From Roseofilum capinflatum BLCC-M114 (GTDB lineage Bacteria > Cyanobacteriota > Cyanobacteriia > Cyanobacteriales > Desertifilaceae), in contig NZ_JAQOSO010000011.1 of the NCBI RefSeq assembly GCF_030068505.1, forward strand, positions 1 through 64,000: a stretch of 64,000 bases of DNA, written 5' to 3'. The notes beneath the pieces were generated by a model. The model saw nothing but the letters and a program-made list of their open reading frames with translations, did no database searches and had not been told where the DNA came from. Shown here in pieces: positions 1 to 64,000 of the stretch. A program made the position numbers and the translations under genes. Within the stretch, counting starts at the first letter, position 1. Each line of letters begins with the position of its first letter.

Positions 1-36
1 CGATTATAGTCAATTCAAATAACAGTGAGACATTTT

Positions 37-66
37 TGTAGGGGCGAGCGGCCGCTCGCCCCTACA
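37..66. repeat. perfect 30-bp palindrome of the TGTAGGGG...CCCCTACA type
   Basis: Two 15-base arms (arm TGTAGGGGCGAGCGG and its reverse complement) abut with no spacer. It lies just beyond the stop of the RND exporter gene and could fold at the 3' end of that transcript, though there is no U-tract to make it a classical terminator. Related palindromes with the same TAGGGG ends occur near 22.17, 41.36, 42.45 and 44.55 kb in this window, so it belongs to a dispersed family. Confidence 0.8.
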
Positions 67-161
67 GATACGGGTATTCTAGACAGGTTGTGTGTGTATC
101 GTCGTGTCTCAACCTTAATCCAATTGACTATAAAGCGCTCCATTAGTATGGGAAAAACCAT

Positions 162-3100
162 TTACTTTTTCGGTAATCTCAGCAATTTCTCCCCGATGTC
201 TTCGTGCAGCAGCACATAGAAACAGGGAATCATAAACAAGGTTAACAGAGTTGCCAACGATAAACCGGAAAAGACAACTACGCCTAATGGTTGTAAGAAT
301 TCTCCCCCTTCTCCTGAACCGACGGCTAAAGGAAATAAGCCTAAAACTGTGGTAATTGTGGTCATGAGAATGGGGCGCAGTCGTTGGGGAGCGGCTCTTA
401 AAATAGCGCTGCGATAATCGAGTCCAGATTCGGCGCGAATTTGATTGGCTAATTCGACCATGATAATCGCGTTATTGACGACAATGCCCACCAATAAAAC
501 CCCACCGACCAAGACCGTAGCCCCGATCGCCGTTTCCGTGATATACAAGCCTAAAATCCCCCCCGCTAGAGCCAGGGGAACCGTGAGCATAATCACCAAG
601 GGGTCAATCAAAGAATTATACTGAACCGCCATGACCACAAACACCAGAAACGCGGCTAAACTGCCCAAAACGGCGATCGCCTCTTGCAATTGTTGATTCG
701 ACTCGGCTGCCACCGACGGCAGAACCCGCGCCCCTGGAGGCAGTTCCAAGTTCTCTAAAGCCGCATCCACTTGGGCCAGAGCTTCACTTAAACTCGCCCC
801 CTGACTCAAACTTCCCGTAATCAAAAAAACCGATCGCCCATTAATGCGCTGAATCTCTGCCGGTGCAGTTCCCTTATCCAAACGGGCGATATCTTGTAGA
901 CGAATTGGGCGGGGGCTGGTGAGCGGAGTCGAACCATTGTTTTGTGAAAATAAAGGCATTTGTCGCAGCTCTTCGACGCTCTGTAGAGCCTGACCATCCA
1001 ACTGTACCCGGATATCCACCAGCCGATTCCCCCGTTGCAGCTCCGTGGGAACCGTTCCCGATATGGCCGTTTCCAAAGTTTCCCCCAACTCCTGTGCCGT
1101 GATGCCAAAATCCGCCATTCTTTCCCAGTCGGGACGGATTTGTACTTCTAGTTGCGAGGGGTCAGCATCTGGGCGAAATTGGGCTAAAGTCACGTTTTCA
1201 TCTAAGGCTTGCATCACTTGACGACCCGCCCCAGCCAGAATACTTGGATCTTCAATGCCATCGGGGCCCAGGGCCGCAGAAATGGCTAAATCAATATCGC
1301 CGCGAACCGGGGAATTATTCAAGATTAAGCCGCGCACAGAATCGGGGAATAAGCGCAGCCGAATATTGACCAAATTCAGGTCATTGAGTTGACGTTGAAC
1401 ATTGGCCATAAACGTCTGCATACTGCTGCCCGGTTCCAGGGTAATGGTGCTACTAGAGCGCAGCAAGTTGGCAATGGTGAGGTTAGCAAACAAAAATCCC
1501 CCCGTGGTGGTAAACGCATACTCGGTTTCCGGTTGATCCAGCAAAATGCCATCCACCGCTTCCATCACTTTCTGGTTGGTTTCTAGGTTGGTTCCAGGGG
1601 GAAATTGGGCGAATAAACGGGCTTGTCCCGTATTGATTTGGGGGAGCAGTTCCTGGGGAATGTCAGCAGCGAGACGCACGCTACCCACACCGAGAATCAA
1701 GACGGCTAAGGCGATCGCCACAATTCGCAGCCGAATCACCCCCCTTAAAATCCGTCCATAGCCCCCTGTAATCAACAGGAACTGCCGATTAAACCAGCGT
1801 AAGGGCCCCATCTGGTCTAAGCCGCTCGATCGCCGCACGCGCAATAATCGGGAGGTGAGCATGGGAACAACGGTTAAGGCCACAATCATCGAAGCTGCCA
1901 CAGAAAAGCTGATGGTCAGGATCAGTTCATTAAACAGCAGGGAGAAGAAGCCCCCAATCAGCACAAAAGGCAAAACGGCCACCAAGTTCGTGGAGGTGGA
2001 TGCTAAGAGGGCAGATTCGAGTTGAGTGGCGGCTTTTTGCGCTTCCAGATAGGGGGAGGTGGGGAGTTCTAAGGTGTCCCCTTCGACTCCCCTCAGAACG
2101 TCCCCTGAGCGGAGTCGAAGGGGACGTTCTGAGCGCTGTTGCAGGCTGGTTTCTGAGCGGAGTCGAAGAGCCTGATGTTGGCTGACCATGTTTTCCAGCA
2201 TCACAATCGAGTTATCCACCACAATCCCCACCCCCAAAGCGAGTCCTCCCAAACTGAACACATTGAGGGAGAGACCAAAGGCGAACATCAGAATCACAGC
2301 CGTGAGAGTTGCCAGGGGAATAGCCAGGATGACGATCAGGGTTTGCCGCAGGGAACCCAGGAAGAGGAGAACGGCGATCGCCGCTAGACCCGATCCCGTT
2401 AATCCCGCAATCATCACATTGCGAATCGATTGGCGAATAAATCGGGATTCATCCAACGTAGGGGTCAAAATCATATCATCGGGAATAATCCCCCCAGAGC
2501 GCATTTCCTCAATCCTGGCTTTTACCGCGTCTACCACTTGCACCGTATTGGCTTCCGGCTGTTTTTGCACGCTCACTTTAACCGCCGGAATGCCATTCAG
2601 GGACACCAAGACCTGTTGCCGTTCTGTGCCATCAATCACTTGGGCAAAGTCCCGCAAATACACCTGGCGAGAGGAGGAGGAACCGTCCACCTCAAAGACC
2701 AAATCGAGGATATCCTGGGTATTTTCAAAGCGACCAATGGTACGGGTGAGGCTCTCCGTGGGGATGTTTCTCAGCCGTCCTCCGGAACTGTCTAAGTTGC
2801 GATCGCGTAAATTATCTAAAACATCATCAATCGTTAAGCCTAAACTCGTCATCCGTTTCAGGTCGAGATTCACCTGTACTTCTTCTTGCAGTCCTCCCGA
2901 CACATCCACCGAAGCCACCCCAGGGACAACCGTCAGTTCCCGCGCCAATTCCTGATCCCCAAACACCCGCAAATCTACTCCTTGCAATCGCTCAGAGGTG
3001 AGCGCAAATTCATACACCGGCAGTTGGGAAGGGTCAAACTTAAAGATTCGCGGCGGTTCCAGGTCGTCCGGCAGTTGGTTAATCGTGCGATTCAGGGTCG

Positions 3101-3443
3101 CTGTCGCATCATTCAGAGCTTGGTCAATATCACTACCGGGATTAAAATAGAGGTTCAGGGAAACCCGCCCTTCACGGGTTTCTGAAAATACTTGTACCAC
3201 CCCTTCAGTGGCAGAAAGTCCCTCTTCTAGGGGTCGGGTTACTTCATCTACCGCTACCTGCGGCGCGAGTCCCGGAGTATCAACGCGCACCCCAATCCGG
3301 GGATAGGTAATCGCGGGAAGCAGGTCAACCGGGAGCTGACTGAGGGCAAAGAACCCAACGACAATCACCGCGATGGTGAGCATCAGGGTTCCGATATGCC
3401 GACGAATGGCGATCGCGCTTAAACTGGAGGGAGCTTGGCTCAT
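162..3443 (-). CDS. RND-family efflux transporter permease (HAE1/AcrB-like)
   Basis: A 1093-residue inner-membrane pump of the AcrB/HAE1 type, expected to export drugs or other amphiphiles in exchange for protons through a three-part complex. The N-terminal helix, the two large periplasmic loops (roughly residues 40-330 and 590-880) and the two helix bundles are all visible. The TM4 motif reads VVDNS, keeping one acidic residue where AcrB has two, and the TM10 position of the AcrB lysine is asparagine (VVNNA); both occur in other HAE1-like pumps. The TM4-TM5 connection (about residues 420-460) carries a low-complexity, Arg-rich insert encoded by a dispersed DNA repeat. No membrane-fusion partner gene lies next to it: the gene upstream runs in the opposite direction. 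Substrate cannot be told from sequence. Family assignment is secure. Confidence 0.93.
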   Translation of the reverse strand: MSQAPSSLSAIAIRRHIGTLMLTIAVIVVGFFALSQLPVDLLPAITYPRIGVRVDTPGLAPQVAVDEVTRPLEEGLSATEGVVQVFSETREGRVSLNLYFNPGSDIDQALNDATATLNRTINQLPDDLEPPRIFKFDPSQLPVYEFALTSERLQGVDLRVFGDQELARELTVVPGVASVDVSGGLQEEVQVNLDLKRMTSLGLTIDDVLDNLRDRNLDSSGGRLRNIPTESLTRTIGRFENTQDILDLVFEVDGSSSSRQVYLRDFAQVIDGTERQQVLVSLNGIPAVKVSVQKQPEANTVQVVDAVKARIEEMRSGGIIPDDMILTPTLDESRFIRQSIRNVMIAGLTGSGLAAIAVLLFLGSLRQTLIVILAIPLATLTAVILMFAFGLSLNVFSLGGLALGVGIVVDNSIVMLENMVSQHQALRLRSETSLQQRSERPLRLRSGDVLRGVEGDTLELPTSPYLEAQKAATQLESALLASTSTNLVAVLPFVLIGGFFSLLFNELILTISFSVAASMIVALTVVPMLTSRLLRVRRSSGLDQMGPLRWFNRQFLLITGGYGRILRGVIRLRIVAIALAVLILGVGSVRLAADIPQELLPQINTGQARLFAQFPPGTNLETNQKVMEAVDGILLDQPETEYAFTTTGGFLFANLTIANLLRSSSTITLEPGSSMQTFMANVQRQLNDLNLVNIRLRLFPDSVRGLILNNSPVRGDIDLAISAALGPDGIEDPSILAGAGRQVMQALDENVTLAQFRPDADPSQLEVQIRPDWERMADFGITAQELGETLETAISGTVPTELQRGNRLVDIRVQLDGQALQSVEELRQMPLFSQNNGSTPLTSPRPIRLQDIARLDKGTAPAEIQRINGRSVFLITGSLSQGASLSEALAQVDAALENLELPPGARVLPSVAAESNQQLQEAIAVLGSLAAFLVFVVMAVQYNSLIDPLVIMLTVPLALAGGILGLYITETAIGATVLVGGVLLVGIVVNNAIIMVELANQIRAESGLDYRSAILRAAPQRLRPILMTTITTVLGLFPLAVGSGEGGEFLQPLGVVVFSGLSLATLLTLFMIPCFYVLLHEDIGEKLLRLPKK
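2078..2168. repeat. dispersed TGAGCGGAGTCGAAG repeat inserted in frame in the RND gene
   Basis: Contains an inverted pair (CCCCTTCGACTCC at 2078-2090 and its complement at 2111-2123) and a second direct copy of TGAGCGGAGTCGAAG at 2154-2168. The same 15-mer stands alone in the intergenic region at 28121-28135. The insertion adds about 30 codons without breaking the frame of the exporter gene. Confidence 0.8.
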
Positions 3444-3450
3444 AGGATCA

Positions 3451-3481
3451 ATTAAAAATTAAAAATTAAAAATTAAAAATT
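3451..3481. repeat. short tandem repeat of ATTAAAA
   Basis: Just over four copies of the heptamer ATTAAAA lie immediately upstream of the RND gene start and upstream of the divergent mntA-like gene. The AT-rich run may sit within promoter DNA. Copy number could vary between strains. Confidence 0.7.
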
Positions 3482-3585
3482 GGTTTGGCTTGGGGGCAAA
3501 GAGTTTCTCTTGATTGTATCGGTTTTGCCGAGCGCGAAGCAAAGATTGTGCTAAAACAATAAATGTAACCACACTCTCACTGACG

Positions 3586-3876
3586 ATGAACAAAGAACAG
3601 GTACTGGCCACCTTAGCCAATCATCGGCAAGAACTAGAAGCTTTAGGAGTCAAGTCTCTCGATTTATTTGGCTCCGTCGCGAGAGACGAAGCACGTCCCG
3701 ATAGCGATATTGACTTTCTTGTAGAGTTTTCTATACAAGCGAGTTTGTTTGACTTATTTCGGGTACAACACTATCTAGAAGATTTATTTGGTTGTGATAT
3801 CGACTTAGGTACAGAAGATTCCTTGCGAGAACATTTACGAGAACCGGTTCTTCAGGAGGTGATTCGTGCCTTCTAG
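3586..3876 (+). CDS. mntA: MntA-like nucleotidyltransferase antitoxin
   Basis: A 96-residue minimal nucleotidyltransferase. The signature GSVARDEARPDSDIDFLVEF holds the GSxAR loop and the SDIDFLV acidic pair that bind metal and ATP; a third acidic strand (CDIDLG) follows about residue 68. In type VII HepT/MntA systems this protein adds AMP to the HEPN toxin and silences it. The ATG at 3586 is preferred to an in-frame start 72 bases earlier because the family starts right before the first helix. The stop overlaps the HepT start by 11 bases, so the two are translationally coupled. Confidence 0.88.
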   Translation: MNKEQVLATLANHRQELEALGVKSLDLFGSVARDEARPDSDIDFLVEFSIQASLFDLFRVQHYLEDLFGCDIDLGTEDSLREHLREPVLQEVIRAF

Positions 3877-4222
3877 ATCATGGCAGCTACGGATACAAGA
3901 TATTTTAGAGGCAAGCGATCGCATTCAACAAGCCACTGCGGGAATGAGTTATGAGCAGTTTGAAGATATGGAGGATCTTGTTTTACATGGGATTCTTTAT
4001 AATTTTGTGATCATTGGTGAGGCTTCAATCAACGTTAACGATAGCATCAAGTCTCGCTATCCTGAAATTCCCTGGCGTTTAATGGGGGATATGAGAAATG
4101 TGATGACTCACGAATACTTTCGGGTCAACCAAAGGTTAGTCTGGAATACGATTGAAAATCACTTACCTGCTGTCGTTCCTATGCTAGAGACGCTATTGCA
4201 GCAAGAGAGCGGACAAGAATAG
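3866..4222 (+). CDS. hepT: HepT-like HEPN ribonuclease toxin
   Basis: A 118-residue all-helical HEPN protein. Near residue 78 it has RNVMTHEYF, the R-x4-H motif followed by Tyr that forms the RNase active site and the tyrosine target for AMPylation by MntA. Translation begins at GTG 3866, inside the end of the antitoxin gene, behind a strong AGGAGGT at 3854-3860. The antitoxin-first order and overlap are typical of type VII toxin-antitoxin loci. Intact motifs suggest an active pair; whether it is mobile-element addiction or phage defence cannot be told here. Confidence 0.88.
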   Translation: MPSRSWQLRIQDILEASDRIQQATAGMSYEQFEDMEDLVLHGILYNFVIIGEASINVNDSIKSRYPEIPWRLMGDMRNVMTHEYFRVNQRLVWNTIENHLPAVVPMLETLLQQESGQE

Positions 4223-4245
4223 AGTTTAGGTTAGGGACTAGAAAG

Positions 4246-4710
4246 ATGAACGGGTTGAAGTTAGGAAGGCGTAAATTATCCAGTTTCTGGAGTCTAGATG
4301 GCGTAGTGAAATTGCTAGTGTTGCAGGCTCTGCTCTGGTTACCGATGGTGACGCTCTCCCTGAAATGGTGGGGGTTTAAGTGGACTCAAGCTCGTTTATG
4401 CCAATTTTTTCCGTTACGAGAGAGTGGCAAAACTGGGGATGATCTGGTCTATCGCGTACTACAAGTAAATCAGGCTGTACGATTAGCGGCTAAATATTGC
4501 CAACCTTGGGCGAAATGCTTACAACAATCTCTCGTTCTCTGGAGTTTGTTACGTCACCAGGGAATTGAGAGCCAATTACAGATTGGGGTACAGCAGAAGG
4601 AGGGGGAATTTGCTGCCCATGCTTGGGTGGAATGGGAAGGTTGGGCGATTAATGATACTCAGGATGTGCGCGATCGCTACGCAGCGTTTGAGCGATCGCT
4701 CGGAACCTAA
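4246..4710 (+). CDS. lasso peptide biosynthesis B2-like protease (McjB C-terminal / transglutaminase-like fold)
   Basis: A 154-residue protein matching the McjB C-terminal domain, the papain/transglutaminase-like leader peptidase of lasso peptide pathways. The catalytic Cys sits in KCLQQSLVLWSLLR (about residue 88), the His in AAHAWVEW (about 125) and the Asp in INDTQD (about 136). An N-terminal hydrophobic stretch (residues 18-40) may anchor it. The usual partners, a precursor peptide, an asparagine-synthetase-like cyclase and a PqqD-like recognition protein, are not seen nearby, so it stands alone after the HepT gene (23-base gap). It may act with distant genes or in an unrelated processing role. 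Confidence 0.75.
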   Translation: MNGLKLGRRKLSSFWSLDGVVKLLVLQALLWLPMVTLSLKWWGFKWTQARLCQFFPLRESGKTGDDLVYRVLQVNQAVRLAAKYCQPWAKCLQQSLVLWSLLRHQGIESQLQIGVQQKEGEFAAHAWVEWEGWAINDTQDVRDRYAAFERSLGT

Positions 4711-4732
4711 ACCTTTCAACCATTCCCAGGAC

Positions 4733-6559
4733 TTAAAAGATAAAGTCGATATCAAATTGGGTGAGATCCACTAAATGCAACTCTCCTTCCTCATTCACAT
4801 TGGTGGCTACCAATAACATGGTTTTAGAAATCATGGCGATCGCCACTGGTGAACAGGGCCCTAAAATGCGGCCCACCACTTGCCCATACTCATCTAACAA
4901 CATTAAATGACCGCGACGATCGCCAATGACATAGCCCCAAGAGGCGATCGCCACACAGACCGGTAACTGGACTTTTATCGGAATCGGCCGCATCCGAAAG
5001 GGCTTCAAATCCATCAACAGCGGCCCGTGAGTATCGCACTTCGGAATCACCAACACTCGATAAGCAATACTACTGGGAATAATTCGATCGACTTCTAAGA
5101 ACAATTTCCATTGTCCCAGGGTATTGCCTCGACGAGTAAACACTTCCATCCAAGTTTTTCCCGTCTCTACTCGCCAAAATATCCCATGGCGATCGTCGAG
5201 AATTTGGAGTTGATGAACTCCCTCCCTCACTGCCACTGGAGGACGACCTAACCAATGGGGGCGATCGCCATTGAGATCGGCCGGTTGTGTCGATCGATGC
5301 CAAGTCCATAATTGATTCTCCTCTGTCACCGCAGCCACCCAATCCCCTTGGGGATGGACATCCGCCTTAAAGGGAATGGGAAGATGGGCGATTAACTGAG
5401 CTGACAGTAGGGATGAATCCGACAAATAAGGACTGATAGAGTAAATACATTGATCGGTGAAAGCAAAACTCCCTTGGGAAGTGACTTTGAGTTCACGAAT
5501 AGCCTCTGGTAAACTGACTCTCCCCACTTCTGCTAAGACATCAAACCTAGAGTCTTCTTGATAGTGTTGGCATTGAATCATGTCTGAGAGTGCCCAATAA
5601 ATACAAGTCACTGGAGGGCAGGATTCATGGAGGTTAGAGTTTGAAGACACCCCTAAAGCGGCGATCGCTCCTGGCAATGCATGAGTTGTCACTGGTTCAG
5701 TCGTGAGGGGACGACTCGGTGGATGGGGGAGGACACTAATTAGGCTCGTTGATGAGGACAAGTCGATTAACTCTGAAAGGCGATCGAGGTCTGCCAGCAT
5801 ATGCCGAGCGCTTTTGTAGCGACGGGCGGGTAATTTCTCCAACGCTTTAAGAATAATCTTTTGTAGGGCTGGATGGACTGTTTCTGGAAGCATCACCCGT
5901 TCATTGAGATGATAATTCATTAACTGCTGGGGTTGTCCAGAAAAGGGGCGATCGCCCACCACCAACTCATAAAAGATCACCCCCACCGCATAGATATCCG
6001 ATTGAAGGGAATATTGCCCATAAAAGCGCTCTGGAGCCATATAAGCTGGCGATCCCGTATTATCTGAAGCCTCTTGACTTTCCTGGATTAACCGTGCAAT
6101 GCCAAAATCAGATATGCGAGCGATCCAACCGCTTGATTTAAGGGTTAACAAAATATTTTCCGGTTTCAAATCCCGGTGGATAATCCCTCGACTATTGGCA
6201 TGTTCCATCCCTTTCAAGACATCTTTAATTAATTGAATCGACAGCCCCAAGGGAAACTTTTCCTGGCGATCCATCCAATTTCGCAACGTTCCCCCCTCAC
6301 AATAGTCCATGACCAAATAGCGCCCTTGTCGAGAATGTTCTAGGGCACGACAACTGACAATATTGGGATGGGAAAGTTGCAACAAGAACCGCAATTCCCG
6401 CAGGAATAGATGGGTCGGAAATCGATGTTTATCTAAATCTTTCAGGGCAACCAACTTGCCCGTTTGACGATGACACCCACAAAATACACGCCCAAACTGT
6501 CCTTGGCCAATCAATCCTAAAACCAGATATTTCGTTTTGGGAATTTGAGGGACAGTCAT
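4733..6559 (-). CDS. spkG: Ser/Thr protein kinase, SpkG-like, last gene of the PAP-type operon
   Basis: A 608-residue Hanks-type kinase. The kinase domain covers residues 10-265: Gly loop GQGQFGRV (19-26), catalytic Lys40, HRDLKPEN at 128-135, DFG at 151-153 and APE at 175-177, all intact. Residues 320-608 lack transmembrane helices and look like a WD40-like beta-propeller with irregular repeats. It is the distal gene of a minus-strand operon that resembles Synechocystis slr0144-slr0152, whose last gene is the kinase SpkG, which is the reason for the symbol. Only 15 bases separate it from the V4R gene upstream. It probably phosphorylates partners linked to PSII assembly or the ferredoxin of the operon; that target is inference. 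Confidence 0.82.
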   Translation of the reverse strand: MTVPQIPKTKYLVLGLIGQGQFGRVFCGCHRQTGKLVALKDLDKHRFPTHLFLRELRFLLQLSHPNIVSCRALEHSRQGRYLVMDYCEGGTLRNWMDRQEKFPLGLSIQLIKDVLKGMEHANSRGIIHRDLKPENILLTLKSSGWIARISDFGIARLIQESQEASDNTGSPAYMAPERFYGQYSLQSDIYAVGVIFYELVVGDRPFSGQPQQLMNYHLNERVMLPETVHPALQKIILKALEKLPARRYKSARHMLADLDRLSELIDLSSSTSLISVLPHPPSRPLTTEPVTTHALPGAIAALGVSSNSNLHESCPPVTCIYWALSDMIQCQHYQEDSRFDVLAEVGRVSLPEAIRELKVTSQGSFAFTDQCIYSISPYLSDSSLLSAQLIAHLPIPFKADVHPQGDWVAAVTEENQLWTWHRSTQPADLNGDRPHWLGRPPVAVREGVHQLQILDDRHGIFWRVETGKTWMEVFTRRGNTLGQWKLFLEVDRIIPSSIAYRVLVIPKCDTHGPLLMDLKPFRMRPIPIKVQLPVCVAIASWGYVIGDRRGHLMLLDEYGQVVGRILGPCSPVAIAMISKTMLLVATNVNEEGELHLVDLTQFDIDFIF

Positions 6560-6574
6560 GGGATAATAATTGGC

Positions 6575-7231
6575 TTAAGCTGTGGTTAACTGTTGCATAA
6601 TCTCTGCATGGGTCTTTTCTCCAACCAGGTCTTCAACTTGGCTCAAACGCTTTTCCAAGCCTAGAATAAAGTGGTTACACTCAGCCCCTAGAGATTCACA
6701 AGCACTCTGTACACAATAGAGATCTTTGCCACTCAATTGACTAAAGAAAGCACTAAAGACTCCTGCATCTAGGAAACAAACCGGAACTCCTAGTTTAGGG
6801 CTATGGGCTGCGAAGGGAGCATTCCAAGTTTTGACCACTAAAAATCCTTGGGAAATATAACTTTGATCCAGCTCAATTTTACCCCAGCCGTGAGTTTTCC
6901 AGCATTGTTTGAAGGATTGCAAAAAGTCTAACATACTCATATCTGCTAAGGATTTTTCGTAGTATTCAGACACTTCTTCTGCAAACCGAGCATAAAAGTT
7001 TTTTCCCCACCAGCGACCGCAGTTATATAAGACTAATTTTGAGGCTTGCCCTGTTTCTTTATCTAAGCCGGAATATATGGCTTGGATTAAGGGTTCTGGC
7101 ATAGCCAATAGGCGATCGCCTCGGCGATTTTCTAACAATCCTAATTCTAAATCACTTCGCACATAAACATCGGAGGCAAAGTAATTACTAGGAATACGGT
7201 TATTGGTTACTAAGTCAGAAACAGAAATCAT
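6575..7231 (-). CDS. V4R (4-vinyl reductase) domain protein, Slr0147-like
   Basis: A 218-residue protein whose C-terminal half is a V4R domain, the small-molecule-binding fold named after protochlorophyllide 4-vinyl reductase-associated proteins. The conserved cysteines lie in VCFLDAGVF (about 151), LYCVQSACESLG (about 170-176) and ECNHFIL (about 183), a pattern suited to metal or tetrapyrrole binding. It occupies the Slr0147 position in the PAP-type operon and is paralogous to the V4R gene at 8092-8775. Gaps of 18 and 15 bases to its neighbours suggest co-transcription. The family is implicated in PSII assembly; the ligand is unknown. Confidence 0.8.
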   Translation of the reverse strand: MISVSDLVTNNRIPSNYFASDVYVRSDLELGLLENRRGDRLLAMPEPLIQAIYSGLDKETGQASKLVLYNCGRWWGKNFYARFAEEVSEYYEKSLADMSMLDFLQSFKQCWKTHGWGKIELDQSYISQGFLVVKTWNAPFAAHSPKLGVPVCFLDAGVFSAFFSQLSGKDLYCVQSACESLGAECNHFILGLEKRLSQVEDLVGEKTHAEIMQQLTTA

Positions 7232-7249
7232 GGTTGATGCTATTGAGGG

Positions 7250-7717
7250 TTAGCTATTACTGTTGAGTAATTGAGTTTGAGCCAAAATTAGAGGAGATTT
7301 GATTAACTTAATTTGATCGGGTTTTAAGGTTTTCATTAATTGTTGATTGAGCAATTTGTACAAGACTTTATCTAAGTCTTGAGTTTCGTACATGGCAATG
7401 CTTTGGGAGAGCCAATCTACAAATCGCTCCTTAACTAGGGTATCATTATTAATCAACATGGCCATAGCACAATAGCGTAACATGAGCATGGCGTTTTTAA
7501 CCGATCGCTCCAGATCTTCAGTGGAGGGATCGGGAAAGTGCCGAGGCAGTTGATCGGCCACAGCTTGCATTATTTCTACTTCTTGTTCCCGAATTTGACA
7601 ATAGGTTTCTAGACGTTGAGGTAAGGACTCAACATACTGGGTTAAACCTTTGAGTTCTTCGGGTTTCAGGTAACGATTTTCTGCTTCAGCAAAAAGTGCT
7701 TCTAGGTCGGTATTCAT
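7250..7717 (-). CDS. phycobilisome-like globin-fold protein, Slr0146-like
   Basis: About 155 residues, nearly all helical, with the length and helix pattern of phycobiliprotein subunits (RYCAMAMLINND matches the helix that follows the bilin site). The residue aligned by eye with the conserved chromophore Cys is not a cysteine, so a bound bilin is not expected. It matches the phycobilisome-like member of the PAP operon. ATG 7717 gives the family-like start MNTDLEAL; an in-frame ATG at 7732 is an alternative. A paralogue lies at 8922-9419. Confidence 0.75.
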   Translation of the reverse strand: MNTDLEALFAEAENRYLKPEELKGLTQYVESLPQRLETYCQIREQEVEIMQAVADQLPRHFPDPSTEDLERSVKNAMLMLRYCAMAMLINNDTLVKERFVDWLSQSIAMYETQDLDKVLYKLLNQQLMKTLKPDQIKLIKSPLILAQTQLLNSNS

Positions 7718-7744
7718 AAGCCCATGGATCAAACTAAGGATGGA

Positions 7745-8095
7745 TTAAAAGAGACTGGAAAAGTCTTCTAAGGTGACATCTTTTTCAGATTGAGTCGATG
7801 CAGACTCAGGTTCTGGAGGTAGGGGGTCACTGGGAGCGATCGCTCCTTGACCGTCCCAGTCAATACAGGTAAAGAACTGGTTCACACTTAAAGTCCAGGA
7901 TAGGGTCTCGGTGCGTTTGGGGCCCTCTACACTGGCTTGCTTACTAGCCTGTTTAAATTGCTGGATCGGTTCGGGATCGTGTTCCCAATTAATTTGGCTA
8001 AAAAAGTTGTGGACTGAAGTCCGTTGCCAGGTTTGGGGTTTGCCCTGGCTTTTTTTTGCCTTGGGTTTAGATGGGGTTTGGGAACTAGGACTCAT
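7745..8095 (-). CDS. small two-repeat protein of the PAP-type operon, Slr0145-like
   Basis: A 116-residue hydrophilic protein with a lysine-rich start (about 20 residues), two copies of a short motif, W-x3-SVHNFFSQINW (about residues 23-37) and W-x2-SVNQFFTCIDW (about 67-80), a Pro/Glu/Ser-rich linker and an acidic tail ending LEDFSSLF. No enzyme motif is seen; the repeated aromatic motif looks like a protein-binding module. Its ATG overlaps the stop of the V4R gene by four bases (ATGA), so it is translationally coupled. By position it corresponds to Slr0145. Confidence 0.7.
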   Translation of the reverse strand: MSPSSQTPSKPKAKKSQGKPQTWQRTSVHNFFSQINWEHDPEPIQQFKQASKQASVEGPKRTETLSWTLSVNQFFTCIDWDGQGAIAPSDPLPPEPESASTQSEKDVTLEDFSSLF

Positions 8096-8775
8096 GCTAA
8101 CCGCTCTCCTGAACGCAACCGTTTTTCAATATCACGAGCTGTTGCTCCTTCATTGAACCAGAATGAGGCGGCATCAATGCGATCTTTACCGCCAATCAGG
8201 AATTTACAATAGGTTTCCCCCATGGAGTAGCATTGAATTTCAATACAACTGAGTTGTTTTTTGACCAATTCGGTAAAAAAGCCAGCAAATAGACCGGCAT
8301 AGATATGACAGACGGGTTTACCGACATCGCCCAGGGTACGAGCGACGGCAGAATCAAAGAGGTTGATAAACATAAAGCCTTGTTTGCGATCGCCCATATC
8401 CACTTCCCAGCGTCCCCATCCTTGGGAGGTGAAGGGCCACCACCAGGTTTCTAGTAGAAACATTAAGTTGGCTTGACGGATGCTGCGATCGAACTCTTTT
8501 TCAAACCATTTTTCAAAGAAAAAAGCATCCTTTTGTCCCCATTCCACACCAATGGTATACATGATGGCTGCCGAAGCCTCTCCGACTTCTTCTTCGAGAC
8601 CTTCCACTAACCCAATAATAAAATCTTCACTGGTGAGGACATTTTGGGCTCCATTCCAGTCTAAGACGGTTCCACGCTCTGGATCGAATTGGAAAAAATC
8701 CTGGAAGCCGTAGTGGTTGTGTTTTTTGGGATTTTTGCTATTGAGTAAATGTTGAGTTTGGGTTGCGTTTGCCAT
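8092..8775 (-). CDS. V4R (4-vinyl reductase) domain protein, Slr0144-like
   Basis: A 227-residue protein with a V4R domain in residues 90-205. Conserved features include the Trp-rich segment ETWWWPFTSQGWGRWEVD, the Cys in VCHIYAGLFAGFF and the CIEIQCYSMGETYCKFLI block, whose three cysteines could bind metal or tetrapyrrole. It fits Slr0144, the first gene of the Synechocystis PAP operon, whose loss impairs PSII. Here it is preceded by a 146-base gap with a possible internal promoter and followed by a 4-base overlap with the small two-repeat gene. The second V4R copy (6575-7231) is clearly diverged from it. Confidence 0.8.
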   Translation of the reverse strand: MANATQTQHLLNSKNPKKHNHYGFQDFFQFDPERGTVLDWNGAQNVLTSEDFIIGLVEGLEEEVGEASAAIMYTIGVEWGQKDAFFFEKWFEKEFDRSIRQANLMFLLETWWWPFTSQGWGRWEVDMGDRKQGFMFINLFDSAVARTLGDVGKPVCHIYAGLFAGFFTELVKKQLSCIEIQCYSMGETYCKFLIGGKDRIDAASFWFNEGATARDIEKRLRSGERLA

Positions 8776-8859
8776 AAGTGTTCAGACCTGTGACGTTGGG
8801 TGGCCCTCTAGGTAGAGGGGCTGAAGCTTTGACCCGGATGGGTTAACCTGTTCGCTTTT

Positions 8860-8890
8860 ATTGTATCGGTTACTGACGAATCCACTGCAA
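8860..8890 (-). promoter_or_regulatory. possible internal promoter upstream of the first V4R gene
   Basis: Read on the minus strand there is TTGCAG (8885-8890), a 19-base spacer and TACAAT (8860-8865). The spacer is longer than ideal. It lies in the only sizeable gap of the operon, so it may separately drive the V4R-to-kinase half. Confidence 0.35.
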
Positions 8891-8921
8891 ACTTGTAATG
8901 AAAGTCAAGCAAATTTTGCTC

Positions 8922-9419
8922 TTACAAGGGCGATTCTTCTATAGTAGAGACTTGACAGAGGATTTGCCGGTTATATTCGAGGATGGGACGCAGCAGGGCT
9001 GCTTCCTCGGTCGTTAAGAGGGATTCGACGACTTTTTGCATGATAGAGTATGTCACATCACAGCTATCTTGAGCGTCAAAGGCTCTCATGATGGTTTGAA
9101 ACCAGAGAAGCAGGCGATCGCGTAATCCTTCTCGATCGTCAATTAACAGCGCTAGAGCTGAGTGACGCAGGATACGAAGCGTATCTTGTTTCCATTTAGC
9201 GCTCAAATCCTGATCGCCCCGCATTAATACCTGGGGCGCTTTGGCGCGAATTTGGGATTGGACTTGCTGGACAATTAGGGCTTCTGAGGTGCGAATTTTG
9301 TTATAGGTGGTTAAGCGCAAGGGAAACGACTGAATATAATCGTGAAAAAATTGCAGCTCTTCATCTGTGGCATAGCGGCCATCGGTTTCTTGATAGAGGT
9401 TTTTAGTTTGGGTCAGCAT
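8922..9419 (-). CDS. phycobilisome-like globin-fold protein (second copy)
   Basis: A 165-residue helical protein with the same pattern as the product of 7250-7717: an N-terminal helical pair, then RILRHSALALLIDDREG where phycobiliproteins have the bilin-site helix, and a C-terminal helix bundle. The position equivalent to the bilin Cys is Asp or Thr, so it is predicted to be colourless. It lies between the ferredoxin gene (41-base gap) and the V4R gene. A scaffold or PSII-assembly role is inferred from the operon. Confidence 0.7.
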   Translation of the reverse strand: MLTQTKNLYQETDGRYATDEELQFFHDYIQSFPLRLTTYNKIRTSEALIVQQVQSQIRAKAPQVLMRGDQDLSAKWKQDTLRILRHSALALLIDDREGLRDRLLLWFQTIMRAFDAQDSCDVTYSIMQKVVESLLTTEEAALLRPILEYNRQILCQVSTIEESPL

Positions 9420-9460
9420 AGCTTCTCAATAGTAGTCTTAAGCATCGTCTTAAGCATCGT

Positions 9461-9943
9461 CTAGGCATCTTTGGTTTGGGTTAAGTAGGCTCCAATCTCA
9501 AATTTGGTCTCTTCAAGTTGTTTGAGGGTAGATCGGGTAACCAGTTTACCCGCTTCAACGAGGACTTCCCCGGTTACTGGATGGAGCATATCTTGATCGG
9601 CTCGTCTGCCAATTAGGGCTTCAATGTCTTGTAGCGATCGCACGTACATCCCTGGAGGTAATTCTACCACTACTCCATCGGTCAGTACCCGTGATTGACA
9701 GGCGAGGCGGGAATTGGGCTTACAGGAGGTAATCACTTCTAGGGTTCGCTGCTCCCTACGGTTCATGGGGGTTAGGGAGTCCATCCCATCTTTTATATAC
9801 ACATGGCAGGTGGCACACATGCCTCGTCCTCCACATTCTTTGAGGACATCTAAATCCTTATTCATCAGGACTGATAACAGATTCCCGTTGGTTTCTACTT
9901 CCGTTTCTTGGGCGATCGGTTCAAGTCTGACTGTTTTCACCAT
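9461..9943 (-). CDS. 2Fe-2S ferredoxin of the PAP-type operon
   Basis: A 160-residue protein. The N-terminal 95 residues are a 2Fe-2S ferredoxin of the adrenodoxin-like kind: the cluster ligands are the Cys residues in CGGRGMCATC (C-x5-C-x2-C, about residues 37-46) and in LACQ (about residue 82). A roughly 65-residue C-terminal extension without cysteines follows; plain photosynthetic ferredoxins are about 97 residues. The Synechocystis operon also carries ferredoxin genes. It probably passes electrons to an operon partner or senses redox state; the partner is unknown. Confidence 0.85.
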   Translation of the reverse strand: MVKTVRLEPIAQETEVETNGNLLSVLMNKDLDVLKECGGRGMCATCHVYIKDGMDSLTPMNRREQRTLEVITSCKPNSRLACQSRVLTDGVVVELPPGMYVRSLQDIEALIGRRADQDMLHPVTGEVLVEAGKLVTRSTLKQLEETKFEIGAYLTQTKDA

Positions 9944-9966
9944 AATCTTTTAGTCTCCAAAGTTGC

Positions 9967-10791
<825 letters not shown>

Positions 10792-11062
10792 AAGTAGATG
10801 CTGATCTTTCGTCTCCTGATTATGGGGCCATGGGTCTTTAATCTATTTATTTTGGGACTTCATGTCACAACGGTAGGGGGGAGAGGTTTTGAGTTAGGAC
10901 AGTTCAAGTCTAGACATCAAGGGTATAGGTCTGCTATGGGTCAATTATGAGTTCGGTCTTAATTTTACCCAATTATACGGTCTTACGTCTTACGTTCCCT
11001 AGGGTCTTTCTTGTTCGTCAGTCCACTGAACTCTCCGATATCCCATTTTAGGTTGATCACTC
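10792..11062. promoter_or_regulatory. divergent promoter region between PAP-type operon and rbcR-like gene
   Basis: A 271-base gene-free stretch between two divergent transcription units. It must hold both promoters; LysR regulators often act from such shared regions. I found no convincing sigma70 pair or clear palindromic operator by eye. Confidence 0.5.
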
Positions 11063-12079
11063 ATGTCTGACCTTCCATTCACGTTGGATCAATTACGCAT
11101 TCTCAAGGCGATCGCCCTTGAGGGCAGCTTTAAACGAGCCGCCGACAGTCTCTATGTCTCCCAACCGGCCGTGAGTCTGCAAGTCCAGAACTTAGAGAAA
11201 CAATTAGATGTTCCCCTTTTCGATCGGGGAGGAAGACGGGCCCAACTGACGGAAGCGGGTCATTTACTGCTTCAGTATGGTGAAAAGATTCTTTCCCTGT
11301 GTCAAGAAACCTGTCGGGCGATCGAAGATTTGCAAAATCTCCAAGGAGGAACCCTCATTGTTGGAGCCTCTCAAACCACAGGAACCTATCTTTTGCCGGG
11401 GATGATTGGTGCTTTTCGGGAAAAATATCCGGATGTGGCCGTGCAACTGCATGTCCATTCTACCCGCCGAACTTGTTGGAGCGTCTCCAATGGCCAAATT
11501 GATTTAGCCATTATTGGTGGTGAAGTTCCTACGGAGCTGCAAGAAGTCTTAGAAATCTCTTCCTATGCTGAAGATGAGTTAGCCCTGATTTTAGCCCCTT
11601 CCCATCCCCTAGCTGCCCAGAGTACCATTCAAAAAGACGATCTTTATGAACTGCAATTTATTGCTCTGGATTCCCAATCCACCATTCGTAAGGTGATTGA
11701 CCAAGTTTTAACCCGGTGTGGGATTGAAACCAATCGCCTGAAAGTGGAAATGGAACTCAATTCGATTGAAGCGATTAAAAATGCGGTACAAGCCAATTTA
11801 GGAGCGGCTTTTGTTTCGGTTTCGGCCATTGAAAAGGAATTACAAATTAATCTACTCCATCGCTCTTACATTGAAGGGGTGTCTATTCGCCGTACTCTGT
11901 CGGTGATTGTCAATCCCAATCGCTATCGCTCTAAAGCGGCTGAAGCGTTTCGGACGGAAATCCTACCGGCTTTCACGACCCAAGGTAAAGTAGGGTTAAC
12001 TCCCCCCACGGATGTTGGGATCGATCTCAATGCCACTCAGGGGCCCGATCCAGAATCGTCGGCATCCTTGGAGGATTAA
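11063..12079 (+). CDS. rbcR: LysR-family transcriptional regulator, RbcR/Ycf30 type
   Basis: A 338-residue LysR regulator. The N-terminal winged HTH (residues 6-65) contains [20 protein letters not shown]. The co-inducer domain (95-305) has the RbcR-like segments [32 protein letters not shown] and [14 protein letters not shown], the last two strongly conserved in RbcR/Ycf30 and shared in part with CmpR/NtcB relatives. RbcR regulates RuBisCO genes in response to Calvin-cycle metabolites. The C-terminal 30 residues are a variable acidic tail. It is divergent from the PAP-type operon, so regulation of that operon is possible but unproven. The choice among RbcR, CmpR and NdhR is made from overall similarity as I remember it. 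Confidence 0.8.
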
Positions 12080-12121
12080 CTGGGGTCTTTTGTCAGTTCT
12101 CAATCTTTTGCCCTCTGGCCT

Positions 12122-13507
12122 ATGGATATTCATTGCACACGCCCAAAATGTCAGCGTCCGCTCAACCGATTGCCTGAGCTGGATCACCCTGAAAAACTGA
12201 AAACGACTTCCCAGAAATATTGCACTTGTTGTGGAATGCCTTTAATTTTGGCTGGCCGCTATTTACCCCAACGGTTATTGGGTCAAGGGGGGTTTGGTGC
12301 GGCTTATTTGGCGGTCGATCGCTATACGCCGACGTTGCGCTCTTGTGTGGTCAAACAGTTTCAACCAGCAGGGCAATTATCTCCCCAACAATTGGCGATC
12401 GCTCAACAGCATTTTGAGCAGGAGGCTTTGGTGCTGGAGGAGTTGGGGAACGAACATCCCCAAATTCCTCGGCTTTATGCTTTTTTTCCCTTGTTGGTTC
12501 CGTCTTCGGCTCAAGAGGCGGAAAACCAGTTTTTTTATCTGGTTCAGGAATGGATTGATGGACAAAATTTAGAGGAAGAGTTGGAATATACGGGCCCTTT
12601 TTCGGAGCAAGATATCCTGTCTCTATTGCGCCAAATTTTACCGGTTTTGCAATTTGTTCACGATCGCCATGCCATCCATCGGGATATTAAACCCTCGAAT
12701 ATTATGCGGGATAAGAAGGGGCGATTGGTGTTGCTCGATTTTGGTGCGGTTAAGCAGGTTAGCCAAGGCTCAGGCGGCCGCTCTACGGAGATCTATTCCC
12801 AAGGGTTTGCACCTCCAGAACAAATGGCGGGGGGAGAAGTTTACCCCTCTACAGATTTGTATGCTCTGGCGGTGAGTTGCTTGACTCTGTTAACCCAGAA
12901 GAGTTCTCAGGAATTATATGATTCTTATAATAATCGCTGGAAGTGGCGATCGGAAATTGATTTATCTGAACCCTTAGCTTCAGTTTTAGATAAAATGCTG
13001 GCTCTGTCTCCCTATCAACGGTTTGCCAGTGCCAATGAGGTTTTAGAGAACCTGCGTCCCCAGTCCGTTCAAGGGATGAGTCCATCAACGACTCTTCAGC
13101 CTTCTGGGTCTCCTGCGGTCGCAACTCCGCCCCCAACTCCGGCGAAACCGATGGCAATGACTTCTAGTTTTTCGACTCCAGAATTGTTGATGATCTCTAC
13201 GTTTACGGGATTTGAGTCGGTGGTTTTGGCCTTGGGGTTCACCAATCTATTGGGGGTAAATGGGATTAGTATGGGCCTTTGGGGGGCGGTGATGGGAGGA
13301 TTGGTTTATGCCCAATTTCGCCGTTGGATTGAACGGGTGGATTTGGCGATTTTAGCTGTGATTTCTTGGGGGATCTTGTTATTTGTACCCCCGCTTCGGG
13401 GAAGCCAGCCTTTAGATGTACTTTTAATTGTTCCCATTTGTGTGGGAGCGGGTTTAGGGTTGATTATGTCTGTGTTTCGGTTGATTTCTCAGAGGTTAGG
13501 ACGATGA
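12122..13507 (+). CDS. zinc-ribbon Ser/Thr protein kinase with C-terminal membrane domain
   Basis: A 461-residue Hanks-type kinase. The first 38 residues hold two Cys pairs (C5, C10, C34, C37), a zinc-ribbon-like start common in cyanobacterial SpkB-type kinases. The kinase domain follows: LGQGGFGAAY (about 53-62), Lys78, HRDIKPSN (about 180), DFGA (about 202). After a Pro/Thr-rich linker, residues 350-455 form about four hydrophobic helices, so the kinase domain would be membrane-tethered. It begins 42 bases after rbcR on the same strand and may be co-transcribed. Substrate unknown. Confidence 0.88.
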   Translation: MDIHCTRPKCQRPLNRLPELDHPEKLKTTSQKYCTCCGMPLILAGRYLPQRLLGQGGFGAAYLAVDRYTPTLRSCVVKQFQPAGQLSPQQLAIAQQHFEQEALVLEELGNEHPQIPRLYAFFPLLVPSSAQEAENQFFYLVQEWIDGQNLEEELEYTGPFSEQDILSLLRQILPVLQFVHDRHAIHRDIKPSNIMRDKKGRLVLLDFGAVKQVSQGSGGRSTEIYSQGFAPPEQMAGGEVYPSTDLYALAVSCLTLLTQKSSQELYDSYNNRWKWRSEIDLSEPLASVLDKMLALSPYQRFASANEVLENLRPQSVQGMSPSTTLQPSGSPAVATPPPTPAKPMAMTSSFSTPELLMISTFTGFESVVLALGFTNLLGVNGISMGLWGAVMGGLVYAQFRRWIERVDLAILAVISWGILLFVPPLRGSQPLDVLLIVPICVGAGLGLIMSVFRLISQRLGR

Positions 13508-13512
13508 TTGTA

Positions 13513-13562
13513 TAGGGAATAGGGAATGGGGAATGGGGAATGGGGAATGGGGAATGGGGAAT
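13513..13562. repeat. GGGGAAT heptamer tandem repeat
   Basis: About seven imperfect copies of GGGGAAT between the kinase and ureohydrolase genes. A related tract in both orientations is present around 53372-53490. Confidence 0.85.
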
Positions 13563-13599
13563 CAGACATAGGTAATGACAGGAAAAGTGGGGGTTAGGG

Positions 13600-14688
13600 A
13601 TGTCCTCTAAAGGTGTTGATTGGGAATATTGCGATCCGAATGGGATTAGTGTGCCGAATGGGTGTTTCTTTGGTTTACCCTATTCGCTGGAGGAGGCGGA
13701 AGTTGTGTTTTTGCCGGTTCCTTGGGATGTGACGACTTCTTATGGAGAAGGAGCGGCCCAGGGGCCACAAGCGATTTTAGAGGCTTCGGTACAGTTGGAT
13801 TGGTATGATTTTGATGTGCCGAAGGCTTGGAAGATTCCGTTGGGGACTCTAGGGATTGATGGGGAGATTTTAGCCGAAAATGGCCGAATGCGGGCGATCG
13901 CCAAGCAGATTATTGAGCATCTGGAAGCAGGGGGGAAAAGTGACGATCCGGCGATCGCTCCCTCCTTAGCTCAGGTTAATCAAGCCTCTGCGGATCTCAA
14001 TGATTGGGTTTATACCCAAAGCCAAAACTATCTAGAGCAAGGGAAGCTCGTGGCAGTTGTCGGAGGCGATCATAGTGCGCCTCTGGGATTAATGCAGGCT
14101 CTGGGTCAGCAGTATCAAGACTATGGCATTTTACAAATTGATGCCCATGCCGATCTCCGTCAAGCCTATGAGGGATTTATTTATTCTCATGCTTCAATTA
14201 TGGATAATGCTCTGAAGATTCCCCAGGTTAGTCGCTTGGTTCAGGTGGGCATTCGGGATGTATGCGAGGCAGAAATGGAGCGGGTAGGGGGCGATCGCCG
14301 CATTGTTGCCTTTGATGATTGGCAGCTCAAAGCTAACGCCTATCAAGGTATTCCTTGGGCAACTCAATGCCGGAAAATCATCTCTCATTTACCGGATCGG
14401 GTTTATATTAGCTTTGATATTGACGGCTTGAATCCTACTTATTGCCCCCATACGGGCACACCTGTACCAGGGGGATTAGAGTTTAATGAAGCCATTTATT
14501 TAATGCGATCTTTGGTTCAAGCAGGCAAAACCATTATTGGATTTGATGTCTGCGAAGTTGCTCCAGGTGATACTGGAGATCAGTGGGATGGCAATGTGGG
14601 AGCCAGAATTCTCTATAAATTAGCCTGTTTAAGCCAGTTTAGGAAAACAGAGAGATCTGCTCATCCCCAGTGGCGAACAGTTGATTGA
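13600..14688 (+). CDS. ureohydrolase (agmatinase/arginase family; guanidine hydrolase possible)
   Basis: A 362-residue binuclear-metal hydrolase of the arginase/agmatinase superfamily. Metal ligands are visible in GGDHS (about residue 152), DAHADLR (about 178-184) and SFDIDGLNP (about 270). Family members hydrolyse guanidino compounds (agmatine, arginine or guanidine) to release urea. The C-terminal block DQWDGNVGARILYKL differs from plain agmatinases, and some cyanobacterial relatives are Ni-dependent guanidine hydrolases, so the substrate is left open. No HypA/HypB-like nickel chaperone genes are adjacent. The last 50 bases overlap the convergent TPR gene. Confidence 0.85.
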   Translation: MSSKGVDWEYCDPNGISVPNGCFFGLPYSLEEAEVVFLPVPWDVTTSYGEGAAQGPQAILEASVQLDWYDFDVPKAWKIPLGTLGIDGEILAENGRMRAIAKQIIEHLEAGGKSDDPAIAPSLAQVNQASADLNDWVYTQSQNYLEQGKLVAVVGGDHSAPLGLMQALGQQYQDYGILQIDAHADLRQAYEGFIYSHASIMDNALKIPQVSRLVQVGIRDVCEAEMERVGGDRRIVAFDDWQLKANAYQGIPWATQCRKIISHLPDRVYISFDIDGLNPTYCPHTGTPVPGGLEFNEAIYLMRSLVQAGKTIIGFDVCEVAPGDTGDQWDGNVGARILYKLACLSQFRKTERSAHPQWRTVD

Positions 14689-15049
14689 TTTTTTGGCGCA
14701 CCCAAGTGAAGGGGTGATTGGAAGTTTTGCCCAGGACTTGGTTATAACTTTGATAAGCTTGGTTGTATTGTTGCAAATGATGGAGACATACGCCCCGAAA
14801 CAGTTGCAGGGTTGAGTCTTGAGGATTGAGACTCAAAGCTTCTTCAAAACTCCAGAGGGCTTTTTGATAGTGGTGGAGATGGGTACAAGCGCATCCTCGC
14901 TGAATCCAAAGGTCGATGTTTTGCGGATCGAAGATCAGAGCGCGGTCAAAATGACCGATCGCCTCTACATAGTTCCCTTCTTCCACACAGCGCTCGGCTT
15001 TTTGGGCGTAGTTTTGGCTCATTAATGTTTTCGTCATAGCTTTTCTCAT
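14639..15049 (-). CDS. small tetratricopeptide-repeat protein
   Basis: A 136-residue protein with three TPR units (about residues 12-45, 46-79 and 80-113), showing the W/L-G-Y-A-F-A-P pattern, for example NYVEAIGHFDRALIFDPQN and YQKALWSFEEALSLNPQD. It is a protein-interaction scaffold without a catalytic domain. ATG at 15049, 15034 or 15019 could serve as the start. It converges with the ureohydrolase gene and overlaps it by 50 bases. Confidence 0.75.
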   Translation of the reverse strand: MRKAMTKTLMSQNYAQKAERCVEEGNYVEAIGHFDRALIFDPQNIDLWIQRGCACTHLHHYQKALWSFEEALSLNPQDSTLQLFRGVCLHHLQQYNQAYQSYNQVLGKTSNHPFTWVRQKINQLFATGDEQISLFS

Positions 15050-15221
15050 TTTTTATACTGATTTTCACATGAGGATTCATCGTTGAGCGCTAGGATTTCA
15101 TAGATTAAATACGCTCCTACTGGTCAGTATCTTACGAGAAAAGAAAAATGGGGATAAGGGTATCACCCCCTACGGGAGTCAGATCGCTCTAGAAATATTG
15201 TTTATGGAATATAACGTGAAT

Positions 15222-16733
15222 TTACTGATGTTGATTGAGTAATTCTAGAACAATTTTGGGAGGAACTAGGGTATTTGCACATAAAATCCCCGAAGCCGCA
15301 ACCGCAGGAACCCCAATTCCCGGTAGGGTACTATCACCGACTCGGTATAATCCCGGAATTGGCGTATGGCAACTGGGCCAGGTTCCTTGTCCGGGGGAGA
15401 TCGCCGGCCCATAGGTTCCCTGATAGCGACGCAGATAGTGGGAGTGAGTCAGGGGAGTACCCACCAGCTCTAAAACGATGCGCTCTCGGATATCGGGAAT
15501 CACTCGCTCTACAGCTCGATAGAGGGGTTGGGATTTGACGAATTTGCGATCGCCATACTCTTGATTTCGATTCCATCCGGCAAAGGGTTCTAAGGTATAG
15601 GCATGAAGACAATGATGGCCTTCTGGGGCCAGACTTTTATCCCAGACAGAAGGAATGGAAATCATACAGGTATTGCCGGGGGTGGTAATATCAATCTCTT
15701 CAGAATGGACGACCACATGATGGCCGGTTAACCCCTCTAAGCCATCAGCGCGAATGCCGAGATGTAGGTGCATAAAGCTCTCTACCGCAGGCGTGGATAA
15801 CTGTTGCTGGCGATAGTGACTGGGCAGATCGTCTGGGGAGAGGAGGTGAGTATAAGTATCCCAAAGGGTGGCATTAGAAATGACAATGGGGGCAGTTAGT
15901 GTTTCGTTGCGTCGTAACTGCACCCCTGCTACTCGTCCTTGCTCGATCAGGATTTTTTCCACATGAGTCCCTAGTCTCAGTTGGCCACCCCATCGGGTTA
16001 ATCCTCTCACGAGGGCATTAATAATGGCTTCACTACCGCCAAGGGGATAATCTACCACGGAGCGATCGCGCTCCCCCAACATAAAGGCCACTTCAGGTGC
16101 TACGGTTCCCTCAGCTTTGAGACCAGAAAGTAAAAAGCATTCAAGATCGATCAACCGTTTGACCCAAGGATCTCGAACGGTACTCTGTAAGATCTGGCCC
16201 GCAGAACCATTAATGAGGCCTAGATGGGGGAGTAGTTGCAACAAGGCAGGTAAATACCGAGTTGCTAAAATGGGGAGCAGTTTCCAGTCAGAGCGTAGAG
16301 CAATTGTGGGAATCTGACTGAGCGCGTTGTAGAGATCCAGAAGCGGTTTTTGAAAGGCGAGCAGTTCCTTGGCTCCTTGGGGAGTAATTTGGGCTAAGGC
16401 TTCTTGATAGCGATCGCTCTGACAATATATAGGTAAGGTAGCATCCGGGAAATGATAATGGCCCAAGGGGTTATAGGCGATCGCCTCCACCGGTTCGCCC
16501 AAAATCTTTAGCACTTGGCACAGAGGATTGAGGGAATGGCGATCGCCCAAGCCACAATAAAAAGACGGCCCCGTATCAAACCGAAACCCTTGGCGGACAA
16601 ACCCATGGGCCGCTCCTCCAGCTACTCCATGACTTTCACACACAATTACCCGTTTGCCATAGTAAGCCAGCAGGGCCCCCGCCACTAACCCCCCAATTCC
16701 ACTACCAATGACCACCACATCTGCGTCTGACAT
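15222..16733 (-). CDS. FAD-dependent carotenoid-type oxidoreductase (CrtI/CrtH-like)
   Basis: A 503-residue flavoprotein of the phytoene desaturase/carotene isomerase family. It opens with the dinucleotide-binding motif VVVIGSGIGGLVAGALLA (about residues 5-22) and ends with the family's C-terminal FAD motif (GLYRVGDSTLPGIGVPAVAASG). Such enzymes desaturate, isomerise or oxidise carotenoids at the membrane. It seems closer to the CrtH/CrtO-type paralogues than to CrtP/CrtQ, but the substrate is unknown. ATG 16733, behind GGAAGG, is preferred to an in-frame start 48 bases upstream. No other carotenoid gene is adjacent. Confidence 0.8.
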   Translation of the reverse strand: MSDADVVVIGSGIGGLVAGALLAYYGKRVIVCESHGVAGGAAHGFVRQGFRFDTGPSFYCGLGDRHSLNPLCQVLKILGEPVEAIAYNPLGHYHFPDATLPIYCQSDRYQEALAQITPQGAKELLAFQKPLLDLYNALSQIPTIALRSDWKLLPILATRYLPALLQLLPHLGLINGSAGQILQSTVRDPWVKRLIDLECFLLSGLKAEGTVAPEVAFMLGERDRSVVDYPLGGSEAIINALVRGLTRWGGQLRLGTHVEKILIEQGRVAGVQLRRNETLTAPIVISNATLWDTYTHLLSPDDLPSHYRQQQLSTPAVESFMHLHLGIRADGLEGLTGHHVVVHSEEIDITTPGNTCMISIPSVWDKSLAPEGHHCLHAYTLEPFAGWNRNQEYGDRKFVKSQPLYRAVERVIPDIRERIVLELVGTPLTHSHYLRRYQGTYGPAISPGQGTWPSCHTPIPGLYRVGDSTLPGIGVPAVAASGILCANTLVPPKIVLELLNQHQ

Positions 16734-16806
16734 CCTTCCATCCTTAATCCTACTTGTACACTTCACATTTCTACTATGCAAAGCCTAGAAAATTTCACTG
16801 AAAAAG

Positions 16807-16835
16807 TTGCCCTAGATACATAAATAAACTATAAT
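16807..16835 (+). promoter_or_regulatory. sigma70-type promoter for the DUF4278 gene
   Basis: TTGCCC (16807-16812), a 17-base spacer and a perfect TATAAT (16830-16835). Transcription would start near 16842, giving an untranslated leader of about 180 bases before the DUF4278 ATG; the leader contains a small hairpin (CCGAG...CTCGG, about 16932-16952). Confidence 0.65.
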
Positions 16836-17021
16836 AGGACAAATAAGTTTTAATAGTTCTTTAAATTCAGGTGACCCCAAGGTAAACTCATTTGAAGACC
16901 TATTAAAAATGTTACGATCGGATGCTCTAAAACCGAGTTTCCGATTGGCTCGGAAAGGCTCAAGCAACACCTAAGCTTTTCAAATTCCATCACTATTTTA
17001 GAGTTTCAAGAGGCAACAGCG

Positions 17022-17222
17022 ATGAATTTCCGTTATCGCGGCATACAATATGAACGCGCTCTACCTTCTGTAAAGAGTTCTGAAGAAAACAGTCTACCGG
17101 AATCGACGATGCCCCAATCGTCTTTATCTTCCTCTCTGGACTTACAAACCCTACAGCTCTACAAGACTGTAATCGTCTTGATTGTGGCCTTGATGGCTGG
17201 GGTCGCGTCATTAGTCATTTGA
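17022..17222 (+). CDS. DUF4278 small protein with C-terminal membrane segment
   Basis: A 66-residue protein. The opening MNFRYRGIQYERALPSV matches the YRG signature of DUF4278, a family of short cyanobacterial proteins of unknown function. Residues 47-66 form one hydrophobic helix at the very C-terminus, so it is probably tail-anchored. AGAGG precedes the ATG. A good sigma70 promoter lies about 190 bases upstream. Confidence 0.75.
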   Translation: MNFRYRGIQYERALPSVKSSEENSLPESTMPQSSLSSSLDLQTLQLYKTVIVLIVALMAGVASLVI

Positions 17223-17360
17223 CAGCATTGATTGATAAGAAGTGAGTGGTTACTCTCCTCCCCATTAGACGGACTTTTGATGTCAAAAAAAATTGAAGTC
17301 ATCCTAGGGATCTAACGGGGTTCGTCACCAGAAAGCAACCGAGACCTAAGTTTTTAAGTT

Positions 17361-19541
17361 TTAAAGGCCATGTAAGGCCCCTTTTCGGCCAATTTCAGAC
17401 ATTTGCATAAAAATATCTTGCGAACTTTGAGCTTCAGCATTATCAGGAGGACTGAGTTGGAGATAAGTCCCATCAGGCTGAAGTTCCCAAGCATGGCGGT
17501 TATCAGCAAGCATAACGCCGAGAATTTCTTGTACATCTTTTTGGATCTCTGGATCGTCGATAGGGGTAATGGCTTCTACCCGTCGGTCGAGGTTGCGCGG
17601 CATCCAATCTGCACTACCAATATAGGACTCTTCAGCGCCTTGGTTGTGGAAGTAGAAGATCCGAGCATGTTCTAAGAAGCGACCGACAATACTAATCACC
17701 CGAATGCGATCGCTCACCCCTGGGATTCCGGGGCGCAAACAACAAATTCCCCGTATAATTAGGTCGATTTGTACACCCGCCTGAGACGCTTTATAGAGCG
17801 CTGCAATAATTTTAGGATCGACCAGAGAGTTCATTTTCGCCACAATTCGAGCATGGTGGCCATTGCGAGCATGTTCGATTTCCCGCTCGATCAACTCCAT
17901 CATCCGCGATCGCAAATTCACCGGAGCCACCAATAACTTGCGATAAGACCGTTGTCGAGAATATCCGGTCAAAAAATTAAACAAATCCGTCAAATCTGCC
18001 CCTAACTCATCCCTACAGGACAAAATCCCCAAATCTGTATATAACTTAGCCGTTTTTGGATTATAGTTTCCCGTACCAATATGCACATAACGGCGCATCC
18101 GATCCGAATCTCGGCGTACCACCAACACCACCTTCGTATGGGTTTTCAATCCCACCAACCCATATACCACATGCACCCCAGCACTCTCCAAGGTTCTGGC
18201 CCATTGAATATTATTCTCCTCATCAAATCGAGCCTTTAATTCCACCAAGGCCACCACTTGCTTCCGATTTTCTGCCGCCGCAATCAAAGCCTTCACAATG
18301 GGAGAATCTCCAGACGTTCGATACAACGTCATTTTAATCGCCACCACTTTCGGATCGTGGGCTGCTTCCGTAATAAACCGTTGTACCGTAGAACTAAAAG
18401 ACTCATAGGGATGATGGAAAAACAAATCCCGCTCGCGAATTAACTCAAAAATGCTTTGACCCTCTTCTTGTTCCAGAGAAAATGGATCGCTTTGTAGCTC
18501 TCGTAAGGTATGAAGATGATGAGGGATTCTAGGCGACCATTCTGGATCTTTAAGATGGGGGAGAGGCAGAGCCATCAAGCTCATCAAATCTCCTAAACCG
18601 ACTAATCCTTCCACCTCATAAACATCTTCTTCTTTTAAGAACATTTCCCGGATTAACATCTCACGAATCTTAGGGGGCGTATTCACCATGATTTCCATAC
18701 GCACGACCAACCCACCAATGCGACGTTTACGCAATTCTTGTTCAATGGCTAAAAGCAAATCGTCGGCTTCATCTTCTTGCACGGATAGATCGGCATTGCG
18801 AGTAATCCGGAAGGGATAATACTCTTGGATGTTCATGCCGGGGAATAATGGTTCCAGATTATGGGCAATAATTTGTTCTAAGGGAACCCCCATCCAACGA
18901 ATTTTAGCGCGATCGTCGGAAGGATTATATAACTCAGAAGGTAATTCTAAAAACCGAGCCAATGTTCTCGGCACTTTGACCCTGGCAAAATGATCTTCAT
19001 TGGTTTCTGGATCGTTAACAAGAACGGCTAAATTGAGGCTGCGATTGGAAATATAGGGAAACGGATGGCTGGGATCGACAGCTAGAGGAGTTAAAATGGG
19101 GAAAATTTGCTTTTCAAAATACTCTTGATAATAGAGACGTTGTTCTGGGGTCAGATCGATATAATCAACTAAATAAATTCCTTCTTCAATTAGCTTGGGC
19201 TTAAGAGTTTGGTGAAAATGTTGATGTTGTTTTTGTACGGTGGGATGCAATTGTTGGCTAATTTCTAGCAGTTGTTGTTCTGGGGTACGGCCATCGGCTG
19301 TCAATCGATGAACTTGTGCTTCCACTTGTTTTTTCAATCCTGCAACTCGAACCATGAAGAATTCATCAAGATTGCTGCTAAAAATGCCGAGAAATTTCAA
19401 GCATTCTAATAAGGGAGTTCTCGGATCAAAGGCTTCATGTAATACTCGTTTGTTAAATTCTAGCCAACTGAGTTCTCGATTAAAGTAGTATTGGGGATCT
19501 GCGAGATTAATGGTGGGGGTGGATTTTTTGGATTTAGGCAT
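17361..19541 (-). CDS. ppk: polyphosphate kinase 1
   Basis: A 726-residue PPK1, which reversibly polymerises the gamma-phosphate of ATP into polyphosphate. The N-terminal domain opens with YFNRELSWLEFNKRVL; the C-terminal phospholipase-D-like catalytic part has YRTSGDSPIVKAL, the catalytic His in LKTHTKVVLVVRR and the HIGTGNYNPKTAKLY nucleotide-site motif. Length matches the family. ATG 19541 (MPKSKKSTP) is chosen over an upstream GTG at 19565. It stands alone, convergent with the DUF4278 gene. Confidence 0.95.
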   Translation of the reverse strand: MPKSKKSTPTINLADPQYYFNRELSWLEFNKRVLHEAFDPRTPLLECLKFLGIFSSNLDEFFMVRVAGLKKQVEAQVHRLTADGRTPEQQLLEISQQLHPTVQKQHQHFHQTLKPKLIEEGIYLVDYIDLTPEQRLYYQEYFEKQIFPILTPLAVDPSHPFPYISNRSLNLAVLVNDPETNEDHFARVKVPRTLARFLELPSELYNPSDDRAKIRWMGVPLEQIIAHNLEPLFPGMNIQEYYPFRITRNADLSVQEDEADDLLLAIEQELRKRRIGGLVVRMEIMVNTPPKIREMLIREMFLKEEDVYEVEGLVGLGDLMSLMALPLPHLKDPEWSPRIPHHLHTLRELQSDPFSLEQEEGQSIFELIRERDLFFHHPYESFSSTVQRFITEAAHDPKVVAIKMTLYRTSGDSPIVKALIAAAENRKQVVALVELKARFDEENNIQWARTLESAGVHVVYGLVGLKTHTKVVLVVRRDSDRMRRYVHIGTGNYNPKTAKLYTDLGILSCRDELGADLTDLFNFLTGYSRQRSYRKLLVAPVNLRSRMMELIEREIEHARNGHHARIVAKMNSLVDPKIIAALYKASQAGVQIDLIIRGICCLRPGIPGVSDRIRVISIVGRFLEHARIFYFHNQGAEESYIGSADWMPRNLDRRVEAITPIDDPEIQKDVQEILGVMLADNRHAWELQPDGTYLQLSPPDNAEAQSSQDIFMQMSEIGRKGALHGL

Positions 19542-19723
19542 TATGAATAGGAGGTAAGTCAGCACAGGAAAGGAAACCCCCTATCTCACCTGATGTAAAG
19601 AGGTGGGCTGGGTGAGTTGGGGGATTTATTCGTATTTTACCCTATTGAGAGAGATACTAGAATGGGATTAAGTCAGGATTAAGTTGAAATCAAGGACTTA
19701 TTAAATTTTGACGAGAATCGAGT

Positions 19724-21181
19724 CTAGGCGATCGCCGAAATCGCAAAAACATGACCTTTCCAGGCGGGAATATCTAAATAGAGTCCTTGGGTGGATAACT
19801 CCTGGCCTTGCCGTTCATAATGGGCGGAACTGATTAAATCTTGGAGTGTGTAGGAAATGGGTTGCCAATTCCAGGGAAGATGGACATAACATTGTCCGGG
19901 ATAGGGGGCATAATTGACGACTACTAGCACCCGTTCTTGGGGTTCTGTGTGCCAGCCAAAGGCAATAAAATTAGCTGAAGTGCCGTTATATTCCCAGGCT
20001 GGCAAGCAATCCAGGAGTTGCCAGTTGCCTTCACGTAGTACGGGATGAGATAAGGTTTGTAGCAGTTGCTCGTAGAAGCGTTCTAAGGCAGGATTGGGGG
20101 TTTGTTTGCCACTGCGACAGAGATGGATGGAGACTTTTTGTGTCCATCCTTGCAGTTGCCCATGGTGGAAAAATCTTAATCCTGGACAGAGATAGGTGAG
20201 CAGAGCGGCGGCTTGATGGCTACCGAAGGGAAATGTACCGGCAGCGCGGGGTTCATCATGATTTTCTAGGAAGCGGACGGAGCGCTGTTGATAGTCGATG
20301 GAGGCGCTGAAATGTTCGCGCACGGGAGAAGCTCGTTGGCTGTGGAGGCGATCGTAGAGACGTTTGTCGTAGGTATAGTCAAAGCCTTGCTGTTGCAGTG
20401 TCCATTCTAAGCCCCAATAGACTTCTGCCATGAAGGTAAAGTCGGGGTGCTGTTGTTTCACTTCCCGAATGGCTGGGGGCCAAAAGGAGTGGGCGATAAT
20501 GCCCCAGGTGCGGCGAAAAATGTCGGGCAAGATGAGCATGGCCATGTCACACCGGACTCCATCGCAGAGTTGGGCAATGTGGAGTAATTCGGTTTTCATG
20601 GCGCTTAATAGGGCTGGGTTGCCATAGTTGAGTTGTAGGGTATCGGGCCAACCAGAGAAGTAGGGGTCTCGTCCATGGGCAAAAATCCCGTGGTGGGGAA
20701 TTTCCATGTAGTTTTGGGGTTCCTGTTGCCGGTCTTCTGGGGTTCCTTGGATGTAGAAGTTGGGATGCTCTTGTACCCAGGGATGATCGGGGGCGGTATG
20801 GTTGGGGACAAAATCGAGGAGGAGTTTGAGTCCTCGTTGGTGCAGGCGATCGCGAAATTCTTGCAGTGCAGAGGCCTCTCCAAAGTTGGGATGCAGTTGA
20901 TAGGCTTTGATGGCAAAACAAGATCCACAAATGTCGCTCTCGGTGAGATCGGGTAGGAGTTCTTTGTACTCCCTCACCCATTCGGGGTTGGTGCGCGACA
21001 CTTGCGGGCCGATGGTTCCCGTTTCCCAGATGCCTAGGGCATAAATCCAGTCAAATCCGAGTTGTGCCCAGCGATCGAGTTCACTGTCGGGGATGTCGTT
21101 TAGAGTTGTCGGACGGTTTAATTCTTGGGAAAGATCGTGGAGTCGCAGGCGGATATTGAGTTGATAAAGGGTTGGATTCAC
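19724..21181 (-). CDS. GH13 alpha-amylase-family glycosidase
   Basis: An approximately 485-residue TIM-barrel enzyme of the GH13 family. Catalytic residues are visible: nucleophile Asp in GVRCDMAML, acid/base Glu in FMAEVYWGLEW and the transition-state Asp in FLENHDEPR; LDFVPNHTA is conserved region I. A C-terminal beta domain ends the protein. It would act on alpha-glucans or maltodextrins in the cytoplasm; no signal peptide is seen. The open frame extends to 21394, but its first 70 codons are low-complexity and overlap the divergent YdcF-like reading frame, so GTG 21181 (NPTLYQLNIRLRL) is taken as the start. Confidence 0.85.
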   Translation of the reverse strand: MNPTLYQLNIRLRLHDLSQELNRPTTLNDIPDSELDRWAQLGFDWIYALGIWETGTIGPQVSRTNPEWVREYKELLPDLTESDICGSCFAIKAYQLHPNFGEASALQEFRDRLHQRGLKLLLDFVPNHTAPDHPWVQEHPNFYIQGTPEDRQQEPQNYMEIPHHGIFAHGRDPYFSGWPDTLQLNYGNPALLSAMKTELLHIAQLCDGVRCDMAMLILPDIFRRTWGIIAHSFWPPAIREVKQQHPDFTFMAEVYWGLEWTLQQQGFDYTYDKRLYDRLHSQRASPVREHFSASIDYQQRSVRFLENHDEPRAAGTFPFGSHQAAALLTYLCPGLRFFHHGQLQGWTQKVSIHLCRSGKQTPNPALERFYEQLLQTLSHPVLREGNWQLLDCLPAWEYNGTSANFIAFGWHTEPQERVLVVVNYAPYPGQCYVHLPWNWQPISYTLQDLISSAHYERQGQELSTQGLYLDIPAWKGHVFAISAIA

Positions 21182-21450
21182 AGTTAAGAATATTAAAGGA
21201 CGTTTAATCAGACAAGCGTAAACTAAAGCAAGATTTAAGTTTATGGGTTTATTGTATCGTGGCGTACTGCACCAATTATCATTATCGGTGTGAACTGGAG
21301 GCTCATCCTGATGGATGGGGGGATGGGGGAATAGGGGGATAGGGGGAGCGAACAACAGATGGCGATCGCGTAGGGTTGCACTTCCATTGCCCAATGGGTA
21401 GGATTTATACGGTTCTGTTTAAATTGAGTGGAATCGAGAAAGCTGCCCCA

Positions 21451-22056
21451 ATGAATAACCCTGTTTCAGTTTCCCCGTCTATGTTTAAACCCCGTCGTCA
21501 GAGGAAAAAGTGGTTTTGGAAATTAGCTCTGTTGTTAGCGATATTCTCGTTGAGTTACAAAGTCATTAAGAGTCATTTCCAGCAACCTGACGCGATTTTA
21601 GTCTTAGGGGGTTCGGTGGTGCGGGAACAGTTCGCGGCTGATTTTGCTCGCCAACATGGGCATTTAGAGATCTGGATTTCTGGGGGGAGTAATCCTGAAT
21701 ACGCTCAATGGTTATTTATGGAAGCGGGGATTAGTTTGGAGCGGCTCCATTTAGATTATGAAGCGGTGGATACGGTGACGAATTTCACCACTTTGGTGGA
21801 TGAGTTTAAGTCTAGGGGGATTGACAGCGTTTATCTAATTACTTCAGACGATCATATGCGCCGCGCTCAGGTGATTGGTCAAATTGTGTTTGGCAGTCGG
21901 GGAATTGAGTATAAACCGTTATCTGTGCCGTCGGGACGGGAACCGGAACCGATGGAGAAGGTGGTGCGTGATGGGGCGAGGTCGATTTTGTGGGTGATGA
22001 CGGGGAAAACGGGATCGGGTTGGAAAGAGTGGATCAAATTAAGAATTAAAAATTAA
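21451..22056 (+). CDS. YdcF-like DUF218 protein
   Basis: A 201-residue protein with one N-terminal membrane anchor (about residues 21-38, preceded by a KPRRQRKK positive patch) and a DUF218/YdcF-like Rossmann-type domain. ILVLGGS, WISGGSNPEYAQ, YEAVDTVTNFT and YLITSDDHMRRA are the characteristic motifs. DUF218 proteins are implicated in envelope polysaccharide metabolism; the reaction is not established. ATG 21451 (MNNPVSVSP) is used rather than the longer frame from 21376, which overlaps the divergent glycosidase leader. Confidence 0.8.
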   Translation: MNNPVSVSPSMFKPRRQRKKWFWKLALLLAIFSLSYKVIKSHFQQPDAILVLGGSVVREQFAADFARQHGHLEIWISGGSNPEYAQWLFMEAGISLERLHLDYEAVDTVTNFTTLVDEFKSRGIDSVYLITSDDHMRRAQVIGQIVFGSRGIEYKPLSVPSGREPEPMEKVVRDGARSILWVMTGKTGSGWKEWIKLRIKN

Positions 22057-22170
22057 AACTGGGTATGGGTTTGGGACGTTACCTGTCTATTTACCGATAA
22101 GATAGGCCTTATAAATGGGGAATTTTAAGAAAACCTATAGCAAACCTAATTAGTATAGTACCCAGTTCAA

Positions 22171-22220
22171 CTGTAGGGGCCTGTGGGTGTTCTAGATTTG
22201 GGTATAACCCGCCCCTACAG
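22171..22220. repeat. interrupted palindrome CTGTAGGGGC...GCCCCTACAG
   Basis: Ten-base perfect arms separated by 30 bases. The right half, from GTGGGTGTTCTAGATT to GCCCCTACA (22183-22219), is repeated with few changes at 23591-23627, so it is one copy of a dispersed element. Confidence 0.8.
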
Positions 22221-22284
22221 GGCTTAAGACTATCATTGGCCATCACGCCGTTTATCATACGTGAAGAAATAAGATAAAATTCCC

Positions 22285-22407
22285 ATGCCTTCCCCATTCC
22301 CTGGAATGAATCCCTATCTGGAGTATCCAGACCTCTGGTCTGAAGTGCATAGCCGTCGTAGGTGCGCCCAAAACATCGGCAAATTAGGAGGCGTTGGTTG
22401 TGATTGA
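22285..22407 (+). pseudogene. truncated DUF4058-family gene (N-terminal remnant)
   Basis: The reading frame starts MPSPFPGMNPYLEYPDLW, the characteristic start of cyanobacterial DUF4058 proteins, which are normally well over 200 residues. Similarity is lost after about codon 26 (SEVHSRR) and the frame stops at codon 41. The rest of the gene is missing and repeat DNA follows, so this is a fossil of a lost gene, too short for most gene finders. Confidence 0.7.
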
Positions 22408-22417
22408 AGGGGATCTA

Positions 22418-22432
22418 TAGCGCTTCGCGCTA
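22418..22432. repeat. GCGCTTCGCGC hairpin repeat
   Basis: TAGCGCTTCGCGCTA, six-base arms closing a small loop. Close relatives are at 29867-29881, 31904-31918 and 55008-55026. Confidence 0.75.
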
Positions 22433-22618
22433 GGGAATAGGGAATAAGCTCAGAGAATGGGGGTTGATTGGGGGGGGTTAGGGGCGATCGCTCTGAAAAT
22501 TGCCCTAGGTATATCGCCACACGAGTATTTTAGTTTACCATAGTATCAATCCATTGAGTTAGGAGAGACCTATGGTTTAATGCTATAGCTAGTCTCAATG
22601 AGTTGTGCAAGTGGAAAT

Positions 22619-22700
22619 GCCCTCTCCCTAAATCCCTCTCCCACGAGAGAGGGACTTTTCCCCTTCTCCTGCGGGAGAAGGGGGTAGGGGGATGAGGGGC
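22619..22700. repeat. CCCTCTCCC / GGGAGAAGGGG dispersed repeat
   Basis: About 82 bases with two nested stem-loops: CCCTCTCCCACGAGAGAGGG and CCCCTTCTCCTGCGGGAGAAGGGG. This is a familiar dispersed bacterial repeat of MITE-like character. Short reading frames across it are not genes. Confidence 0.75.
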
Positions 22701-22705
22701 GGCCA

Positions 22706-22734
22706 TTACATAACTCATTTAGGTTTGCTATAAT
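22706..22734 (+). promoter_or_regulatory. sigma70-type promoter abutting the VapB-like gene
   Basis: TTACAT (22706-22711), 17-base spacer, TATAAT (22729-22734). Transcription would begin near 22741, after the first in-frame ATG (22735), which argues for the later ATG at 22768 as the start codon. Confidence 0.5.
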
Positions 22735-22767
22735 ATGGTTAGGGTTAATAAAAGTATAAATGAACGG

Positions 22768-23262
22768 ATGGAAAAGAATAACCTAGGAACTTTAATTGAA
22801 ATTAATCCAAAACTACTGCAAGAAGCTCTCGATTTAAGTAACTATCCTACACCTACGGAACTAATTGAAGCAGCTTTGCAAGAGTATATTCAACGTCAAA
22901 GACAGCTGGATGACCGAGAAGAGTTTGCTTCTTTGCTACAAAAAACCTGCAAAGATCTGAATGATGAAACTGAGTTGAAAGTTCTTTTATTAGGGATGGG
23001 AGATGATGTCAATAGTGTCGTTGAAGATTTTTTAGATTTGGATTTTAATGTGAGAAAATCAAATGTAGATAAAGACGGAAATCCTTGCGATATCTTTATT
23101 TTTGATCTGGTTAAGGAAATTGAGGATATTCTTGATCCCTTGGGCCGCCAATTAGGTGATAATCCTGATAGTTTAGAGACGCTACCCAAATGGGTGAAAG
23201 ATGATTATCCAGAATGGTATCAAAAATATGTTGATTTGATAGAATCGAACAAGAAAAAGTAG
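22768..23262 (+). CDS. VapB-like N-terminal domain fused to an acidic C-terminal domain
   Basis: About 164 residues. Residues 7-45 (TLIEINPKLLQEALDLS and the following EAALQEYIQRQRQL helix) match the VapB/ribbon-helix-helix antitoxin type. The remaining roughly 115 residues are acidic, have no recognised motif and contain PDSLETLPKWVKDDYPEW near the end. Ordinary VapB antitoxins are 60-90 residues and sit beside a VapC PIN toxin; no PIN gene follows. The in-frame ATG at 22735 overlaps the likely promoter, so 22768 is preferred. Function unknown: solitary regulator, or antitoxin with an added domain. Confidence 0.65.
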   Translation: MEKNNLGTLIEINPKLLQEALDLSNYPTPTELIEAALQEYIQRQRQLDDREEFASLLQKTCKDLNDETELKVLLLGMGDDVNSVVEDFLDLDFNVRKSNVDKDGNPCDIFIFDLVKEIEDILDPLGRQLGDNPDSLETLPKWVKDDYPEWYQKYVDLIESNKKK

Positions 23263-23330
23263 GGGCGGGTTTATCCACATTTTAGGACACACACCAATCC
23301 TATCAAGTCCGCTTAATCAACCCTAATTAA

Positions 23331-23439
23331 GTCATTGCGTTAGGGAAGCTTGCGCGAAGCGCGAACGGAACGCAGTGAAGTGAAGCAATCTCTGCCATCT
23401 CGCTAGTCTTGGCGATTGCTTCCCTCCGGTCGCAATGAC
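23331..23439. repeat. MITE-like 109-bp element with GTCATTGCG ends
   Basis: Perfect nine-base terminal inverted repeats GTCATTGCG and CGCAATGAC, with an inner pair GAAGCAATC / GATTGCTTC. This GAAGCAATC-type element is common in cyanobacterial intergenic DNA. Confidence 0.7.
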
Positions 23440-23522
23440 AACTGATTCACCGGACATCATATCAATGTCGTAAACCCGCCCATCCCAACCATACCGGCAA
23501 TTGATTGATTCCGGCGAAGACC

Positions 23523-23555
23523 AGAAACCCGGTTTCTTCAAGAAACCGGGTTTCT
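23523..23555. repeat. perfect 15-bp-stem hairpin (AGAAACCCGGTTTCT)
   Basis: Arms 23523-23537 and 23541-23555 are exact reverse complements with a TCA loop; each arm is also nearly self-complementary. It lies 125 bases beyond the end of the PEP synthase gene and may stabilise or end transcripts from either side. Confidence 0.75.
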
Positions 23556-23679
23556 AGACATGGGTGGGGGAAGGTTTAGGGAATTGATGGGTGGGTGTTC
23601 TAGATTGGGGTTAAACCTGCCCCTACAAAAATTGGTAATAATGCATTAACCCGCCCCCACCATGGGTAAACCTGCGAAA

Positions 23680-26142
23680 TTATCCGCGCTCCAGTTCGGC
23701 AATGTCCAACATCGTCTTCAACACTGAATCCGGATTCAAACTGATTGAATCAATGCCTAACTCGACTAAAAAGCGGGCGAACTCTGGATAATCACTCGGT
23801 GCTTGACCGCAGATGCCGATTTTTCGACCTTCGGCTTTTGCGGTTTCAATGGCCATTTTTACCATCCGTTTAACGGCTTCATTGCGTTCGTCAAATAAGG
23901 GCGCAACTAACCCGGAATCTCGGTCTAAGCCTAATGTCAGTTGGGTTAAATCGTTGGAACCAATGGAAAAACCATCAAAGACTTGGGCAAATTCAGAGGC
24001 TAAAATCACGTTGCTGGGTAACTCGCACATCACATAAACTTGCAAGCCATGTTTACCCCGTTTCAGTCCATGTTTCGCCATTTCTACTAACACTTTGCGC
24101 CCTTCTTCTGGAGTCCGACAGAAGGGAATCATGGGGATAGCATTGACTAATCCCATGTCATCGCGAACCCGTTTTAAGGCTTGGCATTCTAGGGCAAAGG
24201 CTTCCCGATATTGGGGGTCGTAATAGCGGGAGGCTCCGCGCCAGCCAATCATGGGGTTTTCTTCCTGCGGTTCAAATTGACGACCGCCTAAAAGATTGGC
24301 GTATTCGTTGCTCTTGAAGTCGGAAAGGCGGATAATGACGGGATGGGGATAAAATGCGGCTGCGATCGCCCCCATACCATAGGCTAACCGATCCACAAAG
24401 AAATCGGGTTTATAGGGATAATGGGCTGTAAGTTCCTCAATCTCGACCTTCACATCCGCATCTTCGAGGTCGTCAAAGTGAAGGAGCGCCAAGGGATGGG
24501 TCTTGATTTGATTGGCAATAATGAACTCTAGACGAGCTAAACCGACTCCATCACAGGGTATGGCTGATAACCGGAATGCCTCCTCTGGGTTGCCCACATT
24601 CATGAGAATCTGCGTGCGAGTTCGAGGTAAATCATTTAACACCGTTTCCTGCACTTCAAAGGGTAACAAACCAGCGTAAACATTGCCCTGTTCCCCTTCG
24701 GCACAGGAGACGGTAATTTCTTGACCATTGCTCAACCGCTCGGTCGCTTTTTCACACCCGACAACGGCCGGAATCCCCATTTCTCTGGCAATAATGGCGG
24801 CGTGGCAGGTGCGTCCCCCGGTATTAGTGACGATCGCGCTCGCTTTCTTCATGATTGGCTCCCAATCGGGATCGGTGCGATGGGTAACCAGCACTTCCCC
24901 GGACTGGAATTGATCGATTTGCGACACATCCAGAATCACCCGTGCGGGGCCGGAGGCGATCGCCTCTCCCACTGCTCGACCTTGCACCAATAGCTCTCCC
25001 GCCTCTTTCAATTGATAATGGCGCAACACCTGGCTCGACTTCTGGGACTGCACCGTTTCCGGCCGCGCTTGCACAATAAACAACTGCCCGGTTTTCCCAT
25101 CTTTGGCCCATTCAATGTCCATCGGCGTATAGGTTTGCCGCAATTGGGAATAATGATCCTCAATCATCACGGCCCAATCCCCTAACTTGAGAATCTCCTC
25201 ATCCGTCAGGGCAAACTGCTGTTGACGCATCCACGGAACCGGAACAATTTTCGTCGCATGGTTGCCATCCTGACGATAGACCATTTTAATCGCCTTACGA
25301 CCCAGACGTTTCTGCAAAATCGGCTTGAACCCTTCGCGCAATGTGGGTTTAAACACCAGATATTCATCCGGGTTTACCGATCCTTGCACCACGGTTTCTC
25401 CTAACCCATAGGCAGCCGTAATCAGAGCGGTGTTCTTAAATCCCGTTTCTGGGTCGATGGAAAACATCACCCCGGAAGTCGCCAGGTCAGAGCGTACCAT
25501 TTTTTGCACGCCTACAGAGAGGGCGACCTCAAAATGGTCAAAGCCTTTATGGGTGCGATAGGAAATGGCGCGATCGGTGAACAGGGACGCAAAGCAGCGA
25601 TGAACCGCTTTAATGACCTCATTTAAGCCAGAAATATTCAGATAGGTGTCCTGTTGACCGGCAAAACTGGCATCGGGTAAATCTTCTGCGGTGGCTGAAG
25701 AGCGCACTGCCACATCGGGATCTTTGCCGTAGAGTTCTCCTAAGCGCTGATAGGCAACGGCGATCGCCATTTCGATGTCTTTCGGGAATTTAGTATTGAG
25801 AATGAGCGATCGCGCCTTAGCTGCTCGCTGACGCAACAATGGCCCATTCTCCACATCCAAATCCGTCAACAGTTCCCGCAGTTGCGGCTCTAACCCCGCC
25901 GACGAGATAAAATAACGGTAAGCATGAGCTGTAATGGCAAATCCTTGGGGCACATTAATCCCTTTGGGCGTTAACTGACCGATCAGTTCTCCTAACGACG
26001 CATTTTTACCGCCAACTAAACCAATATCATTTAAACCGACTTGATCGAACCACAGGATCAAGGCATTTTGTTTCCACAATACCAAAGCCTTGGCTTTAGC
26101 TTCTTGGGTATAAGCATTTGTTAAAGCAACAGTTTTTAACAT
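23680..26142 (-). CDS. ppsA: phosphoenolpyruvate synthase (copy 1)
   Basis: An 820-residue PEP synthase, which converts pyruvate, ATP and water to PEP, AMP and phosphate. The N-terminal ATP-binding domain opens with LVGGKNASLGEL and has VRSSATAEDLPDASFAGQQ. The swivelling domain carries the phospho-His in GGRTCHAAIIAREMG (about residue 435). The C-terminal PEP/pyruvate barrel has GVGLARLEFI, MIGWRGASRYY and GICGQAPSDYPEFA. ATG 26142, behind GGAGAG, is the start; the frame upstream of it is repeat DNA. A second, clearly similar gene is at 48734-51235. Confidence 0.95.
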   Translation of the reverse strand: MLKTVALTNAYTQEAKAKALVLWKQNALILWFDQVGLNDIGLVGGKNASLGELIGQLTPKGINVPQGFAITAHAYRYFISSAGLEPQLRELLTDLDVENGPLLRQRAAKARSLILNTKFPKDIEMAIAVAYQRLGELYGKDPDVAVRSSATAEDLPDASFAGQQDTYLNISGLNEVIKAVHRCFASLFTDRAISYRTHKGFDHFEVALSVGVQKMVRSDLATSGVMFSIDPETGFKNTALITAAYGLGETVVQGSVNPDEYLVFKPTLREGFKPILQKRLGRKAIKMVYRQDGNHATKIVPVPWMRQQQFALTDEEILKLGDWAVMIEDHYSQLRQTYTPMDIEWAKDGKTGQLFIVQARPETVQSQKSSQVLRHYQLKEAGELLVQGRAVGEAIASGPARVILDVSQIDQFQSGEVLVTHRTDPDWEPIMKKASAIVTNTGGRTCHAAIIAREMGIPAVVGCEKATERLSNGQEITVSCAEGEQGNVYAGLLPFEVQETVLNDLPRTRTQILMNVGNPEEAFRLSAIPCDGVGLARLEFIIANQIKTHPLALLHFDDLEDADVKVEIEELTAHYPYKPDFFVDRLAYGMGAIAAAFYPHPVIIRLSDFKSNEYANLLGGRQFEPQEENPMIGWRGASRYYDPQYREAFALECQALKRVRDDMGLVNAIPMIPFCRTPEEGRKVLVEMAKHGLKRGKHGLQVYVMCELPSNVILASEFAQVFDGFSIGSNDLTQLTLGLDRDSGLVAPLFDERNEAVKRMVKMAIETAKAEGRKIGICGQAPSDYPEFARFLVELGIDSISLNPDSVLKTMLDIAELERG

Positions 26143-26684
26143 TTTTTTGATCTCTCCAAAAACTGGAATAATAGAGGCAAAAGGCAACAGGCAACAGGCA
26201 ACAGTTACAGCACGTTGCTCTGCTCTGCGACACATATCGATCCCCCTAAATCCCCCTTAAAAAGGGGGACTTTTATTGCCCCCCCCTTAAAAAGGGGGAC
26301 TTTCGCTGCCTCCCCTTAAAAAGGGGGACTTTCGCTGCCTCCCCTTAAAAAGGGGGACTTTTATTGCCTCCCCTTAAAAAGGGGGACTTTCGCTGCCCCC
26401 CTTTTTAAGGGGGGTTGGGGGGATCTTCGCCTATCGAATCAAAGAGGTAAATTGAATCAAAGAGATAAAGATTCCAAAAATGAATTAAGGGGGGTAGAGA
26501 GTGGGAAGCAGTGCCACCTCTACCGGGAATCTTTACCTGAAAATAGAATGGGATAAAAGGGACTTAAAAATTGATCCCTGAATGTTAAAAAGCAATTTCA
26601 AAATGGATTATCTCAATTCTAGCAAACAAATTGTCAATGAGACAAGAGAATGTTGCTGATTTGTAACAGAAAAACCAAACTCAA
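26143..26684. other. intergenic region upstream of ppsA copy 1 with a tandem repeat array
   Basis: About 540 gene-free bases between ppsA copy 1 and gdhA. It has GGCAACA direct repeats (26177-26203), the 30-base array listed separately, and an AT-rich segment from 26440. The ppsA promoter must lie here. Nothing else was recognised. Confidence 0.7.
26251..26424. repeat. five-copy 29-30-bp tandem array with inverted end
   Basis: Five units starting near 26251, 26281, 26311, 26340 and 26369, each built on CCCCTTAAAAAGGGGGACTT followed by TTATTGCC or TCGCTGCC. Each unit is itself a hairpin. The array closes with an inverted copy (CCCCTTTTTAAGGGG, about 26398-26414). Two spacer variants alternate irregularly, as expected from unequal exchange. 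Confidence 0.9.
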
Positions 26685-27974
26685 TTACGGATATAAACCG
26701 CGATCGCTCAAAGCCTGAGCCACACGACCCACACCCAACGTATACGCCGCCAACCGTAACGGAATTCCCCGGTTTTGAGACTCTTCATAAACCCGATGAT
26801 ACGCCCGTACCATCAAGCCTTCCATCTCCTGGTTTACCCGTTCCTCATCCCAAAATACATAGGACTGGCCTTGTACCCATTCCAGATAGCTGACCACCAC
26901 ACCACCGGCATTAGCCAAAATATCCGGTAAAACCGTAATACCGCGACTTTGCAACAGTTGATCTGCAACCAGCGTCACCGGCCCATTTGCCGCTTCTGCC
27001 ACAATTTGCGCTTGAATCTGAGCCGCATTGTCTTCCGTAATCTGATTTTCCAGAGCTGCTGGAATTAAGACATCACAAGGCAAAGTTAACAGTTCCTCAT
27101 TAGTAATGAGTTCGCCACCGGGGAAGTTACCCATCGGCTGATGATGTTCAACCACATGCTGATACAAAGCGGGAATATCTAAGCCATTTTCGGCAAACAC
27201 GCCACCGGAAACATTAGAAACTGCTAACACTTTAGCGCCTGCTTCATGGAGTAACAGAGCAGCCGCACTACCCACATTACCGAAGCCTTGAATGACCACA
27301 GAAGCACCCGCCAAGGGTTTCCCCTGTTGCGCCAAAGCTTCCCGCACCACAATCATCACCCCTCGACCAGTTGCCTGTTGTCGTCCCTTGGAACCGCCTA
27401 CAGACAAGGGTTTACCCGTGACAATTCCGGGAACCGCATGACCGACATTCATGGAATAGGTATCCATCATCCAAGCCATTTCCCGCGCCGAAGTCCCCAT
27501 ATCGGGAGCCGGAATATCAACAGCCGGGCCAATATCCTTAATCAGTTCGCTGGTATAGCGGCGGGTAATGCGCTCTAGCTCACCCACGCTATATTGATTC
27601 GGGTCAATGGCAATACCGCCTTTAGCTCCGCCGTAGGGAATCCCCAGTAAGGCACATTTCCAGGTCATCAGCATGGCCAAAGATGAGACTTCCTGCAAGG
27701 TGACGGAGGGATGATAGCGCGTTCCTCCTTTGTAAGGGCCGAGAACATCGCAATGTTGGACTCGGTGTCCGGCTAAAACTTCTACTACTCCGGTATCAAG
27801 CTTAACGGGAATCGAAACCGTGACGACTTTACGGGGATTTTCCAAAACCACCAGAATACCCGGATCGATATTAAGTTCAGAACCGGCTTGCTGTAAGTAA
27901 CTACAGGTGCGATCCATAGGGCAAATATGGGCCGGAGTTGGAGGCTGGGGCATCTTAACTGAGGTGTTCATCAT
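26685..27974 (-). CDS. gdhA: glutamate dehydrogenase (Glu/Leu/Phe/Val dehydrogenase family)
   Basis: A 429-residue amino-acid dehydrogenase that interconverts 2-oxoglutarate plus ammonia and glutamate with NAD(P)H. Substrate-site motifs include GPYKGGTRYHP and MTWKCALLGIPYGGAKGGI, with the catalytic Lys in GGAKGG; the Rossmann domain has VIQGFGNVGSAAALLL (about residue 225). Length and motifs fit the hexameric GDH group. AGAGGTAA lies just before the ATG, and an alternative ATG is the second codon. It stands alone. Cofactor preference is not clear by eye. Confidence 0.92.
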   Translation of the reverse strand: MMNTSVKMPQPPTPAHICPMDRTCSYLQQAGSELNIDPGILVVLENPRKVVTVSIPVKLDTGVVEVLAGHRVQHCDVLGPYKGGTRYHPSVTLQEVSSLAMLMTWKCALLGIPYGGAKGGIAIDPNQYSVGELERITRRYTSELIKDIGPAVDIPAPDMGTSAREMAWMMDTYSMNVGHAVPGIVTGKPLSVGGSKGRQQATGRGVMIVVREALAQQGKPLAGASVVIQGFGNVGSAAALLLHEAGAKVLAVSNVSGGVFAENGLDIPALYQHVVEHHQPMGNFPGGELITNEELLTLPCDVLIPAALENQITEDNAAQIQAQIVAEAANGPVTLVADQLLQSRGITVLPDILANAGGVVVSYLEWVQGQSYVFWDEERVNQEMEGLMVRAYHRVYEESQNRGIPLRLAAYTLGVGRVAQALSDRGLYP

Positions 27975-28117
27975 CAGAGTTTACCTCTTATGCATGGTGT
28001 TAATTCAACCTTATAGCTCTACACTAGCTCAGAATTATAAAGAAAATCAAAAAACTGTAAATTTCGTAACAATTTGATATTATTTAACATAATTCTCATA
28101 ATTCCGGTCTCCCTGTG

Positions 28118-28138
28118 CCCTGAGCGGAGTCGAAGGGC
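28118..28138. repeat. TGAGCGGAGTCGAAG dispersed repeat
   Basis: The 15-mer at 28121-28135 is identical to the elements inserted in the RND exporter gene (2108-2119 region and 2154-2168). Confidence 0.75.
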
Positions 28139-28200
28139 AGATCTCCCGTATCCTTTGAAATGTGAGTTGTAGGGTGGGCAGGGTATAGAGCGATCGAAAT

Positions 28201-28494
28201 CTATTCTTCCAAGCTATCCGACAAATTACGATAACCACTAATCACACGCACGATTTCAATACCGTCTTCCATCACTCGATAGAAGATGATGTACCCCATC
28301 AACGGAGTACCCCGTAATCCGGGCTTCATATGAGCGTAAGAACGTCCAGAATAGGGAAACTTACTCAATTGCTGGCATTTGCGATGGAACCCCTCAACAA
28401 AGCGATCGCCTGCATCTACACTCTTTTCCAAAAAATAATTAGAAATTTCTTCTAAATCCTGACTTGCCCCAACCGTAATTCTTAAACGGCTCAT
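28201..28494 (-). CDS. RelE/ParE-family toxin
   Basis: A 97-residue toxin with the ParE/RelE pattern: N-terminal helices (ASQDLEEISNYFLEK), the turn FPYSGRSYAHMKPGLRG and strands ending YIIFYRVMEDGIEIVRVISGYRN. Family members poison gyrase (ParE) or cleave mRNA (RelE); the sequence is closer to ParE-like plasmid stabilisation proteins. Its ATG overlaps the antitoxin stop by four bases. Fragments of this gene's 3' half recur 0.8 kb away at 29017-29079. Confidence 0.85.
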   Translation of the reverse strand: MSRLRITVGASQDLEEISNYFLEKSVDAGDRFVEGFHRKCQQLSKFPYSGRSYAHMKPGLRGTPLMGYIIFYRVMEDGIEIVRVISGYRNLSDSLEE

Positions 28495-28781
28495 TGTTCC
28501 TGCTCTCTAGCTGATAAGACTTTCTGTCGAAGTTGAGCAATAACGGTTTCTCCATCTAATACGTCCCCTCGTTTTGACTGCTCCAATCCTTCTTCTAGCT
28601 TTTGTCGAGTGTGTTCTAACCATTGTAAGTATTGGGAATTGTTCTCTGGTTCTTCTAATTCAGTTTCATCAACCAGAAGTATTAAGGCCGCATCCAGGGC
28701 CTCTTGCAGTGAAGCATACCGTCCTTGTTTGACTAGCAACGTTAACACTTGGGTTTGTTCTTCACTTAAGGCGATCATCAT
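28491..28781 (-). CDS. ParD-like antitoxin
   Basis: A 96-residue partner of the toxin, with a ribbon-helix-helix-like N-terminus (MIALSEEQTQVLTLLVKQGRYASLQE, residues 2-27) and a long charged helical tail that would wrap the toxin. The start is taken at ATG 28781 behind GCAGG; the codon after it is also ATG. Toxin and antitoxin form an ATGA-coupled operon, antitoxin first. Confidence 0.8.
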   Translation of the reverse strand: MMIALSEEQTQVLTLLVKQGRYASLQEALDAALILLVDETELEEPENNSQYLQWLEHTRQKLEEGLEQSKRGDVLDGETVIAQLRQKVLSAREQEQ

Positions 28782-28921
28782 GATACCTGCTACATTGTCT
28801 GGGTGAGCCAAATTCCCCTTATTCTAAACCAGAACCTTAATCAGTCATCTCCCCATTTCCCCATTCCCGTATGATGGATAAAGAGTGAAGAGCTTGATGA
28901 CCTTTGAGATCTTAGCCCCCA

Positions 28922-29100
28922 AGTTGTAGGGTGGGCAGGGTATAGAGCGATCGAAGTTAAACCAATGGCTGATGCTCCTGCCCATCTATGCGCTATCCTC
29001 TGACTTGTACCAGAAGTCTATTCTTCCAAGCTATCCGAGTACCCCGTAATCCAGGCTTCATATGAGCATAAGAACGTCCTGAGTAAGGGCCGAGAACATC
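28922..29100. pseudogene. mosaic of fragments copied from the gdhA / toxin region
   Basis: Four short stretches match nearby upstream DNA: 28922-28955 is identical to 28165-28198; 29017-29038 to 28200-28221 (toxin 3' end); 29037-29079 to 28305-28347 of the toxin gene with about two changes; and 29084-29100 to 27733-27749 inside gdhA. Order is kept for the first three with deletions between them. This is a decayed, internally deleted duplicate, not a gene. Confidence 0.7.
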
Positions 29101-29172
29101 CCCCCCTTGCCTTTTGCCTTTTGCCTAAGACTGTGGCAAGGTTTGAAACAGACTCGAACCACAGGCCAAACC

Positions 29173-29721
29173 ATGCCCTTTCAACCCGAACCCGCCGAAA
29201 AACTCAAACAACGCTTCTTCTACCAAGGACGTAAATTCAGCTTCGAGGGAGCAACCTTGCGCCTTCCCAATGGAGTGGTTGGCGACTGGGAATGCATCCA
29301 TCATCCCGGAGGCGCTCTAGCTGTACCCGTCACCCCAGACGGAAAATTAGTTCTTGTGCGTCAATATCGCTTTGCTGCACAGGGACGGTTACTCGAATTT
29401 CCGGCTGGAACCGTAGAACCCCATGAAGATCCCGCCGAAACCATTAAACGGGAAATTGAAGAAGAAACCGGTTATCGTAGTCATCAATGGCGTAAACTCG
29501 GACAATTTTTCCTTGCTCCTGGCTATTCTGATGAAATTATTTATGCTTTTTTAGCCCAAGATCTCGAACCCTTACCCAATCCTCCCCAGCAAGATGAAGA
29601 TGAAGATATAGAGACTGTGTTAATGACTCCCGAAGACTTACAACAAGCGATTTTAGACGGGGAGCAAGTCGATGCTAAGTCGATTTCGGCATTTGTTTTA
29701 GCTCGTCCCTTCCTGAGCTAA
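29173..29721 (+). CDS. NUDIX hydrolase, ADP-ribose pyrophosphatase-like
   Basis: A 182-residue NUDIX enzyme. The NUDIX box runs from GTVEPHED to REIEEETGY (about residues 76-98), with the G-x5-E-x7-REUxEExGU spacing intact. VLVRQYRFAAQGRLLEFPAG before it is typical of ADP-ribose or related nucleoside-diphosphate-sugar pyrophosphatases. It would hydrolyse such compounds in the cytoplasm. ATG 29173 (MPFQPEPAEK) is preferred; the frame extends to 29107 through repeat-like DNA. Confidence 0.88.
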   Translation: MPFQPEPAEKLKQRFFYQGRKFSFEGATLRLPNGVVGDWECIHHPGGALAVPVTPDGKLVLVRQYRFAAQGRLLEFPAGTVEPHEDPAETIKREIEEETGYRSHQWRKLGQFFLAPGYSDEIIYAFLAQDLEPLPNPPQQDEDEDIETVLMTPEDLQQAILDGEQVDAKSISAFVLARPFLS

Positions 29722-30058
29722 GGGTTATACTATTTTCTTGCCCTCTCTCTAAAGCTCTCTTCGAGGGGAGGTTTGAATACTCTAATTAAAAACCTAGGGA
29801 GCAAGATGCTCCCACTCCAGTAATATGAAAGGATTGAGGGAGTGAGGACATCTGTCCCGCTAGTTACAGCGCTTTGCGCTGTTAAGTAATGAGTAATGAG
29901 TAAGAAAGTCCATCTGAGTGTTGTCTAAGGGCGGATTGAGGGCGCTTCAAATGTACCCCATAGCATCGAAAACTGCTGTATACCCTTTTACCGGATTTGA
30001 TATGATTTTTTCTGTTGTCGCTGACATGAAAATTTTTAATTTTTAATTCATATAATCT
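29722..30058. other. intergenic region with dispersed hairpins
   Basis: 337 bases without a gene. It contains AGGGAGCAAGATGCTCCC (29796-29813), in the opposite orientation to the copies near 39.3-39.6 kb, CAGCGCTTTGCGCTG (29867-29881), a TAATGAG direct repeat and ATTTTTA repeats before the ABC exporter start. Confidence 0.75.
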
Positions 30059-31885
30059 ATGCCTTCCTCCTCTCCTGCACAAAACCCTCGCCGTAAACAG
30101 AATGACTGGCAGCTTTTAATGCGCCTGGTTCCCTATGCCCGTCGCCATGGAAAATTACTGACGGTCTCCTTAATTTTATTGTTGCCCCTATCCTTGGCTG
30201 GTGCGGTTCAGCCTTTGATTGTTGGGCAAGCGGTTTCTAAACTCAAGAGTGAACCCACTTGGGATATTTTAGATTCCTTATCGGTGTCTGCCAGTATTAA
30301 TCTGTTAGGCGGTTTACTTCTCTTCACGATTCTCTTTCGGCTCCTGTTTGCTGGGCTACAAGGGTTTATGATTCAAAAGGTCGGGCAACAGTTAACGGCA
30401 GATATACGCAATGATTTATTTGACCATGTGACTGCGTTGGCGGTGAAATTTTTCGATCGCACCCCTGTGGGTAGCCTGATTACCCGGTTAACCAATGACG
30501 TGGAAGCCCTGGGAGAGGTCTTTTCCACGGGGGCGATCGGGATTATTAATGATATTGTCTCTATTGTGGTGATTGGCGTGGTCATGTTTCGCCAACAATG
30601 GCAACTAGCCCTTCTCTTAATTGCCCTGCTGGTTCCCGTCACTTTACTGATTATTTACTTTCAACAGCAATATCGAACCTCCAATTATCTGGCTAGGGAA
30701 GAGTTATCTAAGCTCAATGCCCAATTCCAAGAGAATATTATTGGTATTGATGTTGTCCAACTCTTTCGCCGCGAGCGTTTTAATCAAGAACTGTTTCGGA
30801 AGAACAATCAACGGTTTATTGAAGCCATTGATAAGACTATCTTCTACGATTCTGCGGTTTCTGCTACCTTAGAATGGATTGCCCTAGTTGCCGTTGCAGG
30901 GGTTCTCGGTTTAGGCGGAATGCTTATTCTGCAAGATAAACTGACGTTTGGTATCCTCTCAGAATTTATTCTTTTTGCTCCCCGATTTTTCGACCCTCTG
31001 CGCCGGTTTGCAGAAAAATTCACCATGTTTCAATCAGGATTTACTGCTATTGAACGGATTAATGAACTGCTCAACCAGCCCATTGATATCCGAGATCCAG
31101 AATCAGAAAAACGTCAAAATTTACAAGCTTCTGATTTAGATATTTCGGAGGGTAAAATTGGTGAAATTCGGTTTGAGGATGTTTGGTTTGCCTACAAAAA
31201 TGATGAATTTGTGATTAAAAATCTAGATTTCACCATTCGCCCTGGGGAAAAAATTGCCCTGGTGGGGCCAACGGGAGCGGGAAAAAGTTCGGTGATTCGT
31301 CTGTTGTGTCGTTTGTATGAACCCACCTATGGGCGAATTTTAGTGGATGGCGTTGATATTCGCCATTTACCCCAGCAAGAACTGCGCCGTCATATTGGGG
31401 TGATTTTACAGGATGGTTTTCTATTTTCTGGGGATGTGAAAAGTAATATTGCTCTGGGTGAATCCTATCCGTTGTCCCAAATTCAAGATGCGGCCAAATT
31501 GACGAATATTAACCGCTTTATTGAAGAGTTGCCCCAAGGATATGATACGCAGTTACGGGAAAGGGGCACGAATTTATCGAGCGGACAAAAACAGTTGTTA
31601 GCTTTTGCACGGGTGGCGATTCGCAATCCGAAGATCTTGGTGTTGGATGAGGCAACGTCTAGTTTAGATGTGGGAACGGAAGCGTTAGTTCAAGAAGCTC
31701 TCGACCAGCTTTTAATCAATCGAACGGCGATTATTATCGCCCATCGCTTATCGACGATTCGTAATGTAGACCGAATTTTTGTGTTGAAACAAGGTGCATT
31801 AATCGAAACGGGAACCCATGAATCTTTATTGGCTCAAAAGGGTTTATATGCGAGTTTATATCAGTTGCAAATGTTGGGAAGTTAG
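30059..31885 (+). CDS. ABC exporter half-transporter (permease-ATPase fusion)
   Basis: A 608-residue type IV ABC exporter subunit that would work as a dimer. Residues 20-330 form the six-helix membrane domain (FFDRTPVGSLITRLTND is a coupling-helix region). The ATPase domain has Walker A GPTGAGKSS (about residue 403), Q-loop VILQDGFLFSG, signature NLSSGQKQ, Walker B ILVLDEATSS and the switch His in IIAHRLST. Multidrug or lipid substrates are typical, but the actual one is unknown. It stands alone on the plus strand. Confidence 0.93.
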   Translation: MPSSSPAQNPRRKQNDWQLLMRLVPYARRHGKLLTVSLILLLPLSLAGAVQPLIVGQAVSKLKSEPTWDILDSLSVSASINLLGGLLLFTILFRLLFAGLQGFMIQKVGQQLTADIRNDLFDHVTALAVKFFDRTPVGSLITRLTNDVEALGEVFSTGAIGIINDIVSIVVIGVVMFRQQWQLALLLIALLVPVTLLIIYFQQQYRTSNYLAREELSKLNAQFQENIIGIDVVQLFRRERFNQELFRKNNQRFIEAIDKTIFYDSAVSATLEWIALVAVAGVLGLGGMLILQDKLTFGILSEFILFAPRFFDPLRRFAEKFTMFQSGFTAIERINELLNQPIDIRDPESEKRQNLQASDLDISEGKIGEIRFEDVWFAYKNDEFVIKNLDFTIRPGEKIALVGPTGAGKSSVIRLLCRLYEPTYGRILVDGVDIRHLPQQELRRHIGVILQDGFLFSGDVKSNIALGESYPLSQIQDAAKLTNINRFIEELPQGYDTQLRERGTNLSSGQKQLLAFARVAIRNPKILVLDEATSSLDVGTEALVQEALDQLLINRTAIIIAHRLSTIRNVDRIFVLKQGALIETGTHESLLAQKGLYASLYQLQMLGS

Positions 31886-31903
31886 TACCCTACTCATTAC
31901 TTA

Positions 31904-31918
31904 CAGCGCTTCGCGCTA
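31904..31918. repeat. GCGCTTCGCGC hairpin repeat next to GGCAAAA repeats
   Basis: CAGCGCTTCGCGCTA followed by several GGCAAAAG/GGCAAGAG units up to about 31949. It lies between convergent genes and may act as a weak transcription barrier. Confidence 0.7.
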
Positions 31919-32015
31919 GGCAAAAGGCAAGAGGCAAAAGGCAAAAGTCTTGTTGCAAAAGGTTTTGAGCGTTCAACCCTGTATTCCATAACAGAGCAAA
32001 GTGCTGTATTACTCG

Positions 32016-32804
32016 TTACTTATTACTGATTAACCGTTGGCCTGTTCGGAGAATTTGACCGGCTAAGATGGCGGCTCCAAACCCGTTATCGATATTAACG
32101 ACTCCAATGCCTGCGGCACAGGAGTTGAGCATGGTGAGCAGGGGGGCTAATCCGTTAAAACTGGCTCCATAACCGATACTGGTGGGTACGGCAATGACGG
32201 GGGAGCCGACTAAACCGGCGACGACACTGGGTAGAGCGCCTTCCATGCCGGCGACTACAATCAGTACATGGGCTTGGTCTAAAACGGCACGATTACTGAG
32301 GAGGCGATGAATACCGGCGACCCCGACATCCCAAAGCCGTTGAACATGAAATCCTGAGAGTTCGGCGGTAATGGCGGCTTCTTCGGCAACGGCTAAATCG
32401 GCGGTTCCGGCTGAGAGAATACCGATGGTTCCGGGGTGATGAATATGGGGACTGCCGATCGCACAGATCCGAGCCATGGGATAGTAGATCAGATGGGGTA
32501 CGCGCTCGTCTAATTGATGATACACATCCGGTTCAATGCGAGTTGCCATGACGATGCGTTCCCCTTGACGCATGGTATTCATAATCTGGGCGATTTGATC
32601 GGGGGTTTTTCCTGGCCCCCATATGACTTCTGGAAAACCGGTTCTGAGGGCCCGATGATGGTCAATGCGAGCAAATTCATCTTCCTGTTTGCTTGCGGAT
32701 ACGGGTTCAAAATCAAAGTATTTGAGTTTATTGAGGGCCAATTCTGGGGTCATTTCACCCCCGGCAACTGCTTCTAAAAGGGCATGTAATTCTTCATTTC
32801 TCAT
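32016..32804 (-). CDS. larB: LarB-type nickel-pincer cofactor biosynthesis protein
   Basis: A 262-residue PurE-like carboxylase/hydrolase. In the Lar pathway LarB carboxylates nicotinic acid adenine dinucleotide and releases AMP, the first step toward the nickel-pincer nucleotide of lactate racemase. The C-terminal PurE-like domain shows ILSAGTADLAVAEEA, VAGMEGALPSVVAGLV and the conserved Cys in NSCAAGIGVVNIDNGFGAA. ATG 32804 is chosen because GAGGGA precedes it; longer starts would overlap the upstream gene. It is 14 bases downstream of the peptide-binding protein gene. LarA, LarC and LarE genes are not in this window. Confidence 0.9.
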   Translation of the reverse strand: MRNEELHALLEAVAGGEMTPELALNKLKYFDFEPVSASKQEDEFARIDHHRALRTGFPEVIWGPGKTPDQIAQIMNTMRQGERIVMATRIEPDVYHQLDERVPHLIYYPMARICAIGSPHIHHPGTIGILSAGTADLAVAEEAAITAELSGFHVQRLWDVGVAGIHRLLSNRAVLDQAHVLIVVAGMEGALPSVVAGLVGSPVIAVPTSIGYGASFNGLAPLLTMLNSCAAGIGVVNIDNGFGAAILAGQILRTGQRLISNK

Positions 32805-32817
32805 TACTGATCCCTCA

Positions 32818-34584
32818 TTACTCATCAACAATCCGGAGTTCATCGATATTCCACAATGCACCACCGAGGGCAGAATACTGAATCGGTTGAATGTGATCGC
32901 GCACAGCAGTCATCGATAGTTGATTGACCAAATAAATATAGGGTAAGTTTTCTTTGACTAATTGTTGAATTTCTGCATAAATTTGCTTACGCTTGCTTTC
33001 CTCTAATTCTTGCGCTCCTTTAATATAGAGATCGGCAATTTTCTGCTCCCAAGGGTCAGGTTTCCAGCCTTGGATTGGCGGTTGTCCGGGTTGTGGTTGT
33101 TGATTAAAACTATGTAAGGGGCCATCGAGAGACCAGATATTGGCGCTACTATTCGGTTCCACACCACCTCCTCCAAAACCGATAATATGGGCATCCCAAT
33201 CTAGGGTATTACCGAGTTTATCCACTAGGGTACTAAAGGCAATCGGTTGGAAATCGACTTGAATACCAATTTTGCTTAAATCTTGCTTAATTTGTACGCC
33301 TAATGCTTCCCTAGTTTTATTTCCTGCATTGGTGAGCAGTGTAAAGCGCACGGGATTACCTCGATCGTCTTCTAATTGTCCCTGGCTGTTATACTGAAAA
33401 CCGGCTTCTTGTAACAGAGACTGGGCTTTTTCCTGATTAAAGTTATAGATTTTTAAGCCTTCTTCGGGGGATAAGTAGTAGGGACTTTGTACGGGAATAT
33501 GAGAATACTGGGGTTCTCCTAATCCTCGATAGATATTGTTGACCATGGTTTGTCGGTCTATGGCGTAGGCGATCGCCTGCCGAAACTTGACTTCATTAAA
33601 CCATCGGGATTTGATTGGATCGACCAAGGGTTGGCCATCCCGACTGGCTTTATTCAAATTAAATGTAATAAATACGGAACTCAGAGTGGGTTCTCGTCCA
33701 TAGATGGTGAATTGGCCTCGATCTTCTTCTTTCTTTAACAGAGAAAAATATTCAGGCGAAACATCGACTAAATCTAAGCTCCCGGAACGGAATTGGAGGA
33801 AACTGGTATCGGTGGATTCTACAATTTGCCAAATAATGCGATCGATATAGGGGAGGCGATCGCCCTGTTCATTGGTTTTCCAATAGTAGGGATTACGCTT
33901 AAAAATTACCCGTTGAGTGGTATTATATCGATTTAATTGATAGGCTCCATTAACTACAATTTCTTCTACTGGGGTGTCTGTTCCCCATGTCGATAAAAAG
34001 ATGGGATTACCTTGGGAGTCTTGGGTCTCTATAGTAGATTTTAATACATGGGCGGGTAAAATCGGTAAACCGGTACTGCGTAAAAAGGGGGCAAAGGCTT
34101 CAGGAATAGTAAATTCTACTCGTCGGTCATCTAATTTTCTCACGGTGGGTAGGGCGCGACTTTCACCAACCATCAGCACAAATCTGGCTGAGGTGGGAAT
34201 GGCATCATTGAGATACACATCGTTGTAGCTAAACAGGACATCATCAGCCGTGAGGGGATGACCGTCTGACCATTGCAAACCGTCCCGAAGGGTAAAGACA
34301 ATACGCTTCCCTTGATTGGAAATTTCCCAAGATTCAGCTAATCCGGGTTCAATGGCTCCGGTTAATCCATTCGTTTCTACGAGTCCTTCGTAGGTGAGTG
34401 CAAAAATGTTGGGAGACTCTTGACTGAGGGCGTAGTTAAAGGTTTTAAGATCGCTGAGAATGGCTTGCACCAGTTGCGGTACTTCAGAAGCAGAAGAGCG
34501 AAACGCAGTAGTGCTACAGGCGGATAAGGCGATCGCCATGACCACCAGTAGCACTCCTATCCATCGACGATACCCGATCACCAT
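32818..34584 (-). CDS. ABC transporter peptide-binding lipoprotein (SBP family 5)
   Basis: A 588-residue extracytoplasmic solute-binding protein of the OppA/DppA type. The start MVIGYRRWIG, a hydrophobic core and the lipobox LSAC (Cys23) mark a lipoprotein. Family motifs include the AEPGLAESWEISNQGK-like segment near residue 82, FTLRDGLQWSDGHPLTADDVLFS and IPEAFAPFLRS. Such proteins bind peptides or nickel chelates and deliver them to an ABC permease, which is not encoded nearby. Its gene is 14 bases ahead of larB; a nickel link is tempting but not shown by the sequence. Confidence 0.88.
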   Translation of the reverse strand: MVIGYRRWIGVLLVVMAIALSACSTTAFRSSASEVPQLVQAILSDLKTFNYALSQESPNIFALTYEGLVETNGLTGAIEPGLAESWEISNQGKRIVFTLRDGLQWSDGHPLTADDVLFSYNDVYLNDAIPTSARFVLMVGESRALPTVRKLDDRRVEFTIPEAFAPFLRSTGLPILPAHVLKSTIETQDSQGNPIFLSTWGTDTPVEEIVVNGAYQLNRYNTTQRVIFKRNPYYWKTNEQGDRLPYIDRIIWQIVESTDTSFLQFRSGSLDLVDVSPEYFSLLKKEEDRGQFTIYGREPTLSSVFITFNLNKASRDGQPLVDPIKSRWFNEVKFRQAIAYAIDRQTMVNNIYRGLGEPQYSHIPVQSPYYLSPEEGLKIYNFNQEKAQSLLQEAGFQYNSQGQLEDDRGNPVRFTLLTNAGNKTREALGVQIKQDLSKIGIQVDFQPIAFSTLVDKLGNTLDWDAHIIGFGGGGVEPNSSANIWSLDGPLHSFNQQPQPGQPPIQGWKPDPWEQKIADLYIKGAQELEESKRKQIYAEIQQLVKENLPYIYLVNQLSMTAVRDHIQPIQYSALGGALWNIDELRIVDE

Positions 34585-34660
34585 ATGCCTGTCTCTGTCT
34601 GAAGCTGCTTATTGATTGTACAGCAGACCTACGATCCTCTTCTAGGGTGAACTTCTGGCA

Positions 34661-35242
34661 TTAATATTCACGGGCTAAATACTGCCATTCCAAAATAATC
34701 ACAGCCGGAACTGAAATCTGAGTTTCCCCATTGTCCACGGGCAAAGATAGCTCTAGGGAACCCGAAGCGGAAACCGACTTTAGAATATCGGTTAACTCAT
34801 ACTGTCCCACATTGGGGGCAGGAGCCTGATCTGCAAAAACATCAGCAGCGCTCAACTGATTACCCTTGCTATCTTTCAGGTTTAGAGGAGCGGGATGTTG
34901 AAACACGGTTTGATCGGGAAATCCCACTAAGCGTAACTGAACATTGGCTAATTCTCCGACTTTGATCCGCTTAAACAGAATGACTTGCCAGGTTTTACCC
35001 TTAGTATCTCGCAAGCTATGGCGAGATTGATAGAGGGTTTGTCCTGGAGCTTCGACTTGTCGGCGAATTAGAGCCGATGCAGGTTGGGAAACTAGGAGGG
35101 TAGAGGGGAGGAGGAAGAGCAACAGAGCGACTAGAACGGCAATCAACCATCGTCTGCGATGAGGTAAATGAGGTAGATTTGATCTCCCTGAATCTCTGGT
35201 TTTAAGGGGGACTTGAACAGTAGAAGGGTGGGTCACGTTCAT
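34661..35242 (-). CDS. DUF3122 exported protein
   Basis: A 193-residue protein. After about 30 polar residues there is one hydrophobic segment (about 31-52), and the mature part starts near ALIRRQVEAPGQTLYQSRHSLRD, typical of cyanobacterial DUF3122 proteins, whose function is not known to me. It would lie in the periplasm or thylakoid lumen. The ATG overlaps the stop of the haem-binding gene by four bases, so the two are co-translated and may work together. Confidence 0.75.
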   Translation of the reverse strand: MNVTHPSTVQVPLKTRDSGRSNLPHLPHRRRWLIAVLVALLLFLLPSTLLVSQPASALIRRQVEAPGQTLYQSRHSLRDTKGKTWQVILFKRIKVGELANVQLRLVGFPDQTVFQHPAPLNLKDSKGNQLSAADVFADQAPAPNVGQYELTDILKSVSASGSLELSLPVDNGETQISVPAVIILEWQYLAREY

Positions 35243-35835
35243 TGGGATTCAGAAGCTACAGTATCAGGGATAAAGACAGCGTACATGCCTCGAAGATCCC
35301 CAACCTTAAAGTCGTAGGCTAAATCTTGGGGATACTTTTGTTTGACAAATTCTGGCCGTGCCTCTTTTGCTCCATGACAGGCTAAACAGGTGGCTTCTAC
35401 GTTAATCCGGCGATAGTAGCGCTGTCCTGATTGACCATTGATCGTTTCTGTTTGCCAAAATCCTTTCACTTCTGGATGAGTATTGAGCAGTGTTAGGGCT
35501 GCTTCTGCTTCTGGGGTCTCAGGAGCATGGGCTGGATTACGATATTTGGTGGCAATTTGTTTGACTTGCCATCCGTTTTGTTGGCTGAGTTGTTTGGCTT
35601 TCATGCCCACGGGTTTACATACTTGCTTGAAGGTTTCGGGGGTAATGGTTTCGGGCATGTCTTTGAGGGTTGAGGCTAACCCAGAGCGCATGGCATCTAA
35701 GTTTTCAATTTCTTCAATCGCATGGGAGAGTTGGCTTGGATCTGGATTGGCGAGGGCTGTCTGGGGCGTGCAGAAGCTGAGGACAATTAGGCATACTGCT
35801 AGAGTGGCCATGGAGAGATGTTTGATCGGTTTCAT
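35239..35835 (-). CDS. DUF3365 (Tll0287-like) c-type haem-binding protein
   Basis: A 198-residue exported protein with a signal peptide ending near ALANPD. The single haem motif CLACH (about residue 152) and the surrounding RYYRRINVEATCLACHG match the DUF3365/Tll0287 family, cyanobacterial proteins with a c-type haem in a PAS-like fold, thought to serve redox sensing or electron transfer. An earlier TTG adds four codons; ATG 35835 is preferred. Coupled to the DUF3122 gene by an ATGA overlap. Confidence 0.83.
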   Translation of the reverse strand: MKPIKHLSMATLAVCLIVLSFCTPQTALANPDPSQLSHAIEEIENLDAMRSGLASTLKDMPETITPETFKQVCKPVGMKAKQLSQQNGWQVKQIATKYRNPAHAPETPEAEAALTLLNTHPEVKGFWQTETINGQSGQRYYRRINVEATCLACHGAKEARPEFVKQKYPQDLAYDFKVGDLRGMYAVFIPDTVASESQ

Positions 35836-35915
35836 GATTGAGTTCAAAAATCATTGCTTAGTTGTATAGTAATGGATTGAGGTGAGAAAGTCTAGGTTGA
35901 TTATGAATGATGACT

Positions 35916-36692
35916 TTAATGGGCAAAGAGGGGGCAGATCTGTAAACCGACGGGGGTATCAATGACGGCCACTTGTACGCCAAAAACAGCCGATAGGGTT
36001 TCGGGGGTTAAGACGGTTGCTGGGGAACCGATGGTGAATAACTGACCTTGTTTGAGGAAGGCGAGGCGATCGCTGTATCGAGCGGCTAAGTTGATTTCAT
36101 GTAAAACGGTGATAATTGTTAGGTTTTGCTGTTGATTTAGGCGCTTGAGTAAGTCTAACAATTGCAGTTGATAATGGATATCTAAATAGGTAGTGGGTTC
36201 ATCTAAGAGCAGTACCTGGGGATTTTGGGCTAAGGCTAAGGCTAGAAATGCTCGTTGACGCTCTCCCCCAGAGAGTTCACTGACGGGGCGATCGCGGTAC
36301 GCTTGTAGCTCGGTTTCTTCTAAGGCTTCTTCAACCGATCGCCGGTCTTCTGATTCTAAATCCCATTGCCACCATTTCAAATAAGGATTACGCCCTAAAC
36401 TGACCAACTGATACACGGTTAGCCCCATGGGAGGTGAGGATTGTTGCGGTAAAATCGCTAACTGACGTGCCACCTGATTCGGGGATAACTCATGAATGGA
36501 GCGACCATCTAATAAGACAACACCTGCTTGGGGAGAGAGTAAACGACTGAGTAGTTTCAGAAAGGTGGATTTCCCTGAACCATTGGCCCCGACTAAGCTT
36601 AACCATTCTCCAGTTTCTAAACTGAGGTTAATCTGTTCAATAATCGGTTTTTGGTGATATCCACCGCTTAAGTTCTGGGCAATAATGGGCAT
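35916..36692 (-). CDS. ABC transporter ATPase, FecE-like (iron/cobalamin uptake type)
   Basis: A 258-residue ATPase subunit: Walker A GANGSGKST (about residue 36), Q-loop ILPQQSSPPMG, signature ELSGGERQRAF, Walker B VLLLDEPTTYLD and switch His in VLHEINLAARYSDR. The pattern TVYQLVSLGRNPY is typical of the FecE/BtuD group that imports ferric siderophores, haem or cobalamin. No permease or binding protein gene is adjacent, so partners must lie elsewhere. Ligand unknown. Confidence 0.85.
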   Translation of the reverse strand: MPIIAQNLSGGYHQKPIIEQINLSLETGEWLSLVGANGSGKSTFLKLLSRLLSPQAGVVLLDGRSIHELSPNQVARQLAILPQQSSPPMGLTVYQLVSLGRNPYLKWWQWDLESEDRRSVEEALEETELQAYRDRPVSELSGGERQRAFLALALAQNPQVLLLDEPTTYLDIHYQLQLLDLLKRLNQQQNLTIITVLHEINLAARYSDRLAFLKQGQLFTIGSPATVLTPETLSAVFGVQVAVIDTPVGLQICPLFAH

Positions 36693-36763
36693 ATTGACAC
36701 TCCCTGACCTATGGGTAATTGGTAATGGGCCATCCCCCCATCCCCCCGTCTCCCCATCCTAAA

Positions 36764-37078
36764 CTACTGCTCTTGCACCAAACGCAGATAATTTTGCTGG
36801 AGCTGGATGGTTTGTTGGGTCATGCGATCGGAGAGTTCTTTTTCCACATTAGTGAGTTCTTCCCAAAAGAGGGCGGAACGGTTAGCGCGGATGGTTTCTT
36901 CCCAGAGGAGGGCGAGCAAAGCGGCTGCTTGGGGATTTTCTTGGGCGAGGCGATCGCACCATTGCCCAAATTCCTCTTTGGCTTTTTCGTGAGTTTCCAG
37001 TTGATGGGCCAGTTCAATGCATTCTTGCAGTTGCAGGCGATCGCCTTCCCAAGGTCTTGAGTCTGGTTTTGAGTCCAT
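36764..37078 (-). CDS. small helical protein of unknown function
   Basis: A 104-residue, highly helical, Glu/Gln-rich protein with no membrane segment, no signal peptide and no motif I recognise. The pattern (ELAHQLETHEKAKEEFGQW, then a second long helix) suggests a helical hairpin or coiled coil. ATG 37078, preceded by AAGGG, is preferred to GTG 37090. It lies 71 bases upstream of the FecE-like gene and might share its transcript. Confidence 0.65.
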   Translation of the reverse strand: MDSKPDSRPWEGDRLQLQECIELAHQLETHEKAKEEFGQWCDRLAQENPQAAALLALLWEETIRANRSALFWEELTNVEKELSDRMTQQTIQLQQNYLRLVQEQ

Positions 37079-37260
37079 GATGGAATTCACCCTTGAAATT
37101 TAACAATTGGTTCCACATTAGTGTATTGTAATAAAAATTAATACCCAAAAACCACCTCTGCTGGCCGTTCTCTCGGCCCGTGAGCCACTAACCCTGGTTT
37201 TTGACTGTATCCCTTAGTTTAACTTGCTAAACGTTGATCTCTCCCGCCCACCCTAAAAGT

Positions 37261-38268
37261 ATGAGTAAACAGCGCATTCTTTCTGGTGTTCAACCCACCG
37301 GTAACCTTCATCTCGGTAACTATTTAGGTGCGATCCGGAACTGGGTTGAGGGACAAAGTGAATATGAAAATTATTTTTGTGTGGTGGATCTCCATGCCAT
37401 CACTGTTCCCCATAGGCCAGAAACCCTAGCTGCCGATACTTATACCATTGCTGCTCTCTATTTGGCCTGTGGTATCGATTTAGAACATAGCACCATTTTT
37501 ATTCAGTCCCATGTACCGGCCCATAGTGAATTAACCTGGTTGCTGAACTGTATTACGCCCCTAAACTGGTTAGAGGATATGATTCAGTTTAAGGAAAAAG
37601 CGGTTAAACAGGGCGAAAATGTGGGCGCAGGGTTGTTAGATTATCCGGTGCTGATGGCGGCGGATATTTTGCTCTATCAAGCCGATCGCGTTCCGGTAGG
37701 AGAAGACCAAAAACAGCATCTAGAACTGACTCGCGATATTGCTGCTCGGTTTAATCATTTCTATGGCAAAGGAGAAACGGTGTTGAAGTTGCCCAATCCC
37801 TTGATTAGAAAGGAAGGGGCACGGGTGATGAGTTTGACGGATGGCACGAAAAAGATGTCAAAATCCGATCCGAGCGAACAAAGTCGGATTAGCTTGCTCG
37901 ATCCTCCAGAGGCGATCGCCCGCAAGATTAAGCGCTGTAAAACCGATCCGGTTCGGGGATTGGAGTTTGATAATTTAGAGCGCCCGGAATGTCATAATCT
38001 CTTGAGTCTCTATATGTTGCTCTCCGGACAGACGAAGGAGGCAGTAGCGGCAGAATGTCAAGATATGGGATGGGGACAGTTTAAGCCCTTGTTGACGGAA
38101 ACGATGATAGCAGCGCTTAAACCCATTCAAGACCGATATCAGGAAATTATGGGCGATCGCCCGTATCTAGAATCAGTTTTGCGCGAAGGTCGGCAAAAGG
38201 CAGAGGCGATCGCTGCTTCTACCCTAGCTGAAGTCAAAACAGCCCTCGGCTATTCTACTCCCTTGTAA
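37261..38268 (+). CDS. trpS: tryptophanyl-tRNA synthetase
   Basis: A 335-residue class I aminoacyl-tRNA synthetase that charges tRNA-Trp. The HIGH-like motif is PTGNLHLGNYLGA (about residues 12-24), the KMSKS motif is KKMSKSD (about 200) and the tryptophan-site segment is LLDYPVLMAADILLYQAD. Length matches bacterial TrpRS. ATG 37261 (MSKQRILSGVQ) is used; an in-frame start 27 bases upstream is less family-like. The MTHFR-like gene begins 19 bases later on the same strand. Confidence 0.96.
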   Translation: MSKQRILSGVQPTGNLHLGNYLGAIRNWVEGQSEYENYFCVVDLHAITVPHRPETLAADTYTIAALYLACGIDLEHSTIFIQSHVPAHSELTWLLNCITPLNWLEDMIQFKEKAVKQGENVGAGLLDYPVLMAADILLYQADRVPVGEDQKQHLELTRDIAARFNHFYGKGETVLKLPNPLIRKEGARVMSLTDGTKKMSKSDPSEQSRISLLDPPEAIARKIKRCKTDPVRGLEFDNLERPECHNLLSLYMLLSGQTKEAVAAECQDMGWGQFKPLLTETMIAALKPIQDRYQEIMGDRPYLESVLREGRQKAEAIAASTLAEVKTALGYSTPL

Positions 38269-38287
38269 ATAACATTACTTTTTTCTT

Positions 38288-39178
38288 ATGGTTAATTCTT
38301 TTCGTCAAGCCTTACATTCAGGAGAATTTTTAGTCACGGCTGAAGTCATGCCCCCCAAGGGCGGTGAAACCAGCCATATGATTGAAATGGCCACCCACCT
38401 TAAAGGTCGGGTTCATGCTGTTAATATTACAGATGGCAGTCGTGCTGTTTTACGCATGTGTCCCCTAGCAGCCAGTGTGCTTTTATTGCAACAGGGGATT
38501 GAACCCATTTGTCAAATGGCTTGCCGCGATCGCAACCGGATGGGATTGCAAGCCGATCTTATGGGGGCCCATGCGTTAGGCATCCACAATATCCTTGCTC
38601 TCACCGGAGATCCCCCAAAGGCTGGAGATTATGCCGATGGTCGCCCCGTCTTTGAATTAGAATCAGTGCGCCTATTGAAAGTCATTGACCTGCTCAACCA
38701 AGGTTTCGATGCTCACCAAAAACGCCTTCCTGATGGCCCCCTCAACCTGTTAGCCGGAGCAGCAGTAGACCCGCAACTCGACAGTTGGTCAGGGTTGCAA
38801 CGCCGGTTTAAACGAAAGTTAGACGCAGGCGCTCAGTTTTTCCAAAGTCAAATGGTCACAGATTTTGAGCGCTTAGATAAGTTTATGACCCAAGTGGCTT
38901 CGGGATCGGATAAACCCGTTTTAGCGGGAATTTTCTTACTCAAATCGGCTAAAAATGCCAAATTTATTAAGCGCTGTGTGCCCGGTGTGCATATTCCCGA
39001 TGCTTTAATTGAGCGCCTCGCCAATGCCGAAAAACCCCTCTTAGAAGGGATGAAAATTGCCGCCGAACAAATTAAACTGGCTCGCAATATTTGCCATGGA
39101 GTCCATCTGATGGCGGTGAAGCGGGAAGATTTGATTCCCCAAATTTTGGATTTAGCTGATATTGGGCCTTTATCCTAG
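38288..39178 (+). CDS. methylenetetrahydrofolate reductase-family protein
   Basis: A 296-residue TIM-barrel protein of the MTHFR family, which reduces 5,10-methylene- to 5-methyl-tetrahydrofolate with FAD. Motifs include FLVTAEVMPPKGGETSHM with the conserved N-terminal Glu, NITDGSRAVLRM, MACRDRNRMGLQADLMGA and ILALTGDPPKAGDY. It resembles the shorter MTHFR-like proteins more than E. coli MetF. It follows trpS by 19 bases, so co-transcription is likely. Confidence 0.85.
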   Translation: MVNSFRQALHSGEFLVTAEVMPPKGGETSHMIEMATHLKGRVHAVNITDGSRAVLRMCPLAASVLLLQQGIEPICQMACRDRNRMGLQADLMGAHALGIHNILALTGDPPKAGDYADGRPVFELESVRLLKVIDLLNQGFDAHQKRLPDGPLNLLAGAAVDPQLDSWSGLQRRFKRKLDAGAQFFQSQMVTDFERLDKFMTQVASGSDKPVLAGIFLLKSAKNAKFIKRCVPGVHIPDALIERLANAEKPLLEGMKIAAEQIKLARNICHGVHLMAVKREDLIPQILDLADIGPLS

Positions 39179-39626
39179 ATCCTCAAGAGTAATCTTAGGG
39201 GGAATTGAATCGATTCCTCATAAAAGAGAGAATCGCTATAAATGGATTTGATATCAAATCCGGTTAATTGGATTCAAGAAGCGGGCAAGATACCCGCACT
39301 CCTCGAATTCTTTGATATGACTGGAGTGGGAGCATCTTGCTCCCTGGATTTTTAATGCGGGTATTTCAGTGGACTTGATTCTATTGTATGTCATTGCGAA
39401 GAATCTGAGGGGGTAATTGATTAATATCAAGTCCGGTTTCCGCAAGCGGACATGAAAATGAGTTAAACTAGCGGGCAAGATGCCCGCACTCCCTCAATTA
39501 TTTGATATTACTGGAGTGGGAGCATCTTGCTCCCTACATTTTTAATTGGAGTGGGAGCATCTTGCTCCCTACATTTTTAATTATGGTATTCAAGCGGATT
39601 TGATATAACTACCTCCTCATCTTTTA
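39179..39626. repeat. intergenic block of paired hairpin repeats
   Basis: A composite of about 77 bases occurs twice (about 39280-39356 and 39471-39546): GCGGGCAAGATGCCCGC, a short AT-rich link with TTTGATAT, then GGGAGCATCTTGCTCCC and TTTTTAAT. A third copy of the second half follows at 39548-39581. The same GGGAGC hairpin, inverted, is at 29796-29820. GATTTGATAT motifs (39245 and 39597) bracket the block. No gene is present. Confidence 0.85.
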
Positions 39627-41153
39627 TTATGCACCCACGGCTTCTTTGGCAGCGTACATGACTTCAATCGTAATTTCGTCCAAACCGCGATCGCGGGCAA
39701 ATTTCTCCGTATTCCGTTTCACCTTACCGCGCACAAAGCCAGGAACCCGATTCAGTTCCGCTTTTGCCTCTTTTGTCCAGTTCAGATCGGAATCAGCCGA
39801 AATTCCCTTGTGAATGGCTTCTTTCGTATCATGACCGCCAAAGATTTCCAGTAAGTGGTCTTCCATGCCCAGGGTAAAGGAATTGTACACCAAATCGGCA
39901 ATTTGATTGGTTCCTTCATAGCCCATAAACGGTTTATAACCAATGGGGAAATTCTGAATATGAATGGGAGCAGCAATAACGCCACAGGGAATATTTAAGC
40001 GTTTACCCACATGCCGTTCCATCTGTGTGCCAAAAATTGCAGCCGGTTCCACACGGGCGATCGCATCCCCAATTTCCCCATTATCCTCGCTAATAATCAC
40101 CTCATCGCAATATTCGCTCACCTGTTCCCGGAACCAATCTTGGTCATATTTGCAATAGGTTCCCGCCCAAACCACATGCACGCCCATTTCCCGTGCTAAA
40201 ATCTTGGTCATCGCCGCCGCATGGGTATTATCCCCAAACACGACCACTTTTTTACCCGTTAAATTTTGACAGTCGATGGAGCGAGAAAACCAAGCCGCTT
40301 GGGAAACATACAGGGTTTGATGTTCAATAAACTCTTCATAGTCCACATCTGCCCCTTGCTCGTTCAGAACCTGCTGAATTTTGCGGATACAGCGAGCAGT
40401 TTCCACCACACCCATGGGCGTAATATCCACATAGGGCATTCCAAACTCAGTTTGTAGATACTCAGCCGTCATTAACCCCACTTCCCGATAGGGTGCTAAA
40501 TTAAACCAAGCGCGGGTTAAATTTTTCAGGTTGTGAACCGATGCACCTTCGGGAATCACTTCATTCACTTCAATTCCCAAATCCGCCATCAGGCGCTTTA
40601 ATTCCGTACAATCATGTTGGTTATGGAACCCTAGCGTCGTGAGTCCCAGGATATTTACCGAAGGTTTCTCCGTTTTGCCTTCCGGTAGGGTTCCCTGCTT
40701 TTTCGCTTTGTTGATGTAGAATTGCACAACTTGCTGTAGAGTGCGATCGCTCGCTTGCAACTCATTCACCCGATAATGGTTCACATCCGCCAGCATCACA
40801 TCCGCTTGTGCATCCAGCGTAGCTCGTTCCACAAAATTCTCTAAATCTTCTTGCAAAATGCTAGAAGTACAAGTTGGAGTCAGAACAATCAAGTCCGGAC
40901 GCTCTTCCTGATCCTTGCGAACAATATTATTCACAACTTTTTCCTGAGAGCCTCTCGCCAACACATGCCGATCCACGACACTAGCCGTAACTGGAGTATA
41001 ATCCCGCTCTCGCTCCAACATCGATCGCATCACATTAAAATAGTCATCGCCCAGAGGAGCGTGCATAATCGCATGGACATTCTTAAACGAACTAGCAATA
41101 CGAAGAGTGCCAATATGAGCCGGGCCAGCATACATCCAGTAAGCAAGCTTCAT
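39627..41153 (-). CDS. chlB: light-independent protochlorophyllide reductase subunit B
   Basis: A 508-residue ChlB, the subunit that with ChlN forms the nitrogenase MoFe-like part of dark-operative protochlorophyllide reductase; ChlL supplies electrons. The start [20 protein letters not shown] and the block [18 protein letters not shown] (about residues 90-107) are diagnostic. The C-terminal 50 residues form the PCP_red domain ([20 protein letters not shown]). GGAGA precedes the ATG. chlL and chlN are not adjacent, as in many cyanobacteria. It allows chlorophyll synthesis in the dark. Confidence 0.97.
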
Positions 41154-41358
41154 AGATTATCTCCATTGTAGTAGGATTTCGACTAAGATTAAGCGTAAAA
41201 CTCAACCGGTTTACTTTGACGCTAATGCAATAATTCTTTAAGAACCATCCTAATTCTTGAATCTCGATCAAATTAGAGAACTTCAATAAGTAATTGTCGC
41301 TATTTCTTCACCTGTGCTTAGTCGCTTCACTTCCTTCTATTCATTGAAATCAACATCA

Positions 41359-41384
41359 TAGGGGTCAACAGCCCTTGACCCCTA
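41359..41384. repeat. imperfect palindrome after Uma2 gene copy 1
   Basis: TAGGGGTCAA and TTGACCCCTA arms with a six-base centre. It sits just past the stop of the Uma2 gene, in the same place as the perfect versions after copies 2 and 3, and may act as transcript end. Confidence 0.75.
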
Positions 41385-41391
41385 CAAGATC

Positions 41392-42396
41392 TTAACTTTG
41401 CATAGAATTAACTTGTTCCACCGTTAAATTAAGAGTTTCAGCCACCTCTTCTGCACTCAGTCCCATGGCTAACAAGCGAGACACTGCTGCCTCCTGGACT
41501 TGTTGAGCGCGAGATTCAGCTTGCTCGGCCCGTTCTCGCTCCTGTTGTTCACGAGACTCAGCTTCCTGAGCGCGTTCTCGTTCTTGTTGGGCAAGAAATT
41601 CGGCTTGCTGGGCCCGTTCTTGTTCCTGTTGGGCCCGTTCTCGCTCCTGTTGTTCACGAGACTCAGCTTCCTGAGCGCGAGACTCGGCTCGTTCAGTCCG
41701 CATCTGCTCCAATGCACTTCTTTCCCATCCCGTTAGAAGTAGATTACCCTCCCTATCCCACCATCTCAACCAAAGTTGGTGCTGATTCTGATAGTTTCCT
41801 TGCCATAAACCTAACTCTACGCCCAATCGCTCAATGGGATAATGTCCTCGCTCATTGGGACTCATCCGTTGATAAGAGCCACCTATTAGGTTATAGAATT
41901 CTAATTCTCCCGTTTGAATGACATAAATCCCATAATAGGGAATGCGGATAATATTCTCATACACCCAAAATTTTCCTGGTCGTTTTTTCTCCTCTAAATT
42001 CTGTTGAGATAAAGCGGTTGTATCTCTCTCTTCGTTCCCGTTGCCACTGGCCAATTCTATGGCAATTAAGGGGGCGATCAATTCTCGCCAGATCACGTAA
42101 GAACGGCGATATTGTCCATCGATATCCGGAGGGACATTGGGAACATAAAACCAATCTGGCGCTTCGGCTCCATCTTGGGGTGGGTCGGTTTCTCGCCAAT
42201 AAATGCCGCTATCTTGCCCGATCGCATATTGCCCATCGGGATGCCGTTGTTCTAAAATCGGCCCCAGAGAGTCTGTGAGTAGAATACTCTGGGGATGCTC
42301 CTGAAAGTTTTTCACAAATGTACCATCCTCCTCTGGCAGTTGCGTATGGTCGGGGAAAGGAGGCGGTAAGATAATTTTTTCGCTGCTTTGAGTCAT
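41392..42396 (-). CDS. Uma2/DUF820-family protein with coiled-coil tail (copy 1)
   Basis: A 334-residue protein. Residues 1-205 form a Uma2/DUF820 domain, a PD-(D/E)xK nuclease-like fold abundant in cyanobacteria: APDWFYVPN and IAIELASGN supply the probable acidic residues. Residues about 230-300 are a heptad-rich coiled coil (AQQERER, AEQAESR units), and the last 30 residues (LLAMGLSAEEVAETLNLTVEQVN) resemble a small HTH. ATG 42396 has a strong AAGGAGG before it. Nuclease activity is unproven. Nearly identical to the genes at 42483 and 44589 up to the coiled coil. Confidence 0.8.
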   Translation of the reverse strand: MTQSSEKIILPPPFPDHTQLPEEDGTFVKNFQEHPQSILLTDSLGPILEQRHPDGQYAIGQDSGIYWRETDPPQDGAEAPDWFYVPNVPPDIDGQYRRSYVIWRELIAPLIAIELASGNGNEERDTTALSQQNLEEKKRPGKFWVYENIIRIPYYGIYVIQTGELEFYNLIGGSYQRMSPNERGHYPIERLGVELGLWQGNYQNQHQLWLRWWDREGNLLLTGWERSALEQMRTERAESRAQEAESREQQERERAQQEQERAQQAEFLAQQERERAQEAESREQQERERAEQAESRAQQVQEAAVSRLLAMGLSAEEVAETLNLTVEQVNSMQS

Positions 42397-42448
42397 AGAA
42401 CAATCCTCCTTCGCACTTCGGCTGCGTCGCTTCTGTTCATTGTAATCA

Positions 42449-42476
42449 GTAGGGGTCAACGGCCGTTGACCCCTAC
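42449..42476. repeat. perfect 28-bp palindrome after Uma2 gene copy 2
   Basis: GTAGGGGTCAACGG and its reverse complement abut. It lies between Uma2 copies 2 and 1, and was probably duplicated along with the gene. Confidence 0.85.
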
Positions 42477-42482
42477 AAGAGC

Positions 42483-43487
42483 TTAACTTTCCATGGAATT
42501 AACTTGTTCCACAGTTAAATTAAGGGTTTGAGCCACTTCTTCTGCACTCAGTCCCATGGTTAATAAGCGAGACACTGCTGCCTGCTGGACTTTTTGGGCC
42601 CGTTCTCGTTCCTCTTGAGCAAGAGATTCGGCTTGTTGAGCGCGTTCTCGTTCCTCTTGAGCAAGAGATTCGGCTTGTTGGGCCCGTTCTCGCTCTTGTT
42701 GGGCAAGAGATTCGGCTTGTTGGGCCCGTTCTCGTTCCTCCTGAGCGCGTTCTCGCTCCTGTTGAGCAACAGACTCAGCTCGTTCAGTCCGCATCTGCTC
42801 CAATGCACTTCTTTCCCATCCCGTTAGAAGTAGATTACCCTCCCTATCCCACCATCTCAACCAAAGTTGGTGCTGATTCTGATAGTTTCCTTGCCATAAA
42901 CCTAACTCTACGCCCAATCGCTCAATGGGATAATGTCCTCGCTCATTGGGACTCATCCGTTGATAAGAGCCACCTATTAGGTTATAGAATTCTAATTCTC
43001 CCGTTTGAATGACATAAATCCCATAATAGGGAATGCGGATAATATTCTCATACACCCAAAATTTTCCTGGTCGTTTTTTCTCCTCTAAATTCTGTTGAGA
43101 TAAAGCGGTTGTATCTCTCTCTTCGTTCCCGTTGCCACTGGCCAATTCTATGGCAATTAAGGGGGCGATCAATTCTCGCCAGATCACGTAAGAACGGCGA
43201 TATTGTCCATCGATATCCGGAGGGACATTGGGAACATAAAACCAATCTGGCGCTTCGGCTCCATCTTGGGGTGGGTCGGTTTCTCGCCAATAAATGCCGC
43301 TATCTTGCCCGATCGCATATTGCCCATCGGGATGCCGTTGTTCTAAAATCGGCCCCAGAGAGTCTGTGAGTAGAATACTCTGGGGATGCTCCTGAAAATT
43401 CTTCACAAAAGTACCATCCTCCTCTGGCAGTTGCGTATGGTCGGGGAAAGGAGGCGGTAAGATGATTTTTTCCGTACTTTGAGTCAT
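42483..43487 (-). CDS. Uma2/DUF820-family protein with coiled-coil tail (copy 2)
   Basis: A 334-residue paralogue of copy 1. The Uma2-like domain differs at only a handful of residues (STEK for SSEK at the start). The tail differs: it is built on 14-residue units AQQAESLAQEERER repeated about three times. The HTH-like end is kept (AQTLNLTVEQVNSMES). AAGGAGG precedes ATG 43487. Near-identity of the first 205 codons, including silent positions, points to recent duplication or gene conversion. Confidence 0.8.
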   Translation of the reverse strand: MTQSTEKIILPPPFPDHTQLPEEDGTFVKNFQEHPQSILLTDSLGPILEQRHPDGQYAIGQDSGIYWRETDPPQDGAEAPDWFYVPNVPPDIDGQYRRSYVIWRELIAPLIAIELASGNGNEERDTTALSQQNLEEKKRPGKFWVYENIIRIPYYGIYVIQTGELEFYNLIGGSYQRMSPNERGHYPIERLGVELGLWQGNYQNQHQLWLRWWDREGNLLLTGWERSALEQMRTERAESVAQQERERAQEERERAQQAESLAQQERERAQQAESLAQEERERAQQAESLAQEERERAQKVQQAAVSRLLTMGLSAEEVAQTLNLTVEQVNSMES

Positions 43488-43775
43488 AGAACAATCCTCC
43501 TTCGCACTTCGGCTGTGTCGCTTCTCTTCATTGTAGTGCGGCGATCGCTCCTTACCCTTCACAAAACTTGACGTTTCCCAATTGCCCCAAAAATCCCCAA
43601 AAATCTCTCTATCAAAGCATTCTATCCAATGGATTTATCTAACAACCCATCTGGTTTCACCTGGTAAATATAAACTTTTATTACAATATCCGCAATTTTG
43701 CATAAAAATCGCCTCAAAAAACAGAGATCCATATAGAAGCCCATGTTGCTTCTGCGTACCCATGAGGACAACACC

Positions 43776-44543
43776 ATGAAAAATTCACTCCATCTACCTC
43801 TGACTACTGCTCTGGCATCCGTACTTTCTCTGGCCGCCTTCAGCGCTCCCACTCAAGCCTTCACCCGCTTCAATGCTGCCGATGATTTCTCCATCACTGA
43901 CAATCCGAATAACTCTTGGCAATATGGTTGGTCATCAACTCTTGGATCGAGTTTCAATTTAAGTACCAAGTCTAGCAAATTTACTCCTACTATTGATTCT
44001 TGGATTGATGATGAAACACACCCAAGTCTTTGGGTTTATCATGGTGGCGTTTTACATAACCCAACTGGAGAGGTGAATAATTCTCACCCATCGATCACAC
44101 TCCAACCTAATCAATTAGCCCTTCATCCTGGTTATCACGGAGAGTACAGTATACTGCGCTGGATTGCTCCAGAAACTCAAACCTATGCACTCTCAGCAGC
44201 ATTTTCTGGTCTGGATCATATTGGGCCAACAACAACTGATGTTCATGTGCTTCATAATGGCGTGTCACTGTTTAGCGATCTCATTAATGGCTTTGGAGCT
44301 TCTACTACCAAATCTTTTAACTTAACTCAAATGATGGAAGCCGGTGACACGATCGATTTTGCTGTTGGCTATGGCACGAATAAGACTTATTGGTATGACA
44401 CCACAGGAATAGAGGCTACGATTTCCGCAATAGATCAAGATTTACCCAAACCTGTGCCCGAACCCAGTGCAGTTGGCGGCCTGGCATTTTTCGGTTTGCT
44501 TGGTTTAGGAGCAATGTTCTCTCGTAAACGTAAATCGAACTAG
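43776..44543 (+). CDS. PEP-CTERM sorting-signal exported protein
   Basis: A 255-residue exported protein. A signal peptide (about residues 1-28, ending SAPTQA) is followed by a domain of mostly beta character with no recognised enzyme motif. The C-terminus is a PEP-CTERM signal: VPEPSAV, a hydrophobic helix and the basic tail SRKRKSN, the substrate tag for exosortase. No exosortase gene is in this window. ATG 43776 behind GAGGACA is preferred to 43743. It lies between Uma2 copies 2 and 3 in the opposite orientation. Confidence 0.85.
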   Translation: MKNSLHLPLTTALASVLSLAAFSAPTQAFTRFNAADDFSITDNPNNSWQYGWSSTLGSSFNLSTKSSKFTPTIDSWIDDETHPSLWVYHGGVLHNPTGEVNNSHPSITLQPNQLALHPGYHGEYSILRWIAPETQTYALSAAFSGLDHIGPTTTDVHVLHNGVSLFSDLINGFGASTTKSFNLTQMMEAGDTIDFAVGYGTNKTYWYDTTGIEATISAIDQDLPKPVPEPSAVGGLAFFGLLGLGAMFSRKRKSN

Positions 44544-44553
44544 CTCTGGGCAT

Positions 44554-44583
44554 TGTAGGGGTCAACGGCCGTTGACCCCTACA
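44554..44583. repeat. perfect 30-bp palindrome between convergent genes
   Basis: TGTAGGGGTCAACGG and its reverse complement abut, between the PEP-CTERM gene and Uma2 copy 3, which converge here. A bidirectional transcript-end function is plausible, though no U-tract follows. Confidence 0.85.
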
Positions 44584-44588
44584 GGTTC

Positions 44589-45572
44589 TTAACTTTGCAT
44601 GGAATTAACTTGTTCCACCGTTAAATTAAGAGTTTCAGCCACCTCTTCTGCACTTAGTCCCATGGCTAATAAGCGAGAAACGGCTGCCTGCTGGACTTGT
44701 TGGGCCCGTTCTCGTTCCTGCTGTTCGCGATCCTCAGCTTGTTGAGCGCGATCCTCAGCTTCCTGAGCGCGTTCTCGTTCCTGTTGTTCGCGATCCTCAG
44801 CTTGTTGAGCGCGATCCTCGGCTTCCTGAGTGCGTTCTCTTTCCTCTTGAGCGCGAGACTCAGCTCGTTCAGTCCGCATCTGTTCTAGGGCACTTCTTTC
44901 CCATCCAGTGAGCAATAAATTTCCTTCACTATCCCACCATCTCAACCAAAGTTGGTGCTGATTCTGATAGTTTCCTTGCCATAAACCTAACTCTACGCCC
45001 AATCGCTCAATGGGATAATGTCCTCGCTCATTGGGACTCATCCGTTGATAAGAGCCACCTATTAGGTTATAGAATTCTAATTCTCCCGTTTGAATGACAT
45101 AAATCCCATAATAGGGAATGCGGATAATATTCTCATACACCCAAAATTTTCCCGGTCGTTTTCCTTCGTCTAAATTCTGTTGAGATAAAGCGGTTGTATC
45201 TCTCTCTTCGTTCCCATTGCCACTGGCCAATTCTATGGCAATTAAGGGGGCAATTAATTCTCGCCAGATCACGTAAGAACGGCGATATTGTCCGTCAAGA
45301 TCTGGGGGGACATTGGGGACATAAAACCAGTCTGGCGCTTCGGCTCCATCTTGGGGTGGGTCGGTTTCTCGCCAATAAATACCGCTATCTTGCCCGATCG
45401 CATATTGCCCATCGGGATGACGTTGCTCTAGAATCGGCCCCAGAGAGTCTGTGAGTAGAATACTCTGGGGATGCTCCTGAAAGTTCTTCACAAAAGTACC
45501 ATCCTCCTCTGGCAGTTGCGTATGGTCGGGGAAAGGAGGCGGTAATATTATTTTTTCGCTGCTTTGAGTCAT
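44589..45572 (-). CDS. Uma2/DUF820-family protein with coiled-coil tail (copy 3)
   Basis: A 327-residue paralogue with the same Uma2-like domain as copies 1 and 2 (a few changes such as PDLDGQ and DEGKRPGK). Its tail is built on a 21-residue unit, QEAEDRAQQAEDREQQERER with one extra residue, repeated twice, then the same HTH-like end. ATG 45572 has GAAGGAGG before it. Upstream DNA (about 45583-45634) matches that of copy 2 (43497-43551), so promoter or leader DNA was duplicated too. Confidence 0.8.
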   Translation of the reverse strand: MTQSSEKIILPPPFPDHTQLPEEDGTFVKNFQEHPQSILLTDSLGPILEQRHPDGQYAIGQDSGIYWRETDPPQDGAEAPDWFYVPNVPPDLDGQYRRSYVIWRELIAPLIAIELASGNGNEERDTTALSQQNLDEGKRPGKFWVYENIIRIPYYGIYVIQTGELEFYNLIGGSYQRMSPNERGHYPIERLGVELGLWQGNYQNQHQLWLRWWDSEGNLLLTGWERSALEQMRTERAESRAQEERERTQEAEDRAQQAEDREQQERERAQEAEDRAQQAEDREQQERERAQQVQQAAVSRLLAMGLSAEEVAETLNLTVEQVNSMQS

Positions 45573-45761
45573 ATTGTCCTCCTTCGCACTTCGGCTGTGT
45601 CGCTTCTGTTCATTGTAGTGCGGCGATCGCTCCTCATATCAAGTCCAGGTAATCAATCAAAATATCCCTCTTTTCTTGCCCACCCTACGAGGGTGAGCAA
45701 TTATAAACGGTTTAATCAGACATGATATGGGGAGAGGGCATGTCAAGTTTGTGGCAGCGAC

Positions 45762-46151
45762 TTAACTGCCTTTGAGTTGGGCAATGAGTCCGGGTTCATC
45801 CCAATAGGAGGCTAAGGCTGTTATTTTACCGGCTTCATTCAATTCAAAGACGCTAATTCCTTCCGCTTGGGCGGTTTTTCCGTTTTTAGCAATAACGTTC
45901 ATGTGCCATTTGACTGCTGCGCCTGTACCGGAAATAAATGGGGTTTCGGGAGTGATTTCTAGGCGGTCATAAAATTGGGCTAAAAATTGGAAAAAAGCGG
46001 TGGCTTTTTCATGGGCGATAACTGGAGGTTTGCCTACGGGATCGGCAATTGTGGCATCGGGGGTAAAGAGTTGGGCCCACCCTTGGGGGTTCATGGCACT
46101 CATTTGTGTGAAGTAACCGTTTAGGGTGGTTTGCATGAGTTCAGGAGACAT
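45762..46151 (-). CDS. SnoaL/NTF2-like domain protein
   Basis: A 129-residue single-domain protein of the NTF2-like (SnoaL/ketosteroid isomerase) fold: an N-terminal helix pair with MNPQGWAQLFTPDATIADPVG, then FFQFLAQFYDRLEI and the strands VKWHMNVIAKNGKTAQAEGISVFELNEAGKI shown here only by pattern. Members bind or isomerise small hydrophobic molecules; the role here is unknown. It is 44 bases downstream of the CPBP protease gene and may share its transcript. Confidence 0.78.
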   Translation of the reverse strand: MSPELMQTTLNGYFTQMSAMNPQGWAQLFTPDATIADPVGKPPVIAHEKATAFFQFLAQFYDRLEITPETPFISGTGAAVKWHMNVIAKNGKTAQAEGISVFELNEAGKITALASYWDEPGLIAQLKGS

Positions 46152-46195
46152 GGCGATATGGTGCTTTGCGCGGTAGAAGGGTAATGGGTAATGGG

Positions 46196-47743
46196 TTAAG
46201 AGAGACTACTTCCTAGGAGAAATAAACTTAATAGGGTGTTTCCATTCCATAAGCTATGGAGGAGAATGGGGGCGAGTAAGTTACCGGAACGAGTATAGAC
46301 GATTCCCATGATAATGCCCAAGGTGGTGAGGGGAATGACTTCTGATAGACTCAGGTGGGCGATCGCAAAAACTAATCCACTCGCGGTTATCGCCAACCAC
46401 ACGGGAATATAGCGGGTGAGGGAGGGGAGGAGGAAGCCGCGAAACATAATTTCTTCAAAGACGGGTGCAGCAACGGAAGCGGTAAAGGCAAAACAGGCGA
46501 TCGCTACCCAATCATTGCCTTGTAGGGCTAGGGGTAAAATGGGATTGCTTCCTCCTTGTCCTTGCCATAGGGTTTGATTAATTAATGACACCAGTAAGAC
46601 GACTGGAATGGCTACCAGAAACCCGCCTATTCCCCAAGCAATACCTGATGGTTGGATTTCAAATTTAAACCAGTTTTGCGGTAGGGGTCGAAAGGGGTTA
46701 ACTGCTAAGTATAATACTCCTAATGCTCCGGCACTACTGATTAAATAGGACATTAAAATAATTACGGCATCGGCACGAACTCCACTGCCACGGGTGAAGG
46801 ACAACAGACTTAAGAATTCTCGGAAAATAACTGGGGAAATCAGTTGGCCAATGAAGAAAAATCCTGCCACGATGACTAATAAAATGGTTTCCCAATTCCA
46901 AGGCACTTCAGTAACGATATGGTTTTGGGATAACCAAGAGTCTTTGCGTTGAATGAGCCATTGCACGGCAACGAAAGCTAATAAGGCGGTTCCTAGGAAT
47001 ATGCCGACTGACTGCACCCCAGCCACAATTAGAAGTTTGCGGATTGCTTGGAAGGCGATCGCCTGTTGCTGAGTCTCTAACTCTTTTAAGGCTAATTCCT
47101 CACCCTGGACTTGATAGAGTCGAGTTAATCCCTGATAGCGGAACCATCCCGATAACTCCCGCTCTAGCCTTAATTGAGCATCTGGGAGACTTTGGGGCGG
47201 ATCTTGCCATAACCGGATTAAAACTTCCGCCGTGTCTCCCTTTGCTGATTGGGGATCGTCGGCGAGTTTTTGCCACAGTTGCAATGCTTCTGGAACTCGA
47301 TCTACCTGGGTTTTTAGCAGACCTAAATTGAGATCGATTTTCTCTAAAGACTCTTCGGTTGTGGCGATCGCCCGTTGTAGGGTTTGCTGTTGAGTGGGAT
47401 TGGCGATCGGTTGCTGGGTTAGCTCGGTGAGTTGCCGATCCGTTTTCTGGAGTGTATTTTGGCTATCTTGGCGAGCGTCTTCATATTGGGCGATCGCCGT
47501 TGATATGGGTTCCTCCCCGATCAGGGTTTGGCGTAAGACTCCTTGGGTTTGGGGATCTAGAGTTTCACCCTTCCACGTAGAGGCATTGAGCAGTAGATTC
47601 GTCTGATAGAGTTCTAACTGACCTTGAAATTGGGGTTGACTCCAACTGTTGTACAAGAAGAGAGTCACTAGACTCAGGGCGATCGCCGTTAAGAACAATA
47701 GCCCAATTTGCTTAATCGTCAGAGGTTGCTTTTCGGAGGTCAT
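46196..47743 (-). CDS. CPBP-family intramembrane glutamic protease with long N-terminal region
   Basis: A 515-residue membrane protein. The C-terminal half is a CPBP (Abi/CAAX-like) protease domain with motif 1 FEEIMFRGFLLPSL (about residue 425), motif 2 FAIAHLSLSE and motif 3 LLHSLWNGNT. The N-terminal part has one helix (about 11-30), then a long Gln-rich helical region (60-225) probably outside the membrane, longer than in minimal CPBP proteins. Members process prenylated proteins, cleave bacteriocin-like peptides or help photosynthetic complexes; the target is unknown. Confidence 0.85.
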   Translation of the reverse strand: MTSEKQPLTIKQIGLLFLTAIALSLVTLFLYNSWSQPQFQGQLELYQTNLLLNASTWKGETLDPQTQGVLRQTLIGEEPISTAIAQYEDARQDSQNTLQKTDRQLTELTQQPIANPTQQQTLQRAIATTEESLEKIDLNLGLLKTQVDRVPEALQLWQKLADDPQSAKGDTAEVLIRLWQDPPQSLPDAQLRLERELSGWFRYQGLTRLYQVQGEELALKELETQQQAIAFQAIRKLLIVAGVQSVGIFLGTALLAFVAVQWLIQRKDSWLSQNHIVTEVPWNWETILLVIVAGFFFIGQLISPVIFREFLSLLSFTRGSGVRADAVIILMSYLISSAGALGVLYLAVNPFRPLPQNWFKFEIQPSGIAWGIGGFLVAIPVVLLVSLINQTLWQGQGGSNPILPLALQGNDWVAIACFAFTASVAAPVFEEIMFRGFLLPSLTRYIPVWLAITASGLVFAIAHLSLSEVIPLTTLGIIMGIVYTRSGNLLAPILLHSLWNGNTLLSLFLLGSSLS

Positions 47744-47900
47744 AGAACACTTCTAGGTGGCATGGCAAGATCCCATTGTATAGCAGTACATGAGTGGGTT
47801 CCGACCGTGAAGTTATGGTTTTAGACAATCGGGAAAGGAGCAGGGTACAGGTTCAGTTCCCGCTTTGAGTTGATGTTGACACCCAAAAAATGCTGTAAGA

Positions 47901-47912
47901 GTGAGCGCTCAC
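47901..47912. promoter_or_regulatory. GTGAGCGCTCAC palindrome beyond the HxlR-family gene
   Basis: A perfect 12-base palindrome, extended by GCTGT...ACAGC flanks, lies 34 bases past the stop of the HxlR gene. It could be a transcript-end hairpin or an operator for the CPBP gene, whose start is at 47743 on the same strand. Confidence 0.4.
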
Positions 47913-47945
47913 AGCAGTCTTTGGGAAATTGAACGCTGAGGTTCA

Positions 47946-48338
47946 TCAACTGTTACTGATGCGATCGCACGAACAAGATTGTTCTAACCATCGCTCTCCC
48001 AATTCTTTCAGAGACAGTAAAACCGGTTTGAGTTCTCGGCCTTTGTCAGTCAGGGCATATTCCACATGGGGCGGAATTTCTGGGTAGACAGTGCGCTTAA
48101 TCAACCCATGCTGTTCCAGTTCTCGCAAGCGCAGGGTGAGAGTTTTAGAGCTAATACCGGGTAAGGCATCCAGAAGAGCATGGGTGCGGCGATCGCCTTG
48201 GAACAGTTCCCGCAAAATCAACACTGACCATTTAGAACTAATCAAGTCCAGCACAAACTGAATGGGACAACTGGGTACAAAACAGGGGGACTCTGGGATA
48301 GAGACATCTGCTTCTACTGCGTTAGGTTGATAGTTCAT
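47946..48338 (-). CDS. HxlR-family transcriptional regulator
   Basis: A 130-residue winged-helix regulator. CPIQFVLDLISSKWSVLILR and FQGDRRTHALLDALPGISSK, then LTLRLRELEQHGLIKRTVYPE, form the HxlR/MarR-like DNA-binding core, with a Cys in the family's usual redox or ligand-sensing position (about residue 25). It is divergent from ppsA copy 2 across 395 bases and could control that gene, itself or the CPBP gene downstream. The effector is unknown. Confidence 0.9.
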   Translation of the reverse strand: MNYQPNAVEADVSIPESPCFVPSCPIQFVLDLISSKWSVLILRELFQGDRRTHALLDALPGISSKTLTLRLRELEQHGLIKRTVYPEIPPHVEYALTDKGRELKPVLLSLKELGERWLEQSCSCDRISNS

Positions 48339-48733
48339 ACGCGAATATTACTCACCTTAATGTTTATTTAAAGATGTTTGTATCCCTGACCACATCCTAT
48401 TTTTTCCCTTTGGGTAAGTAAGGATTCAGGGCGTAACTATCTTGTAATTTTAATAGAAAGTAATAGCCTGTAAGAAGAGTGAATCCAAAGCCACTATCAC
48501 GGGCAATTGCTCAACGGTTCACGCCAAAGCCTTGATATAACAAGGTTTGAAGCGATCGATAACTGTTAGTTGATAGTCCAAAATTGCAGAAGTTGATACA
48601 AATCGAGAGAGAATTTAATCTCTCTTAACCTCTAAGGCAGGATACAGAAACAAAACTCCATTAAAAAGTATGACTGTACTGTACTGCCTGGCTAAATCGA
48701 ATTCAATTGAAAACCCATGGAGGGTATTGAACC
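48339..48733. promoter_or_regulatory. divergent control region between HxlR regulator and ppsA copy 2
   Basis: 395 gene-free bases. Features seen: an AGAGAGAATTTAATCTCTCT hairpin (about 48606-48625), a CTGTACTGTACTG direct repeat (48673-48685) and GGAGGG (48719-48724) as the ribosome site for ppsA copy 2. No sigma70 pair is convincing. The region is long enough for regulated promoters of both genes. Confidence 0.55.
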
Positions 48734-51235
48734 ATGACTCAGACCTTAGCCGTAGGAAATATAACCAGTGAAGCGGAAAAAAATGAAGCGTTCGTTCTTT
48801 GGTTTGAACAAGTTGGCATCAGCGATATCCCCCTAGTCGGAGGAAAAAATGCTTCCCTAGGAGAAATGATCCAGCAATTGAACCCCAAAGGTGTAATTGT
48901 ACCCAATGGGTTCGCCACCACTGCCCATGCTTATCGCTACTTCATTAAAACAGCAGGCTTAGAAAGCAAACTGCGGGAATTGTTCTCCGATCTGGACGTG
49001 GAAGACCTGCCCAACTTACGGCAACGGGGTAAAAAAGCTCGCTCGCTGATTCTCGATACCCCATTCCCAGAAGATCTGCAACAGGCGATCGCCAAAGCCT
49101 ACGAAAGAATGTGCGAGTGGTACGGCAAAGGCGATAGTGGAGAACTCAACGACACAGACGTAGCCGTGCGCTCTAGCGCGACTGCCGAAGACTTGCCTGA
49201 TGCCAGTTTTGCCGGACAACAAGAAACCTACCTCAACGTCTATGGTGTAGATGCGGTTCTCAAAGCTTGCCATAAGTGCTTCGCTTCCATCTTCACCGAT
49301 CGCGCCATCTCCTATCGGACCGTCAAAGGCTTCGATCACTTTGATGTAGCTCTATCCGTCGGCGTACAAAAAATGGTGCGCTCTGACCTCGCTTCCTCTG
49401 GCGTTATGTTCTCCATCGACACGGAAACCGGCTTCAAAAACGCAGCCCTGGTTACCGCCGCCTATGGTTTAGGAGAAAACGTCGTTCAAGGAGCCGTCAA
49501 CCCGGACGAATACTTCGTCTTCAAACCCACCCTCAAAGATGGTTTCCGTCCAATTCTGGAAAAACGCCTGGGTACAAAAGAACTGAAAATGGTCTATGAC
49601 CTCGGCGGATCGAAACTGACCAAAAACGTTTCCGTTCCCGAATCTGAGCGGGGCAAATACTGCCTGAACCACGACGAAATTCTTCAGTTGGCTAAATGGG
49701 CTTGTATTATTGAAGACCACTACTCCGAAGTTCGGGGCACTTACACCCCCATGGACATTGAATGGGCAAAAGACGGCATCACGGGCGACCTGTTCATCGT
49801 TCAAGCCCGTCCAGAAACCGTTCAATCTCAAAAATCCGGTAGTATCCTCAAGAACTTCAAACTCAAAGGCACATCGGACATCCAGGTTCGCGGTCGCGCC
49901 GTAGGTGAAATGATTGGTCAAGGCAATGCACGGGTGATCATGGATGTTCACCGCATCGACGAATTCCAACCCGGTGAAGTCTTGGTTACCAACAAGACCG
50001 ACCCCGACTGGGAACCGATCATGAAGAGAGCCAGCGCCATTGTCACCAACCAAGGCGGTCGGACTTGTCACGCAGCCATTATTGCACGGGAAATGGGTAT
50101 TCCGGCGATCGTTGGTTGTGGAGATGCCACCCAACTGCTCACCACTGGTGAAGAGGTCACCGTATCCTGTGCCGAAGGTGAAGAAGGACGGGTTTATAAA
50201 GGTCTTGTACCCTTTGAAGTCATCGAAACCCAACTCGACAACCTACCCAAGACTCGCACCCAAATCTTGATGAACGTGGGCAACCCTGATGAAGCCTTCG
50301 GTTTATCCTCTATCCCCTGTGACGGTGTTGGACTTGCTCGCTTAGAGTTCATCATCGCCAACCACATTAAAGCTCACCCCTTAGCCCTACTGAAGTTCAA
50401 CGAACTCGAAGATGAGTTAGCCAAACGGGAAATCGCCAAACTCACCGCCCTCTACGACAACAAACCTGACTTCTTCGTAGACAAACTGGCCCATGGCATC
50501 AGCATGATTGCGGCTTCCTTCTATCCCAATCCAGTGATTGTACGGATGTCCGACTTCAAGAGTAACGAATATGCCAACCTCTTAGGCGGTCGTCAGTTTG
50601 AACCCAAGGAAGAAAACCCGATGATTGGCTGGCGTGGTGCATCCCGCTACTACGACCCCAACTATCGTGAAGCCTATGCCCTAGAGTGTAAAGCTCTGAA
50701 ACGGGTTCGGGATGAAATGGGCTTAACCAACGTCATTCCCATGATTCCCTTCTGCCGCACCCCTGATGAAGGTCGCAAAGTATTGGCGGAAATGGAAAGC
50801 AATGGCTTGAAACGCGGCGAAAATGGTTTGCAAGTTTACGTGATGTGCGAATTGCCCAGTAACGTCATCTATGCAGACGAATTTGCCCAAGTCTTTGATG
50901 GCTTCTCCATCGGTTCTAACGACTTAACCCAGTTAACTTTGGGATTAGACCGTGACTCCTCGTTGGTTGCTCACATCTTTGACGAACGCAATGAAGCGGT
51001 TCGCCGGATGGTACAAATTGCCATCAAAGCTGCGAAGAAACACAATCGCAAGATTGGTATTTGCGGTCAAGCACCCAGTGACTATCCAGAGTTCGCCCGC
51101 TTCTTGGTTGAACTCGGCATTGATTCCATGAGTTTGAATCCGGATTCTGTTCTCAAGACCATTTTGGATATCAGCAAGATGGAGCAGTCCGGAACGATTA
51201 TGGATGAGGTGTTGGAAGTCGCTAAAGCTGACTGA
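48734..51235 (+). CDS. ppsA: phosphoenolpyruvate synthase (copy 2)
   Basis: An 833-residue PEP synthase with the same three domains as copy 1: ATP-binding (LVGGKNASLGEM, VRSSATAEDLPDASFAGQQ), phospho-His domain (GGRTCHAAIIAREMGIPA, about residue 445) and PEP-binding barrel (GVGLARLEFI, MIGWRGASRYY, GICGQAPSDYPEFA). It differs from copy 1 in the N-terminal 20 residues, a small insert (GDSGELNDTD) and about 15 extra C-terminal residues. GGAGGG precedes the ATG and a terminator follows the stop. Codon choice looks more C-ending than in neighbouring genes, suggesting higher expression. Confidence 0.95.
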   Translation: MTQTLAVGNITSEAEKNEAFVLWFEQVGISDIPLVGGKNASLGEMIQQLNPKGVIVPNGFATTAHAYRYFIKTAGLESKLRELFSDLDVEDLPNLRQRGKKARSLILDTPFPEDLQQAIAKAYERMCEWYGKGDSGELNDTDVAVRSSATAEDLPDASFAGQQETYLNVYGVDAVLKACHKCFASIFTDRAISYRTVKGFDHFDVALSVGVQKMVRSDLASSGVMFSIDTETGFKNAALVTAAYGLGENVVQGAVNPDEYFVFKPTLKDGFRPILEKRLGTKELKMVYDLGGSKLTKNVSVPESERGKYCLNHDEILQLAKWACIIEDHYSEVRGTYTPMDIEWAKDGITGDLFIVQARPETVQSQKSGSILKNFKLKGTSDIQVRGRAVGEMIGQGNARVIMDVHRIDEFQPGEVLVTNKTDPDWEPIMKRASAIVTNQGGRTCHAAIIAREMGIPAIVGCGDATQLLTTGEEVTVSCAEGEEGRVYKGLVPFEVIETQLDNLPKTRTQILMNVGNPDEAFGLSSIPCDGVGLARLEFIIANHIKAHPLALLKFNELEDELAKREIAKLTALYDNKPDFFVDKLAHGISMIAASFYPNPVIVRMSDFKSNEYANLLGGRQFEPKEENPMIGWRGASRYYDPNYREAYALECKALKRVRDEMGLTNVIPMIPFCRTPDEGRKVLAEMESNGLKRGENGLQVYVMCELPSNVIYADEFAQVFDGFSIGSNDLTQLTLGLDRDSSLVAHIFDERNEAVRRMVQIAIKAAKKHNRKIGICGQAPSDYPEFARFLVELGIDSMSLNPDSVLKTILDISKMEQSGTIMDEVLEVAKAD

Positions 51236-51287
51236 TAACAGGTTTGGATTTTGGATTCACTCTATCTCAGCAATCTGAAATCCACAC

Positions 51288-51325
51288 AAACTGCCCTGGG
51301 GAAGAAAAACCCTGGGGCGGTTTTG
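51288..51325 (+). terminator. rho-independent-type terminator after ppsA copy 2
   Basis: AAACTGCCCTGGGG (51288-51301) pairs with CCCTGGGGCGGTTTT (51310-51324), a 14-pair stem with three G-U pairs, loop AAGAAAAA, ending in TTTT. It is 53 bases past the stop codon. Confidence 0.8.
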
Positions 51326-51388
51326 ATTTGGGTGGGTTGTGCGAAGCGCTGCCCCAGTATAGTTAATTCGCTTTGAGACCGGGGAGTG

Positions 51389-53299
51389 TCAAATCCATCG
51401 CCAAATCTTGATCGTGGCATCACCGCTACCGGTTACTAAGGTTTGGCCATCTTGGCTTAAGGCGATCGCCTTGACCCACCAGGAGTGATCGTCTAAGGTG
51501 GATACGGCTTTCCAGGTCTGTAAGTCCCAAATTTTGATGGTGCGATCGCGACTACTGCTAAACAATGTTTGACCATCGGGACTAAACACCAAACCAAAAA
51601 TGGAATCGCCATGTTCAGTTAACGTGCGGATTTGATGACCTTTAACAGCATCCCAGACGCGAATTGTACCATCATCGCTGCCACTGGCCAAAATCCCTTG
51701 CTGGGGACTAAACGCTAAAGCATTAATCCGTTGGGCATGGCGAGGTAAGCTCAAATGGAGGCTTCCGGTTTCCACCTCCCAAACTTTCACTACTCGGTCT
51801 TCTCCCCCACTGGCTAACCAGCGACCATCAGCGCTAAACGCCAAGGCATTTACGGCATCAGTATGACCGGTTAAGGTTAACAGGGGTAATTGCTCCCATT
51901 CCCCATCCGGAGTCACCGCTAACTGCCGCACTCGTACCGTTTTATCATTGGAGCCACTGGCTAATAAACTGCCACTGGGACTAAACACCACAGCATTGAC
52001 CCAATCTCGATGATCGCTTAAAACGAGAATCGGTTCTGTTTCCATCAGGTCTCGATTAGGGGATGGGGGTAAATGCCAAAACAAAATTTTCCGGTCGTGA
52101 CTCCCACTGACTAATAATTCTCCTTCTGGATGAATGGCAACGGAGCCGACTGAGGCATCATGACCGGTTAAGGTAGACAATAGGGAGACTTTTTCTAATT
52201 TTGGCCCGCTCATCCGCCACAAACAGAGGGTTTTATCTTCACTGGAGCTGACTAAAAGATGACCTTGGGGATGAATGGCTAAAGCTTCTACTTTGCCATT
52301 ATGGTGACTGAGGGTATGGATACAATGCCAATCTTGAACCCCTGGCGGACAAATCATATACCCTTCGGGCACGATCACACTCGGAGGACTGGGCACAGGT
52401 TTCATATCGGCAATCACGGCCTGGACTGACTGATAGCGATCGCTGACAATATCTTTGAGCAGTTTATCTAAAATTTGTCCCAGGCGATCGCTAATTACTG
52501 TTCCTTGTTCTTTTAAGCACTCTCTCCATAACCAATTCCCCGTTAACGGATCGAATAATTCATCCGGGGATAACCCTGTTAACAAATGAATACAAGTCAC
52601 CCCTAAACTATACAAATCACTGGCCGGATAAGCGCGACCACTACGGATTTGTTCCATGGGAGCATAGCCTTCTGTGCCAATTTTTGTCCCTACCCTCGCC
52701 ATGCCGGTAGCCGTTAATTGTTTAGCAATGCCAAAATCAATTAATACCAGTTGTTGGTCTTGTTTACGGCGAACAATATTGGTGGGTTTAATGTCCCGAT
52801 GCACTACATGATAACCGTGAATATACTCCAGAACTGGCAATAATTGTTCCAGTAAATTCCAAATTTGCTTTTCACTGAAGGGCCCTTGATGTTTTAATTC
52901 TTGCCAGAGAGTGGGGCCGCGAATAAGCTGTTGTACTAAATACAACTGTTCCTGATGTTCAAAATAGGCTAATAGGGTGGGAATTTGCGGATGTTCTCCT
53001 AACTCATGCAAACGCATGGCTTCTTGGTAAAACAAATCCGTAGACTTTTGCATCGATTTCTCTCGTCGCTCCCCTGTGGCTCGAATTTGGGGAGAAAACT
53101 GTTTGATGACACAGAAACTGCGAAGTTTGTCTTCATCAACGGCGAGATAGGTACGACCCATTCCCCCCCGTCCCAGAGGTTTGAGTACCCGATATCGTCC
53201 CCTAAGTAGCTCAGTTAGGGGTTGTCCACAGGTTTGACAGACCTCTGCATTCTGTGGATTTTCGGGCTTAGTACAATTGGGGTTTAAGCAGTAGGCCAT
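51389..53299 (-). CDS. Ser/Thr protein kinase with zinc-ribbon start and WD40 repeats
   Basis: A 636-residue protein. It starts MAYCLNPNCTKPENP, with Cys pairs C4/C9 and C21/C24 forming a zinc ribbon. The kinase domain (about 35-300) has LGRGGMGRTY, Lys66, HRDIKPTN and LIDFGIAKQL. Residues about 335-636 hold seven WD40 repeats with recurrent LASGSNDKTVRVR, LASGGEDRVVKVWE and FSSSRDRTIKIWD endings: a complete beta-propeller. It has no membrane segment and is probably cytoplasmic. ATG 53299 is preferred because related kinases begin with this zinc motif. Substrate unknown. Confidence 0.92.
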   Translation of the reverse strand: MAYCLNPNCTKPENPQNAEVCQTCGQPLTELLRGRYRVLKPLGRGGMGRTYLAVDEDKLRSFCVIKQFSPQIRATGERREKSMQKSTDLFYQEAMRLHELGEHPQIPTLLAYFEHQEQLYLVQQLIRGPTLWQELKHQGPFSEKQIWNLLEQLLPVLEYIHGYHVVHRDIKPTNIVRRKQDQQLVLIDFGIAKQLTATGMARVGTKIGTEGYAPMEQIRSGRAYPASDLYSLGVTCIHLLTGLSPDELFDPLTGNWLWRECLKEQGTVISDRLGQILDKLLKDIVSDRYQSVQAVIADMKPVPSPPSVIVPEGYMICPPGVQDWHCIHTLSHHNGKVEALAIHPQGHLLVSSSEDKTLCLWRMSGPKLEKVSLLSTLTGHDASVGSVAIHPEGELLVSGSHDRKILFWHLPPSPNRDLMETEPILVLSDHRDWVNAVVFSPSGSLLASGSNDKTVRVRQLAVTPDGEWEQLPLLTLTGHTDAVNALAFSADGRWLASGGEDRVVKVWEVETGSLHLSLPRHAQRINALAFSPQQGILASGSDDGTIRVWDAVKGHQIRTLTEHGDSIFGLVFSPDGQTLFSSSRDRTIKIWDLQTWKAVSTLDDHSWWVKAIALSQDGQTLVTGSGDATIKIWRWI

Positions 53300-53371
53300 G
53301 GCCGGAAGAGCAAACAATAGTCGCGTTTTAATCTATTTTGACAGAGGATGGCAGGGTTGGGGTAGTTTGGG

Positions 53372-53490
53372 AATGGGGAATAGGGGAGATGGGGAGGATG
53401 GGGAGGATGGGGAAGATGGGGAGGATTGCCTTTTGCTTGCCTTTTGCCTTTTGCCTTTTCCCCATTCCCCATTCCCCATTCCCTATTCCC
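53372..53490. repeat. GGGGAGGAT / GGGGAAT / CCTTTTG simple repeats
   Basis: Tandem GGGGAGGAT-like nonamers (about 53387-53430), CCTTTTGCCTTTTG units (53429-53459), then CCCCATT heptamers (53459-53490), the complement of the repeat at 13513-13562. It separates the WD40 kinase and DUF1997 genes, reaching into the latter's last codons. Confidence 0.85.
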
Positions 53491-54208
53491 TAATTGACAG
53501 GGTTTGATGAAAGTCTTGTTGTACTTTTTTACCCAAACGGCGGGAAACTTCGCGGACAATTTGCTGGAGGAGGCGATCGCTGGTACTTTGAATCAAAGAT
53601 TGGGGTAAGCGATGGATAAAGTGGGGGAATTTCACGCCTACGGTTAAGTCTAGGCTCCATTCCCAGCGCGTCATCACTTCTGGTAGGGGTGAGGGAAGAA
53701 TCAGATAACTTTGCAGTTCCTGGAGATATTCCGGAGTCGGACAGCAGGGAACTTCAGCCAGGTAAAATTGCCCATGAAAGTTGACTTCATACCCTGGGGG
53801 AGTATAGTCAGGGAGATCAATGCTAGAGATGCGATAGACTCCGGCTTCGTCACGGGGGATAAGTTGGAGGCCTATTCTCACTTCCACTTCAAATTGAAGC
53901 GCCCCATAGCGCCCCAGAAGTAAATCATAGCCACTGTCCCCGATGGGGATGGCTTTCATGGGGAGAGCGCATCGGGTAAACCAACTGGGGTGATCGTTAA
54001 CATACTCGGCAACTACGGGTTCAGGTGCATAGAGTTCTACACAGTCGGCGTAATTGAGATGAAAGTACATCCATTCAAAGCCCATTGCCTGAGAAACTTT
54101 GGAGGACAAGGCTTTGAAGCGATCGCCAAATTTTGGCGATCTTTTTGATTGTTCGGGACGGGAAGGGCGGTTTTCAGAGCCGGAATCTTGAGAACAAGCA
54201 TCTGTCAC
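53483..54208 (-). CDS. DUF1997 protein (SRPBCC-like)
   Basis: A 241-residue protein. After about 40 polar residues, a single domain runs from FHLNYADCVELYAPEPVVAEY to VREVSRRLGKKVQQDFH, matching DUF1997, a cyanobacterial and plastid family with an SRPBCC/START-like appearance. No catalytic motif is evident; lipid or pigment binding is a guess. The start is GTG 54208 with AGGAGG 11 bases upstream. Its 3' end borders a simple-repeat tract. Confidence 0.75.
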   Translation of the reverse strand: MTDACSQDSGSENRPSRPEQSKRSPKFGDRFKALSSKVSQAMGFEWMYFHLNYADCVELYAPEPVVAEYVNDHPSWFTRCALPMKAIPIGDSGYDLLLGRYGALQFEVEVRIGLQLIPRDEAGVYRISSIDLPDYTPPGYEVNFHGQFYLAEVPCCPTPEYLQELQSYLILPSPLPEVMTRWEWSLDLTVGVKFPHFIHRLPQSLIQSTSDRLLQQIVREVSRRLGKKVQQDFHQTLSIRE

Positions 54209-54284
54209 AACGAGAAAAACCTCCTAGGAACCCAATCCAGATATTTTAATCCAGATATTCTATTGTATGCCGCGATCGCCAGAG

Positions 54285-54608
54285 TTAGGTTCTCAGCAGC
54301 AGTAGAATCAGAATGCAATCAATCAGGCTCAATTCCCTGAGTAAGTCTCGATTGTTGTCGTCTTCTGGTGAATCGGACAAAGGGTCAATTTCCGCTACGC
54401 TCTCCCAGTCCACTCCTGCCACCTGACAAATCTGTTGAAAGGCCTGTCGATCGATGGGAATTCTGCGCCAAAACCGGCGTAAGGTTGCTTGGGAGGTTTG
54501 AGCATCATTCCACCAGAGAGCGGTTTGAGTTTTTGTCCATCCTTTTTGGCGAATGGCTCTGTAAACGAGGTCTAGTCCTGCTTTGGAAGCTTTGAGTGTA
54601 TCTGCCAT
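54285..54608 (-). CDS. stand-alone N-terminal HTH-type domain related to cyanobacterial STAND proteins
   Basis: A 107-residue protein starting MADTLKASKAGLDLVYRAI. The segment RQKGWTKTQTALWWNDAQTSQATLRRFWR is characteristic of a small helical domain normally placed at the N-terminus of large NB-ARC/NACHT-type cyanobacterial proteins. Here no ATPase follows; after residue 75 comes an acidic linker and a short hydrophobic end (SLIDCILILLLLRT). Either a naturally solitary adaptor or the remnant of a truncated gene. ATG 54608 is used rather than an upstream start at 54632. Confidence 0.65.
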   Translation of the reverse strand: MADTLKASKAGLDLVYRAIRQKGWTKTQTALWWNDAQTSQATLRRFWRRIPIDRQAFQQICQVAGVDWESVAEIDPLSDSPEDDNNRDLLRELSLIDCILILLLLRT

Positions 54609-54894
54609 AACCCTATTTTGCGATCGCAACAACTAGAGAAGTGCATGACCCCTCTATAGGGTTCTCAGTTTTTAACCTCGATTTTTATGCGCTTTGGGCG
54701 AAATTGTTACATAAATTTACATTCTCCCTTTACCGATTGGGGCGATCGCGGAAAGGGCACTCAAAAATGAGTCAAAGTGAGTCAGTTTTTGCGCTCCGAT
54801 CTGATACTATTATTAATTTGACTAAAAAACGATCTTAAAAAACGTAATTTATCTTAATTTTTAAGACATTTACTGTTAAATAAACTAAATTAGT

Positions 54895-54985
54895 TAGTGT
54901 GGAGACACGAAGACATAAACGCAAGAGGGACTGAAATCAGAACCATTCTGATTTCACCTCTTTTTCTCCTCTAATCCCCACACTA
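54895..54985 (+). ncRNA. candidate small structured RNA ending in a terminator-like hairpin
   Basis: Outer arms TAGTGTGG (54895-54902) and CCACACTA (54978-54985) are complementary. Inside, GAAATCAGA (54933-54941) and TCTGATTTC (54947-54955) form a perfect nine-pair stem, extended by GAGG/CCTC (54925-54928 and 54957-54960), then TTTTT (54961-54965): a good plus-strand terminator with no plus-strand gene before it. GTGTGGAGACAC at the 5' side can form a rival small hairpin. It may be a small RNA or a MITE-like insertion; no clear promoter was found. Confidence 0.4.
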
Positions 54986-55007
54986 CAGTTGAAACCAAAG
55001 AAAATGA

Positions 55008-55026
55008 TACAGCGCTTCGCGCTGTA
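55008..55026. repeat. TACAGCGCTTCGCGCTGTA perfect hairpin repeat
   Basis: Eight-base arms around TTC; the best-preserved member of the family also seen at 22418, 29867 and 31904. Confidence 0.85.
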
Positions 55027-55180
55027 ATGAGGTACACTCTTCTAAATTTCTGCTTCGCGGACATGAAAAGCGCTCTGCTGGCAAGCATTGAAAATCAAGA
55101 CTTGAAGACATAATGGTTTCAAGTCTTTGTATAATTTAGTGATGTACTAGAGAAAATAATGGCAGTACGATAGGCTAAGA

Positions 55181-56320
55181 TCAAAGACGCTCAACCATTT
55201 GTTTTGCGAGAGCAACAGTATTGATTTGAGTTGGAAATCGACTCATATAAGTGTTAACTAAGAAAGAAATTTGACCGTCGTATTCAAATACAATCACATC
55301 CACTACTATGGACATGAGAAGAACTTCTAGTGTAGTCATCTTTCGGACAGCCTGATTGCCTACTCCATCGAGAAATTCTAGTGTTTCTCCCGTTTTATTT
55401 ATTTTGAGTCCGTACATATTGTCAACCATATCGGGAACGTCGAACACATCGGTGGTCATCGACTCTTGCAGATTGGGTTTAATGATGGTTCCGCCAAACA
55501 AAAGATCCATTTTTAACGGTTCCATCAGTTGATAGGCAAACAGTCCTTTGATTTCAAGGTTACTCAAGAAAGACTGCAATTTTTCCAGTACATCAGTTCT
55601 GAGTGAGCTATATTCATTGGGTAAATCGGATGGGTTGACTAGGGCATTGTTGAAGGTGACAGGGGAATGAGGAGGGGTAGGTTCAGGGATCTCAAGTTGG
55701 ACTACACCTGAATCAATCCGCTCTACCATTTGTTGGGCTAAAGCAATATCATCAACGTCAGTCCTGGCTGTGGACAGATGCATATTAGCTAAGAAGTAAA
55801 CTTGCTCTTTATGCTCAAAGAAGATCGTATTCACGGTCACCGGAAATGTAAAAATTCGACTGGTCATAACGCTTCGGACTGCGCGATCGCCAACTCCATC
55901 AATATATTCTGTATGTTCTTTCGGGTTTTCTATACCGACTCCATACCAATTCTCAGCGACTTCTAAAAACACTGACCCATCCCTAGTAATTTCATCGCGC
56001 ATATCCGGTTCAATTACCGCTCCACCTAAAACTACCTCAACTTGACCCGCCAAGGGTTGTATCAGCTCACAGGTAAATAACCCTGCGATTTTCATCCCCT
56101 CCCCCTCCAAGTCAAACTCTAACTCTCTCCTCCACTCTCGTCTGAGTTCTTTAAAGCCATCGGGTAAGTCCGAGCAGTCGATCGGGGATGCTTCGGAGGT
56201 AAGGTAGGCTGTTTCACTAGCCGTCTGAGCAACAGCAATAGGGGTTACAGTGAAGCCTCCAAGCTCAAATCCTCCCAGGGTGGTTAAGCATAGTCCGAAA
56301 GCAATAAACGAGCGTTTCAT
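55181..56320 (-). CDS. exported protein with internally duplicated domain, end of the STAND-kinase-CHAT operon
   Basis: A 379-residue exported protein: signal peptide (residues 1-31, ending AVAQT), then two related modules of about 150 residues (roughly 47-205 and 228-379). Both share a start PxDLPxGF/EYxSLR, KIAGLFTCELIQPL / EIKGLFAYQLMEPL, a GxxIxP turn, EYIDGVGDRAVR / EFLDGVGNQAVR and a final ALAQQMVERI / ALAKQMVERL. No family was recognised. It lies 57 bases after the CHAT gene on the same strand, so it is probably the last gene of that operon and a periplasmic partner or substrate of the protease. Confidence 0.72.
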   Translation of the reverse strand: MKRSFIAFGLCLTTLGGFELGGFTVTPIAVAQTASETAYLTSEASPIDCSDLPDGFKELRREWRRELEFDLEGEGMKIAGLFTCELIQPLAGQVEVVLGGAVIEPDMRDEITRDGSVFLEVAENWYGVGIENPKEHTEYIDGVGDRAVRSVMTSRIFTFPVTVNTIFFEHKEQVYFLANMHLSTARTDVDDIALAQQMVERIDSGVVQLEIPEPTPPHSPVTFNNALVNPSDLPNEYSSLRTDVLEKLQSFLSNLEIKGLFAYQLMEPLKMDLLFGGTIIKPNLQESMTTDVFDVPDMVDNMYGLKINKTGETLEFLDGVGNQAVRKMTTLEVLLMSIVVDVIVFEYDGQISFLVNTYMSRFPTQINTVALAKQMVERL

Positions 56321-56377
56321 TAGGTGTTACCTCCGGTTAAAATATATAGTATCGAGTGAAGAAGAATACCAACTTTA

Positions 56378-58300
56378 TCATAACTCTCGCCAATCTCCGG
56401 TCAGTATATAAATCCCCCATTTGTAGGGAGGTTCATTCTTCTCTTTCAGTGTCAGCATGGCTTGACGCAGGGCTTGGGCTTTTGGGTTTCCTTGTTTGAG
56501 GCGATCGTAGAAGACAAGCATTAGTTCTTTAGTGAGTCTGTCCCCAACAACCCGAAGTGTTGCCAGTACCGTCGGTGCGCCCGCAAAGAGAAAGCTGCGA
56601 TTGAGTCCGACGATTTCATCGCCCACAGTTTGAGCCTCTTGCTCGTTGGAGAATTGTTCGACTTTGGTTTCACAAGCACTGAGGACAACTAGTCGCGCTG
56701 CTTCTAGGTTGAGTCTGTAGAGTTCGTGGACGTGAAGATTTCCATCCTGGCCGACAAATGGGGCTAAATGAATGGTACTCCAGAGGGGTTGTTGGCTATT
56801 AAACTGACCATGGGCTGCGAGGTGAATAATTTCAGCCGTTGGTGCATCTTGCCAAAAGCGGGTTTCTGTCGCTTGTTTGCCCGTGTAAGCGTTGCTGTTC
56901 CATTGGGCGGCGATCGCCTCTACTTCCGCCTCTGATGCCTCTAAACGAGATAAATTTCGATTTTCAATTGTGGGATTGCCCATTAAGAGTAGCTTACCCG
57001 TGCGTTGTTTCTCACTAGGCTTAGGCAACAATCGCAATACACTCGCACTAGGGAGCATAAAAATCGCATAATCATCACAGAGGTAACGACGACCATCTGT
57101 AAGCGCGGCAAAGGGTACATAATGTAGGAGTCCGTGTGGAATAATGCCGATATTTGGTGTTTTCAAGTGTTGTCGTAGGGGAGCAATCAGAATTGCATCA
57201 AGGTCTTGGAGTAATTTCGGATGGGACGATATACTATTTTTCATCTCTTGACTCATTGCCTTGATGGTCTTAGCAAGTTGCCTGAGTGGGGTAGGAATGG
57301 CGATCGCCTTCAAATCAGTAGAAGTCACCACCACGGCAAAGAGCTGGTGAATGCCCACAAAATAATTAACTAATGTCGTATCTGCACCTAAGCTTGCTTG
57401 AATTTCCTGTAAGTTCGATATCGTGACTTGGTGCAAATCTGCGATTTTAGGGCTTTGCGCTTTGAGGTCTTCAAAGCGGAACTTATATTCCTCTGCAAGC
57501 TGTTGAATTTCTTGCTCGATCTCTTCCAGCCTTGGTTGAACTCGTTGTTGTTCTTCTTCGCTGATATCAGCTTGCAATCTGAGATCCTGCCGTTCTCGAT
57601 CTAATTGTTCTAGTTTAGACTCTATCTCATACAGTCCTACCAAGATCGAACGCCTATTACCCTCGCCAAAATCGATAGAACCATGGGCTAGTTGGTCTAA
57701 AAATGCTCTGGCTTTCGACCGTTCGATATGCTCTAGCATTTTCTTAAAATCTTGGCGTTGGTGGTAAAGATCGATGAGGCGGTAATGAGCCTTATCTAAA
57801 AGCATACGTGGCCCCTCTTGTAACGTTTGGACTCGAATGCCGGCGATCGTTCTATCTGTAAACTCGACTGAGCGTTCGTAGGTCGCAATAGCGGGCAAGA
57901 TTTGAGCTTGTTTTTCATAAGCTAGACCCAATATCATCAGGGCAGTTGAACCCAAAAGAATCTGCTGGCGCTCTAAAAACCAGGTGACAGATTTTTGGAT
58001 TGTCGTTTGAGCTTGGCCAAAGTTTTGGTTACCGATATAGGCTTTGGCTAGATGAATTTGAGTCATCGCGATCGACAACTTGAGTCCTTCTTTTTCAAAA
58101 AAGGCTAAAGCTGCTTCGAGTTTGGCGATCGCGAGTTTCCATTCTTGTGCATTGAGATGAGTCTGGGCTTCCTCAATCAGTTTATTGGCTTGAAAACGAG
58201 AGGTTACAGCAAGAGCAGACTGGCGAAAACCAGAAATACTCTGCGTAAATACTGTAGCCAACAAACCTAAAACTAACAGATGAAAATGACGACGGTTCAT
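56378..58300 (-). CDS. exported TPR-CHAT protein (caspase-like protease)
   Basis: A 640-residue protein. A hydrophobic signal or anchor (about residues 8-30) is followed by TPR units (about 36-220), a coiled coil (about 215-275) and a C-terminal CHAT domain (about 330-640). The CHAT catalytic dyad is in place: His in IIHLAAHGQF (about 497) and Cys in LVVLSACET (about 543). CHAT enzymes are caspase/separase-clan cysteine proteases. Its ATG overlaps the stop of the FN3/TPR gene by four bases. The signal sequence would place the protease outside the cytoplasm. Confidence 0.88.
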   Translation of the reverse strand: MNRRHFHLLVLGLLATVFTQSISGFRQSALAVTSRFQANKLIEEAQTHLNAQEWKLAIAKLEAALAFFEKEGLKLSIAMTQIHLAKAYIGNQNFGQAQTTIQKSVTWFLERQQILLGSTALMILGLAYEKQAQILPAIATYERSVEFTDRTIAGIRVQTLQEGPRMLLDKAHYRLIDLYHQRQDFKKMLEHIERSKARAFLDQLAHGSIDFGEGNRRSILVGLYEIESKLEQLDRERQDLRLQADISEEEQQRVQPRLEEIEQEIQQLAEEYKFRFEDLKAQSPKIADLHQVTISNLQEIQASLGADTTLVNYFVGIHQLFAVVVTSTDLKAIAIPTPLRQLAKTIKAMSQEMKNSISSHPKLLQDLDAILIAPLRQHLKTPNIGIIPHGLLHYVPFAALTDGRRYLCDDYAIFMLPSASVLRLLPKPSEKQRTGKLLLMGNPTIENRNLSRLEASEAEVEAIAAQWNSNAYTGKQATETRFWQDAPTAEIIHLAAHGQFNSQQPLWSTIHLAPFVGQDGNLHVHELYRLNLEAARLVVLSACETKVEQFSNEQEAQTVGDEIVGLNRSFLFAGAPTVLATLRVVGDRLTKELMLVFYDRLKQGNPKAQALRQAMLTLKEKNEPPYKWGIYILTGDWREL

Positions 58301-59244
58301 GGCATAGAAAGTTGATCGAGTTGTTCTTGAATCTCAGTAATCCGTTGTTGGTTACCTAAAGCCTGATAAGTAGCCAGGGCAGCTTCCAACCATTCTCTAG
58401 CCTTTTCGGGAATCGCGCGATCGGCATAAATTTGTCCCAAACGAGATTGGACGGCAGCTAATTGAGCAGTTCCCGGTTCAGCAATTTCAGCCGCAGATTG
58501 ATAGCGCCAAATAGCAAACCGCCTTAAATATATCCAATTGTATAAGTCTCCCAAAAGTCGATACACTGTTTCGGTTTTGGATTCCTTGGGCAGCGCTTCT
58601 AAAACGGCAATGGCTTCCGCATTGAGATGATACCCGAAATAAAGATGGGCAAGCAGTAGGCTCCGTTCTGTTTCTGAAGTTTCTAAGTTTAAGATAGAAG
58701 CCGCTCTTTCTCGTACATGAGCTGCATCATCCGGATTAAGAACTTCAAAGCTAATGTTAGTTTCTTCGGCGGAAGAAGGCTCTGATTCTGGAGTATCGAC
58801 GACTAGAAAGTAGGTTTTGCCAGAGAGCAAGGGCGGCCCGTCATATTGCACTCGATCTTGGTTGGTTTCTTGTGTCCAAAGGGGTTCTGCATTATCGGTT
58901 TCAAAGATCTCAACAGTGTAAGTTGAAGCACTAGGAAGGGAATTCCAGCGCAGGAGCGGTTGAGGGTTAAGAATTGTGGTGCGGCGAGGGGAGATGATAT
59001 AAGGAATGAGATCGTCTTTAGGATTTTTGCCTTCCCCGCGAGGGCAATTATGTTTGAGTTGAGCGCTTGTGAAAAGTGGGGATTTTGCAGATTGAAGCTG
59101 TAGGTTGCTAAGTTTAGTCGTAGGAGCAAGACAGGCTGACTCAGCTCCCCAATTCGGTGTAGCGATCGCGCCAACAGTTATGACTAAAAGTGAAATAATA
59201 AACCAAGCTTTAGCTTTTGTTGATAAATAACTCATAACACTCAA
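58297..59244 (-). CDS. exported FN3-like/TPR protein of the STAND-kinase-CHAT operon
   Basis: A 315-residue exported protein with an N-terminal hydrophobic signal (about 12-32). Residues about 85-170 read as a fibronectin-III-like beta domain (ISPRRTTILNPQPLLRW, SASTYTVEIFE, LLSGKTYFLVVDTPESE); residues 180-315 are TPR-like helices (LGQIYADRAIPEKAREWLEAAL...). No catalytic residues were recognised. It is coupled by ATGA overlaps to the kinase upstream and the CHAT gene downstream, so it probably bridges the two as a periplasmic scaffold. Confidence 0.75.
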   Translation of the reverse strand: MSVMSYLSTKAKAWFIISLLVITVGAIATPNWGAESACLAPTTKLSNLQLQSAKSPLFTSAQLKHNCPRGEGKNPKDDLIPYIISPRRTTILNPQPLLRWNSLPSASTYTVEIFETDNAEPLWTQETNQDRVQYDGPPLLSGKTYFLVVDTPESEPSSAEETNISFEVLNPDDAAHVRERAASILNLETSETERSLLLAHLYFGYHLNAEAIAVLEALPKESKTETVYRLLGDLYNWIYLRRFAIWRYQSAAEIAEPGTAQLAAVQSRLGQIYADRAIPEKAREWLEAALATYQALGNQQRITEIQEQLDQLSMP

Positions 59245-60827
59245 TCGATACTTGAAGCAAGATCCTCAGACGCAACCAAGAATTTCTGTGCTTCTGCTTG
59301 CCATTGTTGAATTTCTGGAAAATCGCGATCGCGCTCTTGAGCATATTGGTAACATAATTTCCAGGAGTTCTGGGCCTGCTTCATCTTTTCTTCCTGTTCT
59401 GCAACTTGGGCGAGTAAACAATGAGCCGCAGGACGCTCGTCTTCCAAAGTTAGGGATTTCTGGAGTTGTTCTTTGGCTAAGGAGAGGTTACTCGTAGCTA
59501 ATCCAGCCCAAGCTAGATTTTTATGCAAGGCTGCCTGTAGGCTTTCGGTATATTGGGGGTCGTTGAAACCCTGCTGAACGCCCATTTCCAAGATAGGCAG
59601 AGCCGATCGCGGATCGTTTTGTAGTAAATAAAGGCGACCGAGATCGTTATAGGCGCGAGAAAAGGTGGCTTGAGAGGCGATCGCCTGCTGATAACGCTCC
59701 TTTGCCATTTCCATATTACCTTCCTCCTCCGCAAAAAAACCCAAGTAATAGTGAGACTCAGCTTTTTTCGGATTAAACCGAAGTGCCCAGCGAAAAAGAG
59801 ATTCCGCCCTCTGCCAATTATCATCTGCATAGGCATTATAGCCTTGCTCATTCAGCTCCGTCGCCACCCATGGTACGCCCCATAACCACATTGCTATACT
59901 CACAACCACTGCTGCACTGACTCCCTGGAATGGGCGAAACGTTTTCCACCCCACAAACAAGCCATTGCGCCACCAGGTTTGCTGTAATAAATGTTGTCGA
60001 GCGACGACGGCTGAAGCGGGACGAGATTGGGCTTCCAGGGCAGTCATTGATACGAGTAAATCCGCAAATAGAGCGGAAATTTGCACGCGATCTTGCCAGC
60101 AGATTTGATGGGTTTGCGGGTCAAATTCTAACTTGGAAATCGGTTGACCGACGAGTAAGGAAATTAGGGTTCTTCCTAATGCAAACAGATCGGATAATGC
60201 TGTGGTGAAGCCCTGCATTTGTTCGGGAGGAGAATAGCCCCGTGCATAGATTTTGGTGGTGGATTGTTCGGCTTTCTGTTTCTCCAGAAAGGTTTCCGTG
60301 ACTTCACGTATTGCACCAAAGTCAACCAACACCAATTGACCATCGGGTTTGAGCATGATGTTTCCCGGTTTGATATCTCGGTGTAATACGGGTGGGTTTT
60401 GACTGTGGAGATAGATGAGGATATCGAGCAGTTGCGTCAACCATTGTTTGGCTAGGGGTTCGGAGAGGGGTGGGTTTTTCTCTTGCCAAGTGCGGAGATC
60501 CTCTCCTGCAATATATTCCATGACTAAGCAATGATACGGTTCAAACCGGTGGGGAGAGCGGTAAAGAAAATAGCCATCGGGGTCGCCTTTGGGGATGCCG
60601 GGATGGTCTAGGGTTTGCAGAGCATGGGCTTCTCTTTTGAATAAGGTAATCACTTTTTGGCGATCGCCTTCCTCAATAAAGTTTTGCTCTGGGTCAAGCA
60701 CTTTCAGCACTTTGGGGCGATCGGATTGAGTGTCGTTTAACAGGAAAGTTTTGCCAAAGCTGCCACTTCCTAGTGATTTAACCACTCTATAGCGCTCTTG
60801 CAGGAGTAAACCCTCGATGATATCCAT
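59241..60827 (-). CDS. membrane Ser/Thr kinase with extracytoplasmic TPRs
   Basis: A 528-residue kinase. The kinase domain (residues 10-290) has LGSGSFGKTF, Lys42, HRDIKPGN and LVDFGAIREV, all intact. One membrane helix (about 303-325, VSAAVVVSIAMWLWGVPWV) separates it from a C-terminal TPR region (about 335-500) that would face the periplasm, a receptor-kinase layout. The stop overlaps the FN3/TPR gene by four bases and only six bases separate it from the STAND gene. It probably relays a signal between periplasmic partners and cytoplasmic targets. Confidence 0.9.
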   Translation of the reverse strand: MDIIEGLLLQERYRVVKSLGSGSFGKTFLLNDTQSDRPKVLKVLDPEQNFIEEGDRQKVITLFKREAHALQTLDHPGIPKGDPDGYFLYRSPHRFEPYHCLVMEYIAGEDLRTWQEKNPPLSEPLAKQWLTQLLDILIYLHSQNPPVLHRDIKPGNIMLKPDGQLVLVDFGAIREVTETFLEKQKAEQSTTKIYARGYSPPEQMQGFTTALSDLFALGRTLISLLVGQPISKLEFDPQTHQICWQDRVQISALFADLLVSMTALEAQSRPASAVVARQHLLQQTWWRNGLFVGWKTFRPFQGVSAAVVVSIAMWLWGVPWVATELNEQGYNAYADDNWQRAESLFRWALRFNPKKAESHYYLGFFAEEEGNMEMAKERYQQAIASQATFSRAYNDLGRLYLLQNDPRSALPILEMGVQQGFNDPQYTESLQAALHKNLAWAGLATSNLSLAKEQLQKSLTLEDERPAAHCLLAQVAEQEEKMKQAQNSWKLCYQYAQERDRDFPEIQQWQAEAQKFLVASEDLASSID

Positions 60828-60833
60828 TTTTAG

Positions 60834-62456
60834 CTACGGTATGACTTCACCCAACAACAACCAGTTTCTTCTAGTGTATCCGACCAGAAAATTGGCGATC
60901 GCTTGGTTGTGAGTCTCTTGCCAGATTTTTTGCCAAGCCAAGGGTGAATCAAATCCTTGGTTTAAACGAGTTTTGACCACTTTGAGAAGTTTTTGCTCGT
61001 TATTGCTTTCTGGCCAAACTAGGAGATGGGTTTGTAGCACGGAGTTGGGTTCGAGCTGTTGGGTTTGGCAGACTTGCCAGATCCCATTGATGAAGCGATC
61101 GCTCAATTGCTGACGCATATATTTAGCAATCATCGGGTCAAGTTGAAATCCTGGAGGATGGGTTTCTGGAGCGATCATCACCCAATCCAACCGTTGGAGC
61201 TGACTGAGGCTATTGCTAACTTTGGACTGCTCGACTCCACCACTGATCGCCTGAGTCAGTTCCTCTAGGGTAACGGATTGATTTTCAGCAATTGTGAGCC
61301 AATCCAGGAGCGATCGCACTTCTGGCTGAAGATGGTTAAGTTGAGCTTGCACTGCTTGAGCCACAGCATCCCCAATAAAGAGGGACGTACTCTCTAAAAA
61401 CGGCTCTAGATTGTCGTGCCATTGGTTTTTCAGCGTCATAGCAGCCATGGATAAGGCTCTAGGGTTGCCTTGATAGCGTTGGATCAGGGTTTGTCGCTCA
61501 GTGGGTGTACCTTGGATGTTGAGGCGATCGAGCAATTCCAGAGCATCACTCTCACAAAGCCCTTTCAGGCGTAATTCTCGCACGGCTTCATCATTCAACA
61601 GTTGGGCATATTCAGCCGGTTGCTGTTCAGAAATCAGCACAATACAACTTCTATGAGTTTGTTGGCTCAAGCTTTGCAACAGATGGGAATAGTCATGACT
61701 CGGTTGCTCTCCCAATTTTGCCCCACAAACAGCTTGCCAGTCATCTAGAATCAGCAAACAGGGATAATTATGCAGCCAGCGCAGTAGATCCACAGTTAAC
61801 CATTGCTCTTTAGGTTCAACATCAGGAGCAAGCAGGGGTTTGAGGCTGGCAATTAAATCTGAGAGACGAGGGAAATTGAGAAGACTTCGCCACACCACCA
61901 CTTGAAATGGAGTCTCTTTTTCCTCAGCTAAGGTGACAGCTAATTTTGCCACCAACAGACTTTTCCCAACCCCATATTTACCCCATAAAAGCAGCAGTTG
62001 TGTCTGTTCAGAAGTGAACCAGAATTTTAAGGTATCTAGTTCAGCTTTGCGTCCTAGAAAACGATCGATGTTTGGAGCTTGGATCAGATCGATTGACCTT
62101 AAAGCTGAATAAGTGGGCCAAGTGATTCCCCCTCGACGATACTGTTCTAAAAATAAAGGCACTTCACTCCAATGCTTGACTTTTCGTCCCGTCAGTTGTT
62201 CCACATAACGATAGATCTTACGTGAAAGCTCTGTCCGCACATGCTTTTCAGAAAGGTGCAGCACTTGCCCTATCTCTTTAGCATCATGACCGCAGAGTAA
62301 ACCCCGGAGGAATTCTTTCTCTTGATCCTCAAGGGTAGGAGGCTGTTTAGAGTCGTATGCTTGTTTGGCCGTGCCCAGGTCGCGATAGAGTTCCTCTAGT
62401 AACCAAACCTGACTGGCTCTGGAAAATGCGGGTGAAGGGTTTTGTTCTGTAGGCAT
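60834..62456 (-). CDS. STAND-type ATPase with N-terminal HTH
   Basis: A 540-residue cytoplasmic protein. Residues about 38-90 form an HTH-like domain (EKEFLRGLLCGHDAKEIGQV, then VRTELSRKIYRYVEQL). The NB-ARC-like ATPase follows: P-loop WGKYGVGKSLL (about 158-168), Walker B LLILDDW (about 215) and VLISEQQPAE as sensor 1. Winged-helix and helical segments occupy 380-540. There is no obvious C-terminal repeat sensor, unlike most STAND proteins. As first gene of a tightly packed operon with a kinase and CHAT protease, it may be the trigger of the pathway. Confidence 0.85.
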   Translation of the reverse strand: MPTEQNPSPAFSRASQVWLLEELYRDLGTAKQAYDSKQPPTLEDQEKEFLRGLLCGHDAKEIGQVLHLSEKHVRTELSRKIYRYVEQLTGRKVKHWSEVPLFLEQYRRGGITWPTYSALRSIDLIQAPNIDRFLGRKAELDTLKFWFTSEQTQLLLLWGKYGVGKSLLVAKLAVTLAEEKETPFQVVVWRSLLNFPRLSDLIASLKPLLAPDVEPKEQWLTVDLLRWLHNYPCLLILDDWQAVCGAKLGEQPSHDYSHLLQSLSQQTHRSCIVLISEQQPAEYAQLLNDEAVRELRLKGLCESDALELLDRLNIQGTPTERQTLIQRYQGNPRALSMAAMTLKNQWHDNLEPFLESTSLFIGDAVAQAVQAQLNHLQPEVRSLLDWLTIAENQSVTLEELTQAISGGVEQSKVSNSLSQLQRLDWVMIAPETHPPGFQLDPMIAKYMRQQLSDRFINGIWQVCQTQQLEPNSVLQTHLLVWPESNNEQKLLKVVKTRLNQGFDSPLAWQKIWQETHNQAIANFLVGYTRRNWLLLGEVIP

Positions 62457-62675
62457 GAATCAATGGGATGAGCAGATCCTCTTGTCTACTATAGGGTTTC
62501 TAGAGTCTCTCTAGCCTTGTGAAGTTATTTAAAGCTGTAAGATCCAACTTTGGTTGGCAATGTTTTGCCTGTTTAGTGCATATTCTCCAACCAAAGTTGG
62601 CTGACAATTGCATGAATGTCCTCATATCCTGGAATGGAGTTAGGAAAATGCTAACCAGAATAGGGGGAATTAGTG
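62457..62675. promoter_or_regulatory. divergent promoter region of the STAND operon and the CAP/RTX gene pair
   Basis: 219 gene-free bases between divergent units, holding the 14-bp inverted repeat at 62544-62600. AGGGGG (62662-62667) precedes the small plus-strand gene. No clear sigma70 pair was identified. Confidence 0.5.
62544..62600. repeat. 14-bp inverted repeat with 29-base loop
   Basis: CCAACTTTGGTTGG (62544-62557) and CCAACCAAAGTTGG (62587-62600) are exact reverse complements. Placed midway between two divergent transcripts, it could be a regulator site or a leader hairpin. Confidence 0.8.
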
Positions 62676-62843
62676 ATGATCAGGAATCCAAGCCATTCAC
62701 TGGAATTTAAGCCATCTACTGAAGGAGCGATTTTTGTTCCTAATCCTAATAATGATGATAGTGTAAAGATCGTCTTCACACCTCAAGGTAAAAAGCCAGT
62801 CGTCGTTACGCCCCTGCCCGTTTCACTTGTTCCGATGAATTAG
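62676..62843 (+). CDS. 55-residue protein upstream of the CAP/RTX gene
   Basis: A short frame MIRNPSHSLEFKPSTEGAIF ending LVPMN, with AGGGGG eight bases before its ATG. The composition is that of a soluble beta-type peptide (KIVFTPQGKKPVVVTPLPV) with no signal sequence. The TAG stop overlaps the AGGAGG of the next gene, nine bases before that ATG, so the two are probably translated together. No known family was recognised; it could be a leader peptide or a small partner. Confidence 0.5.
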   Translation: MIRNPSHSLEFKPSTEGAIFVPNPNNDDSVKIVFTPQGKKPVVVTPLPVSLVPMN

Positions 62844-62852
62844 GAGGCACTT

Positions 62853-64000
62853 ATGATTGATATCTTTAATCCTCTACCTGGGGATGGTTTAGAACCGGAA
62901 GAGCAAAAACTCTATACTCTTATTAATGAGTATCGCGGCCAAAATGGACTCCCTGCAATTCCTTTATCCAATGCTCTCACCTTAGTTGCTAATCGCCATG
63001 TTCAAGATGTTGCGGAAAATTTACAAATTACTATAGGCGATTCTCGTAATCCTCATTCTTGGAGTTGGGGAGCATACGATCCGGATAATGAAAGTACCTA
63101 TCCCAATATATGGGAAGCGCCTCAACGCTTGCAAACCGGTTATCCCGGTAATGGATATGAGAACTTCTTCCTAACTTCCGCTCCTTTGGCTACGGCTGAA
63201 CAGGCGTTTAATTCTTGGATTAATAGTCCCGATCACAATGCAACTATTCTCAATCAAGGGGACTGGCAACGTTTTTCCTGGGATGCTTTGGGTGTTGGGT
63301 TGTATGAGGGATACGGTGCGTTATGGTTTGGAGATGAACCCGATCCGACTGGAGCGCCGCCTATCGGTGGTTCGCCAACTCCTTCACCAACCCCGACTCC
63401 TAGTCCAAACTTAACTCCACCTTCTTTACCTCCTCTTCCTCCTTCTCCACCGACTCCACAGCCTACTCCCTTTATATTGGGTTCGGAGGCTAATGACCAA
63501 ATCATGGGAACTGCTGGTGTTGATACCATTTTGGCTCTAGGTGGAGACGATATTGCCATGGGAAATAGTGGCAATGATTATGTGAATGGGAATTTAGGGA
63601 ATGACCAAGTAGCGGGAGATTTTGGGGATGATTCCGTGCGCGGGGGACAGGGGAATGATTTTGTGACTGGGGGAGAGGGTAATGATTTTGTTTTTGGCGA
63701 TCGCCAAAACGATCAGGTTTTTGGTGATAACGGAGATGATATCCTCTATGGTGGCCAAAATGAAGATTATCTTGATGGAGGTGCGGGCAATGATATCCTC
63801 TACGGCGATCTCGGTGCTGATGTCCTAATTGGTGGTGCAGGCAATGATATTTTTGTCCTCCGTCCCGATGCCCCTGACCTAATTTTCTTCAATGATCTCG
63901 AAGATTTTATTGGCTTAACTGGAGGATTATCCTTTAATAGCTTAACCTTTAATTCTGGAATTGGAGACTTGGCAAATTCAACTTTAATTGCTCAAGCGGG
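62853..64000 (+). CDS. CAP/SCP-domain protein with RTX-like calcium repeats (partial, runs off window)
   Basis: The first 382 codons are present with no stop. Residues about 10-165 are a CAP (SCP/PR1) domain: NEYRGQNGLPAIPLSN, the His in NRHVQDVAENL, HSWSWGAYD, YENFF and AFNSWINSPDHNATIL. A Pro/Thr/Ser linker (about 170-205) follows, then RTX-type nonapeptide repeats (GGDDIAMGN, GNDYVNGN, GGAGNDILYGD and similar, about 215-335) that bind calcium in exported proteins. No N-terminal signal is seen, consistent with type I secretion through a C-terminal signal outside the window. AGGAGG lies just before ATG 62853. Confidence 0.88.
   Translation, partial: MIDIFNPLPGDGLEPEEQKLYTLINEYRGQNGLPAIPLSNALTLVANRHVQDVAENLQITIGDSRNPHSWSWGAYDPDNESTYPNIWEAPQRLQTGYPGNGYENFFLTSAPLATAEQAFNSWINSPDHNATILNQGDWQRFSWDALGVGLYEGYGALWFGDEPDPTGAPPIGGSPTPSPTPTPSPNLTPPSLPPLPPSPPTPQPTPFILGSEANDQIMGTAGVDTILALGGDDIAMGNSGNDYVNGNLGNDQVAGDFGDDSVRGGQGNDFVTGGEGNDFVFGDRQNDQVFGDNGDDILYGGQNEDYLDGGAGNDILYGDLGADVLIGGAGNDIFVLRPDAPDLIFFNDLEDFIGLTGGLSFNSLTFNSGIGDLANSTLIAQA

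Follow-up and report, generated by a model that had tools for sequence, protein, structure and literature searches.

In the AfsK/AfsR system of Streptomyces, the genes of a kinase and of a STAND protein lie near each other, AfsR carries a DNA-binding-type domain at its N-terminus, and the kinase is the likely input. According to one study, phosphorylation by AfsK is likely not itself the trigger of AfsR activation (PMC10936776, available part). HetF of Anabaena, a CHAT protein with a known role, is a cyanobacterial TPR-CHAT putative protease with a conserved active site and one predicted TM helix (PMC8406250, in the text available). Craspase of type III-E CRISPR likewise joins TPRs to a CHAT caspase-like domain. 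Kinase plus TPR has been catalogued as an architecture, cbSTKII, among cyanobacterial kinases, in a survey whose accessible text does not use the term CHAT (PMC2176072). Finally, the NTP-dependent conflict systems of multicellular bacteria are modular and combine NTPases with other parts, as far as the portion seen of their description goes.

We analyzed a window of 64,000 nucleotides, i.e., the whole stretch from Roseofilum capinflatum BLCC-M114, which holds five genes (P1 to P5), all on the minus strand, at 55181-62456. Like AfsK/AfsR, P1 and P2 are a STAND protein with a DNA-binding-type domain, here a weakly matching HTH, and a Hanks kinase encoded near it. AfsR differs in that its DNA-binding domain is SARP/BTAD, which the HTH of P1 is not (no SARP/BTAD match of P1 in Pfam), and in its TPR sensor, which P1 lacks (PMC10936776, same part); AfsK differs from P2, whose sensor arm is a TPR arm; and this operon has, in addition, P3 and a probably exported CHAT protease. 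P4 resembles HetF and Craspase in architecture, and P2 resembles cbSTKII. HetF, however, acts in heterocyst development and division, and the available text on it mentions no operon with STAND, kinase and P3 genes (PMC8406250), whereas Craspase works with Cas7-11 and crRNA (PMC11089037, PMC9935389, parts available). The whole words CHAT, periplasm and two-partner are absent from the paper on conflict systems (PMC7159879), in which no exported CHAT, two-partner-secretion (TPS) protein or TM-TPR arm was seen.

The operon and its products

The spacings given in the earlier note, 6 bases between P1 and P2 and 57 bases between P4 and P5, were confirmed together with the position and strand of the five genes. 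As for its two ATGA overlaps, that of P3/P4 is indeed ATGA, but P2 and P3 overlap by TTGA or, if the next ATG is used, are separated by 5 bases. The P-loop, the kinase residues K42/D151/D169 and the CHAT residues H493/H497/C543 are intact, as had been noted, and they are also conserved in relatives. The GC content of the operon (0.46) lies inside the range of the window, so that a foreign composition was rejected. A promoter scan was uninformative (12 sites against 11.6 in shuffles), and a terminator-like stem-loop with a T-rich tail follows P5 at 55008..55026 on the minus strand, found by a consensus scan that gives 13 such sites against 8.1 in shuffles.

P1 (60834..62456, minus strand) is a STAND NTPase of 540 aa with Walker A/B motifs, a NACHT/NB-ARC module and a winged helix (Pfam NACHT 1.1e-10; NB-ARC 9.6e-5, under that model's cut-off). 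The Walker A residues are kept in 29 of 30 STAND rows, the remaining row being gapped there. The N-terminal HTH (residues about 39-115) matches weakly in Pfam (GerE 0.0093, Sigma70_r4_2 0.008), and the STAND protein of relative L071 gives GerE at 2.4e-8; an HTH of this type occurs in just 17 of 30 STAND genes. P1 may bind DNA, judging from the weak Pfam match of the HTH. No C-terminal sensor repeats were found in P1 by Pfam, nor a TM helix, and most of its aligned relatives stop shortly past the STAND module. Searched against PDB, the P1 profile hit 11 sequences, most of them plant NLRs.

P2 (59241..60827, minus strand) consists of a Hanks Ser/Thr kinase domain (residues 13-277; Pfam Pkinase 1.3e-31), a TM helix at about 300-318 by hydropathy, and a C-terminal arm with Pfam TPR matches. 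The kinase is predicted to be cytosolic and the arm periplasmic, with one TM helix between them.

P3 (58297..59244, minus strand), the anchor of the cassette, has an export signal by hydropathy, a beta-sandwich (83-168) and then TPR-like helices (171-312); in the structure model, block pLDDT is 86-97 across residues 81-310. Our reading of the strands is that the sandwich is Ig/FN3-like, although the best PDB matches for the fold are TPR proteins. P3 has only weak TPR matches in Pfam and none in NCBIfam; among 19 members scanned, one matched Ig at 0.0039 and one matched DUF928 (PF06051) weakly at 0.0027, the latter being unmatched in P3 of the window. A FecR-like N-terminus seen by eye in long P3 relatives was dropped, since Pfam gave it no support.

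P4 (56378..58300, minus strand) is a TPR-CHAT putative caspase-like protease (Pfam CHAT 1.5e-61) with the His-Cys dyad of CHAT peptidases (PF12770), H497 and C543. C543 is kept in 76 and H497 in 75 of 77 CHAT rows; proteolysis by P4 is putative. At E 0.01, P4 matched no PDB sequence but a designed protein (0.0055).

The earlier note had ascribed export to P5 alone. By eye, P5 does have an export signal, but the starts of P3 (by hydropathy) and P4 (by eye) are export-like too. In the survey of relatives, in which export and TM calls are hydropathy only, export-like N-termini were found in 66/81 P3, 38/57 lone CHAT, 9/10 TPS-CHAT and 9/18 lone TPS genes, compared with 0/30 STAND, 0/30 kinase-arm and 140/711 other genes. 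That is, the export rule is failed by 19 of the 57 lone CHATs and by half of the lone TPS genes.

Recurrence and exchange of the heads

Among 147 genomes of the order, 54 have P3 relatives, its own included. We compared 84 loci chosen by similarity to P3 from the part of the search matches that was fetched; L072, L077 and L081-L083 were omitted as duplicates or continuations, and L052 lacks an intact P3. A head was found in all but 11 of them.

Where the head is a kinase, 28/28 loci have a STAND gene no farther than 6 kb from P3; where it is another head, 0/45 do. As background, 76 other kinases of two genomes include 2 with a STAND gene within 6 kb. This association is not phylogenetically independent. 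In a 'quick' tree of 83 of the 84 P3 rows, the starred branches force one kinase-head change (the best tree has 6), and because they allow one independent pair, we attach no significance to it.

CHAT was found within 8 kb of P3 in 68/84 loci, where about 0.08 per 17 kb is expected (613 CHATs in 20 P3-bearing genomes). Of the 73 headed loci, 13 have no CHAT labelled within 8 kb; three of these have giant TPS-CHAT genes, four end at the contig or stretch, and L048, L049, L051, L067, L068 and L105 are not otherwise explained. The strict same-strand order with a lone CHAT next is seen in only 3 of 28 kinase loci (this operon, L032 and L035). In L039, L041 and L044 a giant TPS-CHAT fusion comes next, and in the remaining kinase loci CHAT is one or two genes off, convergent, or not found. 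Thus the search for the gene order in other genomes that the earlier note proposed yielded the P1-P2-P3-CHAT grouping in many, but its exact order seldom. Ten plasmid loci were outside profile training; STAND, kinase-arm, P3, CHAT and TPS stand together in nine, and the tenth breaks off upstream of the kinase, where its record ends.

Often a TPS exoprotein is fused to CHAT or encoded next to it, and many relatives have a TPS exoprotein and ShlB, standard two-partner-secretion parts, at the locus. None was found within 8 kb of this operon, and none of the 7 TPS and 3 ShlB matches of its own genome is on its contig.

One arm type bears different heads, namely a kinase, a CHAT-like domain, an HTH or an unnamed domain. 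An arm profile trained only on the kinase genes recovers the arms that bear other heads, with E values of 9e-32 or better, and these outscore other TPR proteins except one long TPR-CHAT. The head/arm border has a TM helix in 26-29 of 30 kinase genes (the border being placed two ways), 26/26 NX, 11/13 CHAT-head and 3/3 HTH genes, against 51/316 in the control. The catalytic-residue profile did not align the putatively cytosolic CHAT heads, whose His and Cys, read from a separate alignment, are retained. A profile from STAND-linked HTHs alone detects the three HTH heads at 1.6e-11, 3.1e-8 and 1.6e-5 among 1199 ORFs; besides these it has just two untrained matches, an HTH gene standing alone in L068 (1.6e-23) and a fragmentary STAND in L067 (0.0013). 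In these three loci the HTH is directly on the arm and therefore seems to stand in for kinase plus STAND.

At the level of sequence, these results establish a conserved, predicted TM-plus-TPR arm with interchangeable, putatively cytosolic heads, followed by P3 and linked to a CHAT protein that is often export-signalled or TPS-fused. Neither PADLOC nor the literature, among the matches listed, gave a described system with this gene order; weak PADLOC matches link P4 to BovA (4.2e-4) and P1 to PDC-S27 (0.0032), and we found no publication joining 'CHAT domain', 'two-partner secretion' and 'cyanobacteria'. The recurrence of the grouping and these searches support the earlier idea of an undescribed conserved signalling system.

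Proposed mechanism

We think the chances are about even that the genes form a modular trans-envelope signalling cassette, in which the arm and P3 dock an exported protease and relay to the kinase and a STAND-HTH switch. The exported TPR-CHAT protease, or its TPS exoprotein, would dock onto the periplasmic arm and P3, and these would sense protease assembly, substrate or cleavage. Their state would set the kinase across the membrane; P2 would then phosphorylate P1, and phosphorylated P1 may oligomerize or bind DNA, in a relay arranged as in AfsK/AfsR. P5 would be an exported accessory. We infer both the relay and its direction, and prefer outside-in for the signal.

We tentatively suggest, further, that these are trans-envelope receptors of an undescribed class. 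A single periplasmic TPR arm, with swappable cytosolic outputs (kinase plus STAND, HTH, caspase-like CHAT or the unnamed domain), would report on an exported caspase-like protease or TPS-CHAT exoprotein. In Nostocales the cassette would be part of the backbone of large plasmids with the replication gene CyRepA1, and its diverged versions there may mark the identity of plasmid or cell. If this is true, diverged cassettes on CyRepA1 plasmids may let near-identical replicons coexist.

The cassette is a defined unit with a testable membrane topology, and the copy on plasmid A of Trichormus variabilis ATCC 29413 (AVA_RS26035-26055) is a named host copy for experiments. It gives a handle on what exported caspase-like proteases do, and on why one cell can hold several large plasmids whose replication proteins are near-identical. 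CHAT genes are plentiful, with 9-72 matches per genome in 20 genomes, and few CHAT genes have a known role.

Plasmid copies and other explanations

Many relatives carry versions of the cassette, and the replication gene of a large plasmid is often next to it. Among the first 52 of the 60 CyRepA1 records listed, out of 154, 33 carry P3. In 32 of these 33 Nostocales plasmid records P3 lies within 7 kb of the replication gene CyRepA1 (Rep), where 1.8 would be expected; by size, the count is 0/12 for plasmids under 79 kb and 32/40 for larger ones. The Rep-P3 comparison used 36 of 46 P3 records, the other 10 being outside the 52 CyRepA1 records, and the queries of both plasmid searches came from one Nostoc plasmid, favouring its kin.

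One rival explanation is that large plasmids use the cassette, which is on chromosomes too, for surface identity, exclusion or contact-dependent competition; the exported CHAT/TPS would act on or sense neighbour cells or incoming plasmids, and kinase and STAND would be the internal read-out. Several such plasmids may share one strain. In co-resident pairs among 20 plasmid loci (L126, L128-L146; without L110-L114), Rep proteins are 80-96% identical, whereas STAND is at most 51% (12 pairs) and kinase at most 60% identical (15 pairs), and P3 and the non-catalytic parts diverge most (five loci, L110-L114). TPS proteins serve contact-dependent inhibition elsewhere (PMC3415462, available part). However, divergence between co-resident cassettes does not exceed that between unrelated ones (kinase medians 0.54 and 0.55), and the pair L110/L111 is less diverged than other co-resident pairs (Rep 0.89, kinase domain 0.76, STAND 0.62, P3 0.47). 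That the same cassette type never co-resides is unsupported: two pairs of co-resident P3 proteins share 70-73% identity, and when P3 types were shuffled over these 20 loci the outcome was not significant, with 2 pairs seen and 1.2 expected. Moreover, no immunity gene was identified at the cassettes, adjacency to Rep may be hitch-hiking, and the copy under study lies, with no TPS nearby, on a chromosomal-looking contig. We regard this explanation as doubtful.

A second explanation is control of envelope maintenance or adhesion, in which CHAT would mature or shed TPS adhesins and kinase and STAND would tune expression, with no role in conflict. The fusion or proximity of CHAT to TPS and ShlB agrees with it, as do the exported-type neighbours of this operon (RTX and S8, by eye) and of L118, L116, L090 and L061. 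But the 8 neighbour proteins were hand-picked without a background, and the others picked were a histidine kinase (L071), a DUF3987 gene (L109) and CyRepA1 (L126). This operon and several loci (e.g., L032 and L034) have no TPS within 8 kb, and a housekeeping adhesin would not be expected at such a place on plasmids. We consider this explanation unlikely.

The earlier note had raised defence or cell death. In such a cytosolic anti-phage or abortive-infection system, STAND would sense phage and CHAT would kill the cell, and STAND, CHAT and kinase domains are each known in bacterial conflict or defence systems (PMC10907252, in the part available). The export-like N-termini of P3 and P4 and the TPS fusions of CHAT point elsewhere. 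Antiviral STANDs (Avs/bNACHT, tripartite) carry sensor repeats and an N-terminal effector, according to the same part of that source; P1 has no such C-terminal repeats and its N-terminus is of HTH type. The suggested linkage to defence islands did not appear either, since the 10 neighbours scanned in the window contain no defence gene but a generic kinase match. The PADLOC kinase models are generic here because a WD40 kinase in the window scores higher (3.5e-119) against PD-T4-6 than P2 does (3.6e-78). The phage-defence reading thus gained no support and is quite improbable; the operon, real and conserved, lacks the look of a cytosolic defence operon.

Chance neighbourhood without joint function is refuted for P1-P4 by the STAND and CHAT counts above, the only point in its favor being the orphan look of P5, which matched 1 of 147 genomes, its own.

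P5 (55181..56320, minus strand) contains two copies of a domain of about 155 aa, found by phmmer, with a weak DcrB/SciW/PsbP-like fold. That it is a lone orphan was rejected by a search of the fetched loci, which gave relatives directly after CHAT in L032 (phmmer 1.3e-4) and L104 (2e-13) and inside the P3 ORF in L067 (2e-10), the last two values coming from a profile that includes L032. P5 is thus present in 4 of 28 kinase loci and is an accessory gene of some kinase-type cassettes. A further search round gave a 366-aa gene at 1e-5 in L055, a locus without a kinase head.

Layout of the operon and predicted topology

The five genes lie on the (-) strand and span 62456 to 55181. P1 (60834..62456) encodes a STAND ATPase of 540 aa (Pfam NACHT, 1.1e-10) whose N-terminus weakly matches an HTH of the LuxR/sigma-4 type, and P2 (59241..60827) encodes a Hanks kinase (Pfam, 1.3e-31) followed by TPRs. 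P3 (58297..59244) gave nothing beyond weak TPR matches in Pfam and no match in NCBIfam, P4 (56378..58300) is a TPR-CHAT protein (Pfam CHAT, 1.5e-61), and P5 (55181..56320) had no family match in either database. The gaps of 6 bases at P1/P2 and 57 bases at P4/P5 are as the earlier note had claimed. Of its two ATGA overlaps, the one at P3/P4 is present, but at P2/P3 the overlap reads TTGA or, if P3 starts at the next ATG, there is a gap of 5 bases.

Hydropathy revealed a single hydrophobic segment in P2 (about 300-318) between the kinase and the TPRs, which predicts a cytosolic kinase and a periplasmic TPR arm. P3 begins with a hydrophobic segment by hydropathy, and the N-termini of P4 and P5 look export-like by eye. 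Among relatives, a simple hydropathy rule, as distinct from a trained signal-peptide predictor, called an export-like N-terminal segment in 66 of 81 P3 proteins, 38 of 57 lone CHAT proteins, 9 of 10 fusions of CHAT with a two-partner-secretion exoprotein (TPS), 9 of 18 lone TPS proteins, none of 30 STAND and none of 30 kinase-arm proteins, and 140 of 711 other gene products. The structure of P3 predicted from nine sequences has a beta-sandwich (83-168) followed by TPR-like helices, with block pLDDT 86-97 over residues 81-310 and below 50 over residues 1-74. The best PDB matches were TPR proteins; thus, to call the modelled sandwich Ig/FN3-like is our own reading.

We consider it most likely that the P2 arm and P3 would build a periplasmic TPR platform, to which the exported CHAT protein would bind through its TPR part. 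The kinase would read the binding or cleavage of that protein. We infer that it would then pass the signal to P1, the HTH-bearing STAND switch; the direction of this relay and the biological purpose of the cassette are inferred likewise.

An arm with interchangeable heads

Relatives were gathered with P3 as the anchor. Of 147 genomes sampled within the order, 54 had a P3 match, counting the genome of the window itself, and a P3 family profile matched 32 of 292 genomes sampled across the phylum at a threshold of 1e-10. Loci were fetched around many, not all, of the P3 matches, together with nine named loci (two from Chloroflexota); gene calls came from a simple ORF finder and labels from purpose-built profiles, and 84 P3 loci were left once duplicates were removed.

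In these loci the gene upstream of P3 shares the TM-plus-TPR arm of P2, and the cytosolic heads on the arm differ: kinase in 28 loci, an unnamed domain (NX) in 25, CHAT-like in 13, HTH in 3 and the arm alone in 4, with no head found in 11. A profile of kinase-type arms alone recovered the arms that carry other heads at E 9e-32 or better, and these outranked other TPR proteins with one exception, the long TPR-CHAT protein of locus L078. All 13 aligned CHAT-like heads keep His and Cys. By eye, NX heads (loci L033, L043, L053, L069 and others) carry an AWWW-type motif in the cytosolic domain; the three scanned (L033, L036, L043) had no Pfam match except TPRs.

The P1-type HTH is found in 17 of 30 STAND genes. 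Among 1199 ORFs, a profile of these 17 alone found the three HTH heads (1.6e-11, 3.1e-8 and 1.6e-5) as well as a solitary HTH gene in locus L068. Since the HTH is on P1 in the window and directly on the arm elsewhere, this sequence likeness points to kinase plus STAND-HTH and HTH-on-arm as alternative outputs of one receptor.

Two Chloroflexota records, L073 and L078, hold NX-arm plus P3 cassettes. CHAT follows P3 in L073; in L078 it lies upstream, and a kinase gene directly follows P3. One starred group of the P3 tree (L047, L056, L058, L063) has no head gene, and CHAT lies within 8 kb in L058 only; in L047, P3 adjoins a TPM-domain gene. P3 in this headless group serves another setting.

Association of the kinase with the STAND gene

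The cassette genes are genetically linked. Each of the 28 kinase-head loci had a STAND gene no further than 6 kb from P3, versus none of the 45 loci with another head. For this count the STAND and kinase profiles had been built from kinase-type loci, and the loci, picked by P3 similarity, are related to one another. As a control, 2 of 76 other kinases in two whole genomes had a STAND gene within this distance. The P3 tree requires 6 changes to account for the kinase head, of which the starred branches force just 1 (3 are forced for NX and 2 for the CHAT head). With just one independent pair on starred branches, a sign test of the association has therefore no power. STAND, kinase-arm, P3, CHAT and TPS occurred together in 9 of 10 plasmid loci absent from profile training; the record of the tenth starts at the kinase. 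In the 28 kinase loci the STAND gene is upstream on the same strand in 21, divergent in 6 and downstream on the opposite strand in 1. That is, it stays with the cassette despite changes of orientation.

The putatively exported partners

Of the 84 loci, 68 have a CHAT gene no more than 8 kb from P3; among the 73 loci that bear a head the count is 60. From the 613 CHATs of 20 genomes with P3 (about 128 Mb), the expected density is about 0.08 per 17 kb. Six headed loci had no labelled CHAT within 8 kb on a fetched stretch extending further. P3 is directly followed in three Microcoleus-type loci by a TPS gene longer than 10 kb that encodes CHAT at its far end, and in several loci TPS and CHAT form a single ORF (L055: Pfam TPS 5.4e-53, CHAT 6.5e-62). 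ShlB/FhaC genes, the TPS partners, adjoin TPS/CHAT in other loci. No TPS is present at the window locus, in a genome with 7 TPS, 3 ShlB and 35 CHAT matches. Among the open-access papers searched we found none joining the CHAT domain, two-partner secretion and cyanobacteria, none with CHAT domain and hemagglutinin together, and none with three of the terms CHAT domain, FecR, filamentous hemagglutinin and cyanobacteri.

The earlier note had proposed looking for the same gene order elsewhere. The strict same-strand order STAND-kinase-P3-CHAT, with CHAT next, recurs in loci L032 and L035 besides the window. If CHAT may be the first, second or third gene after P3, the same-strand order holds in eleven loci, these three among them; CHAT is convergent in eleven.

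A direct search found no relative of P5 in 146 other genomes. Directly after CHAT, locus L032 has an exported-looking relative of 217 aa (1.3e-4) and L104 one of 210 aa (2e-13); in L067 a related stretch lies inside the P3 ORF (2e-10). From these sequences P5 thus appears to be a fast-evolving accessory of some kinase loci (4 of 28). The model of one P5 repeat, built from three alignment rows, had a mean pLDDT of 68 and a weak likeness to DcrB/SciW/PsbP folds (TM-score at most 0.47 among the matches listed).

Copies on plasmids

Plasmid records with P3 relatives numbered 6 with the window P3 as query and 46 with a Nostoc P3. Nineteen Nostocales plasmid loci were fetched with both ends (L126, L128-L134, L136-L146). 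They hold, in this order, STAND, kinase, P3 and convergent CHAT, with TPS beyond, some also ShlB; L142 lacks an annotated TPS, and the CHAT gene of L145 is split by a transposase. In all 19 the cassette adjoins a CyRepA1-type replication gene (unnamed ones were identified through a CyRepA1 search), and in four a FinO-like gene too. Among the first 52 listed of 154 CyRepA1 plasmids, 33 carry P3, and in 32 of these P3 lies no more than 7 kb from CyRepA1, where 1.8 such cases would be expected; the median distance is 5 kb. By size, such proximity occurred in none of the 12 plasmids smaller than 79 kb versus 32 of the 40 larger ones.

Median identities over 15 plasmid loci were 0.75 for Rep, 0.62 for the kinase domain, 0.57 for the CHAT domain, 0.53 for the TPS domain, 0.49 for STAND, 0.48 for the arm and 0.40 for P3 (CHAT N-terminus and TPS compared on 13 of the 15). 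Co-resident Nostoc plasmids (L126, L128-L134, L137-L146) combine a strain-homogenised CyRepA1 with strongly diverged cassettes: Rep is 0.80-0.96 identical and STAND at most 0.51 in 12 pairs, and the kinase at most 0.60 in 15 pairs. A further co-resident pair, L110/L111, has diverged less, with identities of 0.89 for Rep, 0.76 for the kinase domain and 0.62 for STAND. Co-resident and unrelated cassettes diverge alike (medians for STAND 0.40 versus 0.41, for kinase 0.54 versus 0.55), two co-resident P3 pairs are 0.70 and 0.73 identical, and avoidance of the same P3 type among co-resident plasmids was not significant in a shuffle test. According to one report, large cyanobacterial plasmids coexist without incompatibility (PMC10899382); it uses neither CHAT nor kinase as a term. 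On the P3 tree the convergent-CHAT kinase loci fall into one starred group with the window outside it, so a plasmid role need not apply to the window copy.

Neighbourhood of the operon

Upstream of P1 and divergent from it lie a CAP-RTX gene and two giant paralogous RTX genes (window 62853-63998; 4408-13536 in the fetched locus L127) with S8-peptidase-like stretches by eye. On the other side are a solitary small gene, DUF1997, a WD40 kinase, PEP synthase and DPOR subunit B. The suggested linkage to a defence island was not borne out: a PADLOC scan of ten window neighbours gave generic matches only, all in the WD40 kinase. At 54285-54632 (-), a solitary gene of 115 aa matches the second type of N-terminal domain that STAND genes carry in kinase loci outside the window; this type had no Pfam match and looks like an HTH by eye, and the gene matches the STAND gene of locus L052 at 3.4e-22.
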